The position numbers and the translations under genes were made by a program. Below the pieces are notes generated by a model. That model was not told the origin of the DNA, searched no databases, and saw only the letters and a list, made by a program, of their open reading frames with translations. Positions 1 through 64,000 of a stretch of 64,000 bases of DNA are shown here, one piece after another; the stretch's first letter is position 1, and each line of letters opens with the position of its first letter. Source of the stretch: Streptomyces sp. I6 (GTDB taxonomy: Bacteria; Actinomycetota; Actinomycetes; Streptomycetales; Streptomycetaceae); the NCBI GenBank assembly GCA_003725745.1, contig RHDP01000001.1, positions 62,001 to 126,000 on the forward strand, written 5' to 3'.

Positions 1-347
1 TCGTCGGGGCCGGGATGGGGCCGGGGCCTGAGCACCCGTACTCACCGCCGCCGTACCGGATACCCGGAACGGCGGCGGCCGTACCCAGGAGCGGTCCCGC
101 CGCCGTCGGCGACGGCTCCGTCCGTGCCACCGGCGGCGGGTCGGCGCCACGGCCGGTCCTGCCCGACGGCCGCGGCCGGGGCGGGCGGGGAGCCGGGGCG
201 GGCGGGAGCGGTGCTACTCGCCGCCCGGCTGCGCCGGGGACGACGGACCCGTCCGCCGTTCGTCCCCGCCGGGGGCCCCGCCGGCGGGCCGGCCGGTGAA
301 CGCCCGCAGGCAGGCCGGTTGCCCGAAGGGCGCGGACACCTCGACGA
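1..347. other. Non-coding or unresolved window edge
   Basis: Very G+C-rich sequence downstream of the first gene. Open frames exist on both strands, but they translate to Arg/Pro/Gly-rich strings with no recognisable domain and no good ribosome-binding site. I see no gene, tRNA or clear terminator here. Confidence 0.5.
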
Positions 348-875
348 TCAGAGACGGAGGGCCGCGTCGAGTCGGTGGTACAGCGTGTCCAGGCGGCTGC
401 GACCGGGGCTGCGAGCCGGCATCCGCTGCACGAGTCGCCGGACTGCCGCGGGAGCGTGCTCGATCGCCCACCGGATCTCCTCGTCGCCGGCCACGGCGTC
501 GTCGCCCGCCGCGAGTTCGCAGGCCCGCGCCTGCTGGACGGCGGGTCCGAGGATGTGCCTCGACTGGTGGGCGGTGGCCAGTGGGTGGAGGTAGGGGGTC
601 GCCGCCGCGTAGCACGCGGCGCGGGCGGCGGCCGCGGCCGCCGGGTCGCCCGCGTCGCGCGCGGCCGCGTGAGCCGCCCAGGCGAGGGTGCGCAGCAGCC
701 GGGTCCGCTCCCCCTCGCGCGCGAAGGCACGGATGCCGTCGATCGCCTCGCGCGGCCGGAAGTCACCGGGTGCCTCCGCCTCGAACAGCGGAAGCGCCCG
801 CGCGGCGCAGTCGGCGGCCCAGAGTGCGAGAAGCCGGCGGTCCTCGTCGCTGATCAGCACCTCGTCCACCCGCAC
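348..875 (-). CDS. Imm5-like putative immunity protein
   Basis: A 175-residue soluble protein, Ala-rich and predicted all-helical. The opening (EVLISDEDRRLLALWAADCA) and the body with its repeated Ala-Arg helices resemble the Imm5-like family of putative immunity proteins that are common in Streptomyces, often far from any toxin. The GTG start at 875 is the only reasonable start in frame, and I see no strong Shine-Dalgarno sequence. No toxin gene is visible beside it. The next gene downstream lies outside the window and the upstream neighbour is the arsenic island, so nothing in the context supports a toxin-immunity pair. The family assignment rests on recognition of the sequence only. Confidence 0.7.
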   Translation of the reverse strand: MRVDEVLISDEDRRLLALWAADCAARALPLFEAEAPGDFRPREAIDGIRAFAREGERTRLLRTLAWAAHAAARDAGDPAAAAAARAACYAAATPYLHPLATAHQSRHILGPAVQQARACELAAGDDAVAGDEEIRWAIEHAPAAVRRLVQRMPARSPGRSRLDTLYHRLDAALRL

Positions 876-1037
876 ATCATGCCCGGTTCGGGTGCTCCCC
901 GCCGTTGCCCGCAGCCTTCGGGCGGCCCCGGTCAGCCCCGTGCGCGAGGCGGCGTGGGATCCGGCTCGGCAGGCGGGCCGGGTCCCACGGCCCCGGCGTG
1001 CGGCTGCGCCATGCGGGGCCGTGCATGGCGCACCCGG

Positions 1038-1571
1038 TCAGCCGCCAGCCGGTCCCCGGTCCGGTCGCGGCGCTCCTCCGCCGGGAAGGCCGGGCCCACG
1101 GGGCGGGTGGCAGGCGCCCTCGGTGTCCGGACCGCCGGCGCCGCGGGCGTCCGCGGCGGCCGGCCCGGAGCAGCAGGCGCCGCCCCGCTGCCCGGCCGGG
1201 GGTCCGGCGTCGGCCTTGACGACGTACACCTCCCAGGGCTCCCGGCCGGGGCCGCGGACCCAGACCTTGTCCTGGAGAGCGTGGCAGCAGGTCGTGTCGT
1301 ACTCCTCGGTGGTGGCCAGGCCCGCCTCGCCCAGCCGGGCGGTGGCGGCACGGACGGCTTCGGAGGTGTCGACCTCGACGCCGAGGTGGTCGATGCGGGT
1401 CGCCTCGCCCTCGCCGCCCTCGGTCAGGACGAGCTTGAGCGGGGGCTCGGCGATGGCGAAGTTCGCGTAGCCGTCGCGGATCTTGTCGGGCCCGGTGGCG
1501 AAGAACCCGGTGTAGAAGGCGACCGACGCGGCCAGGTCCGGTACGCGGAGGGCGAGTTGCAGGCGGGACAT
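1038..1571 (-). CDS. arsI: ArsI-type C-As lyase (VOC fold, CadI/ArsI family)
   Basis: A 177-residue vicinal-oxygen-chelate protein. The N-terminal beta-alpha motif (LALRVPDLAASVAFYTGFF), the metal-binding IDHLGVEV strand and the EVYVVKAD strand are typical of ArsI/CadI. The adjacent cysteine pair in DTTCCHALQDKVWV is the arsenic-binding pair that defines ArsI, the Fe(II) dioxygenase that cleaves the C-As bond of trivalent methyl- and aryl-arsenicals. A second Cys-Cys pair lies in the low-complexity tail. An upstream frame extension to 1739 reads Pro/Ala-rich nonsense, so I chose the ATG at 1571, which follows a GGGAGG ribosome-binding site. It lies 34 bases after the flavoprotein stop, so the two probably form one operon divergent from arsR. 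Confidence 0.85.
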   Translation of the reverse strand: MSRLQLALRVPDLAASVAFYTGFFATGPDKIRDGYANFAIAEPPLKLVLTEGGEGEATRIDHLGVEVDTSEAVRAATARLGEAGLATTEEYDTTCCHALQDKVWVRGPGREPWEVYVVKADAGPPAGQRGGACCSGPAAADARGAGGPDTEGACHPPRGPGLPGGGAPRPDRGPAGG

Positions 1572-1605
1572 GATCGGGCCTCCCTGCCTGGTTGGGGGGA
1601 CGGTG

Positions 1606-3012
1606 TCAGCAGCCACCGGATCCGGCCGGGGCTCCGGCACCGATCCGGAGGGTTGCGGGGGTGGTGGCGCAGCAGCCGCCGTCCTCGCCGGCCGGGGCGG
1701 CGCCGGGCTCGTCGAAGAGGCCGGATCCGCCGCAGACACCCGTCTCGGGGAGGGTGAGCTCGACGCGTGCGGCGGCCTCGTGGTCGCCGGCCAGCGCGGC
1801 GGCGACGGAGCGGACCTGCTCGAAGCCGGTCATGGCGAGGAACGTGGGGGCGCGGCCGTAGGACTTCATGCCGACGAGGTAGACGTCCTTCTCCGGGTGC
1901 GCGAGCTGCCCAGCGCCGTGGGGGTAGACGGTTCCGCAGGAGTGGACGTTCGGGTCGATCAGGGGTGCCAGCTCGACGGGGGCCTGGAGGCGCTCGTCGA
2001 GGCCGAGGCGCAGCTCGGCGAGGAAGGACAGGTCGGGGCGGAACCCGGTGAGGACGACGACCTCGTCGACCGGGTCCAGTCGTCGGCCGTCCTCCGCGAC
2101 GATCACCAGCCGCTCGCCGTCGGTCCCCGTGCCGGTGCCGGAGCCGGAGCCGGTGCCGGTGCGGGTCTCGATCGCGACGGCCCGGAACCCGGTGACGGCG
2201 TCGGCCTTTCCGGAGTCGACGGCCGCCTTCGCCGCAAGGCCGAGGGCACCGCGGGCGGGGAGCTGGTCGGATTCGCCGCCGCCGAAGGTGGAGCCGGAGA
2301 GGCCGCGCCGCAGGACCCACACCGCCTTGGTGTCCGGGGCGTCCTCGGCGAGTCCGGCCAGGAGGGCGAGTGCGGTGAAGGCGGAGGCGCCGGAGCCGAT
2401 GACGGCGGTGCGCTTGCCCGCGTACCGGGCGCGCTGGGCTTCGTCGCGCAGGTCGGGCACGCGGTAGGAGACGCGGTCGGCTGCGGTGCGCTCGCCGAGG
2501 GCCGGAAGGCCGTCGCCGCCGAGGGGGCCGGGCGTGGACCAGGTGCCGGAGGCGTCGACGACCGCGCGGGCGGTGATCCTCTCCTCGGTGCCGTCAGTGT
2601 TGAGGATCCGGACGGTGAAGGGCTGCCTCTCGCGGTCGGCGTCCACGACCCGGTCGCGGCCGAGACGGGAGACACCGGTGACGCGCGTACCGAACCGGAC
2701 CCTGTCGCCGAGGGCGTCAGCCAGGGGCTGGAGGTACCGCTGCACCCAGTCGCTGCCGGTGGGGTAGCCGGCCCCGTCCGGCCGCACCCAGCCGGTGGGG
2801 GCCAGGAGCTTCTCGGCGGCGGGGTCGACCACTTCGCTCCAGGTGGAGAACAGCCGCAGATGGCTCCACTCCCGCACCGCGCTGCCGGCGCCGTCTCCGG
2901 CCTCCAGGACCAGCGGCTCGAGGCCGCGTGCGACGAGGTGGGAGGCGGCGGCCAGACCGATCGGGCCGGCCCCGATCACCACGATGGGCAGGGCGGCGTT
3001 GGGCTGGTTCAC
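1606..3012 (-). CDS. arsO: FAD/NAD(P)-dependent oxidoreductase, ArsO-like
   Basis: A 468-residue two-dinucleotide-binding flavoprotein. The FAD-binding motif VVIGAGPIGLAAASHL is at residues 10-25, and a second GxGxxA motif (AVIGSGASAFTALALL) marks the NAD(P) site near the middle. The same class is found in actinobacterial ars islands as ArsO, a putative flavin monooxygenase. A Gly-Thr/Ser repeat (about 2120-2165) makes a flexible loop, and the C-terminal tail carries several Cys residues (GGCC and GGC). I chose the GTG at 3012 because the frame upstream runs through the ArsR-type operators. An ATG inside the operator (near 3092) is the alternative and would add about 27 residues. The exact reaction is unproven; location and neighbours point to arsenic metabolism. 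Confidence 0.75.
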   Translation of the reverse strand: MNQPNAALPIVVIGAGPIGLAAASHLVARGLEPLVLEAGDGAGSAVREWSHLRLFSTWSEVVDPAAEKLLAPTGWVRPDGAGYPTGSDWVQRYLQPLADALGDRVRFGTRVTGVSRLGRDRVVDADRERQPFTVRILNTDGTEERITARAVVDASGTWSTPGPLGGDGLPALGERTAADRVSYRVPDLRDEAQRARYAGKRTAVIGSGASAFTALALLAGLAEDAPDTKAVWVLRRGLSGSTFGGGESDQLPARGALGLAAKAAVDSGKADAVTGFRAVAIETRTGTGSGSGTGTGTDGERLVIVAEDGRRLDPVDEVVVLTGFRPDLSFLAELRLGLDERLQAPVELAPLIDPNVHSCGTVYPHGAGQLAHPEKDVYLVGMKSYGRAPTFLAMTGFEQVRSVAAALAGDHEAAARVELTLPETGVCGGSGLFDEPGAAPAGEDGGCCATTPATLRIGAGAPAGSGGC

Positions 3013-3027
3013 GATGACCCCGATTCT

Positions 3028-3106
3028 GTTTCGATATCCGTCGATGGACTGCTCCGTCAGCATGGCATCTGTTTCGACATACGTCAACATAGGCAGGTAT
3101 CGAAAC
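3028..3106 (-). promoter_or_regulatory. ArsR-type operator of the arsO-arsI promoter
   Basis: A GTTTCGA motif at 3071 faces its complement TCGAAAC ending at 3106, giving a 36-base interrupted palindrome. A further half-site GTTTCGATAT lies at 3028-3037. The left 22 bases (3071-3092) recur almost exactly in front of arsR at 3405-3426, in the same + orientation. This is most simply the ArsR binding site that silences the flavoprotein-arsI operon until arsenite is present. Confidence 0.75.
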
Positions 3107-3404
3107 AACCGGGTCGCGGGGGCGCGGTGACATCCGGCGGCGGGTGGGCAGCCCGGCGCCATCCGCGACTCCGGGTACCGTCCGCACAGGGGCGCGGCAG
3201 CCCCAGGCACCGGCGGGCCGGCTCGCCCCGGCCGCGGCGCACGCCCCGGCCGCCTGCCGCGCGGCACACGGCCGGCACCGCACCGCACCGGCACCGCACA
3301 TGCACATGCACCGGCGCGGGCACCGGCACTCCGCCCTGCCGCGGCGCGAGACCGCCACGCACATTCACCGCCCGGCGGGGGCGGCAGCGACCGCACCCGA
3401 TCGT

Positions 3405-3440
3405 GTTTCGACGTGTGTCAACATAGACCTATGTCGAACA
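3405..3440 (+). promoter_or_regulatory. ArsR autoregulatory operator overlapping the arsR start
   Basis: GTTTCGACGTGTGTCAACATAG is the second copy of the operator sequence seen at 3071. It is followed by CCTATGTCGAACAC, so a dyad (GTTTCGAC / GTCGAACAC) spans the arsR ATG at 3431. Binding here would block arsR itself. Because the start codon lies inside the dyad and no Shine-Dalgarno sequence precedes it, the transcript may be leaderless. Confidence 0.75.
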
Positions 3441-3802
3441 CCAAGGCGCTGCCGCTGCTCGAACCCGCCGGACAGGGCACGGTGCCGTGCTGCCCGCCAC
3501 TGGCCGAGCGGCCGATGACGGCCGAGGAGGCGGAGACGGCCGCGCGCATGTTCAAGGCACTCGGCGACCCGGTCAGGCTGAGGCTGTTCTCCTCGGTCGC
3601 CTCGCACGAGGGCGGGGAGGCGTGCGTGTGCGACATCTCCGACGTCGGGGTGTCCCAGCCGACGGTCTCCCACCATCTGAAGAAGCTCAAGGAGGCCGGG
3701 CTGCTGACCTCGGAGCGGCGCGGCACCTGGGTCTACTACCGGGTGCAGCCGTCGGTCCTCGCCGCGATGGGCAGGCTCCTCACCCCGGCCCCCGGCGCCT
3801 GA
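3431..3802 (+). CDS. arsR: ArsR/SmtB-family arsenical-responsive repressor
   Basis: A 123-residue winged-helix repressor. FKALGDPVRLRLFSSVASHE is the canonical ArsR opening. ACVCDISDVGVSQPTVSHHL contains the CxC metalloid-binding pair at the start of the DNA-recognition helix. The wing RRGTWVYYRV follows. An extra Cys-Cys pair near the N terminus (VPCCPP) is common in actinobacterial ArsR and may complete the As(III) site. The ATG at 3431 was chosen over a GTG at 3413 because the latter lies deep inside the operator. It is divergent from arsO-arsI, with matching operators at both promoters, so it should repress itself and that operon. Confidence 0.93.
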   Translation: MSNTKALPLLEPAGQGTVPCCPPLAERPMTAEEAETAARMFKALGDPVRLRLFSSVASHEGGEACVCDISDVGVSQPTVSHHLKKLKEAGLLTSERRGTWVYYRVQPSVLAAMGRLLTPAPGA

Positions 3803-4038
3803 CCGACCGACCGCCGCCACCGGACGCAGAGCACGGGGCAGCCGGCCGACGGACCCGCAGGGCCCCGGCCACGGGGCGACGGGACGGCGCGGAACCCCGG
3901 GCCCCGGCCGCCGGGGAGCGGGCCGCAGAGCCTCCCGACACCACCGGGGCGCGGGTCCCGGCATCCGGGGCAGCCGCCCCGAGCAGTCCGTCCCCGGTGC
4001 CCTGGACACCCGCACCGCGGCCCCTGCTCCGCACGGCC

Positions 4039-4080
4039 GTGCGTGGGTGGTGTCGGCCCGGGCCGACACCACCCACGCGC
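4039..4080. terminator. Bidirectional terminator: 38-bp perfect palindrome
   Basis: Positions 4041-4078 form a perfect inverted repeat with 19-bp arms (GCGTGGGTGGTGTCGGCCC and its complement) and no spacer. One wobble and one more pair extend it outward. It sits between convergent arsR (ends 3802) and the monooxygenase (ends 4169). The remainder of 3803-4168 is Pro/Arg-coding-like G+C-rich sequence without a gene I can support. Confidence 0.85.
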
Positions 4081-4168
4081 GGCGGCACGCAGGCCCGGCA
4101 GCGGGACGCAGTGCGCGCGCCGTTGCGGGCACGCGCCGTACGCCCCGCGCCCCGTGCGCCGCAAACGC

Positions 4169-5506
4169 TCAGACGCCGGAGCCCGCCCCGGCCGGGCCGG
4201 CCTCGCGGTGCGCGAGGAGCGAGGCGCAGATCTCCCCGGCCCGGACGGCCGTGGTCGACAGCAGGGTCGAGGCGAGACCGTGGGTGTGCTCGGTACCGCC
4301 CTGGAGGTAGATCGCCGCCGTCACGTCGGGCGCGGTCTCCACCCGGTGGTCGCGGCCGACCCGGAGAGCGTCCTCCTCGTCCCTGAGGCAGAGTTTGCCG
4401 ACCTCTCCCAGGTCGTCCCCCAGGCCACGTGACCGGTAGCCGGTGGCGTGGACGAGCAGGTCGGCCTCCAGCACCTCGCGTTCGCCGGTGGGCAGGAACT
4501 CGACCGCCAGGCGGACACCGTCCGCGTGGGCCCCGACCTCCCGGATGCGGGAGACGTTCATCATCCGCAGCCGCTGCCGGCCCTTCACCTTCTCCCGGTA
4601 CATCGTCCGGGACAGCGACTCGATCAGGTCCGTGTCCACCACCGAGTAGTTGGTGCCGCGGTGGTAGTCGAACAGCGAGCGCTTCACGTCCGCGGGCGCA
4701 CCGTAGTAGACGTCGACCGCCTCCGGGTCGAAGATCCGGTTGGCGAACGGGCTGTCATCTGCCGGGGTGTAGCCGTACTTGCCGAACACGGAGCAGATCT
4801 CGGCGCCGGGGAAGCTCCGGTGGAGGTGGTCGACCGCCTCCGCGGCACTCTGGCCGGCACCGAGGACGACGGCACGGTCCACCGGGGCTCCGGAGCGCTG
4901 GAATTCGGCGACCCGGGGCAGCAGCTCACTGGTGTGCCAGACGCGTTCGGACAGCATGGTTCCGGGCGGCAGACGCGGTTCGAGGCCGGTGGCCACGCAG
5001 AGGGCGCGGGTGCGGCGGACGGCCGTGCGCCCGGGGTCCGCCGGGTCGCGGCTGGCGACGTCGAACCAGCGGACCTCTCCGCCCTCGGCGACCGGACGCA
5101 CCGAGACGACCTCGGCGGAGTACTCGACGAGGTGAGCCAGGCGCGCCGCGGCCCACTCGAAGTAGTCGTGGAACTCGATGCGCAGGGGGAAGAGCGACTT
5201 CTGGTTGAGGAAGTCGACGAGCCTGCCCCGCGCGTGCAGATAGGCGAGGAAGCTGAAGTCGCTGGTCGGGTCGCGCAGGGTCACCAGGTCCTTGAGGAAG
5301 GAGACCTGCATGGTGGCGTCGTCGATGAGCATGCCCCGGTGCCAGCCGAACCCCGGCTGCCGTTCCAGGAACAGGGCGCGGAGCCGGTCGCCGGGGCGTC
5401 TCGCGGCTCGCTCCTGAACGGCGATGGCGAGAGCCAGGTTCGACGGCCCGAAGCCGATGCCCAGGACGTCGTGGATGTGTTCCGGGTTGCCGTGCAGTGC
5501 CGTCAC
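4169..5506 (-). CDS. L-ornithine N5-monooxygenase (siderophore biosynthesis)
   Basis: A 445-residue flavin- and NADPH-dependent hydroxylase of the SidA/PvdA/CchB/IucD family. Visible features are the FAD motif GIGFGPSNLALAIA at the N terminus, the conserved WHRGMLIDDATMQVSFLKDL block, the NADPH motif VVLGAGQSAAEAVDHL in the middle, the NYSVVDTDLIESL substrate segment and the C-terminal ATGY motif. It should convert L-ornithine to N5-hydroxyornithine, the hydroxamate precursor. The GTG at 5506 was chosen because GGGGAGG lies about 10 bases upstream; the frame before it is Pro/Gly-rich. It is divergent from the formyltransferase, with an iron box between them, so it should be iron-repressed. 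It corresponds to CchB of the coelichelin cluster. Confidence 0.95.
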   Translation of the reverse strand: MTALHGNPEHIHDVLGIGFGPSNLALAIAVQERAARRPGDRLRALFLERQPGFGWHRGMLIDDATMQVSFLKDLVTLRDPTSDFSFLAYLHARGRLVDFLNQKSLFPLRIEFHDYFEWAAARLAHLVEYSAEVVSVRPVAEGGEVRWFDVASRDPADPGRTAVRRTRALCVATGLEPRLPPGTMLSERVWHTSELLPRVAEFQRSGAPVDRAVVLGAGQSAAEAVDHLHRSFPGAEICSVFGKYGYTPADDSPFANRIFDPEAVDVYYGAPADVKRSLFDYHRGTNYSVVDTDLIESLSRTMYREKVKGRQRLRMMNVSRIREVGAHADGVRLAVEFLPTGEREVLEADLLVHATGYRSRGLGDDLGEVGKLCLRDEEDALRVGRDHRVETAPDVTAAIYLQGGTEHTHGLASTLLSTTAVRAGEICASLLAHREAGPAGAGSGV

Positions 5507-5584
5507 CGCGTCATCGCCTCCCCAGGGGGGGTCGCAGTGCCCCGGAGCGGGAACACGGGCTCCCCCGACCAGACACATGTTAGA

Positions 5585-5603
5585 TAAGGTTAGCCTTACC
5601 TTT
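5585..5603. promoter_or_regulatory. Iron box (DmdR/IdeR-type operator)
   Basis: TAAGGTTAGCCTTACCTTT is a 19-bp near-palindrome matching the actinobacterial iron box (TTAGGTTAGGCTCACCTAA-like). It lies between the divergent monooxygenase (start 5506) and formyltransferase (start 5625), so one site can repress both when Fe(II)-DmdR is bound. Confidence 0.9.
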
Positions 5604-5624
5604 CAATGGCTGAGGAGGGCTCAG

Positions 5625-6572
5625 ATGCGGGTCGTCATGTTCGGCTACCAGACGTGGGGGCACCGGACGCTGCAGGCGCTGCTGGACTCCGGGCACGGGG
5701 TCGCCCTGGTCGTCACGCACCCCCGGAGCGAGCACGCCTACGAGCGGATCTGGAGCGACTCGGTGGCCGGTCTCGCCGACAAGCACGGTGTGCCCGTGCT
5801 GCTGCGCAACCGCCCCGACGACGCCGAACTCCTCCGGGCCGTCCGGGAGGCGGAACCGGACATCATCGTGGCGAACAACTGGCGCACCTGGCTCCCCCCG
5901 GAGATCTTCGACCTGCCCCGGCACGGCACCCTCAACATCCACGACTCCCTGCTGCCGGCCTACGCCGGCTTCTCGCCGCTGATCTGGGCCCTCATCAACG
6001 GGGAGAAGGAGGTGGGGGTCACCGCCCACCGCATGAACGCCGAGCTGGACATGGGCGACATCCTGCTGCAGCGCCGGGTGCCGGTCGGCCCGGCCGACAC
6101 CGCCACGGACCTCTTCCACCGCACGGTGGACCTGATCGGCCCGCTCGTCGCCGACTCGCTCGATCTGGTCTCCTCGGGCAGGGCGGTGTGGACGCCGCAG
6201 GACACGGCGCGCTCCAGCTTCTTCCACAAACGCTCCCCCGAGGACAGCCGGATCGACTGGACCTGGCCCGCCGACGCGCTCGAGCGCTTCGTCCGGGCCC
6301 AGTCCGACCCGTATCCCAACGCCTTCACCCACCACCGCGGCAGGCGCCTGAGGATCGTGTCCGCCCGAGTATCACGGGGGCGCTACGGCGGCACCCCCGG
6401 CCGGATCTTCATCCGCGAAGGGGACGGGGTCGTCGTCGTCGCGGGCGCCGAGGCACGCTCGGGCCGGCTCCCGGGACTGGTGGTCCGGCGGGTGCGGACG
6501 GAGGACGGCCTGGAACTCGCCGCGCCGGAGTACTTCCGCACCATGGGGGGATATCTGACGGGCCGTCCATGA
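5625..6572 (+). CDS. N5-hydroxyornithine formyltransferase (Fmt-like)
   Basis: A 315-residue protein of the methionyl-tRNA formyltransferase fold. The catalytic Asn-x-His of TLNIHDSLLPAYAGFSPLIW is at about residues 104-106, and the Asp of ELDMGDILLQ is at about 142-145. These form the Asn-His-Asp triad that transfers formyl from N10-formyl-tetrahydrofolate. The C-terminal oligonucleotide-binding-like domain is shorter than in tRNA enzymes. It corresponds to CchA and should make N5-formyl-N5-hydroxyornithine for the NRPS. The ATG at 5625 follows GAGGAGG. The gene stands alone after the iron box and runs convergently into the uptake ATPase (ends 6624). Confidence 0.93.
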   Translation: MRVVMFGYQTWGHRTLQALLDSGHGVALVVTHPRSEHAYERIWSDSVAGLADKHGVPVLLRNRPDDAELLRAVREAEPDIIVANNWRTWLPPEIFDLPRHGTLNIHDSLLPAYAGFSPLIWALINGEKEVGVTAHRMNAELDMGDILLQRRVPVGPADTATDLFHRTVDLIGPLVADSLDLVSSGRAVWTPQDTARSSFFHKRSPEDSRIDWTWPADALERFVRAQSDPYPNAFTHHRGRRLRIVSARVSRGRYGGTPGRIFIREGDGVVVVAGAEARSGRLPGLVVRRVRTEDGLELAAPEYFRTMGGYLTGRP

Positions 6573-6623
6573 CCCGCGAGCCCGGGAGGCGGCCCCGAGG
6601 GGCGGCAGGTGGCGCCGGGGCCG

Positions 6624-7571
6624 TCATCCGACGGCGTCCGGGACGGGCGCGCCCCCGGCGCCGCGCTCCGGGACGTGGTGCCGGCCGATCGGGACCACCA
6701 TGGGGGCGCCGCTGACGGGATCGCCGCCGACGACGCAGCGCAGACCGAAGACGTCCTCCACCATCGCGGCGGTGACGACCTCGGCGGGCGCGCCCTCACC
6801 CACGACACGGCCGCCCTTCATGGCGATGATGTGGTCGGCGTAGCGGCAGGCGTGGTTGAGGTCGTGCAGCACCATGACGACCGTCCTGCCCTGCTGCCGG
6901 TTCAGATCGGTGACGAGGTCCAGGACATCGATCTGGTGTGCGAGGTCCAGATAGGTGGTGGGTTCGTCCAGCAGCAGCACGGGGGTGCCCTGGGCGACCG
7001 CCATCGCGATCCAGGCCCGCTGCCGCTGTCCGCCGGAGAGCTCGTCGACGGCGCGGTGGGCGAGGTCCGCCATCGACGTGGCGCGCAGCGCGTCGTCCAC
7101 CGCCCGCTCGTCGCCGGGCGACCACTGCCGCCACCAGGTCTGGTGCGGTGACCGGCCGCGTCCCACGAGGTCGATGACGGTCAGCCCCTCGGGAGCGACG
7201 GGCGACTGGGGCAGGATGCCCAGTCGGCGGGCCAGCTCGCGGGTCGGGATCGAGTGCACCGAGCGCCCGTCCAGGTGTACGGCACCGGCCCGGGGCCTCA
7301 GCAGCCGGGCGAGGGCGCGCAGCAGGGTCGACTTGCCGCAGGCGTTGGCGCCGACGATCACCGTCACGCGTCCCGGGGGGATGGCCACGTCGAGGTCCTC
7401 CACGACGATCCGGTCGTCGTAGGCCAGCCGCAGCCTCCGCGCGCTCAGTTCGGGGGCGTCCCGGTACGGCCCGGTGGCCCGCTTCCGCCGTCCGGGGGCG
7501 CGGGCCGGCCGCTCCCGGGACGGTACGGGCGGTGCGGCACCGCGCGGGCGGTCCCCGTATGTCGATGACAC
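6624..7571 (-). CDS. Ferric-siderophore ABC transporter, ATP-binding subunit (FepC-like)
   Basis: A 315-residue ATPase. The Walker A motif is GANACGKSTLL, the signature is ELSGGQRQRAWIAMAVAQ, Walker B is VLLLDEPTTYLDLAHQ and the switch His is in MVLHDLNHACRYADHI. The DEPTTYLD and LHDLNHA forms are typical of FepC/FecE. About 50 low-complexity residues precede the ATPase domain. I placed the GTG start at 7571 because GGAGG lies 9 bases upstream; open frame continues beyond it but overlaps the permease gene. It is the last gene of a three-gene uptake operon (5 bases after the permease stop) and is equivalent to CchE. Confidence 0.93.
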   Translation of the reverse strand: MSSTYGDRPRGAAPPVPSRERPARAPGRRKRATGPYRDAPELSARRLRLAYDDRIVVEDLDVAIPPGRVTVIVGANACGKSTLLRALARLLRPRAGAVHLDGRSVHSIPTRELARRLGILPQSPVAPEGLTVIDLVGRGRSPHQTWWRQWSPGDERAVDDALRATSMADLAHRAVDELSGGQRQRAWIAMAVAQGTPVLLLDEPTTYLDLAHQIDVLDLVTDLNRQQGRTVVMVLHDLNHACRYADHIIAMKGGRVVGEGAPAEVVTAAMVEDVFGLRCVVGGDPVSGAPMVVPIGRHHVPERGAGGAPVPDAVG

Positions 7572-7576
7572 GTTCC

Positions 7577-8707
7577 TCAACCTCCTGAACCGGTGCGGTT
7601 GGCGCGGACGAGCAGCCACAGCAGTACCGGGGCGCCGAGCACCCCGGTGACGATCCCGGCCGGAAGCTCGGTGCCGGGGATCAGCTTCCGGGCGGCCAGA
7701 TCGGACACCAGCACGACGAGGGCGCCCGTCAGACCGGAGGCGACGGGCGGTGGGAGGGGCGTGCCCGCCAGCCGCTGGGCGATCTGCGGGGCGGCCAGCG
7801 CGACGAACGCCACCGGGCCGGCGGTCGCGGTGCCGAAGGCCACCAGCCCGACGGAGCAGACCAGTACGGCGATGCGCACGGCCTGTACGCGGACGCCGAG
7901 GCCCCGGGCGAGGTCGTCGCCCAGCTGGAGGGTCCGCAGCTGCCGCCCGAGCAGCAGGGCCGCCGGCAGGAGCACGGCCAGGGCGAGGGCGAGCGGGCCG
8001 ATCTGCTGCCAGGTGCGGGCGTTGAGGTTGCCGACGAGCCAGCCCAGGGCCGCCTGTGCCTCGAACTGCCGGCCGTGGGCCATGAGGTAGTCGGTGGCGC
8101 TGGTGCAGATCCACGCGACGCCGACGCCGACGAGGACGATCCGGTAGCCGGTGGTGCCCCGCCGCCATGCGAGCACGTACACCGCGAGCGCGGCGGTGAG
8201 CGCGCCGAGCAGTCCAAGGAACTGCGTGCCGGGGCCGAAGTCCCAGCCGAGGACGAGGCCGGCGACCACGGCGGTACCCGCACCCTGGGTGATGCCCATC
8301 ATGTCCGGACTCGCCAGCGGGTTGAGGGTCATGGTCTGGAGCAGCGCGCCCGAGACGCCGAAGGCGATGCCGACGAGCAGGCCTGCCACGGCCCTGGGCA
8401 GGCGGAGTTCGTGGACGATGAGCCGGGTCTCCGGGTCGCCCGCCCCGGCCACCGCCCGCAGCACCTCGGCGAGCGGGAGGGAGGCCTCGCCGGCGGACAC
8501 GCCCGCCAGGAACACGGCGCATACGGCGGCGGCCAGCACCGCGCAGACACCCAGCGTGCGGGGCCTGAGGACCCCGGAGGCGGGCGGGACGGCGAGCCGG
8601 TAGGCGATCCTGCCGGGAGAACGCCTCGGGGACGGTGCCCCGGGCACGGGTTCCCGGCCGTGCCCGGGGCCGGGTTCGCCGTGCCCGGGGGCGAGTTCGG
8701 TCGTCAT
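7577..8707 (-). CDS. FecCD-family ferric-siderophore permease (second subunit)
   Basis: A 376-residue integral membrane protein with about ten hydrophobic segments after a 45-residue Pro/Gly-rich cytoplasmic leader. FecCD hallmarks are HELRLPRAVAGLLVGIAFGV, SGALLQTMTLNPLASPDMMG (a conserved periplasmic and coupling region) and GPVAFVALAAPQIAQRL. It should pair with the permease encoded just upstream (ends 8711, 3-base gap) to form the translocation pore for the ferric siderophore. It corresponds to CchD. Confidence 0.93.
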   Translation of the reverse strand: MTTELAPGHGEPGPGHGREPVPGAPSPRRSPGRIAYRLAVPPASGVLRPRTLGVCAVLAAAVCAVFLAGVSAGEASLPLAEVLRAVAGAGDPETRLIVHELRLPRAVAGLLVGIAFGVSGALLQTMTLNPLASPDMMGITQGAGTAVVAGLVLGWDFGPGTQFLGLLGALTAALAVYVLAWRRGTTGYRIVLVGVGVAWICTSATDYLMAHGRQFEAQAALGWLVGNLNARTWQQIGPLALALAVLLPAALLLGRQLRTLQLGDDLARGLGVRVQAVRIAVLVCSVGLVAFGTATAGPVAFVALAAPQIAQRLAGTPLPPPVASGLTGALVVLVSDLAARKLIPGTELPAGIVTGVLGAPVLLWLLVRANRTGSGG

Positions 8708-8710
8708 GGG

Positions 8711-9766
8711 TCACAGCTCCGCGAGTCGTCGGCGGCGTACCGTCGCGATGAAGAAGGGCCCGCCGACGAAGGCGACCAGGACCCCCGCCTGGATCTCGAC
8801 CGGCCGGGCGACCAGCCGGCCCGCGATGTCCGCGGCCAGCAGCAGGCAAGGGGCGAGCAGCGCCGACAGGGGCAGCAGCCAGCGGTGGTCGGGGCCGATG
8901 CCCGCGTACCGGGCGAGGACGCGGGCGATATGCGGTACGACGAGGCCGACGAAGACCACGGGGCCGATGACGGCGACGGCACCGCCGGTGAGGAGGGTGA
9001 CGGCCACCACACCCCGGGCGCGCAGCGTCCCGGTCCCCAGTCCCAGGGATCTGGCGACGTCGTCGCCGAGGGCGAGGCCGTTGAGTCCGCGGGCGCACGA
9101 GAGGGCGAGCACGGTGCCGAGCGCGAGGAACGGCAGCACCCGCAGCAGGACGTCACCGTCCTGGCCGGCGAGGGAGCCCGCCGACCAGAAGCGGTAGCGG
9201 TTGAGGGCGTCGGGGTCGGTCAGGGCCACGGCGCTGGTGAGGGAGAAGAGCACGGAGGTCACGGCGACGCCTGCCAGCGCGAGTTTGACGGGGGTGTACC
9301 CGGACCGGCCGAGTCCGCCGAGCAGTTGGACGAGGACGGTCGCGGCCAGGGCGCCGGCGAACGCGAACCAGATGTGGCCGTGGAGGGAGCCGAGGCCGAG
9401 GACTCCGGCGGAGAGCACGACGGCGAAGGCCGCGCCGGCGCTCACGCCGAGGATGCCGGGGTCCGCGAGCGGGTTGCGGGTCAGTGCCTGCATGAGCGCC
9501 CCGGACAGCCCCAGGGCGGCCCCGGTCACGAGCCCGAGGGCGGTGCGCGGGAGCCGGACGGACCAGATCACGTTGTCCACGCGGGAGTCGGGGGCCTCGC
9601 CGAACAGGGTGTCCCAGACCTGCCCGGGCGGGACGCTGAGGGCGCCCGACGCCAACGAGGCGCCGCACAGCGCCAGCAGCGCCCCCGCGGACAGCGCGAG
9701 CAGCAGTACTGCGCGGGGGCGTTTCGCCGCCCGGACCGCCAAGGTCCCCACGTCGCCTTCCTCCAC
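8711..9766 (-). CDS. FecCD-family ferric-siderophore permease (first subunit)
   Basis: A 351-residue, roughly ten-pass membrane protein of the BtuC/FecCD family. Hallmarks are SVRLPRTALGLVTGAALGL, SGALMQALTRNPLADPGILG and GPVVFVGLVVPHIARVL. It is the first gene of the uptake operon; its start lies about 77 bases from the iron box at 9843-9861, which it shares with the divergent NRPS. Tight spacing to the next permease and ATPase indicates one transcript. It corresponds to CchC. Confidence 0.93.
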   Translation of the reverse strand: MEEGDVGTLAVRAAKRPRAVLLLALSAGALLALCGASLASGALSVPPGQVWDTLFGEAPDSRVDNVIWSVRLPRTALGLVTGAALGLSGALMQALTRNPLADPGILGVSAGAAFAVVLSAGVLGLGSLHGHIWFAFAGALAATVLVQLLGGLGRSGYTPVKLALAGVAVTSVLFSLTSAVALTDPDALNRYRFWSAGSLAGQDGDVLLRVLPFLALGTVLALSCARGLNGLALGDDVARSLGLGTGTLRARGVVAVTLLTGGAVAVIGPVVFVGLVVPHIARVLARYAGIGPDHRWLLPLSALLAPCLLLAADIAGRLVARPVEIQAGVLVAFVGGPFFIATVRRRRLAEL

Positions 9767-9842
9767 GGTCGGGCCTGCGTCGGCCGCAGGACGAGTGCGG
9801 CCGGGGCGGCCCCTTCGGGGAAGCCCGCAGGCACCCTGTGAA

Positions 9843-9861
9843 TTAGGTAACCCTTACCTTA
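9843..9861. promoter_or_regulatory. Iron box between uptake operon and NRPS
   Basis: TTAGGTAACCCTTACCTTA is a 19-bp imperfect palindrome of the DmdR/IdeR class. It lies between the divergent permease operon (start 9766) and the NRPS (start 9923), placing uptake and synthesis under the same iron control. Confidence 0.92.
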
Positions 9862-9922
9862 GTATGACGGCGATCCCCGGCCCAGTGCCGGGACTCACCC
9901 GCTTGGGGAGGGACGGCAAGAG

Positions 9923-29262
<19,340 letters not shown>

Positions 29263-29364
29263 CGCCGGGACCGCGACGAGGACGTGTGCGGTGCCGGAAC
29301 CGGGGACAGCGACGTGCATGGTGGTGCCGGAGCAAGGGCCACGGCAGGAGGAGGAGACCAGATC

Positions 29365-29574
29365 ATGACCAATCCGTTCGAGGACGCCGACGGCGTCTAC
29401 CGGGTGCTCGTCAACGACGAGAACCAGCACAGCCTGTGGCCCGACTTCACGGCGGTGCCGGCCGGCTGGCGGGCCGTCCACGGCCCCGCCTCCCGGCAGT
29501 CCTGCCTGGACTACGTCGAGACCCACTGGACGGACATGCGGCCCAGGAGCCTGGCCGAGTCGATGGACGGCTGA
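29365..29574 (+). CDS. mbtH: MbtH-like NRPS accessory protein
   Basis: A 69-residue protein with the full MbtH signature: NPFED at the start, [35 protein letters not shown] and [10 protein letters not shown]. MbtH proteins bind adenylation domains and are often needed for their folding or activity. The ATG at 29365 follows GGAGGAGGAG; an upstream extension to 29284 is not conserved. It lies 102 bases after the NRPS stop, so it is likely co-transcribed. It corresponds to CchK of the coelichelin cluster. Confidence 0.96.
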
Positions 29575-29648
29575 CGTGCGGGGCGCTGGGGTACCGGGCG
29601 GCTGAGGTACCGGGCGGCTGACGTACGGGGCGGCTGACGTACGGGCGG
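29570..29648 (+). repeat. Five tandem 15-16-bp repeats at the end of mbtH
   Basis: GCTGACGTACGGGGCG-type units start at 29570, 29585, 29601, 29617 and 29633. The first unit contains the mbtH stop codon. I see no coding role. It may be a replication-slippage minisatellite. Confidence 0.85.
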
Positions 29649-29680
29649 CGGTGTGGGCCGCGGCGGACACACGCGGACCG

Positions 29681-29714
29681 GGGGCCGGCCGCGGAGTCCA
29701 CCGCGGCCGGCCCC
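29681..29714. terminator. Bidirectional hairpin terminator after mbtH
   Basis: A perfect 14-bp stem (GGGGCCGGCCGCGG at 29681-29694 with its complement at 29701-29714) closes a 6-base loop. It lies between convergent mbtH and the siderophore-binding lipoprotein gene. Confidence 0.85.
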
Positions 29715-29732
29715 GTACGTGCGCAAACGGTG

Positions 29733-30818
29733 TCAGGAAGCGGGCTGCCGGACCTCGGTGGAGGGAGAGCCGTCGACGGCCGCCGCGAGCTGCGGAGCCA
29801 GCCGGTCGATGACGTACGGCAGGCTGAGCACCGACACGAAGGACGTGGCGTGACCGTAGTCGCTGGTCTCGTCGATGAAGACCTCGCGGCCCTCCTTCAC
29901 CACCGCGAGGTCCCGGTACGAGGCGTCCCGGTGCAGCTTCAGCGTGTCCTTCGCCACGTCGCCGACGATCCAGACGACGGCTCCCTGGTCGAGCAGGTCG
30001 ATGCGCTCCTTGCTGATGCCGGCCCCGAACCGGTCGCCGATCGCGGCGTCCAGGCCGTCGGGTACGGCGAATCCGAGGCCGGTGAGGACACGTGAGCGGG
30101 GGTCCTGGCTGCCGAAGACGAAGATGCCCTCGTACGGCGTGGCCACGACGGCGGTGGCGCCCCGGAAGCCGGGGTGCTCCCGGGCGGTGGCCGCGATCTC
30201 CGCCTCGACGGACTCGACGGCCTTCGCCGCCTCGTCCGCCTTGCCGAGCGCGCGTCCCACGGTCCTCGTCTGCTCCTGCCAGGGGATGCCGTAGTCGTTG
30301 TGCTCCTTCGGCTGCGCGACCACGGGGGCGAACGCGGACAGGGACGTGTACTGCTCCTTGGTCAGTCCGCCGTAGAGCGCCAGGATCAGGTCCGGCTTGA
30401 GAGCCGCGATCCGCTCCACCTGGGGGCCGGTCCCGGTGTCCTTGAGCACGGTCGGGGCCGGGCCGCCGCCCAGTTCGGGCCGTGCCCAGGGTCCGATGGC
30501 GCCCTCGTAGCCGCCGAGCCACTCGGTCGTACCGACCGGGACCTCGCCGAGGGCGAGCACCGCGTCCTGGTCGGTGAGGCCGACGGTGACGATCCGCTCG
30601 GGTTCGGACGTGATCGTGGTACTGCCGTACTTGTGCGCGATGGTGACCGGGAAGGCGTCCCCGCCGCCGGACGCACCGGCCCCGGGTGCGGATTCGCCGG
30701 TACCGGGGCCGGGGCCGGGGCCGGAGCCGGAGCCCCCGCCGCACGCGGCGGTGGCGAGCAGGATGACGGCGGAGGCCAGCGCGGCGGAGAGGCGTGGAAC
30801 TCTGCGGGAGCGGGGCAT
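29733..30818 (-). CDS. Ferric-siderophore-binding lipoprotein (FepB/FhuD class)
   Basis: A 361-residue lipoprotein. The signal peptide ends in the lipobox LLATAAC with Cys at residue 26, followed by a Gly/Pro/Ser linker and then a periplasmic-binding-protein-like fold. Features are ITSEPERIVTVGLTDQDAVLALGEVPVG, the LKPDLILALYGGLT turn and a long central helix (about residues 190-215), typical of class III binding proteins for iron siderophores. It should capture the ferric complex outside the membrane and deliver it to the FecCD permeases (equivalent to CchF). It lies 120 bases downstream of the exporter genes on the same strand and may share their iron-controlled promoter. Confidence 0.93.
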   Translation of the reverse strand: MPRSRRVPRLSAALASAVILLATAACGGGSGSGPGPGPGTGESAPGAGASGGGDAFPVTIAHKYGSTTITSEPERIVTVGLTDQDAVLALGEVPVGTTEWLGGYEGAIGPWARPELGGGPAPTVLKDTGTGPQVERIAALKPDLILALYGGLTKEQYTSLSAFAPVVAQPKEHNDYGIPWQEQTRTVGRALGKADEAAKAVESVEAEIAATAREHPGFRGATAVVATPYEGIFVFGSQDPRSRVLTGLGFAVPDGLDAAIGDRFGAGISKERIDLLDQGAVVWIVGDVAKDTLKLHRDASYRDLAVVKEGREVFIDETSDYGHATSFVSVLSLPYVIDRLAPQLAAAVDGSPSTEVRQPAS

Positions 30819-30938
30819 CGGTCGTTCCTTCGTTCGGGCTCCGGTGGAGCGGCGGTGCGGGGTCTCGGGGCGAGGGTGGCGGTGCGGAGGTGGGGTCTGG
30901 GCGGTCGTAGGGGGCCGGGCCGGTCGTGCCGGGGTCCG

Positions 30939-32813
30939 CTAGGCGCCGGTGTCACGCGCTTCCGACCATGCCTCCCACAGCGATGCGTAGCGGCCCCGGG
31001 CGGCGCGCAGTTCGTCGTGGGTGCCGGACTCGACGATCCGCCCGGACTCCATGACGACGATGCGGTCGGCCGCCGCAGCCTGGCTGAGCCGGTGGGCGAC
31101 GACGAGTGCCGTCCGGCCGTCCACGGCGCGCGCCACCGCCTTCTCGAGCGCGCGCGCTCCGGCGCTGCCCGCTTCGGCGGTGGCCTCGTCCAGGATCACC
31201 AGCGGCGGGTCGGCGAGGACGAGCCGGGCGAGGGCGAGGGCCTGCGTCTTCGCCCCGTCGAGCCGGTGCCCGCCGCCGCCGACCACGGTGCCGAGGCCGT
31301 CGGGAAGTTCCTCCGCCCAGGCGAGGGCGTCCACGCGGTCGAGCGCGGCGCGCAGTTCACCGTCGGTGGCGCCGGGTCCGGCCAGCCTCAGGTCGTCGGC
31401 GAGGAGCCCCGCGAACACATGGGTCTCCTGGGTGATCAGGGCGACCGTGCCGCCCGCGGCCACGGGGCCGAGTTCCGTGGGCGGGGCTCCTCCGACCAGG
31501 ACCGTGCCGGTGGCCGGCGGCTGGATACCGGCGATCAGCCTGGCCAGGGTGGTCTTGCCCGCTCCGCTCGGGCCGACGAGCGCGACCCGTTCGCCCTGGC
31601 GGATCGTCAGGTCGATGTCGTGCAGCACGGGATGTCCCGGCCGGTAGGCGTGGCCCACGCCCCGCACGATGACCTCGGTGCCGCCGGCCACCCGGCGGCG
31701 GACCGGATCCCGAGGCGGGGGCCGGTCGGTGACGCCGACGAGCCGGGCCAGGCTCGCGTGGGCCGACTGGGCGTCGTCGAGCAGGACCAGGGCCGCGTTG
31801 ACCGGGGTGAAGAGGCTGTGGAAGTAGAGGGCGGCCGCGGTCGCCGTGCCGACGGACGCCGCGCCCTGGCGGACCAGCCAGTAGCCGGTGACCAGAACCG
31901 CGGCGAGACCCAGGTACTCGGCGATGTGCAGCCTGCTGTAGAAGCCGAGCACCAGCCGCACCCCGCGCATGGTCAACCGGACCACGGACCAGGACCGGTC
32001 GGCGACGCGCCGGGTGTGCTCCCGCTCCAGGCGGTAGGCGCGCAGGGTGGATCCGCCGCCGATGGTGTCGAGCAGCTGCTGCTGCTGGGCGCTCCCCGCC
32101 ACGCGCTGCTCCGCGTAGAGCGGCACCGCGCGGCGTACGTACCAGCGCGCGGTGAGCGCCTGGACGGGCACCGCGATCAGCGCGGCCAGCAGGAACCGCC
32201 AGTCGAGCAGGGCCAGTGCCCCGAGGGTGAGGACGATGGTGAGGAGCGAACGGGCCAGTTCGGGCAGGGCGTTGCGCACGGCTTCGGCGATCAGGGACAC
32301 ATCGGCGGTGACCCGGGCCGTCAGGTCCCCGGCGCCGGCCTTCTCGACGCGGTCGAGCGGCAGTTCGAGGGCCCGCTCGACGAAGCGCTCGCGCAGCCGG
32401 GCCAGTGTCGTCTCGCCCAGCCGGGAGATCAGGGAGAGCCCGAGCCCGGTGGCGGCCCCCTGGCCCACGGCGACGGCGACGAGCAGCGCGGCGGTGAGGG
32501 TGACGGCGTCGGCCGGCCCGCGCCCGGCGGCGAGATCGACGATCCGGCCCAGCAGCGGCTGAACGAGCAGGCCCACGGCGGTGGCGGCGGTCATGACGGC
32601 GAAGGCGGTGACCGCCAGGGCGCGCTGCGGGCGCAGCAGCCGGGCGACGGCGGCACGGGTACGGGCCGGGGTGGCGACGGGAAGCAGCGGACTCGCGCCG
32701 GGCGGAGGGCCGTTGGGTCCGTCAGGGCCGTCAGGGCGGCCGGGGTCGTCCGGTCCGTCAAAGCCGTCAGGGCGGCCGGGGTCGTCCGGTCCGTCGGCCC
32801 GGGGTCCGGTCAC
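30939..32813 (-). CDS. ABC exporter half-transporter, catalytic Walker A/B, degenerate signature
   Basis: A 624-residue fused TMD-NBD protein with six predicted membrane helices, then an ATPase domain. Walker A (GPSGAGKTTLARLI), Walker B (VILDEATAEAGS) and the switch His (VVAHRLSQ) are intact, but the signature reads LDGAKTQALAL rather than LSGGQ. This complements its partner, which has a good signature and broken Walker motifs. A 40-residue Asp/Gly/Pro repeat (PDDPGRPDG) heads the protein. It overlaps the upstream gene by four bases, indicating translational coupling. The likely role is siderophore export, as for the exporter genes of other Streptomyces hydroxamate clusters. An IrtAB-like uptake or reduction role is less likely because no siderophore-interacting domain is present. 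Confidence 0.88.
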   Translation of the reverse strand: MTGPRADGPDDPGRPDGFDGPDDPGRPDGPDGPNGPPPGASPLLPVATPARTRAAVARLLRPQRALAVTAFAVMTAATAVGLLVQPLLGRIVDLAAGRGPADAVTLTAALLVAVAVGQGAATGLGLSLISRLGETTLARLRERFVERALELPLDRVEKAGAGDLTARVTADVSLIAEAVRNALPELARSLLTIVLTLGALALLDWRFLLAALIAVPVQALTARWYVRRAVPLYAEQRVAGSAQQQQLLDTIGGGSTLRAYRLEREHTRRVADRSWSVVRLTMRGVRLVLGFYSRLHIAEYLGLAAVLVTGYWLVRQGAASVGTATAAALYFHSLFTPVNAALVLLDDAQSAHASLARLVGVTDRPPPRDPVRRRVAGGTEVIVRGVGHAYRPGHPVLHDIDLTIRQGERVALVGPSGAGKTTLARLIAGIQPPATGTVLVGGAPPTELGPVAAGGTVALITQETHVFAGLLADDLRLAGPGATDGELRAALDRVDALAWAEELPDGLGTVVGGGGHRLDGAKTQALALARLVLADPPLVILDEATAEAGSAGARALEKAVARAVDGRTALVVAHRLSQAAAADRIVVMESGRIVESGTHDELRAARGRYASLWEAWSEARDTGA

Positions 32814-34576
32814 GCCAGCACCGCCGCTCGGTAGTCGGCATGGGTGCCGGCCAGGTGCCCGTGGTCGCCGGTGGCCGTGACCTTGCCGTCCTGCAGCAGG
32901 ACCACCCGGTCGGTCACGGCGAGCAGTGCGGGGCTGCTGGTGACGAGCACGGTCGTGCGGCCCCGGCGGATCTCCTTGATACCGGCGGCCATCCGCATCT
33001 CGGTAACGGCGTCGACGGCGGTGGACGGCTCGTGGAGGACGAGCACGGGGGCGTCGGCGGCCAGGGCTCTGGCCAGGGCGACGCGCTGCCGCTGACCGCC
33101 GGACAGCGAGCGTCCGCGTGCGGTGACCGGGGTGGCGGCACCGTCGGGCAGGGAGCGGGCGACCTCGTCGGTGCCCGAGGCGGCCATCGCGGCGGACGGG
33201 CTCACGGTGCGGCGTCCACCGGCCGGGGCGGGGGCTGCGGTGACGTTCTCCAGGAGCGTGCCCTCGAACAGGTCCGCGTCGTGCTCGGCCACGAGGATCG
33301 CACCGCGCGCCTGCGACAGGTCCAGCATGGTGAGGGCCCTTCCGTCGAGTTCGACGGCACCGTGCTCGGGGTCCGACCGGCGGCCCAGGCAGTGCAGCAG
33401 TGCCGAGGCGTCAGCGGGACGCGTGGTGACGACGCCGACGGTCTCCCCCGCCGCGATGTCGAGGTCGACCGCGCGCAGGGGACCGTGGGAGAGGTTCCGC
33501 AGGTGCAGGCGGCCCGCGACGGGCAGCGGCCGTACGGGAGCGCCGGGGAGTCGCGGCACCGTGCTCACCGCGGGACGGGCACCGAGGACCCCGGCGATGC
33601 GCGCGGCCGACGCCCGGCCCTGGGCCAGTTCCGCGTTGACCCAGGAGAACTCGGAGAGCGGGCCGATGAGGAAGAGCGCCAGTGCGACGCACGACACGAG
33701 TTCGCCGATACCGATGTCGCCGCGGGCGGCCAGCCGGCCGCCGACGAGCGCGACGAGCGCGACAAGGGCTCCGGTGAGCAGGGTCACGACCCCGTTCTGC
33801 CACGCCTCGGCGCGGGCCGCCCGTAAGGTCGCGGACAGCGAGTCGCGGCTGATGCCGCGGTAGCGGTCGGCGGCCGCGGGCTCGGCGCCGATGCCCTTCA
33901 GCACGCGGAGACCGGCCACGAGGTCCGCTGCGACGCCCGCTGCGCGCGCCGCGCACTCCTGCTCGGTCTCACTGCGCCGCTCCAGCGGTCTGCTCAGCAG
34001 GTGCCCCAGCCACAGCAGCAGCGGGGTCCCGAGCAGCACGAGCAGACCGAGGGTGACGGACACTCTGAGCAGGACCACCGCGCCCACCGCGAGGCCCGCG
34101 GCCGCACCGGTGCCGACGATCACCGCCATGGCGACGGCGCCGACCCTTCTGGCGTCCTCGGTCGCGATGCCGGCCAGCTCGCCGGGCAGCCGGCCCTCCT
34201 CCGCCCCGCCTTCGGGTGCGAGGACGCGTTCGACGAGCGCGACACGGAGCCGGTGGGCGGCGGTGAGCGAGGCGCGTTCGCCGGCGCGGGCGCCGTACCG
34301 GAAACCGTAGGAGAGTCCGACGTAGACGACGGCGAGTACGCCGAGCCACAGCGTCAGTCCAGCGGCGTCCCCCTCGACGACTCCCCGATCGATGGCCAGT
34401 CCGATGAGGACGGGGACGAGCGCCTCGCCGGCCTGATGGCACGCCCCGAGGAGCACGCCGAGCGCGACGGAGGCGCGGCAGCCGCGGATGGACTGCCGCA
34501 GGACGTCCCGTCCCCGGAGCTCCGGCTTCCCCACCCATCCCTCCGGATACGGCTCAGAAGTGCCCAGGAACCGCAC
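32810..34576 (-). CDS. ABC exporter half-transporter, degenerate Walker motifs, intact signature
   Basis: A 588-residue fused TMD-NBD protein. The position of Walker A reads VVTTRPADASALL, with no GxxGxGKT. Walker B reads VLVLHEPSTAVD, with His for Asp. The switch His is replaced (VLVTSSPALL). The signature RSLSGGQRQRVALARAL is perfect. Paired with the downstream half, the two make one competent and one dead nucleotide site, as in asymmetric heterodimeric exporters. The GTG start at 34576 lies only seven bases from an iron box. It is the first gene of the exporter-lipoprotein group, so the group is likely iron-repressed and the transcript nearly leaderless; a downstream start is possible. Confidence 0.88.
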   Translation of the reverse strand: MRFLGTSEPYPEGWVGKPELRGRDVLRQSIRGCRASVALGVLLGACHQAGEALVPVLIGLAIDRGVVEGDAAGLTLWLGVLAVVYVGLSYGFRYGARAGERASLTAAHRLRVALVERVLAPEGGAEEGRLPGELAGIATEDARRVGAVAMAVIVGTGAAAGLAVGAVVLLRVSVTLGLLVLLGTPLLLWLGHLLSRPLERRSETEQECAARAAGVAADLVAGLRVLKGIGAEPAAADRYRGISRDSLSATLRAARAEAWQNGVVTLLTGALVALVALVGGRLAARGDIGIGELVSCVALALFLIGPLSEFSWVNAELAQGRASAARIAGVLGARPAVSTVPRLPGAPVRPLPVAGRLHLRNLSHGPLRAVDLDIAAGETVGVVTTRPADASALLHCLGRRSDPEHGAVELDGRALTMLDLSQARGAILVAEHDADLFEGTLLENVTAAPAPAGGRRTVSPSAAMAASGTDEVARSLPDGAATPVTARGRSLSGGQRQRVALARALAADAPVLVLHEPSTAVDAVTEMRMAAGIKEIRRGRTTVLVTSSPALLAVTDRVVLLQDGKVTATGDHGHLAGTHADYRAAVLA

Positions 34577-34582
34577 GACAAC

Positions 34583-34601
34583 TTAGGCAAGGCTAACCAT
34601 C
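34583..34601. promoter_or_regulatory. Iron box in front of the exporter genes
   Basis: TTAGGCAAGGCTAACCATC matches the DmdR/IdeR iron box; its right half is less perfect than in the other two boxes. It sits immediately upstream of the exporter start (34576). Confidence 0.85.
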
Positions 34602-35000
34602 TTTGATGCCGTTGACCACCCCTCCGGAGGAGGAGTCGCCCCATCCGGACCAGGGGACGGCGCCTCGGGCCGCCCGGGCACCCTCTCTTCGACCTGCCGC
34701 CCGGGCATCTCCCGGACCCGCCGCCGGGGCGACCCGCCACCGAGGGCCGGTGCCACCGCAGACCACGCCCAGACCAACACAAACCGTCACGCAAACCACC
34801 GCAAAACATCATCACCCACCACAGACCATCGCTGGCCACCACCGGCCACCATCCACCGCCGGCTCCCGCCGGAACGGCCGGGCACCCGTTGCGGCCCGGT
34901 TCCCCGCGGAACACCCAGCCGGCTCCCCGCAGAGCACTTATCCGGACAACAGGCGCATCGGCGCATACTCGGTAGTGAGCAGTGGGACGAAGACTGGAGT
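34602..35000. other. Intergenic region between exporter and htpX-like gene
   Basis: About 400 bases with no supportable gene. The + strand carries Pro/Arg/Thr-rich frames and short CCACC/CACCA-type degenerate repeats (34795-34865). The htpX-like promoter should lie near 34930-34990, where the sequence is locally A+T-richer. I see no clear terminator. Confidence 0.5.
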
Positions 35001-35923
35001 GTGAGCCGGATGCCAGGATCCCGTTCTCGTTCGCGGTATGCACCCGACCGGGGACTGACCACCCGCATGGTGACGACGATGTTCCTGATCGGACTGCTGT
35101 ACGTGGTCTTCGTCGGCGTGCTGCTGGCCATCCTCCGCGACTCCTGGTTCCTCGTCCTGGTGATCGCCGGCGGTCTGTTCGTCGTGCAGTTCTGGTTCAG
35201 CGACCGGATCGCCGCGTACAGCATGGGGGCGCGCGAGGTCACCCCGAGCAGGCACCCGAGCTGCACGGCGCCGTGGACCGGATCTGCGCCCTCGCCGACA
35301 TGCCCAAGCCCCGGGTGGCCATAGCCGACAGCGACGTGCCCAACGCGTTCGCCACCGGCCGCAACGAGAAGACCGCCCTCGTCTGCGCCACCACCGGTCT
35401 CCTGCGCCGCCTGGAGCCGGAGGAACTGGAGGGCGTGATCGCACACGAACTGTCGCACGTCGCCCACCGCGACGTCGTGGTGATGACCATCGCCTCCTTC
35501 CTCGGCGTACTCGCGGGGCTGATGGTGCGGGTCTGGCTCTACAGCGGGCTCAGCCGCGGCAGCCGCGACGTCAACACGGCCGTGGCGGTGCTGGTGGTCC
35601 CGCTGGTGAGCGCCGCCGTCTATGTGATCAGCTTCCTGCTGACCCGGCTGCTGTCCCGCTACCGGGAGCTGTCCGCCGACCGCGCCGCCGCACTGCTGAC
35701 CGGCCGCCCGTCGGCACTCGCGTCGGCGCTGACCAAGGTGACGGGCCAGATGGCCAGGATCCCGACGCGGGACCTGCGGAAGGCGGAGCCGTTCAACGCG
35801 TTCTGGTTCGCCCCGGCGTTCTCCTCCAAGGAGAGCCTCGGCAGGCTGCTCTCCTCCCACCCGACGCTGGAGCAGCGGCTGGACCAGCTGGGCAGGATCT
35901 CGCTGCAGCTCGGCCGCCCGTGA
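35001..35923 (+). CDS. htpX: HtpX-like M48 zinc metalloprotease (one -1 frameshift)
   Basis: After adding one base at the C run 35242-35245, the gene encodes 307 residues. Two N-terminal membrane helices (about residues 27-67) are followed by MPKPRVAIADSDVPNAFATG and the zinc motif HELSHVAH, then two more membrane segments, the third ligand region YRELSADRAAALL and HPTLEQRLDQL. This is membrane-bound HtpX, which degrades misfolded membrane proteins. Without the correction only the N-terminal 80 residues and a separate catalytic frame can be read. The GTG at 35001 was chosen; an ATG at 35010 is equally possible. It is followed 49 bases later by PspAB, its usual partner. Confidence 0.9.
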
Positions 35924-35972
35924 CCGGCCCGGCACCCTCCCGGCCCTCGTCCGAGTGACAAGGACTCGACCC

Positions 35973-36593
35973 ATGGGACTCCTCGACGCCATCCTCGGCC
36001 GCAGCAAGCCGGTACGGCCCGACCTCGACCGGCTCTTCGGCCTGCCCTCGGCGGCGATCACCCTCCAGGCGGGAGCCGGCTTCGCCCCCACGGGGTCCGG
36101 CTCGGTGTGCTTCGCCGGAGTCGAGGGGGCGGCCTTCACGAGGATCCAGGACGACGTACGCGACCTCCTCGACGCCGACACCGGCCGGGGCGGTACGCCC
36201 GTGGAGTTCACCCGGGACGCGTACGGGTACACCTGGCTCCTGTCCCGCCATCCGGCCGACGACACTGCCTCACTGGTCAATGACCTGCACGCCGTGAACA
36301 CCCTGCTCCAGGACGCTGGTTTCGGCCCCCACCTACTCTGCTCGCTCGTCGGATTCCGCAACACCGCGACGCAGCGGGTGCTCGCCCTGGTGTACCTCTA
36401 CAAGCGGGGCACCTTCTATCCTTTCGCGCCCCTCCCGGGGGCCGCCGAGAAGCGCGACAATGCCCTGGAACTGCAGGTCAGGAGCCTGCTCGCGGACGAC
36501 GTGCCGATCGAGGAGGAGCTGGGCCGGTGGTTCCCCCTCTGGGGCGCCCCCGGCATCGCGGACGCTCCGGAGGAGGGCGGCGGGCACGGATGA
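35973..36593 (+). CDS. pspAB: PspA-associated protein PspAB
   Basis: A 206-residue soluble protein matching the PspAB family found next to HtpX in actinobacteria: MGLLDAILGRSKPVRPDLDRLF opening (first 20 residues conserved), TGSGSVCFAGVEGAAF, and LCSLVGFRNTATQRVLALVYLYKRG in the middle. Its function is not well defined; it is linked to the envelope-stress (Psp) response. The ATG at 35973 begins the conserved region. It shares an operon with htpX and ends just before a terminator hairpin. Confidence 0.9.
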   Translation: MGLLDAILGRSKPVRPDLDRLFGLPSAAITLQAGAGFAPTGSGSVCFAGVEGAAFTRIQDDVRDLLDADTGRGGTPVEFTRDAYGYTWLLSRHPADDTASLVNDLHAVNTLLQDAGFGPHLLCSLVGFRNTATQRVLALVYLYKRGTFYPFAPLPGAAEKRDNALELQVRSLLADDVPIEEELGRWFPLWGAPGIADAPEEGGGHG

Positions 36594-36599
36594 CCCGCG

Positions 36600-36633
36600 G
36601 GGTGCCCGGCCCGCGGTGTCGCGCCGGGCACCC
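36600..36633. terminator. Hairpin terminator between pspAB and the ROK gene
   Basis: An 11-bp perfect stem (GGGTGCCCGGC at 36600-36610, complement at 36623-36633) closes a 12-base loop. It lies between convergent genes ending at 36593 and 36669, so it can serve both. Confidence 0.75.
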
Positions 36634-36668
36634 GGGGCGAACGGCCCTCGAACGACGCGCGGCCGGGC

Positions 36669-37952
36669 TCAGCGCGTGTACAGCCCGGCCCGCGCTTCAC
36701 CGCGCCCGAACACCGGCGCGAGGATGAGCTGCGCCGCGCCCTCGGCGATGCGGTAGGCGCTGCCGCCCGCGGGCGCCACCATCACCCGCGTGCGGGACCG
36801 GAGCGCGGCCCGCACCCCGCGTACGAACTCCGTCTCGGCCGCGGCGACGGCCCGGCCACCGAGGAGCACCTGGTCGATGTCGAGCAGTTCGGCGAGGTTG
36901 GTGACCCCGACGGCGAGTACGCGTGCCGCATCGGCGACGTCGCCCCGGGCTATGGCGGCGAGGCACAGTGCCTCCAGGCACCCCCGCTTGCCGCAGGCAC
37001 AGGCGGGCCCGTCGAGTTGGAGGACCTGGTGCCCGAACTCACCGGCCCCGGTGCGCACCCCCCGGTACACGGCCCCCTCCAGCACCAGCCCCGCGCCGAT
37101 GCCGGTACCGATGTGCACATAGGCGAGGGAGCCGCTCTCTCCCTGCAGCAGTATCCCGAGGGCTGCGGCATTGGTGTCCTTGTCCAGCGCGACCGGCAGA
37201 CCGAGCCGGTTCGCCAGCTCGTCGCGCAGCGGGTACCCGTCCCATTCCGGATAGCCCGTGACCCGCAGCGGGACGCCCGCACGGTGGTCGAGGGGACCCG
37301 GCATGGCGACCCCCACGCCCAGCACCGGCGCCGCCCCCGCGCCGCCCGGCGCCTGCGGGCCCCCGTGCGCCTCGGGCCGGTGGGCCGCAGCGGTCCGCTT
37401 GCCCGCCTCCGGAAACCCACCGGCAGAGGCGTCGGCGGCGCCGCCCCGGTCCCCTCCGCCCAGCGACTGCGCGACCAGGGCGCGTACCTGGCCCGCGACC
37501 TGGCCGGTCACCACGTCGGGCCCCGCGCCGAGGTCGGCGGTCACCGCCCGGGTCGCGACACGTGCACCGGACAGGTCCAGCAGAACCGCCGTCATCTCGT
37601 CCCGGTCCAGTTGCACGCCCACGGCGTACGCCGCCGACGGTTCCAGGCGCAGCGCCGTACGCGGCTTGCCCCCCGTCGACGCGTGCCGGCCTGCCTCGGC
37701 CAGGAGCCCCGCCTCCCGGAGGCGAGCCGTGATCTTGCTGACCGCCTGCGGGGTGAGGCCCGTGTAGTCGGCGATCTCGGGACGGCTGATCCCGGCCTCC
37801 CCACCCGTCCGCAGCAGATCGAGCACCAGCGAGGCGTTGTGGTTCCTGAGCAGGGACAGGTTGCCGCCCAGGCCGCTCCTCTGCTCGGCGGTCGCCGGGA
37901 CGGCGGCATCCTCGCCCGTAGGGTCGACGGCATGCGTCCGGTGCACAGGCAC
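36669..37952 (-). CDS. ROK-family transcriptional regulator
   Basis: A 427-residue protein. The N-terminal winged helix (about residues 25-85: SLLRNHNASLVLDLLRTGG and YTGLTPQAVSKITARL) is followed by a ROK sugar-kinase-like domain. Hallmarks are DKDTNAAALGIL, HIGTGIGAGLVLEGAVYRG, GEFGHQVL and the zinc cluster CACGKRGCLEAL. It probably represses sugar-uptake or catabolic genes and is released by a sugar. A Gly/Ala-rich stretch (about residues 160-205) is an insertion relative to the family. The start is uncertain: GTG at 37952 or GTG at 37946. No sugar genes are adjacent, so its target is unknown; the 22-bp repeats upstream are candidate operators. Confidence 0.88.
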   Translation of the reverse strand: MPVHRTHAVDPTGEDAAVPATAEQRSGLGGNLSLLRNHNASLVLDLLRTGGEAGISRPEIADYTGLTPQAVSKITARLREAGLLAEAGRHASTGGKPRTALRLEPSAAYAVGVQLDRDEMTAVLLDLSGARVATRAVTADLGAGPDVVTGQVAGQVRALVAQSLGGGDRGGAADASAGGFPEAGKRTAAAHRPEAHGGPQAPGGAGAAPVLGVGVAMPGPLDHRAGVPLRVTGYPEWDGYPLRDELANRLGLPVALDKDTNAAALGILLQGESGSLAYVHIGTGIGAGLVLEGAVYRGVRTGAGEFGHQVLQLDGPACACGKRGCLEALCLAAIARGDVADAARVLAVGVTNLAELLDIDQVLLGGRAVAAAETEFVRGVRAALRSRTRVMVAPAGGSAYRIAEGAAQLILAPVFGRGEARAGLYTR

Positions 37953-38114
37953 ACTCTCATTGTGCGCCCGGCTCCCGGTCCGGCAACGGCGTTGTCTAAG
38001 CTCCTCGCGGCAGGCGGAGGCCACTGCCGTACGCGTGCGGACCCGAGCGCCCGGCCCGGTACCCCGTACCCCTACCGTCACGGGCACGGCCGAGCCCCCG
38101 GCTTGACCGCCGGC

Positions 38115-38199
38115 GGCCGTTCCAGGCGTACCGTCCGGCCGTTCCACGCGTACGGTTCCGTTCCACCCGTACGGTCCGGCCGTTCCACGCGTACGGTCG
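38115..38199. repeat. Four tandem 19-22-bp repeats between ROK and EF-hand genes
   Basis: GGCCGTTCCACGCGTACGGTCC-type units at 38115-38136, 38137-38158, 38159-38177 (short) and 38178-38199. Each unit has a core CGTACGG or close variant. They occupy the 370-base region between the divergent ROK gene (37952) and EF-hand gene (38323), which otherwise has no gene. They could be regulator-binding sites. Confidence 0.85.
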
Positions 38200-38322
38200 G
38201 GCCGCAGTCGGCGTCCGGGCTGCGTTCCGCGGCGGTGGAACCGGGACGCCGCGAACGGCGTTTGATCGGGAGAGCGGCGGCCGCGCCGCCCATCGGTGCA
38301 GGTGAAGGGGGACGGGGACGAC

Positions 38323-38580
38323 ATGGTCAGCGACAAGGCACGCAAGCTCTTCGAAGCGCTCGATCTCGACCACAACGGGACACTGACCCGCGAGGAAGTG
38401 ATCATCGCCCTGCGGGCGAAGGGCCCGCAGCTGGCCGCGGCGGGAGATCTGCCGTTCTGGGGCGTGGGAGACGCCGACGCGTCCTCGGCCCTGTTCGACG
38501 CGGCCGACCAGAACGGGGACGCGGTGCTGACCCTCGAGGAGTTCTCGGCGGTGGTGGACCGCCGTTTCGGCTGGCGTTGA
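38323..38580 (+). CDS. Small EF-hand calcium-binding protein
   Basis: An 85-residue acidic protein with two EF-hand loops: DLDHNGTLTREE (about residues 14-25) and DQNGDAVLTLEE (about residues 63-74). Both keep Asp/Asn at loop positions 1, 3 and 5 and Glu at position 12, so both should bind Ca2+. Such calmodulin-like proteins are typical of Streptomyces and are thought to buffer or sense calcium. The ATG at 38323 begins MVSDKARKLFEALD, the conserved family start, after AGGGGG; an upstream GTG at 38296 is less likely. Confidence 0.93.
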   Translation: MVSDKARKLFEALDLDHNGTLTREEVIIALRAKGPQLAAAGDLPFWGVGDADASSALFDAADQNGDAVLTLEEFSAVVDRRFGWR

Positions 38581-38762
38581 GGCCCGCACCGGCCGCCACC
38601 CACCCCGGCCCTGCGGCCGGGGTGGGTGGCGCCCCGCAGGTCCGGGGCACGCCGAGCGTGAGCACGCCGCCGCTCGCCGGCCGTGCCGACAGGGGGCGTT
38701 GGCGGACGGCGCGGGAGCGGCGAGGACGCGGACGTCACCACCCCTCAGTGAAGGAGCCGAAC

Positions 38763-39419
38763 ATGCCCGAGTCCCCTCGCCCTACCGCGCCCGATGGGCC
38801 CCGGCCGGGCACCGTCCCCGGTGAGCCCCTGACAGGGAAGATCATCTTCCTTAACGGGACATCCAGTTCGGGCAAGTCCAGCATCGCGGCAGAGCTGCTG
38901 CGGATCCTGGACGAGCCCTGGTTCCACATGCCCGTGGACGCCTTCCACGCGATGCGTTCCCCGAGGGAAGTCGCCCCGGAGGAGCTTCCGCTCGTGCTCC
39001 GGCGCACCTGGCAGGGGTTCCACCGGGCCGTGGCCGGCATGGCTGCGGCCGGGAACAACGTGGTCGTGGACCACGTGCTGAGCGAGGAGTGGCGCCTGCG
39101 GGACTGTCTGCGGCTCTTCGAACCGCGCAACGTCGTCCTGGTCGGCGTGCGGTGCTCCCTCGAGGAACTGCGACGGCGCGAACAGGCCCGCGGTGACCGT
39201 CCGGCAGGCCTGGCGGCGCGCCAGCTGCGCCAGGTCCACGCGTACGGTCCGTACGACGTGGAGTGCGACACGACCACGGCCAGTTCCGTCGACTGCGCCC
39301 GGCGGATCAGGTCGTTTCTCGCCCGGAGGCCGTTTCCCACCGCCTTCGAGCGACTGCGTGCGGAGGCGGCCCCGGGCGGGCAGCCGCTCGGGGACCGCCC
39401 GTGGCCTCCCGGCCCCTGA
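38763..39419 (+). CDS. Chloramphenicol phosphotransferase-like kinase
   Basis: A 218-residue P-loop protein. Walker A (FLNGTSSSGKSS, about residues 30-41), the WFHMPVDAFHAM block with the Asp expected to activate the substrate hydroxyl, NVVVDHVLSEEW and the lid ELRRREQARGDRPAGLA are shared with the CPT family of Streptomyces venezuelae and zeta-like kinases. CPT phosphorylates the C3 hydroxyl of chloramphenicol, but most Streptomyces homologues have no known substrate. The ATG at 38763 follows GAAGGAG. It stands alone; neighbours give no clue. Confidence 0.88.
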   Translation: MPESPRPTAPDGPRPGTVPGEPLTGKIIFLNGTSSSGKSSIAAELLRILDEPWFHMPVDAFHAMRSPREVAPEELPLVLRRTWQGFHRAVAGMAAAGNNVVVDHVLSEEWRLRDCLRLFEPRNVVLVGVRCSLEELRRREQARGDRPAGLAARQLRQVHAYGPYDVECDTTTASSVDCARRIRSFLARRPFPTAFERLRAEAAPGGQPLGDRPWPPGP

Positions 39420-39753
39420 CGCCGGCACCGGTGAGCGCGCCACCGCGCGTTCCGCGCCGGCGGCGACGTCCCGTACCGGCTGGCCGCACCCGCGCTCCTG
39501 GGCGGGGGCGCCACGATCGCCGGAACCAGGACGGGTGGGCCGGCCTCCCTGCGCCTCGGCACCCCGCGGCCCTCACCGACGGCCTCTGGCGCCCGTGAGG
39601 GATGACGGGCCGCGGAGGCGCCGAGTCGGAGCGCGGTCACGTGCCGTCCGGCCGACGGCAGCACGCACTGCGGCGGCACGAACTGCGGCCGCACGGAATT
39701 GCCTCTGAGGCAAGAAATTTGCCCATGGGGAAACGTTGTGACTCAATAGCGGC
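39420..39753 (+). promoter_or_regulatory. Intergenic region with palindromic operator of the XRE-cupin gene
   Basis: No gene is seen in these 334 bases. Near the 3' end, TTGCCTCTGAGGCAA (39699-39713) is a perfect 7-bp-arm palindrome, followed by the related TTGCCCATGGGGAA (39720-39733). Both lie 20-55 bases before the regulator ATG, where an autoregulatory operator of an XRE repressor is expected. Confidence 0.65.
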
Positions 39754-40431
39754 ATGCCCGAAGACACCACCGCGCCGGGGACCGGGGAGACGAGCGCCGC
39801 GCTCTCCAGTGTCGCGTCACAGCTGCGGGACCTGCGCAAGCGCGGCGGTCTCACCGTCGAGGCGGCCGCGGAGCGGCTCGGATTGTCCTCGGCACACCTG
39901 TCCCGGCTGGAGACCGGGCAGCGGCAGCCCTCACTGCCCGTTTTGCTGACCCTCGCCCGCGCCTATGGCACCACGGTCTCCGACCTGCTCGGGGAGACGT
40001 CCCCCGAGCGGAACCCGGTGATCAGGGCCTCGACGGCGGGATCGGTGGGGGCGGACGGGTGGACGTACCGGCAGGCGGGCGGATCCCGGCGGGCGATGCA
40101 GGCGCTGCGCGTGCACGTCCCCCCGGGGGTCCGGCACGAGCCGGTCCGCGTCCACACCGGCGAGGAGTGGCTCTATGTGCTCAAGGGCCGCCTCAGGCTC
40201 TCGCTCGGGGGCCAGGAGTACGTACTCGACCAGGGCGATTCCGCACACTACGACAGTCTCACCCCTCACCGGATCACCGCCGTGCCGCCGGGAGGCGCAG
40301 ACCTTCTCTTCGTCCACACCCTGCTGCAGAGCCACGCGAGCGAACTGTGCATGGGGGACGGGAGCCATCCGACTCCGCTCGGTGCCGACCGGCGCACGAG
40401 CCCTTCCGAAGGTGACGATCATGCTGAGTGA
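39754..40431 (+). CDS. XRE-family regulator with cupin domain
   Basis: A 225-residue two-domain regulator. The helix-turn-helix (LRDLRKRGGLTVEAAAERLG, then SSAHLSRLETGQRQPSLPVL) is at about residues 25-80, and a C-terminal cupin barrel (EPVRVHTGEEWLYVLKGRL, YVLDQGDSAHYDSLTPHRI) is at about residues 125-200. The cupin probably senses a small molecule. The gene overlaps the DUF6126 gene by 11 bases, an arrangement seen repeatedly in Streptomyces. The palindromes upstream suggest autoregulation. Confidence 0.92.
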   Translation: MPEDTTAPGTGETSAALSSVASQLRDLRKRGGLTVEAAAERLGLSSAHLSRLETGQRQPSLPVLLTLARAYGTTVSDLLGETSPERNPVIRASTAGSVGADGWTYRQAGGSRRAMQALRVHVPPGVRHEPVRVHTGEEWLYVLKGRLRLSLGGQEYVLDQGDSAHYDSLTPHRITAVPPGGADLLFVHTLLQSHASELCMGDGSHPTPLGADRRTSPSEGDDHAE

Positions 40432-40561
40432 GAAGACCGGCGTCGAGCGCGGAGACGGGCGGTTCCCCAAGGGGTTCGTCCTCCGCCTGTTCGCCTACAT
40501 CGTGGCCGGGCACCTCGTGGCGGGCTTCCTCTACATGCTGTTCACCGTCGGCGCGGAGTAG
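40421..40561 (+). CDS. DUF6126-type small membrane protein
   Basis: A 46-residue protein with a short charged N terminus and one membrane helix (FVLRLFAYIVAGHLVAGFLY), ending in LFTVGAE. The pattern fits DUF6126, found directly after XRE-cupin regulators in Streptomyces. Its ATG at 40421 lies inside the end of the regulator gene, so translation is probably coupled. Function unknown; the coupling suggests it works with, or is controlled by, the regulator. Confidence 0.85.
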   Translation: MLSEKTGVERGDGRFPKGFVLRLFAYIVAGHLVAGFLYMLFTVGAE

Positions 40562-41039
40562 CAGGCGACGCGAAGCAGGAGGCGAGGGGCCCGAGAAGGG
40601 GCGCGCAGGCTTCCCGTTTCCCGGCGCGCACCCCCGGCCCTGTTTCCGGCCCGGTGACACGCCCGCGGCCAAGGGCCGGGACGGCCGGGGCCCGGGTCGC
40701 CTACCGCCGCGCCGTCACCGTCGATCCGTCGCACCGTCGCTCCACCCCGGGTACCGGAGAAGTTCAGGGAATGCACGGGGCCGGGCCCGTCACCCACCAC
40801 GGGCGGCTGAGGCCTTCCCGTGCGGCGTCGCCGGCACCGGTTCGCCACACCCCGGCTCAGGGCTCACCGGCCACGGCTCACCGGCCACGGCTCACCGGCC
40901 ACGTCGTACCACCCCGTCGGCGTCCCCGCCCGCACCGTGCGGCGCGAAAGCCTTGCCCAGCGGATGATGGGGGAAGGACGACGTGGCCGCGGGCCGTCTC
41001 GTGCGCCCCGGCGGCAGGATGGCGAGGGAGGTGCGCGTC
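40562..41039. other. Intergenic region with three 14-bp repeats
   Basis: No supportable gene in about 480 bases. GGCTCACCGGCCAC is repeated three times exactly in tandem at 40861-40902. A ribosome-binding site GGGAGG at 41025 belongs to the next gene. Confidence 0.6.
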
Positions 41040-41884
41040 ATGGGCGACGCGACGGGCGCGAGCGGCACCGACCGGGCCGTGAAGGCGAAGCACCGGGCGA
41101 TGTGGGCTCTGGGCGACTACGCGGCGGTGGCGGATGAGCTGATCCCGTCCCTCGGCGCGGCGCTGGTGGACGCCTGCGGCATCGGCGCGGGGAGCCGGGT
41201 GCTGGACGTGGCGGCCGGCACCGGCAACGCCGCCATCCCGGCAGCGCTGGCCGGGGCCGATGTCGTCGCATCGGACCTGACACCGGAACTCCTCGACGCG
41301 GGCCGGCTGATCGCGGAGGGGCTCGGCGCGGAGCTCGAGTGGCGCGAGGCGGACGCGGAGGCACTCCCCTTCGCCGACGGCACCTTCGACACCGTCATGT
41401 CCTGCGTGGGGGTCATGTTCGCACCGCACCACCAGGCCGGCGCGGACGAGATGCTGCGGGTCTGCCGGCCCGGAGGCACGATCGGGCTGGTCAACTGGAC
41501 TCCCGAGAGCTTCGTCGGCCGCATGTTCGCCATGATGAAGCCCTACGCTCCGCCACCGCCACCCGGTGCGCAGCCCCCGCCGCTGTGGGGCGACGAGGAG
41601 CATGTGCGGGCACTGCTCGGTGAGCGGGTCGCCTCGGTGGAGGCGCGCCGGTCCAGCGTCCGCGTGGACCGGTTCACGACCCCCGCGGAACTCCGCGACT
41701 ACTTCAAGGAGAACTACGGGCCCACGATCGCGGTCTACCGCAACATCGCCGACTCCCCGAACGCGTCGCGGCCCTGGACCGCGAACTGGCCGAACTGGTT
41801 CGCGACCACGCCCGGCTCACCGGCGAAGCCGACGGCATGGCCATGGAATGGGAGTACCTGCTCCTGACGGCACGCAGATCCTGA
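41040..41884 (+). CDS. Class I SAM-dependent methyltransferase (one -1 frameshift)
   Basis: A UbiE-like methyltransferase of 281 residues after adding one base at the C run 41755-41758. Motif I is VLDVAAGTGNAAIPAALAG (about residues 55-73), motif II is ADAEALPFADGTFDTVMS, and RVCRPGGTIGLVNWT follows. With the correction, the C terminus reads on through RELAELVRDHARLTGEAD to a stop at 41884; uncorrected, it drifts into a Pro/Trp-rich tail ending at 41867. The ATG at 41040 follows GAGGGAGG. The substrate cannot be told from sequence. It runs convergently into the nitrobindin gene. Confidence 0.88.
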
Positions 41885-41915
41885 CCGGGGCCGCCGAGCG
41901 CGGGTACGCGCCGGG

Positions 41916-42476
41916 TCACGGCACCCGGGTGCGGTCGGTGCGTCGCAGCCGCGCCGAGAGATGGTGCTGTAGCGGCAGGCCCGCCGCCGCGAGGTCGTGC
42001 ACGAAGTCCATCGTCGCGGCGTCGGTCAGGGTCCAGCGGCGCCGGGTGGCGGCGACCTCCCTGGCCGTGGGGGTGAGCGCCACCTGACAGGTGGTCAGAT
42101 CGACGGCGCCGTCGTCCGCACGGCCGGCCAGGATCTCGGCGATGCCGGTGGGCTGGCTGATCAGGGCTTCCACCCGCCCGCCGGACTGCATCCGCCACCA
42201 GCCGCTCTCCCGGGCGGCCGGCCTGAGCGGTTCGCCCTGCTCGTCGATCAGCCACGCGCGCGCCTCGTAGCGCAAGAAGGGCCGCCCGTCGTGGCTGAAG
42301 ACGGCCTCCTGCCGGTAAGTGAACTCCCCGTCGAGCGTCGGGTATCCGCCGCGCCCCTGCCCGGCCCAGGTGCCGAGGAACCCGGTCAACGGGGCGAGCA
42401 GCGGATGCGGGGCGGGCGCCGCGTCCGGTCGCAGGGCATCGGGATACGGGGGCTGCCGGGCCGGTTCGAACGCCAT
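41916..42476 (-). CDS. Nitrobindin-like heme-binding beta-barrel protein
   Basis: A 186-residue FABP-like protein of the nitrobindin (THAP4-type) family. The signature [13 protein letters not shown] (about residues 37-49) forms the heme-pocket lid, and the barrel strands [20 protein letters not shown] and [17 protein letters not shown] follow. HH in [13 protein letters not shown] near the C terminus supplies the proximal His. Such proteins bind ferric heme and can isomerise peroxynitrite. The ATG at 42476 was preferred over an upstream frame extension rich in Arg/Pro. Confidence 0.9.
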
Positions 42477-42618
42477 GTGTGCTCCGTGAGTGGTGCGGGC
42501 TGGTCGGGGACGTGGCGAGCGTAGCCCGGAGCGTGCGCCGCACCGGCCGTTCACGGTCACGCGGGAGGAGCTTCACCGTTCGGCCGCCGGGCAGCCTGAG
42601 CGCGGCGCCGACCCACAA

Positions 42619-42660
42619 CACGCCAACCCCACGGCACGCCGACGCCGTGGGGTTGGCGTG
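42619..42660 (-). terminator. Hairpin terminator downstream of the lipoprotein gene
   Basis: A 17-bp perfect stem (42619-42635 with 42644-42660) closes an 8-base loop. It is followed on the + strand by a direct repeat of TGCCGTTGAGTCGGC (42659-42673 and 42675-42689). It lies about 100 bases past the stop of the lipoprotein gene. Confidence 0.8.
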
Positions 42661-42755
42661 CCGTTGAGTCGGCATGCCGTTGAGTCGGCGGATTCCGGCC
42701 CGCGGCGGTGCCGTGCCCCCACGCCCTGCGGAGGCGCGGCGGACGCTCCGGACGG

Positions 42756-43607
42756 TCAGCGGGTGCGTACCGCCGTCACCGTGAAGCGCTCGACGGCGGC
42801 GACGTGCCCTCCGGTTGACGCGACCACGGTGAGCACGGGGTCCCGGGCCCCGGAGAAGGGGACCGTCACGGACCAGGGCTGGTTCTCGCCGCCCGCGGGG
42901 GTGCAGCACGCGGAAGTGCCCAACGGCGCTTCGGACGACGGCTGGCGCACCTGTACGTGGATGCTCTCGTCCACTCCGGTGATCCGGCCGCCGGCCGTCA
43001 GGGGGGAACGCACGAGCGCACCGTAGGCGGGTGCGGTGAGGGAGAACGTCGTGTCATCGGTGCCGACGACCTCCCAGGGGGCGTCCGGGCCGGTGCCGAA
43101 CCGCACCAGGTGGATCACGGCGGCGGTGCCGCCCTCCGACCCCGTCGGTGCCACGCCGACACGGGCGTGCCGGCCGCTGACCTTGCTGGAGGAGACCCGG
43201 TCGATCTCCCTGAAGCCGAGGTAGTCACGGGTGAACGCCAGCGCGGTCCGACCGGGGTCGAGGTGCCACGGCTGGTGGCCGCCGGACCGGTAGGAGCGCT
43301 GCCATGCCTCGGCCTGGGCGAGCGTGCTGAAGGGCCAGACGGGCTGGAGGCTCCATGAGCCGAGCGGTGGGGTGCCGTTGGGAGTCGCGCCGGGCTCGGC
43401 CGGGGTCTGCGGGGACGTCGGGGTGCCGGGCGTCGGCGAGGCCGTGGCCGAGGGCGCTGACGTCGCAGATGACGGTGCGGGTGTTCCCGGTGCTGCCGGT
43501 GTCGATCCCGATGCGTTCGGGGACCCGCCGGTACCGCCGCACGCGGTTAGGGCCAGCACGGCCGCGGCCGCTGCGGCGAAGTGCCGTGGCGGGAGCCAGG
43601 TGTTCAT
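42756..43607 (-). CDS. Secreted lipoprotein of unknown function
   Basis: A 283-residue protein. A signal peptide ending in the lipobox LALTAC (Cys at residue 23) is followed by a long Ser/Thr/Pro/Ala linker (about residues 24-80) and a globular C-terminal part. The globular part includes WPFSTLAQAEAWQRSYRSGG, HLDPGRTALAFTRDYLGF and a strand-rich end (PWSVTVPFSGARDPVLTVVA). I recognise it as the kind of conserved Streptomyces lipoprotein with no assigned function. It has no operon partner, and a terminator hairpin follows. Confidence 0.85.
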   Translation of the reverse strand: MNTWLPPRHFAAAAAAVLALTACGGTGGSPNASGSTPAAPGTPAPSSATSAPSATASPTPGTPTSPQTPAEPGATPNGTPPLGSWSLQPVWPFSTLAQAEAWQRSYRSGGHQPWHLDPGRTALAFTRDYLGFREIDRVSSSKVSGRHARVGVAPTGSEGGTAAVIHLVRFGTGPDAPWEVVGTDDTTFSLTAPAYGALVRSPLTAGGRITGVDESIHVQVRQPSSEAPLGTSACCTPAGGENQPWSVTVPFSGARDPVLTVVASTGGHVAAVERFTVTAVRTR

Positions 43608-44144
43608 ACGTGCGCTCCCAGGGAAGGTGGAGCCGGTCGTGGACCGGTGGGTACCGCCATGGTGCCACCGGTTCCGTCCCCGTCACAGGGCGCCCGCACA
43701 CGATGAGCCACCCGGCGGCACGGCGCGCGGGCCGCTCCTCGGGCCGATCCGGGCGGCGGAGCCCGGCGGCGTGTGCCGTCGGGGCCGCCGTGCGGTACCG
43801 GGGCGGCAGCCGCCGGTACGGCGGCGCGGGTCGCCTGCCCCGGGGAAGGACAGGAGGTCACGACGGGCGCGGGCGGCCGGCGGGCGGGCCGGTGAAACAG
43901 CGGACCGGACCGGCCGCGCCGACGGCGGCCGTCCCCCGCCCGGGGCGAGGCCGCGGGCGGGGGCCGAGGAGACGTCCGCGTGCCGGGGCATCGGGGCGCA
44001 ACGGCGGGGGACGGCTACCCGCGGGAGGCGGGTGCACGCCGGGGCCGGGGCGCGCTCCGCGCCGCGTGCGAGAAGGGTGGCGTGCGCCGGGGCGCGGCCG
44101 GGAAGGGTGGCGTGCGCCGGGGCGCGACCGGGAAGGCCGTGTTC
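43608..44144. other. Intergenic region with a 30-bp duplicated unit
   Basis: No supportable gene in about 540 bases. Two perfect or near-perfect 30-bp units (44072-44101 and 44102-44131, one mismatch) plus a partial third lead into the ribosome-binding site of the next gene. If translated in the frame of that gene, they would read KGGVRRGAAG and KGGVRRGATG. Confidence 0.65.
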
Positions 44145-44462
44145 ATGACTGTCTACGTTGTCACCGTGCCCGGCACGTTCCTCAAGGAGTTTCCCGCGTC
44201 GGCCCGTACGGAGCTCGTCCGGGCCCTCCGGCCCGCCGACCCGCGCACCACCGATTTCGGCGCTGCCGAGGATCTCGACATTCTGACCCGCTATCCGGAC
44301 TCCCCCGCGTTCAGCCTCCGTCTGGAGGTCGAGGCCCATGACAAGGCGTCCGCCGAGGCCAAGGCGCGCGAGCTGGTCGCCGGCGCCCTCAGGTCGGCGG
44401 GGATCCCCGAGGAGGAGGCGCCCCTCGGGCAACCGGTGATCACCGGTATCGACGCGGAGTAG
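44145..44462 (+). CDS. Small conserved protein of unknown function
   Basis: A 105-residue soluble, acidic protein beginning MTVYVVTVPGTFLKEF and ending PVITGIDAE. It has a beta-alpha-beta pattern (TVYVVTVPG; SFSLRLEVEAHDKASAEAKA-like helix) but no motif I can name. The ATG at 44145 follows GGAAGG at the right distance. An extension to 43980 would add Gly/Arg-rich repeats and is unlikely. It lies convergent to the molybdate genes. Confidence 0.75.
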   Translation: MTVYVVTVPGTFLKEFPASARTELVRALRPADPRTTDFGAAEDLDILTRYPDSPAFSLRLEVEAHDKASAEAKARELVAGALRSAGIPEEEAPLGQPVITGIDAE

Positions 44463-44566
44463 GCGTCGGCACGGCGCAGGCATCGGCACGGCGTCCGAGC
44501 GGCGGCACACCGCCTTCCGCACCTCGCGGAGTCCGGGGAGGGGAGGACGGTCCGGACGGCAGGGGG

Positions 44567-46509
44567 TCAGCGCGGCACCAGAGTGGTTTCGGTGGCCTTG
44601 ACGCTGGTCCACACCGTCGCCCCCTCGGCGAGGCCGAGTTCGGCGGCGGCCTGCGGGGTGATCTCGGCCACCAGGTCGGGGGCGTCGTCCGAGGTGATCA
44701 GGACCCGGAGCCGACTGCTGCTGGCGGTGATCTCGCGGACCATGCCCGGCCACACGTTGCGGGGACTTCCGGATGGGCGCTCCGCATGTACCGAGACGGC
44801 CTCCGGGGCGATGATCGCGAGGGCGTCGGTGCCCGGCGGCAGGGGGTCCGAGACGACGAGGGTGCCGCCGCCGGAGAGCCGGAGCCCGTGCGGAGTGGTG
44901 GTGCCCGGCCAGGCGTTGCGGCCGAGCATGCGGGCGACCCATGGGGAGCGGGGGTGGCGGGTGACCTCGGCCGGCGGCGCGTCCTGCAGTGCGCGGCCGT
45001 CGTCGAGCACGAGGACGCGGTCGGCGAGTGCGACCGCCTCGACGGGATCGTGGGTGACGATGAGGCAGACGCCGCCGAAGCCGTCGAGGTGGTGGCGGAG
45101 GGTGTGCCGGACGCGGGCGCGGGTGGTCTGGTCGAGGGCCGCGAGGGGTTCGTCGAGCAGCAGGGCGCGGGGGCGTGCGGCGAGGGCCCGGGCGAGGGCG
45201 ACGCGCTGGGCCTGGCCGCCGGAGAGTTGCGCGGGTCTGCGGTGTGCGAGGTGCCCGACGCCCAGCCGGTCCAGCCAGTGCTGGGCTTCGCGGCGTGCCG
45301 CGGTCCGGGGGGTGCCGTGGGCGCGGAGACCGTAGGCGGTGTTGGCGAGGGCCGTGAGATGCGGGAAGAGGGCGCCGTCCTGGGGGACCCAGGCAACGCC
45401 TCTGTGGTGGGGCGGGAGTTCGGTGACGTCCGCGCCGCCCAGTGCGAGCCGGGCGTGGGCGCGGTCGGTGAGGCCGAGGAGCGCGCGCAGGAGGGTGGTC
45501 TTGCCGGCGCCGTTGGGGCCGACGACGGCGATGGTGGTGCCGGGTTCCGCCTCGAGCGTCAACTGGTTGAAGCCGGTGAGGTGGGCGCGCAGGGGCCAGC
45601 GCCCGCCGGGGTCCGCCGGGGAGGGGGCGGTGGCCTCGGGGGGTCGGTGGGGGCGGGTTCGGCCGCCGCGGCGGCGGGCTGCACGGTCTGGTCGCGGACG
45701 GCGGGCGTGCCGGTCCAGCGGCCCCTGAGCGCGATGAGCACCAGCATGGCGATGGCGAGCAGGAGCAGGGAGACGGAGGTGGCGGCCCCGGGCGCCTCCT
45801 GCAGGAGCAGGTACACCTGGAGGGGCAGGGTCTGCGTGGTGCCGGGAAGGTTGCCGGCGAAGGTGATGGTGGCACCGAACTCGCCGAGGGCCCGAGCCCA
45901 GGTCAGGGCGGCTCCCGCGATGAGCCCGGGGGCGGCCATGGGCATGGTCACGGTGAAGAACACCCGCAGGGGCGAGGCGCCGAGGGAGGCCGCGGTCTCC
46001 TCGTAGCGCGGCCGCAGGCCGCCGAGTGCCCCCTCCAGGCTGATCACCAGGAACGGCATCGCGACGAAGGTGGCCGCGAGGACGGCACCCGAGGTGTGGA
46101 ACGGCAGTGTGATGCCGAACCAGTCCTCCAGACGGGGCCCGAGCAGACCGCGCCGGCCGAAGGCGAGCAGCAGCGCGACGCCGCCGACGGTCGGCGGCAG
46201 CACCATGGGCAGCAGCACCAGGGAGCGTACGAACGCCTTGCCGCGGAACGGCACGCGGGCCAGGAGCCACGCGAGCGGGACTCCCAGCAGCAGGGAGAGG
46301 CCGAGCGCCCAGAACGAGACCAGGAGGGAGAGGCGCAGGGCCTCCACCGTGGCCGGGGCCGTCAGATGGGCCGCGAGCTCGCCCCACCGGGTGCGGGCGA
46401 GGATGCCGGCCAGGGGCAGCAGCAGGAAGGCGACGGCGATCATTGCGGGGACCGCCAGGGTGAGCGGTGCGCGCGGGCTGCGGCCGGTGCGGCGGCGGAG
46501 TGGTGGCAT
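44567..46509 (-). CDS. modBC: Fused molybdate permease-ATPase (ModB-ModC), one -1 frameshift
   Basis: After adding one base at the G run 45638-45643 (+ strand), the gene encodes 647 residues. The N-terminal half is ModB: five or six membrane helices with the permease loop EETAASLGASPLRVFFTVTMP and ALGEFGATITFAGN. After a Pro-rich linker comes ModC: Walker A GPNGAGKTTLL, signature QLSGGQAQRVALARAL, Walker B LLLDEPLAALD, switch His VTHDPVEA and a C-terminal TOBE/Mop-like region. No start codon or ribosome-binding site precedes ModC, so a fusion is the simplest reading. If the frameshift were real, ModB would end near 45559 and ModC would be untranslated. ModA lies 99 bases upstream. Confidence 0.87.
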
Positions 46510-46608
46510 GGGGGTGGTCCTGGGACGAGGAGGCGGGGGCCGGGGCGGGCCGGCGCCGGGGGCTTGCGTGGCCCGTGACCGGGCGGTGCCTGACGACGGC
46601 TCCGGGGA

Positions 46609-47412
46609 TCAGGGCTGCTGGAAGCCGGCGTCCCGGAGGATCCGCTGCGCCTCGGGCGAGGAGAGCCATGACACGAACGCAGCGGCGGCCTCGGCGTTCC
46701 TCGAGGACTTCAGGGTGGCGGCCGGGTACGCGGCGACGGCGTTCTGCGCGTCGGGGATCTCGACGGCGTCGACCTCGTCCGGCGCGGTGGCGGCGTCGGT
46801 TCCGTACACGATCCCGGCGTCGGCCTCGCCGAGTTCGACCTTGCTCAGCACGGCGCGCACGCTGGGCTCCTGGGAGACCGGCCGCACGGTGATCCGCTGG
46901 GCGTCGAGGATCTCCCTGCTGTAGCGCCCCACGGGGACCTCGGGTGCCGCGAGCACGACCTTCAGGCCGGGATCGGCCAGATCCCGAAGGCCGCCGATCC
47001 CCTCGGGGTTGCCCTCGGCGGTGGCGATCACAAGCCGGTTCCTCGCGATGACCTCCGGGGTTCCGGTGTCGGCGCTGAGTCCGTCCATCGTCCGGGTGTC
47101 GGCGGTGACCAGCACGTCGGCGGGCGCGCCCTGTCCGACCTGTGCGGCCAGTTCCTGCGACCCCGCGAAGGAGAAGGTGACCGTCGTGCCGGGGTGGGAC
47201 TTCTCGTAGGCCGGTCCCGCGGTGCGGAACACGTCGGTGAGGGAGGCGGCGGCCAGCACGGTGAGGTCGGCCGCAGACGGGCCGGAGGCGGCCGGTGCTG
47301 CCTTGGCGCCGCCGGCGGGGTCGGTGCGGCCGCCGCACGCGGTGAGGGGCACGGTCAGGGCGACCGCCAGGACTGCGGCGGTGGCGCGGCGCCGGGTGAA
47401 GCTGGGCGTCAT
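46609..47412 (-). CDS. modA: Molybdate-binding lipoprotein ModA
   Basis: A 267-residue lipoprotein with lipobox VPLTAC (Cys at residue 26). The ModA features are [56 protein letters not shown] and the [12 protein letters not shown] and [10 protein letters not shown] blocks. It should bind molybdate (or tungstate) and pass it to the ModB half of the fused transporter. It is the middle gene of a HTH-Mop, ModA, ModBC series on the same strand. Confidence 0.95.
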
Positions 47413-47535
47413 GGTGCTGGGGCTCCTGGTGGACGGGGCCGGCTCGGCGGCCGTCTGTACGGTTCCTCGACGGCCGTCCGTACGGGTGGCGGTGAGCCGC
47501 GGCGGGACGTCGGCGCCGCCGCGGGTGGGTTCGGT

Positions 47536-47931
47536 TCAGACGCGGTCGATGTGCACGCTGGTCGACTTCACACGGGCGGTGGCACGCATGCCGACCTCGA
47601 GTCCCAGTTCCTCGACGGCCTCCCTGGTCAGCAGCGACACCAGCCGGTGCGGCCCTGCCTGGATCTCGACCTGTGCCGCGACGTCGCCGAGTTTCACGGC
47701 GGTGACGATGCCGGGGAACGCGTTGCGGACGGAGGTGTGGGAGGTGTCGTCGTCCCCGCCGCCGGACTGCGCGAGTTCGATGGAGAAGGCCGCCAGGTCG
47801 CGGCCGTCGACGAGACGCCGCCCGCCGTCGTCGCGGTGGGTCGCGATCCGGCCGGCGTCCGCCCAGCGGCGCGCGGTGTCGGGGCTGACGCCGAGCAGTC
47901 GCGCCGCCTGCCCGATGGTGTAGGACTGCAT
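47536..47931 (-). CDS. Helix-turn-helix plus Mop/TOBE molybdate-binding protein
   Basis: A 131-residue protein. The N-terminal MerR/excisionase-like helix-turn-helix (YTIGQAARLLGVSPDTARRW, residues 4-23) is followed by a C-terminal Mop domain (NAFPGIVTAVKLGDVAAQVEIQAG, and LGLEVGMRATARVKSTSV). Mop domains bind molybdate. The combination suggests a molybdate-sensing regulator or storage protein for the modA-modBC genes just downstream (124-base gap). The opening MQSYTIG is the usual start. Confidence 0.9.
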   Translation of the reverse strand: MQSYTIGQAARLLGVSPDTARRWADAGRIATHRDDGGRRLVDGRDLAAFSIELAQSGGGDDDTSHTSVRNAFPGIVTAVKLGDVAAQVEIQAGPHRLVSLLTREAVEELGLEVGMRATARVKSTSVHIDRV

Positions 47932-48190
47932 ATGCGTTACCGTAGAACCATCTCCCTCTTGCCTGCAAACCTTTCATGCGTTCCCCATGGCATGTGCGGG
48001 ATTGACTGGAGGATTGGACGAAGCCGCGGGGCAGCGCTGCGCTCATGGGCGCCCGGGCCTGCGGCGGGGCGGCGGACCCGTCCGCTTCCCGACTCGCCCG
48101 CGGACGCCGTGGACGCCGCGGATGCGCCGCGGATGCGCCGCGGCCCCGGAGCCGGGACCGGGGACTTTCGCCCGGTCCGGGACCCCGGCT

Positions 48191-49201
48191 TCAGGCGGCG
48201 AGAGGGTTGTGGGCGGCCGGTACCGCTTCCTCGGGCACGACCGGGCCGGGTGGCGTGCCGCGACCGAAGGGCGTGCCGCCCAGCGCCGCCCGGTCGTGCG
48301 GCTCGAGCCAGTTCGACAGGTCCGGACCGGCCGGCACGATCCCGGTCGGATTGATGTCGCGATGCACCACGTAGTAGTGCTGCTTGATGTGGTCGAAGTC
48401 GACCGTGTCACCGAAGCCCGGCGTCTGGAAGAGGTCCCGCGCGTACGCCCACAGCACCGGCATCTCCGAGAGCTTGCGCCGGTTGCACTTGAAGTGGCCG
48501 TGGTAGACGGCGTCGAAGCGCACGAGGGTGGTGAACAGCCGTACGTCGGCCTCGGTGACCGTGCCGCCGACGAGGTAGCGGGACCCCCGGAGCCGGTCCG
48601 ACAGCCGGTCGAGGCGGGCGAAGAGACGTTCGTGCGCGGCGTCGTACGCCTTCTGCGAGCCGGCGAACCCGGCGCGGTACACCCCGTTGTTCACATCCCG
48701 GTACACGACCTCGTTCACCGCGTCGATCTCGTCGCGCAGGGCGGGCGGATACAGCGCCGGGGCTCCTGAGCGGTGGTGGGGAGTCCACTCGAGCGACATG
48801 TCGATCGTGATCCGCGCGAAGTCGTTGGCCACGACCTTGCCGGTGGTCACATCGACGATCGCGGGGACCGTGACACCCCTGTCGTAGGCGGGGTCCCGGG
48901 CCAGGTAGGCCTCCTGGAGCCGCTCGATGCCGAGCACCGGGTCGCGCCCGCCCGGGTCGAGGTCGAAGGTCCAGCTGCGCTCGTCGTGCGTGGGCCCGGC
49001 TACGGCCATGGGCAGTGCCCGCTCCAGGCCGAGGAGCCTGCGCACGATCACCGCGCGGCTCGCCCACGGGCAGGCGCGGCTCACCACCAGCCGGTAGCGG
49101 CCCGCCTCCACCGGGAAGCCGTCGCGCCCGTCGGCGGTGATCCTCGTCGCGAGGTAGCGGCTGTCGCGCGTGTACTCCCCGCCAGGGTTCACATAGCTCA
49201 T
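48191..49201 (-). CDS. Glutathionyl-hydroquinone-reductase-like GST protein
   Basis: A 336-residue member of the Xi-class/ECM4-like transferases. The catalytic motif RACPWASRAVIVRRLLGLE is at residues 42-60 (Cys44). Other family blocks are VTVPAIVDVTTGKVVANDF, the all-helical C-terminal domain with YLVGGTVTEADVRLFTTLVR and FDAVYHGHFKCN, and GDTVDFDHIKQHYY. Glutathione is absent from Streptomyces, so the thiol used is probably mycothiol. Likely role: reduction of thiol-quinone conjugates. Confidence 0.92.
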   Translation of the reverse strand: MSYVNPGGEYTRDSRYLATRITADGRDGFPVEAGRYRLVVSRACPWASRAVIVRRLLGLERALPMAVAGPTHDERSWTFDLDPGGRDPVLGIERLQEAYLARDPAYDRGVTVPAIVDVTTGKVVANDFARITIDMSLEWTPHHRSGAPALYPPALRDEIDAVNEVVYRDVNNGVYRAGFAGSQKAYDAAHERLFARLDRLSDRLRGSRYLVGGTVTEADVRLFTTLVRFDAVYHGHFKCNRRKLSEMPVLWAYARDLFQTPGFGDTVDFDHIKQHYYVVHRDINPTGIVPAGPDLSNWLEPHDRAALGGTPFGRGTPPGPVVPEEAVPAAHNPLAA

Positions 49202-49556
49202 CTGATCGCCCTACCCGCCGACGGCGGCGGCGAACGCCCGGGCGCCCCCGGACGGGTGCGGGGCCGGCATCCGGAGCCGTCATCCGGGGCCGACACCCGG
49301 GGCCGACACCCGGGACCCGCTCGCTCCGCTCCGCGGGCGCACCAGGAGCCCGGATAGGCGCCCTCCCCCGCGCCTCGGCCCGTGAAGCGCCCCGGATTCC
49401 GCTGTGACCCGCCTGTGACAGTCGGCGGACATCACGGTGAAAGCAGCCACGCAATCTAGTGACAAAGAGGGCAAAACGCACTCTTCGGGCAAATGCCCAG
49501 GCTGCTTCCGAGGGTGTGAGCAGTGAGGACCGAGCCGATCTCACCGGAGGAATCCC
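49202..49556. other. Intergenic region upstream of the small LuxR gene
   Basis: No gene. GGGGCCGACACCCGG-type direct repeats lie near 49288-49315. Closer to the gene, an A+T-richer stretch (49440-49500) holds the palindrome GGGCAAATGCCC (49487-49498), a possible operator or promoter element. Confidence 0.5.
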
Positions 49557-49781
49557 ATGAGCCTCACCCTCACCACCCCGGACGCCGAAACCCCCGCCCT
49601 GGCCCCCCGTGAGCGCGAGACCCTGCACCATATCGCCGCAGGACGCACCTATGCGCAGACCGCCCGCCACATGGGTCTGTCCACACACACCGTCGACGCC
49701 TATCTCCGGCGGATCCGGGCCAAGCTCGACATCAGCACCACCGCCGAACTCACCCGGCTGGCCATCTCCCTCGGCCTGTGA
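49557..49781 (+). CDS. Stand-alone LuxR-type helix-turn-helix protein
   Basis: A 74-residue protein that is almost only a LuxR/GerE DNA-binding domain: LAPRERETLHHIAAGRTYAQ, ARHMGLSTHTVDAYLRRIRA and KLDISTTAELTRLAI. No sensor domain is present, as in small GerE-like Streptomyces regulators. The ATG at 49557 follows CCGGAGGAA. A strong terminator follows 50 bases after the stop, so it is monocistronic. Confidence 0.92.
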   Translation: MSLTLTTPDAETPALAPRERETLHHIAAGRTYAQTARHMGLSTHTVDAYLRRIRAKLDISTTAELTRLAISLGL

Positions 49782-49829
49782 AGCCGACCCGTCACGACGG
49801 ACACCCCCGGGAGGGGGCGGCGAACGGAA

Positions 49830-49859
49830 CGGGCCCCGACGGACGGCCGTCGGGGCCCG
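49830..49859. terminator. Bidirectional hairpin terminator
   Basis: A 13-bp perfect stem (49830-49842 with 49847-49859) closes the 4-base loop ACGG. It lies between the convergent LuxR gene (ends 49781) and the SGNH hydrolase gene (ends 49905). Confidence 0.88.
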
Positions 49860-49904
49860 GCACTCCGCCGTCCCGGGCCGCATGGAGTCCGGGCGGGTAC
49901 CGGC

Positions 49905-50723
49905 TCATTCCCGTTGCCCTCCCGAGGCTTCGGGTGGGGTCTCCACCGCGAGAAGGCGCGGGCGCTTGGCGGTACACCCGTCACCCGACGATCGGCCGCG
50001 CAGCCTTCTGCCCAGCCAGGGGCCGAGATACGCGGCGGTCCAGCGGAGTTCCGCGACCGCGGCCGGCCAGCCCGTGGGGAGCGGTGCGGCAGGAGGGGGC
50101 AGCGGGTGGCTCCAGGTGTCGTCGCTGCCGGGCAGCGCGAGGGCGTGCGCCATGGCGGCGGCGATCCGCTGATGGCCGAGCGGCGCGGCGTGGAGCCGGT
50201 CCGGGCTCCACAGCCGCGGGTCGGTGACGACGGGATGGTGACCGGTCTCGGCGAGGACCACACCATGACACCGGGCCGCGTGGCGGATGCGGTCGTTCAG
50301 GGCGGTGACGCGTGAGCCCAGCGGCCGGGCGATCGGGATGATGCGCGTGATGTCGGGAAAGGTCAGGGTCGCGACGCGGGCCCCCTGCGCGGTGAGCGCG
50401 GCGAACATCGCCTCCAGGTGGCCGGCGACCTGATCGGCGTCGAACCGGGGGCGCAGCAGGTCGTTGACTCCGGCGACCACGGTGACGAGGTCGGGGCGGA
50501 GGGCGAGGGCCGGGGCGAGCTGCTCGGCGCGGACCTGGGACGCGAGGCGCCCCCGCACGGCCAGGTTCGCGTACCGCAGACCGGGGTTGTGCCGCGCGAG
50601 GTGCTCGGCGAGACGGTCGGCCCATCCCCGGTGTCCGGCGATGTCGTCGCCGTCGCCGAGGCCCTCGGTCTGGCTGTCGCCCAGCGCGACGTAGCGGAGC
50701 CGGTGCGCTTCGGTACCGTTCAC
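49905..50723 (-). CDS. SGNH/GDSL-family hydrolase
   Basis: A 272-residue esterase/lipase-like protein. Block I is YVALGDSQTEG (Ser17), block III is VVAGVNDLLRP with the Asn, and block V is SPDRLHAAPLGH with the catalytic Asp and His. No signal peptide is visible, so it is cytoplasmic. The final 60 residues, after the catalytic core, are Arg/Pro-rich. It overlaps the small upstream gene by four bases and is translationally coupled to it. The substrate is unknown. Confidence 0.92.
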   Translation of the reverse strand: MNGTEAHRLRYVALGDSQTEGLGDGDDIAGHRGWADRLAEHLARHNPGLRYANLAVRGRLASQVRAEQLAPALALRPDLVTVVAGVNDLLRPRFDADQVAGHLEAMFAALTAQGARVATLTFPDITRIIPIARPLGSRVTALNDRIRHAARCHGVVLAETGHHPVVTDPRLWSPDRLHAAPLGHQRIAAAMAHALALPGSDDTWSHPLPPPAAPLPTGWPAAVAELRWTAAYLGPWLGRRLRGRSSGDGCTAKRPRLLAVETPPEASGGQRE

Positions 50724-50896
50724 GGACGCCCCGCCCTCCGCCGGTGGCCGGGGATCGCGCGGTCGCCGGCGTCCGACCGCTCGGCGCCGTCCGCGGCATC
50801 CGACATGCGTTCGGTCAGCCGCACGACCCGCGCGGCGGTCTCGAAGCGATCCGCGGAACCGGCCACCTTCCCCGGAAGGACAGGCCGCAGCACCAT
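50720..50896 (-). CDS. Small protein coupled to the SGNH hydrolase gene
   Basis: A 58-residue basic protein, MVLRPVLPGKVAGSADRFET at the start, with no family I recognise. The frame extends to an ATG at 50974. The extra codons there (AAT, AGT, CAA, TTT, CAT, TAT) are A+T-rich and unlike Streptomyces coding sequence, while a strong AGGAGGGGG lies just before the ATG at 50896, so I chose the latter. The four-base overlap with the hydrolase supports a real gene. Confidence 0.55.
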   Translation of the reverse strand: MVLRPVLPGKVAGSADRFETAARVVRLTERMSDAADGAERSDAGDRAIPGHRRRAGRP

Positions 50897-51039
50897 CCGA
50901 ACCCCCTCCTCGAGCCCAGGTCCCGTACGGACCGGCGAACCGGTCTCAGCATACTCATGAAATTGACTATTCACATGGGCGAGTACTTCGAGGGGTGGTC
51001 AATCGCGGCCCGAACCCGTCGCGCGCCCGGGCCCCCGCC

Positions 51040-51393
51040 TCACCGTTCACCGGGCGGGGACGCCGCGTCACCGTCCCGGGGTGCGCGGCCCTGACCGGGT
51101 GGGGCGGCGGGGCGGCCCTCCGTACGGGTGTCGGCCTTCTCGGTGCTGCGCAGCACGGCCCAGCAGCCGACCACGGCGACGCTGAGCGTCCAGGCGTTCT
51201 GCCAGACGAACGGCCACCAGGGGGCCGAGGGCCGGGCGAGCACCTCGACGGCGGTGAGGGCGGCGGACGCGGTGAGCAGGGCGCACACGATCCGCTCGCT
51301 GACTCGGGTCCTGCGGGTGCCGCGGGTGCCGCGGATGCCGCGGATGCCGCGGATGCCGCGGGAGGCTCCGCCCGGCGGACCGTCTGTGTGCAT
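51040..51393 (-). CDS. Small two-helix membrane protein
   Basis: A 117-residue protein with two predicted membrane helices (ERIVCALLTASAALTAVEVL and WTLSVAVVGCWAVL). They are preceded by a repeat-encoded basic N terminus (RGIRGIRGIRGTRGTRRTR) and followed by a hydrophilic tail. No known family. The ATG at 51393 was chosen because upstream frame is Arg/Pro-rich. It stands alone on this strand; the function cannot be inferred. Confidence 0.6.
   Translation of the reverse strand: MHTDGPPGGASRGIRGIRGIRGTRGTRRTRVSERIVCALLTASAALTAVEVLARPSAPWWPFVWQNAWTLSVAVVGCWAVLRSTEKADTRTEGRPAAPPGQGRAPRDGDAASPPGER
51318..51362 (-). repeat. Five tandem 9-bp repeats in the membrane-protein gene
   Basis: TGCCGCGGG/TGCCGCGGA units begin at 51318, 51327, 51336, 51345 and 51354. 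They encode the Arg-Gly-Ile/Thr tripeptides at the N terminus of the small membrane protein. Copy number is likely to vary between strains. Confidence 0.88.
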
Positions 51394-51935
51394 GCGGTGT
51401 GTTCCCTGGTCCTCGCCCGTGCGCGCCGCACGGCCCGCCGTCCCGGGGCACGATGGCCGAACGGCGTACGCGTCCCCCACCTGCCCTGCCTCCGGCCTCC
51501 TCTGCCAGGCCGTGTTCCACTCCCCTGCCCCTGCCCCTGCCCCTGCCCCTGCCCTGTGTCAGGGCTTGCCCATCGGCGACGGGGCAAACGCCCGTGGAGA
51601 TCGCAACGGGAGTGAACGCGTGGGCACGCGTGCGATGAGGGAGTTCCGTCGCCCGTGTATCCGCGGATCCGCCCCCATGCTGCGCAGAGAACCGAGAGAA
51701 CGGGGTCCTGCACCATGCCGACCCCGGCGCGCCCCGTCCGCCGGGCGCCCGGGGTGCCGGAGTTCGCGGGAAGGCCGGGGCCCGGCCCGCCCCCGCGACC
51801 GCGGACGCAGGCGGACTCGCCCACGGCGGTGAACACCGCGAAGGAGCGGGCCAGTTAGAGGCAGCCGGTACGGGGCAGAGAAGATCGGGACGATCTTGGA
51901 AATGGTCCGATGACGAATCGAGGTGCTCGCCGCAC
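51394..51935. other. Intergenic region with five 6-bp repeats
   Basis: No gene I can support in about 540 bases. Five exact CCCCTG units run from 51522 to 51551. A 47-residue frame starting at the ATG near 51715 (MPTPARPVRRAPGVPEF) is Pro/Arg-rich and lacks a good ribosome-binding site, so I leave it out. Confidence 0.55.
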
Positions 51936-52664
51936 ATGACGATACCCGTCCGGCGTCCGCGGTCCGCCGACCGAGCCGCCTTCAGCATGAGGCAGACGAT
52001 TCTGTGGTTCGCTCTGGCAGGGGCCGTGCTCTGCGGCTGTGGTCTGATGCTCAAGTCGCTCGTGAGGGCGGCGGGTGTGGGCGGCGCGCTCGGTGGTGTC
52101 GCGCTGGCCGGCACGCTCTTCGCACTCCTCGGCCTGCGGCGGGCCGGCGGGAGACGGCAAGCCGCACCGCGCCCCCTCTCCGTACCGTACGAGACGGGGG
52201 TGCCGCAGCCGGTCACGGAGTCCGCGCGGCCCGAGGTGGGGGAAAGGCGCGAGGCGGCCGAGGACTTCGCGGCGATGGACGCCGAGACGTTCGAACTGGC
52301 CGTCGCCGCGCTCTGCGAGCGCGACGGCTGCACGGACGTCGAAGTGGTGGGCGGCAGCGGGGACCTGGGCGCCGATGTGCGAGCCTTCGCTCCGGACGGA
52401 CGCCGTGTGGTCATCCAGTGCAAGCGGTACGGGCCCGTCAACAAGGTCGGGTCGCAGGACATGCAGCGCTTCGGCGGCACCTGCTTCGCCGTGCACGAGG
52501 CCGACATCGCCGCCGTGGTGACCACGGGGGAGTTCACCGGTCCCGCGGCGGAGTACGCGGAGCAGTGCGGGATCGTCTGCCTGGATCGGGACGCGCTCGC
52601 GGCGTGGGCCGACGGCTCCTCCCCCGCGCCGTGGCACGGCGGCACCCTTCGGCACGGCCGGTGA
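51936..52664 (+). CDS. Membrane-anchored Mrr-type restriction-endonuclease-like protein
   Basis: A 242-residue protein. Two N-terminal membrane helices (about residues 20-70) precede a linker and a C-terminal Mrr_cat nuclease fold (about residues 115-225). The catalytic signature is GDLGADVRAF followed by VVIQCKRYGP, i.e. the D...QxK variant of the PD-(D/E)xK motif, with helix MDAETFELAVAALCERDGC before it. Membrane-anchored Mrr-like proteins are common in Streptomyces and may cut foreign or damaged DNA. No methylase or other restriction gene is adjacent. Confidence 0.9.
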   Translation: MTIPVRRPRSADRAAFSMRQTILWFALAGAVLCGCGLMLKSLVRAAGVGGALGGVALAGTLFALLGLRRAGGRRQAAPRPLSVPYETGVPQPVTESARPEVGERREAAEDFAAMDAETFELAVAALCERDGCTDVEVVGGSGDLGADVRAFAPDGRRVVIQCKRYGPVNKVGSQDMQRFGGTCFAVHEADIAAVVTTGEFTGPAAEYAEQCGIVCLDRDALAAWADGSSPAPWHGGTLRHGR

Positions 52665-52738
52665 GACCGCGGCTCCGCGGCGGGCCGTGGGACGATCCGC
52701 GCCGGCCCGGACGGTGGGGTGCCGGCCGGGGGGCCGGG

Positions 52739-53233
52739 TCAGCGCACGAGGAACAGGGTGAAGGCACCGCCGTCGTGGGCGATGCGGTCGATGTGGGCGT
52801 GTCCTCGCACGGTCCGGTAGGCACCCGTCCCACCGGTGACGGCCACGTCGAAGTCGCGCGGCGGGGTGCCCACGGGGGTGGTCTTCAGGTGCTGCCAGGT
52901 CACCTGGCCGAGGGGAAGGCTAAACGTGCCCGTGCAGTGGGTGGTCGTGGGGGCCACTCGGGTGCACACCGCGGCTTCGGTGCCGTAGCTCCTGCCGTTG
53001 CGGAACAGTTCGGCGGTGATGATGATCTGGTCGCCGAGCCCGGGCCCGGGGGTTCCGTTGTCGACCATCGTCGTGCCGGTACCGGTCGACGTGAGGCTGA
53101 TGACCTGGACGCGGTCGGGTACGGCGGTGCGGTGGCGGCCGGACGGGTCGTCGGATGCGGAGACGGGGCTGACGAGGGCTGCCACGGACAGTGCCGTAGC
53201 CGCCACCACGCCCCACTTGGGAAGGGAAAGCAT
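52739..53233 (-). CDS. Secreted dirigent/allene-oxide-cyclase-barrel-like protein
   Basis: A 164-residue protein with a Sec signal peptide (cleavage after VSPVSA, about residue 26). The mature part is strand-rich: VQVISLTSTG, GDQIIITAELF, HCTGTFSLPLGQVTWQ, the DFDVAVTGGTGAYRTVRGH turn and FTLFLVR at the end. The GGTGAYRTVRG segment is the hallmark of the dirigent/AOC barrel. Two Cys may form a disulfide. Function in bacteria is unknown. Confidence 0.85.
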   Translation of the reverse strand: MLSLPKWGVVAATALSVAALVSPVSASDDPSGRHRTAVPDRVQVISLTSTGTGTTMVDNGTPGPGLGDQIIITAELFRNGRSYGTEAAVCTRVAPTTTHCTGTFSLPLGQVTWQHLKTTPVGTPPRDFDVAVTGGTGAYRTVRGHAHIDRIAHDGGAFTLFLVR

Positions 53234-53599
53234 GCGGTCCTCGCCTTGTGCCGTCGGCTCCTGGATGCGGCACAGAATCGCCTCCGGCCTGACGTGGATT
53301 CAATTCTGAAACACGGAGACGGTGCCCGTTCATCCGTCCGGCCGCCGCGGCCCGGACCCGGGGTGCCGGCACCCCGGGTCCGGTTCCCCGGCGGGCACCG
53401 GCCGCCGGGGCGCCGTCCACACGGCTGGTGTCCCGGGCGGAGGAAGCCCTCGGCCCCGGCCGCGGGGGCGCAGGGGCGCGGGGGCGCGGGGGCGCGGGGG
53501 CGGCGGTGCTCCGGGCGGTGGTGGGCGAGCGGCCGGGGCATGCGTGTGCGGGGCGATATGGGGCATACGGAGTGCGGGATCCTTCGGGAAGGGACAGTG
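53234..53599. other. Intergenic region with GGGGGCGC repeats
   Basis: No gene in 366 bases. The A+T-richer part near 53290-53320 (CAATTCTGAAACAC) is a candidate promoter for the dirigent-like gene. A run of 8-bp G/C repeats lies at about 53463-53505. Confidence 0.5.
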
Positions 53600-53863
53600 A
53601 TGGAAATCTCCGGCATCTTCAGCGCGATCGTGATCGGCATCGTCGTCGGCGTGCTCGGGCGGCTCGTGCTGCCCGGGCGTCAGCACATCGGCGTGCTGTG
53701 GACGATCGCCGTCGGTATCGTCGCCGCACTGATCGGCACGGCGTTCGCCGCGGCTCTCGGGGTCGCGGACACCAAGGGCATCGACTGGATCGAGTGGCTC
53801 ATCCAGATCGGCCTCGCCGCGGTCGGCGTCGCCGCCCTCGACCGCGCCAAGGCACCGCGCTGA
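53600..53863 (+). CDS. GlsB/YeaQ/YmgE-family small membrane protein
   Basis: An 87-residue protein with three hydrophobic segments: GIFSAIVIGIVVGVLGRLVL, VLWTIAVGIVAALIGTAFAA and LIQIGLAAVGVAAL. The pattern and the GRLVLPG turn identify the transglycosylase-associated (YeaQ/YmgE/GlsB) family, whose members are stress-induced envelope proteins of unclear function. The ATG at 53600 follows AAGGGA. It is monocistronic. Confidence 0.93.
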   Translation: MEISGIFSAIVIGIVVGVLGRLVLPGRQHIGVLWTIAVGIVAALIGTAFAAALGVADTKGIDWIEWLIQIGLAAVGVAALDRAKAPR

Positions 53864-54807
53864 GCATTCCCCGCGTGTGTGCCGGGCGCCCGCGGCCGGT
53901 CCGGGGCACGGGTCAGCAGGTTCGCAGGGTGCACGGGTTCGCCCGGACAGCGACGGCGTCCGTGAGGCACGGGCAGGTCGCGGCGGCTCCACCGCCGCGG
54001 CCACCGCCGTCCCCGCCGTGTGCGGAGCACGGCCGGCGCGGCGGCGGTCACTGCCGCGGCCGGCCCCACCACGCGCCCCGGACCGCGGCGGTCGGCCGCC
54101 GAGCCGCCCCGGCAGGTCCCCGCCGTGTCGGTGACGAGCGCGGCCGCCAGCCGTGCCGCCGGCGGCAGGGGGAACTCCGGCGCCGGCGCGGCCAGGACGT
54201 TCAGCACCGCGAAAGCCGCCGCGGGTCCGGCCGGGACCCGGCCCGGCGGCCGCACGGCGAGCAGCGGCCCGAGCAGTACCGCGCCGGCCGCGTAGGACCC
54301 TGCGAGCACCGTCGCCACCAGGCCCGCTGCCGGCGGTGGCACCGAGGTCCGCCGCGATCCCGCCGAGGAATCCGGCCACGGCGCGCATGTCGGTGCCGAC
54401 GGCGGACACACCCGTTCCCGGCGCGCCGTCGTACGCCGTGCGGCGCGCGGCCGCCGCGGTGCGCACGCTGCCGGCTTCCGCCCTGCCGTGCCGGTCGCGC
54501 TGTCGTCTGCCCTCTCGGCCTCCGGTTACGTCTCCCGCGTCGTCGGAGCACGGGCCGGCAGCGCCCTGCCGCGACGCTGTCACGGGGTCGCGGTCCGGGC
54601 CGCCGGCGGGAACCGGAGCCGGGGCCCGTACGCGTCGCCGGCCCTCTCCCGGGCGCTTCGGACGAGAGCGGGCAGCTGACCGGTGCGGCGCGGGGGCCGG
54701 GCGGCCGGGAGACGCGGAGCGGGTGGAGCGAGCGGGTGGAGCACACCGGTTCCGTGGGGCCCGTCCCGCGGGCCGGGCGGTTCCCGTGCGAGATCCCGGC
54801 CGACCGC
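53864..54807. other. Long region without a supportable gene
   Basis: About 940 bases. On the - strand, two frames give hydrophobic pieces that look like parts of one small membrane protein: MRAVAGFLGGIAADLG from 54388, and LVATVLAGSYAAGAVLLGPL in another frame near 54310. Joining them would need a net gain of one base or loss of two, and no start, homologue or ending is convincing. It may be a decayed gene or simply non-coding. Confidence 0.5.
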
Positions 54808-57692
54808 TCACCCGCAGGGCGGCCGGTACGGGACGCCGGGCAGGTGGCGGTGCCAGGCACCCCGGGTGAGGGAAGGGCGGCCGCCGTCGCAGACGTGTGC
54901 GACGGACCGCCCGAAATCGGTCGGCAGCAGGCGGACGGTTCCGTCGAAGACACCGGTCAGCAGGGTGCGGCCGTCCGGGGTGTAGCGGACCCCCATCACG
55001 GCCGTGGCGTAGGCGCTGAGCACGGCCTTGACACGGGGGGCAGCCGGCGTTCCGACGTCCCAGACCCCCACCGACCGGTCGTCACTGGCGGTGGCGAGCG
55101 TGCGGCCGTCCGGGCTGAAGGCGAGATGGCCGACGACGTCGCTGTGCCCGGTGATCCCGGACACCCGGCGGGGCCGGTCGGGGTCGCCGACGTCCCACAG
55201 CCTCACCGCCTCCCGGCCGCCGCCCGCGGTGGCGAGCAGGCGGCCACTGGGGTGGAACTCCGCCCAGAAGACACCGAGTTCATGGGCGTTCCAGGTGGCC
55301 CGCGGCGAAGGCCCGCCGGGTCCGCCGAGGTCCCACATCCGGACCGCCCCGTCCTGGCCGGTCGTGGCCAGGAGCCGTCCGTCCGCGCTGAAGGCCACTG
55401 ACCGGACCGTGTCCGTGTGGCCGCCGAGTGCCGCCCGGCGCTGCGGGCGGCGGGTGTTCCCGATGCCCCATACGCTCACCGTGCCGTCCCGGTGGCCGCC
55501 GGCGAGCAGGCGGCCGTCGGGCTGAAGGCCACGGAGTGGACGCCGCCGCCCGGGCCGGTCAGAACGGACAGCGCCGCGGGGCGCACCGGCCTGGCGGCGT
55601 CCCACAGCCGTACGGTCCGGTCGGCGCCCGCCGTGGCGAGGATCCGGCGCCCGGGGCTCAGGGCGACGGCGTGCACCGCCTCCGTGTGGCCCGTCACCGT
55701 TCCCGCCCGCACGGGGCGTCCCGGGTCGCGGATGTCCCACAGGCTGACGGTGTGGTCACGGCTCCCCACGGCCAGCAGCGCGCCGTCGTCGCTCACATCG
55801 AGCGTGTAGGCCTCCGCGCGGTGCGCCGCCCAGGTGGTCATGAGCGTACTGAGCAGGGCGTCTCGGGTGGTGCGCCGGGGTCTCAGCCGGTAGGCGGCGA
55901 GGGCGAGTTGTACGGCGGTTTCGGGGTCGGCCGCGTACGTGCGGGTGGCCGCCGCGGCCGCGTTCAGCGCGACGGCGTCGTTGCGCTGCCGGGTGATCTC
56001 CCGGTTCGCCCGGACGGAGAGCACCGTGGCCACCGTCGCGAGCACCGTCATCAGCCCCAGGGTGGCCAGGAGGACGCGCAGCCGCCGGGTCCGGCGCGCG
56101 GCGGACCGGATCTCGGCCGCTTCCGCGGCGATGCTCGCTCCGAGGAAGGCCTGCTCGCGGGCGCTGAGCCCGACGTCGTCGGCTTCCGCCAGCCGGCGGG
56201 CCTCCTGGAGGCGCGCGCCCCGGTACAGGGCGCCGGCGTCCTCTCCGGCGGCCGCCCACACCTCGGCGGCCTCGGTCAGCCGGTGATGTGCGCGGCGCTG
56301 GTCCCGGTCGGCCGAAAGCCACTCCCGCAACCGGGGCCAGCTGCTGATCAGCGTTTCGTGCGTGATCTCTATCCGGTCCTCGTCGAGGCTGACCAGCCGG
56401 GCGGCGGCGGCCCGCTCCACGACGGCGACGGTGACGGCGTCCTTCTCCAGTTCCCCGTGGGTCATGCGGCGTTTGGTGTCCTCCGTGCCGACCCCGGGTG
56501 CGGTCAGCCGCAGCAGGAGGCGGCGGGCGGCGCCGCGCTGCTCGGCGTCCAGGGACGTGTAGAACGCCTCCGCGCTCTTGACCAGCGCGCCCTCGATCCC
56601 GCCGACGGCTTCGAGACCGGCGAGGGTGAGCAGGTTGCCGCGTCGGCGGTGCCAGGTCTCCAGCAGGGCGTGCGACAGCAGCGGCAGGACTCCGGCCCGG
56701 CCGTGCGCCTGCGCCGTGAGGGTCGCCAGCAACGCTCCCTCCACGGTGAGCCCCGCCCGCTGGGCCGGTTTCACCACCGCCCGCCGCAGTTCGTCCGGGC
56801 TCATCGGCCCGAGCGGTACCTGTGCCTCACGCATCGCCTCCACCAACGCGGAGTCGCGGGTGCAGTGGGCGTAGAAGTCGGCCCGCACGCCGAGAACCAC
56901 CCGGCAGCCGCCGGGCCGGTCCGCGGCGGCGACCAGCGCCTCGATGAAACGGCCGCGCTCGCAGCCGTCCTGACACAGGGTGAAGATCTCCTCGAACTGG
57001 TCGACGATCAGCACGGCAGGGCCGCCGGGACCGCCGGAGCGGGCGGCGGTCTGCCGCAGCACCCGGCCCAGGTTCTCCGGGTCCTCCCGCAGCTCCCGGT
57101 ACAGCCCGCCCGGGGCGAGTCCCGCCAGCGCGCCCAGCCGCACCGCGCACTCCTCCAGCGGCCGGGGCCCGGGGGTCAGCAGCACCGGTGCCGCCGACGG
57201 CCGCAGGGCCGGCGCCAGCCCGGCCCGCAGCAGCGAGGACTTGCCCGACCCCGAGGCTCCGAGCAGCACGATGAACCGCTGCCGCGCCAGCCGTCCGACC
57301 AGTTCCTCCACGAGCTGCTCCCGGCCGAAGAACCACTGCGCGTCCTGCTCCCGGAACGGGCGCAGGCCCGCGTACGGCGGGGGCGCCTGCGTCTCCTGCG
57401 CCGTACCGGGTCCGGTCCGCTGCCCGCCGAGCCGTCCCGCGGTCTCCCGCCAGCGGCGCTCCCACTCCTGTGGGTCGCCGCCGCAGGCGCTGACGTACGC
57501 CAGCGTCACCGCCAGTGTCGGCAGGCGCAGACCGGACGCCGCCGAGGAGAGGGTCGAGATCGAGTAGTGGGCCCGCTCCGCGAGCTTCCGGTACGGCGGG
57601 CTGCCGGCGGATCTCCGCAGCTGCCGCAGACCCGCCGCGAACTCCAGGAGCGGACCGTCTCCCCCGCCGAGCGGGGTCTCCTTGCGCGGCAC
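54808..57692 (-). CDS. XRE-STAND NTPase-WD40 protein (one -1 frameshift)
   Basis: After adding one base at the G run 55519-55521 (+ strand), the gene encodes 961 residues. Order: XRE helix-turn-helix (YRKLAERAHYSISTLSSAAS, about residues 30-50); STAND ATPase with Walker A LLGASGSGKSSLL and Walker B VLIVDQFEEIFTLC; winged-helix and helical region with ITHETLISSWPRL; one membrane helix (LRVLLATLGLMTVLATVATV); then a WD40 propeller of about seven repeats (VAFSADGRLLATTGQDG, VRMWDLG and others). This is the Streptomyces nSTAND1-type regulator, proposed to sense ligands through the propeller. The GTG at 57692 follows GGAGGA; another GTG at 57698 is possible. It is divergent from a LuxR regulator. 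Confidence 0.9.
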
Positions 57693-57857
57693 CGGCACTC
57701 CTCCGCCCGTCGTTCCCTCGGGCCGCGGCTTGCGCGGCGGAACTGATTTTTCAGGAGTTGTTTGTTCGGCACCAGGGGGCCGAACGCGAACAACACCGGC
57801 CCGGTAGTCCTGGAGCCGACGACGGCGCGGAGCGTGGCTGACCAAGGGGGAACATCC

Positions 57858-58517
57858 GTGTACTACTACTGCGAGCTGACCTCACCCGCCCGTGCCGGGC
57901 GCCCGTCGCGTCCCGGCTCCCCGCGTCTGGTCGTCAGAACGGACCTCGCGGGCCGGTTCGTGTCCCGCGAGATCGAGGCGGCTCTCCGGGCCACCCGGTC
58001 GCTGGTGGTGCGGCACAGCGGGTCACACCCACCCGGCGTGCCGCGAACCCGGGTTGTCGTGGTCACCGACAGCGCGGCGGCCGCCGGGCGGTTCGCCGCC
58101 ACGACCGTGCTGGTGGCCCCGGCTTCCGTGACCGACGCCGAACTCGGCGAGCTGGGGCACGCCGGTGTGGCCGGGGTCGTCCTGCGCCCCGCCCTGTCCC
58201 GGGAACTGGTCACCGCGATCGTCAGCGTCGGTGCCGGGGACCGCTGGGTCAGTCCCGCCGTGGGGGCCCGGCTGCTGCGCCGGTTGCCGTCGGCCCCCTA
58301 CGCGCTCCCGGCGTCCCTCACGGCGCGTGAACGGCAGGTCCTGGAGCACATCGCCCTCGGCTCGCCGAACGCCGAGATCGCCGAGGACCTGGCGATCAGC
58401 GTCCGCACGGTCAAGCATCATGTGACGAACCTGCTGATGAAGCTCGGCGCCCGGGACCGTGCGCATGCGGTGGCCATGGCCCGGCTCGGCGGTGCCCGGC
58501 GGGCCGACGGCAGGTGA
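57858..58517 (+). CDS. LuxR-family response-regulator-like protein
   Basis: A 219-residue NarL-like protein. The N-terminal part resembles a receiver (VVVVTDSAAAAGRFAATTVLV; LGELGHAGVAGVVLRP), but the acidic pocket is not clearly conserved, so it may not be phosphorylated. The C-terminal GerE domain is intact: LTARERQVLEHIALGSPNAE, IAEDLAISVRTVKHHV and NLLMKLGARDRAHAV. The GTG at 57858 follows AAGGGGG. It starts with VYYYCEL; no histidine kinase gene is near. It is divergent from the STAND gene. Confidence 0.88.
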   Translation: MYYYCELTSPARAGRPSRPGSPRLVVRTDLAGRFVSREIEAALRATRSLVVRHSGSHPPGVPRTRVVVVTDSAAAAGRFAATTVLVAPASVTDAELGELGHAGVAGVVLRPALSRELVTAIVSVGAGDRWVSPAVGARLLRRLPSAPYALPASLTARERQVLEHIALGSPNAEIAEDLAISVRTVKHHVTNLLMKLGARDRAHAVAMARLGGARRADGR

Positions 58518-58531
58518 GGGCCCACCCCGGT

Positions 58532-59761
58532 TCACCGCCGCAGCGCCACCACCGGCTGCACCCGTGTCGCCCGCCACCCCGGCAGCAGCCCGGCGACGAG
58601 GCCGGTCACCGCTCCGCCTGCCGCGGCCAGCACCGCGGTCCGCAGGTCGAGCACCGGCGCCCAGCCGTTGCCCAGGGCGACGGCCACGACGGCGACGACG
58701 CCGACCGCACTGCCGACGATGCCGCCGACCGCCCCCAGCAGGGTCGTCTCGGCGAGCAGTTGGACGAAGACATGGCCCGGCCGGGCACCCACGGCGCGCC
58801 GAAGGCCGATCTCGGCGGCGCGGGCCGCGATCCCGGCCGTCGCCGCCGTCGCGATGGAGAAGGTGCCCACCGCGAGTGCGATCAGCGACGCGACGAGCAC
58901 CAGGGCGGTGACACTGCCCTCGACCTCGCGGCGCAGTGTGAGGGGGTCGGGCGGGGCGGCCGACTCCAGCCCCTCCGCGGCCTCCGGCAGCAGGGCGAGC
59001 GGGGCCTGGTTGCCGATGGGCCGGGCCGCGCCGGGGCGCACCCGGGCCAGCACGTCGCGCTCGGGCGGCGCTGCGGAGGAGCCACCGGCGAGGCTCTGGG
59101 CCGTGCGGAAGGGCATGACCACCGAGGCCAGGGTGGCCGGTTCCCGGGCGACGTCGTCGAATACGCCCAGCACCGTGAACGGGCGGTCGTCGACGAAGAC
59201 GGCGACACCGGCGCGGTCGATCTCCAGTGCCCGCGCGAGCCCGGCCGGGAGCAGCACGACGGGCGCGCCGGCCCGGTCGCGGAAGGCGTCGAAGGCCCGG
59301 CCGCGCACCAGACGGGGTCCGACCACGGCGAGGGCGCCGGCGTCCACCCCGGCGATCCTCGCCCGGGCGCCGGGCTTCCCGCCGGGGAGCGTGCGGGCGA
59401 GCGGACGTTCGGGCAGGGTCATCCGGGCCCCCGCGGCGTCCACCCCGTTCAGCCGCCGCAGCCGTTCCAACGCCGCCGGCCGCTGCCACAGCGGCACCGC
59501 CCCGGCGCCGGGCCCGCCGGTGTCACCGGCCCGGCGCACCACCACCTGGGTGGCGCGCCCGATGTCGAAGGAGTCGGAGACCTGGCGGGACAGCGTGGCG
59601 GAGAGACCCATGGAGGCGACCAGCGCGGCGCAGCCGAGCACGACGCCGGCGGCGGTCAGCGCCGACCTTCCGGCATGGGCCAGCAGGGAGAGGGCCGCTT
59701 CGGTGAACAGGTCGCGCGCCCGAATCCGGCGCCGTGCCGGCCGGGCCGGGTCACCGGACAT
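58532..59761 (-). CDS. MacB-like ABC transporter permease (FtsX domain)
   Basis: A 409-residue membrane protein. An N-terminal helix (LLAHAGRSALTAAGVVLGCA) is followed by a large extracellular MacB_PCD region (about residues 65-270) and an FtsX domain with three helices (VLVASLIALAVGTFSIATAA; LGAVGGIVGSAVGVVAVVA; LAAAGGAVTGLVAGLLPGWRA). RAAEIGLRRAVGARPGHVF is the FtsX coupling loop. It overlaps the ATPase gene by one base (TGATG). With the ATPase, fusion protein and lipoprotein it forms one operon, typical of efflux or lipoprotein-handling systems. Confidence 0.92.
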   Translation of the reverse strand: MSGDPARPARRRIRARDLFTEAALSLLAHAGRSALTAAGVVLGCAALVASMGLSATLSRQVSDSFDIGRATQVVVRRAGDTGGPGAGAVPLWQRPAALERLRRLNGVDAAGARMTLPERPLARTLPGGKPGARARIAGVDAGALAVVGPRLVRGRAFDAFRDRAGAPVVLLPAGLARALEIDRAGVAVFVDDRPFTVLGVFDDVAREPATLASVVMPFRTAQSLAGGSSAAPPERDVLARVRPGAARPIGNQAPLALLPEAAEGLESAAPPDPLTLRREVEGSVTALVLVASLIALAVGTFSIATAATAGIAARAAEIGLRRAVGARPGHVFVQLLAETTLLGAVGGIVGSAVGVVAVVAVALGNGWAPVLDLRTAVLAAAGGAVTGLVAGLLPGWRATRVQPVVALRR

Positions 59762-60435
59762 CAGTCCTCCTCCGCCACGGTACCGTCGTCGACCCGCAGC
59801 CGCCGGGTCCCCTGCCGGGCCACGTCCGGGTCGTGGGTGACGACCACGAGGGTCATGCCCGTGCCGTGCAGCCGTCGCAGCAGTTCCAGGATGTTGCGCG
59901 TGTTGGCGCCGTCGAGGTTGCCGGTCGGCTCGTCGCAGAGCAGGAGGACCGGGGCCCCTGCCACGGCGCGAGCCAGGGCGACCCGCTGCCGCTCCCCGCC
60001 CGACAGGGTCCGCGGGTCGGCGTCGGCGCGGTGTGCCAGCCGTACCCGTTCGATCGCCTCCCGGGCCAGCGCCCGGCGCCGCGCCGGGGGAAGGGGGCCG
60101 TAGAGCATGCCGAGTTCCACGTTCTCCAGCGCGCTGCGCCCGGGAACCAGGTGGAAGGCCTGGAAGACGAACCCGAACAACTCGGCGCGCAGTGCGCCGC
60201 GCTCGGCCTCCGGCAGTCCGGCCGTGTCCCGCCCGAGCACATGGCAGGTCCCGGTGTCGGGCCGGTCGAGCAGTCCGACCAGGTTGAGCAGGGTGGACTT
60301 GCCGGATCCGGACGGCCCGGTGACGGTGATGTAGTCACCGCGTCGAACGACCAGGTCGGTCGGCCGGAGGGCGTGCACGACCTGCCCGTCTCCGTAGCTG
60401 CGGCCGGCCGACCGCAGGGACACGACCGGCGTCAC
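59761..60435 (-). CDS. MacB/LolD-like ABC transporter ATPase
   Basis: A 224-residue ATPase with Walker A GPSGSGKSTLLNLVGLLDRP, signature TLSGGERQRVALARAVAG, Walker B VLLLCDEPTGNLDG and switch His VVVTHDPDVA. LVGLLDRPDTG and DEPTGNLD are characteristic of the MacB/LolD/FtsE group. The GTG start at 60435 forms a GTGA overlap with the corrected stop of the upstream fusion-protein gene, so translation is coupled. Confidence 0.94.
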   Translation of the reverse strand: MTPVVSLRSAGRSYGDGQVVHALRPTDLVVRRGDYITVTGPSGSGKSTLLNLVGLLDRPDTGTCHVLGRDTAGLPEAERGALRAELFGFVFQAFHLVPGRSALENVELGMLYGPLPPARRRALAREAIERVRLAHRADADPRTLSGGERQRVALARAVAGAPVLLLCDEPTGNLDGANTRNILELLRRLHGTGMTLVVVTHDPDVARQGTRRLRVDDGTVAEED

Positions 60436-61588
60436 GGCCCGTCCTCCCCGCCCGCACCGTGGGCTCCCCCGAGCGGCCGACGACGACGCGCGTGCCGGCG
60501 TCCAGACCGGGCCCCTTCGGTGTCACATGGACCCAGCCTCCAGCGATCCTGCCGGTGCCGACCACCACATCGGTGAGACGGCGGCCCTCGCCCTCCACGG
60601 TCACGAACGTGACCGTGTCGGGGCGCGCGTACACGGCGGCGACCGGCACGGCCAGCACCGGTCCGGTCTTCCGCGCGGGGTCGATGGTCACCAGTACGGT
60701 GCGGTCCTCCACGGGCGGCAGCACGTCGCCGGTGAAGGCCAGGGTGACCGTGTAGCCGTCCGCGCCGGGCCGGTCGGCCACCGCGCGGACGACGGCCCGG
60801 GCGACCGCTCCCCCGCTCTCGTCGACGACCGCGGCGGTGGTGCCGGTCCGCACCAGCGCGCGCTGTCCCGCGTCCACCGTGGCACGCACCGTCACCTCGG
60901 CGGTGTCCAGCTCCAGCAGCACGGGGGCGGGATCGCGCAGCACACTGCCGACGCGGACCCGTACGGCGGAGACGGTGCGCCCGTCGCGGTCGAGGGCGAC
61001 GATGCCGGTCCTGGGCAGCATCGCGCTCTTGCCCTGGCGCGGCGGCGGATAGCCCCGGGAGCGGTAGAGGCGCTCCACCGCCCGGCCGGTCGCCGCGTCG
61101 AACGTTCCGGTCGCCCGGACGCCGGTGCCGAGCCTCCGCAACGCCGTCTGCACCGCGGTGACGTCCGGGCCCCGCATGCCGCCGCCCATGTCGCGGTAGA
61201 GCGGGAAGGGCAGGACGAGACCGAACAGCGGGGCGCCGGACACCTCGGCGAGGACCGTGCCCTCGTCCAGCGGTGTCCCGGCCCGGACGACGACGCGGGT
61301 GACGACGGCCGTGTCGCCGCTCAGCCCGGCCGGTGCGGTGACCTTGACCGAGGTGCCGGGCCGGACGGTGCCGCGGGTGATGACCGGCTCGGCCAGCACC
61401 CGCCGTTCGGCGGCGACCGTGACCGGCGAGGAGGCGGGTGGGGCGGCGTCCGCGACCGCCTGCGCGGGCGACCGCACCGAGGGCCCGACCAGGATCCCGA
61501 TGGCCAGGGCCAGGGCGGCGGCCAGGACGGCCGCGGCGACCGACAGGGCCGCGCGGCGCCGCCCGGTGATCAGGGCCGGTACGCTCAC
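60432..61588 (-). CDS. Membrane-fusion-type efflux adaptor with peptidoglycan-binding motif (one -1 frameshift)
   Basis: After adding one base at the C run 60446-60449 (+ strand), the gene encodes 385 residues and its stop overlaps the ATPase start as GTGA. Without it the frame reads 101 bases into the ATPase gene. There is one N-terminal membrane helix (AALSVAAAVLAAALALAIGI), then a HlyD/YknX-like barrel-hairpin region (VVTRVVVRAGTPLDEGTVLAEVSG). A peptidoglycan-binding-like segment (GPDVTAVQTALRRLG) is inserted there. A C-terminal barrel (VLAVPVAAVYARPDTVTFV) follows. It should link the MacB-like permease to the cell wall. The GTG at 61588 overlaps the upstream lipoprotein stop. Confidence 0.88.
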
Positions 61589-62502
61589 GGCCCGGCCAGC
61601 TTCGTCGCCGACTTCGCCAACTCCTCCACTCTGGGCCGCAGTCCGGCGATCTCGGACTCGTGCGCCGCGACGGCCTTCTTCATGATGCGGGCCCGCTGGG
61701 CGGCGGTCTTCTCCCCGAACCCGGTCTGCCGCGCGCACCGGGCGGACGCGACGGCCAGCCGTGACTCCTCGGCCGTCGGCACATAGCGCCGCTCCGGTAC
61801 GGCCGGGAGGACCTCGACGGTTCCGGGAACCCGCTTGGGCTCCGCGGGTCCGGTGCCCTCGTGGCGGCCCATGGGCACGCCGATCCCGAAGCTGTCGAGC
61901 GTCAGCGCACCGGGGATGTGCCGGCGGAAGCCCTCGGCCTCGACGCAGGCGAGCATGGGCCGCAGGGCGGCCGCGGTGACGGCGGCCTCCTCGGGGGACT
62001 TCAGCAGTGCGTCGCGTTCGTCGGCGACGTCGTTGTAGAGCTGGTAGCTCTGTTTCTGGATCTCGGAGAAGTCCGGCCCCAGTCTGCGTCCCGCGGCGTG
62101 CCGGCATCTCTCGAACTGCTTGTCGAAGCCCCGGTCGTAGCTGAGGACACTGGCGGCTTCGGGGCGCCGGTGCTCGCCGAACCCGAGCAGCTTCGCCTGT
62201 TCGTCGGTGCGGGTGGCGAAGAGCGGCGGCCGGACGTTCATGTCGGCGAAGGGCTTGGACTGCCGGGACAGCCCGGTCCGTTTGAGCTGGGGGTAGCCCT
62301 GCCGGTCCATGCAGTCGCCGGTGAGCCGGTTCCTGACGTACTCGATCAGGTCGATGTCGCCGGCCCGGAAGATCTCGTCGGCGACCCTGTCCGTGGGGAC
62401 GGCGGCCAGGTCGGTGGCCTCGACGGCCTCGGCCGCGCAGGCCGAGAGGACCGCAGCGGCAGCCATGGCCCCGAGGGCCGTTCGGGTCCTTCGTTCTCGC
62501 AT
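61585..62502 (-). CDS. Lipoprotein of the MacB-type operon
   Basis: A 305-residue lipoprotein with lipobox AVLSAC (Cys at residue 22). The mature part is Arg/Glu-rich and helical, with NRLTGDCMDRQGYPQL near residue 60, a second Cys in LACVEAEGF and an ARCARQTGF segment near the end. Four or more Cys may form disulfides. It is a type of lipoprotein that often precedes MacB-like operons in Streptomyces; function unknown. The ATG at 62502 follows GGGAG. It overlaps the fusion-protein gene by four bases and is the first gene of the operon. Confidence 0.85.
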   Translation of the reverse strand: MRERRTRTALGAMAAAAVLSACAAEAVEATDLAAVPTDRVADEIFRAGDIDLIEYVRNRLTGDCMDRQGYPQLKRTGLSRQSKPFADMNVRPPLFATRTDEQAKLLGFGEHRRPEAASVLSYDRGFDKQFERCRHAAGRRLGPDFSEIQKQSYQLYNDVADERDALLKSPEEAAVTAAALRPMLACVEAEGFRRHIPGALTLDSFGIGVPMGRHEGTGPAEPKRVPGTVEVLPAVPERRYVPTAEESRLAVASARCARQTGFGEKTAAQRARIMKKAVAAHESEIAGLRPRVEELAKSATKLAGP

Positions 62503-62566
62503 CGGCGTCTCCCGTGGAGCCGGGTGGCCCGGGGCCCGGCCGCCTGGCGACCGGACCCCGGCCCTG

Positions 62567-62980
62567 CTAGCAGAGTCGTTCGTGACGGTCGTTGCGGTTG
62601 TTGATGTCGCCGAGGTGGTACCGGGCGTTGTTGTTGGGGAACTCCCGCCAGGTCCACAGCCCGCCGGAGTAGTTGCCGACCCGGATCCGGCACTGGGTGT
62701 CACGGTTGGTGACCTGCAGCGCGTTGTCCTGCACCGGCTCGTTCGAGACCCGGTAGCTGTACTGGTCGTAGTACATGAAGTTGTTGCCGCCGTGGTTCGC
62801 CGTGTACCAGAACTGCTTCTGGTACGTGTCGCCGGCGCTGTACCAGAAGCAGATCTCCCCGTGGGCGCAGCCGGGCTTGTTGTCCCCGTTGTCGGCGTGC
62901 GCCGTCGCCGGCAGGAGTGCCGCGGCCACGGCCGCGAGGGCGGCCGCCGCGGCCCCCGGGCGGAAGTTGCGAACGGTCAT
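62567..62980 (-). CDS. Secreted peptidase-inhibitor-I36-type protein, copy 1
   Basis: A 137-residue secreted protein. The signal peptide is cleaved after TAHA (about residue 29). The mature domain has CAHGEICFWYSAGDTYQKQF, the QVTNRDTQCRIRVGNYSGGL strand and the ending INNRNDRHERLC. The Cys pattern and beta/gamma-crystallin-like strands match the I36 family, whose founding Streptomyces member inhibits metallopeptidases. It is a tandem paralogue of the next gene. Confidence 0.92.
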   Translation of the reverse strand: MTVRNFRPGAAAAALAAVAAALLPATAHADNGDNKPGCAHGEICFWYSAGDTYQKQFWYTANHGGNNFMYYDQYSYRVSNEPVQDNALQVTNRDTQCRIRVGNYSGGLWTWREFPNNNARYHLGDINNRNDRHERLC

Positions 62981-63007
62981 GGTTCTCCTCCCTTCCGGGC
63001 CGGGTCG

Positions 63008-63418
63008 TCAGCAGACCCGCTCGTGACGGTCGTTGGCGTTCCTGATCTCGCCGAGGTCGCGGCGCACGTGGTCGTTGGGGAAGTACCGCCACGTCCACAG
63101 CCCCGTGGCCGGACTGCGGTTGCCGACCCGGACATCGCACTGGGTGTCCCTGTTGGTGATCTCGACCGCGTCGTCCTGCATCCGGACGCCGGTGGGCTGC
63201 CCGGCCCACCAGGTGTAGCCGCCGTGGTTCGCCGTGTACCAGAACTGCTTGGTCCACAGCACGGCGCCGCTGTAGCGCCAGAAGCAGATCTCTCCCGAGT
63301 TGCACGCGGTCAGGCCGTCCCCGTTGTCGGCGTGCGCCGCGCCCGGGGTGGCCAGCACGCCCGTCGCGGCCAGCGCGACCGCGGCCACGGCGGCCGACCG
63401 CCATCTCCTCAAACCCAC
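63008..63418 (-). CDS. Secreted peptidase-inhibitor-I36-type protein, copy 2
   Basis: A 136-residue paralogue of copy 1, with a signal peptide ending at AAHA and a mature domain sharing NSGEICFWRYSG, KQFWYTANHGGYTWW, EITNRDTQCDVRVGN and the ending NANDRHERVC. The two copies lie 27 bases apart on the same strand, pointing to tandem duplication. Differences cluster in the middle, so they may inhibit different peptidases. Confidence 0.92.
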   Translation of the reverse strand: MGLRRWRSAAVAAVALAATGVLATPGAAHADNGDGLTACNSGEICFWRYSGAVLWTKQFWYTANHGGYTWWAGQPTGVRMQDDAVEITNRDTQCDVRVGNRSPATGLWTWRYFPNDHVRRDLGEIRNANDRHERVC

Positions 63419-63937
63419 CGTTACCTCCCTGTTCGGCTACGCCCTCGTCCGGACGCAACGCACTCGACGATAGGAAGGCAGCCCGACGGCCACATCGGAC
63501 CTGGGTACAGGGCAAGGCCCGGCTCACCGGGCAACCGGCGTCCGCCCCGGCCCCGCCCCGGCGCATCCGCTGCGGTCGTCGCGCCGGGCGACGGGGCCTT
63601 CGTCATCCGGCCCCCGTCCGGGCTGTCCGCGCGGCCCCGGAGGAAGCGGGGGCCGGCGCCGCCGCACCCCTCCCCGAGCCCGGCGCTCGGCTCAGCGCTG
63701 CGAAGGCAGGACCGGCACCGCGGACGTTCCGCACCGGCACACCGGCGGGCTCCGGTCCGCGGGGACCGCCACAACACCGCGGTGTCCGCCGCGGATTCCG
63801 GTCCCGACGCACTCGCCCTCGTGCCGCACGCACAGGCGATGCGGGAACCACATGCCCCGAACTCCGGGCAAACGGCGTACCCTGCATCACACCATTCCCA
63901 CCACCGGCAGCAGGCACCGCCGCGTCAGGAGAGCACG
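63419..63937. other. Intergenic region near the window end
   Basis: No gene I can support in about 520 bases. The sequence upstream of the last start (63840-63930) is locally less G+C-rich and probably holds the promoter of the gene entering at 63938. Confidence 0.5.
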
Positions 63938-64000
63938 ATGACATCGACGCCCATCGCAACGCACAGCATCGAGGCGACAACTGCGCTGCTTCAGGCGGAG
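63938..64000 (+). CDS. 5' end of a gene cut by the window edge
   Basis: An ATG at 63938 follows the ribosome-binding site AGGAG (63927-63931), and 21 codons (MTSTPIATHSIEATTALL and on) run to the edge without a stop. The product cannot be identified from this fragment. Confidence 0.6.
   Translation, partial: MTSTPIATHSIEATTALLQAE

Follow-up and report, generated by a model that had tools for sequence, protein, structure and literature searches.

A probable scabichelin gene cluster in a Streptomyces, with synthetase frame breaks that are most likely assembly indels

Genes and sites of the cluster

The window analysed here, 64,000 nucleotides in length, is C1:62001-126000 of G000, an assembly of 7.05 Mb in two contigs with a completeness of 87.4%. 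It contains a siderophore cluster with clear boundaries at positions 4169-34601, a span of 30.4 kb (Table 1). The gene order is monooxygenase (-), formyltransferase (+), ATPase (-), two FecCD permeases (-), synthetase (+), MbtH (+), binding protein (-) and two exporter halves (-). Genes for both an ornithine N-monooxygenase and a formyltransferase thus lie near the synthetase gene, as looked for in a scabichelin cluster. An earlier sequence-only reading had named an ornithine N-hydroxylase, a formyltransferase, a FecCD uptake system, an MbtH protein, a siderophore-binding protein and a two-part exporter, and our domain searches recovered every one of them, including both domains of the formyltransferase. 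Pfam named all of these proteins; in NCBIfam, among the best 25 matches listed per protein, none reached its cut-off for the monooxygenase, the ATPase, the binding protein or the half-transporters.

Table 1. Features of the siderophore cluster, in window coordinates
Feature	Position	Strand	Evidence
L-ornithine N5-monooxygenase (hydroxylates ornithine)	4169..5578	-	Pfam Lys_Orn_oxgnase 2.2e-105, 353 bits; 78-80% identity to S. scabiei NC_013929
Pair of overlapping iron-box-like sites in the divergent monooxygenase/formyltransferase intergenic region	5580..5603	.	0-1 mismatches; position conserved in G034, S. scabiei and HM190
N5-hydroxyornithine formyltransferase	5610..6572	+	Formyl_trans_N and Formyl_trans_C; 85% identity to S. 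scabiei
Siderophore importer ATP-binding subunit, FepC/FecE-like; start codon uncertain	6624..7574	-	ABC_tran; top NCBIfam matches NF007606 and NF008409, both under cut-off
FecCD permease	7577..8707	-	PF01032 3.8e-82
FecCD permease	8711..9766	-	PF01032 5e-88
Iron-box-like site 5' of the NRPS	9843..9861	.	0 mismatches; letters identical in G034, S. scabiei and HM190
NRPS module 1 start: remnant C, A1 core (DVWILAATN); two segments, break near 10660; start codon uncertain	9923..11560	+	Pfam, code, segments
NRPS: A1 end, MT1, T1, module 2 C-A-T (Ser code DVWHLSLVD), C3, A3 start	11562..18555	+	
NRPS module 3: A3 (code DMENLGLIN, hydroxyornithine) and MT3	18557..20386	+	
NRPS module 3: end of A3 C-terminal sub-domain, T3	20389..21472	+	
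NRPS module 4: C4 and A4 core (code DGEDAGLVD, read as ornithine type)	21474..23811	+	
NRPS: A4 end, T4, module 5 C-A-T (code DAQEGGLVD), first part of terminal epimerase-type domain	23813..28603	+	
NRPS: remainder of terminal epimerase-type domain	28606..29259	+	TIGR01720, E motifs
MbtH-like NRPS partner	29365..29574	+	PF03621 8.1e-30; 86% identity to S. scabiei
Predicted ferric-siderophore-binding protein (a lipoprotein in the sequence-only reading)	29733..30818	-	Peripla_BP_2 2.7e-16
ABC exporter half-transporter	30939..32813	-	ABC_membrane and ABC_tran; 80% identity to S. scabiei
ABC exporter half-transporter, 4-base overlap with the neighbouring half-transporter gene	32810..34576	-	ABC_membrane and ABC_tran; 72% identity to S. 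scabiei
Iron-box-like site 5' of the exporter genes	34583..34601	.	2 mismatches; present in G034 and S. scabiei

A looser, two-sided iron-box pattern matched six times on the two strands, against 0.11 matches expected, and none of 100 shuffles reached six. Owing to overlapping or two-strand readings, the six matches collapse to three places, so the three iron boxes proposed earlier were found again by this pattern; a stricter consensus matched nowhere, even with up to 3 mismatches allowed. The place 5' of the exporter genes had no counterpart in the stretch of HM190 examined, and no iron-box-like site was found directly upstream of the binding-protein gene.

By Pfam, the synthetase has five adenylation domains, two methyltransferase domains nested in modules 1 and 3 (the same two modules as in the earlier reading) and five carrier regions. 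The modules run A-MT-T / C-A-T / C-A-MT-T / C-A-T / C-A-T-E, colinear with S. scabiei. The five-module description therefore stands as regards its five adenylation domains and five carrier sites, but the gene is not continuous, being spread over eight frame segments; the condensation domain of module 1 is only a remnant; and the epimerase-type domain at the C-terminus (TIGR01720 at 92.4 bits, cut-off 74.2, with E motifs) had gone unmentioned. No thioesterase domain was found after this terminal domain, and none of the ten cluster genes was recognisable as a cyclising hydrolase. For the thioesterase-free assembly line of another siderophore cluster, a separate hydrolase has been proposed to carry out cyclisation (extract of PMC10683483). 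A motif search found the dual epimerase/condensation motif neither in the window segments nor in the S. scabiei synthetase. The usual condensation motif was likewise not found in C3 of either; in S. scabiei the corresponding stretch reads RHLILWDG.

Several other genes of the window were noted in passing. An M48-type peptidase and PspA-associated protein B adjoin the cluster (35001-36590), the peptidase lying in two frames by comparison with G034. A ROK-family regulator with a winged-helix part is found at 36672-38741 (-) and a WD40-repeat protein at 54811-55740 (-). An open frame of 1159 aa at 44570-48046 (-) has its ABC ATPase and TOBE domains confined to the C-terminal third, and the rest may be a shadow frame.

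Adenylation codes and the expected product

Each adenylation code comprises nine positions, which were read by motif and not from a structure. All five codes of the window are identical to those of S. scabiei 87.22, at 9/9 positions each. Using the module-3 piece as scan query, we took the best 80 of at least 546 relatives for code comparison. Within these 80, full identity of the five codes occurs in two loci (S. scabiei 87.22 and S. stelliscabiei), and it is also found in G034; the remaining loci depart from this set at some position or in how many modules they have, or are truncated where a contig or locus ends. A match was found in 150 of 150 same-genus genomes, mostly through other synthetases, so this count is no measure of how frequent the cluster is. 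Our reading agrees with the earlier one for module 2 (serine code), module 3 (hydroxyornithine code) and module 4 (acidic pocket); DMENLGLIN of module 3 is taken here to be the hydroxyornithine code.

The likeness to S. scabiei 87.22 extends to the whole cluster. All ten genes of its scabichelin cluster (10/10) occur in the same order and orientation as in the window, an arrangement kept in HM190 and G034 as well, and the two clusters share the three iron-box places and agree in module order and in every adenylation code, with 67-87% amino-acid identity per synthetase segment. These comparisons sharpen the earlier suggestion of a scabichelin-like product. On the evidence of gene content and codes, we consider it highly probable that the window carries a Streptomyces scabichelin cluster, in which the synthetase frame breaks are most likely assembly indels. 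The cluster type has already been described, and the cluster in the window is an ordinary orthologue of the known one. In S. scabiei the recorded scabichelin cluster is SCAB_85431-85521, 30,019 bp (extract of PMC8914351), and the domain order published for related Phytohabitans clusters ends in E, as in the window (extract of PMC7692728).

The codes of modules 1 and 5 had previously matched nothing, and a new variant had therefore been thought possible. That doubt is answered, because both codes are those of S. scabiei 87.22. Moreover, within the best 80 of at least 546 loci the exact module-1 code is present in 51 and the exact module-5 code in 60, many of the others being cut at an end. The module-5 code of scabichelin, which loads hydroxyornithine, has been published as DAWEGGLVDK (extract of PMC7692728); the window code is one letter apart from it, at the third position (Q vs W), a difference that depends on the alignment. 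We think that one residue of FDASWQ was placed differently in the two readings. To judge from the codes, a product carrying a residue of another kind at position 1 or 5 is very improbable.

Turgichelin has serine at position 4. A locus of the turgichelin type, that of S. turgidiscabies Car8 (L031), also has five modules, and its codes 1, 3 and 5 equal those of the window; its module 2, in contrast, reads DVWHFSLVD where the window has DVWHLSLVD, and its module 4 is of the serine type, DVWHMSLVD, which fits turgichelin, whereas the window has DGEDAGLVD as in S. scabiei. This difference at module 4 makes turgichelin very improbable as the main product of the window cluster, even though turgichelin is reported besides scabichelin from S. 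scabiei, whose codes are the same (extract of PMC8914351). Because of that report, the product of the window cluster need not be single. We expect the main product to be scabichelin, with no novel variant, to judge from the codes; with a known compound expected, the cluster gives no ground for a new-compound hunt.

Two other families can be compared. The Amycolatopsis loci, which we take to be albachelin-type clusters, share with the window the serine-type, hydroxyornithine and terminal hydroxyornithine codes, their first module lying outside the code reading. In the complete ones, two modules of serine type follow the DMEN module and there is no ornithine-type module, whereas the window has one. 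Coelichelin, a formylated hydroxyornithine peptide made by three modules, shares the hydroxyornithine code of module 3.

When iron is scarce, a DtxR-type repressor would come off the iron boxes and expression of the genes would begin. As their families suggest, the two tailoring enzymes would hydroxylate ornithine at N5 and formylate part of it at the same nitrogen. The five-module synthetase, assisted by MbtH, would then build a pentapeptide with two N-methyl groups, predicted to run N-methyl formyl-hydroxyornithine, serine, N-methyl hydroxyornithine, ornithine, hydroxyornithine, and would release it with the last hydroxyornithine cyclised. Scabichelin has a neutral exact mass of 647.36. The residues at modules 1 (formyl-hydroxyornithine) and 4 (ornithine) and the cyclised end are assumed here from the known structure of scabichelin, reportedly that of Kodani et al. 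2013. The two half-transporters may export the product, and the binding protein, FecCD permeases and ATPase may re-import its ferric form.

Frame breaks in the synthetase gene

The synthetase is not one open frame in the window. Seven breaks, near positions 10660, 11560, 18557, 20390, 21475, 23813 and 28604, divide about 19.3 kb of coding sequence into eight segments, whereas S. scabiei has a single frame of 6358 residues; single frames are also present in G034 (6394 residues) and HM190 (6446). If the breaks were real, the window would hold a dead copy of the scabichelin cluster, and the strain would make no siderophore from it. Seven is a large number of breaks for one gene, and rpoC, which is similar in length to rpoB, is unbroken in G000 as it is in G034 and S. 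scabiei. The character of the breaks nevertheless argues against decay. The net frame shift is identical in all seven (7/7), none of the eight segments contains an internal stop (8/8), and dN/dS is 0.16-0.33 across all eight when they are set against G034, the nearest of the relatives compared, indicating purifying selection (for the longest segment, the estimate covers 1729 of 2327 residues).

Core genes of the same assembly are broken in the same manner. In G000, rpoB (C1:4010705-4014011) and carB (C1:779707-782923) each lie in three frames, with two breaks apiece and the same net shift as in the synthetase; neither gene is broken in G034 or S. scabiei. Because of these four breaks with one and the same shift, we read the breaks in the synthetase as likely assembly indels, a reading made from frames and substitutions, and we regard a decayed pseudogene as improbable. 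The unbroken rpoC implies that the error rate of the assembly is uneven. Frame errors probably affect many genes of G000, and some caution is needed, as such errors could pass for pseudogenes.

Module 4 as a candidate exchange site

Between S. scabiei and S. caniscabiei, identity is 90.2% over residues 601-3800 and 88.9% over residues 4801-6300, but only 51.5% over residues 4231-4700, which form the adenylation core of module 4. The same three stretches (in the order 601-3800, 4801-6300, 4231-4700) are 91.5, 92.1 and 90.4% identical when S. scabiei is compared with S. stelliscabiei, which like it is of the DGED type. Identity between S. scabiei and S. caniscabiei is lower, too, in the condensation domain that precedes the core (about 3801-4200), at 74-79% as against 83-96% for the DGED pair, so the exchange may extend into that domain.

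A quick tree was built from the module-3 piece, with 81 rows, 61 of them labelled (the 20 without a readable end were excluded), and 24 weakly supported forks, and the make-up of the synthetases after module 3 was mapped on it. At least 17 changes are needed, while 200 shuffles gave a mean of 33.6 and a minimum of 26; this make-up is therefore partly inherited. Within the clade of the window (13 rows, 12 labelled) it changed at least three times. The module-4 type alone requires at least 10 changes; error in the tree may inflate all these numbers.

PMC8097286 describes the exchange of adenylation cores as a general pattern; its extract makes no mention of scabichelin. We think it probable that module 4 is a natural exchange site, at which ornithine-type and serine-type cores, in some cases perhaps together with a portion of the preceding condensation domain, have been swapped several times between synthetases otherwise about 90% identical, with extra modules gained or lost alongside. 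If so, the difference between scabichelin and turgichelin would be the outcome of a module-4 swap, and the window would hold one of the states. S. scabiei and S. caniscabiei would form a natural pair of assembly lines differing mainly in module 4, which could be useful for enzyme engineering.

Among the loci, L004 and L011 illustrate how sharply the adenylation core of module 4 can differ between close relatives, with about 90% identity in the more distant flanks. Relatives with six modules, among them L017, L022, L028 and L032, have one module of each type, ornithine and serine, after module 3.
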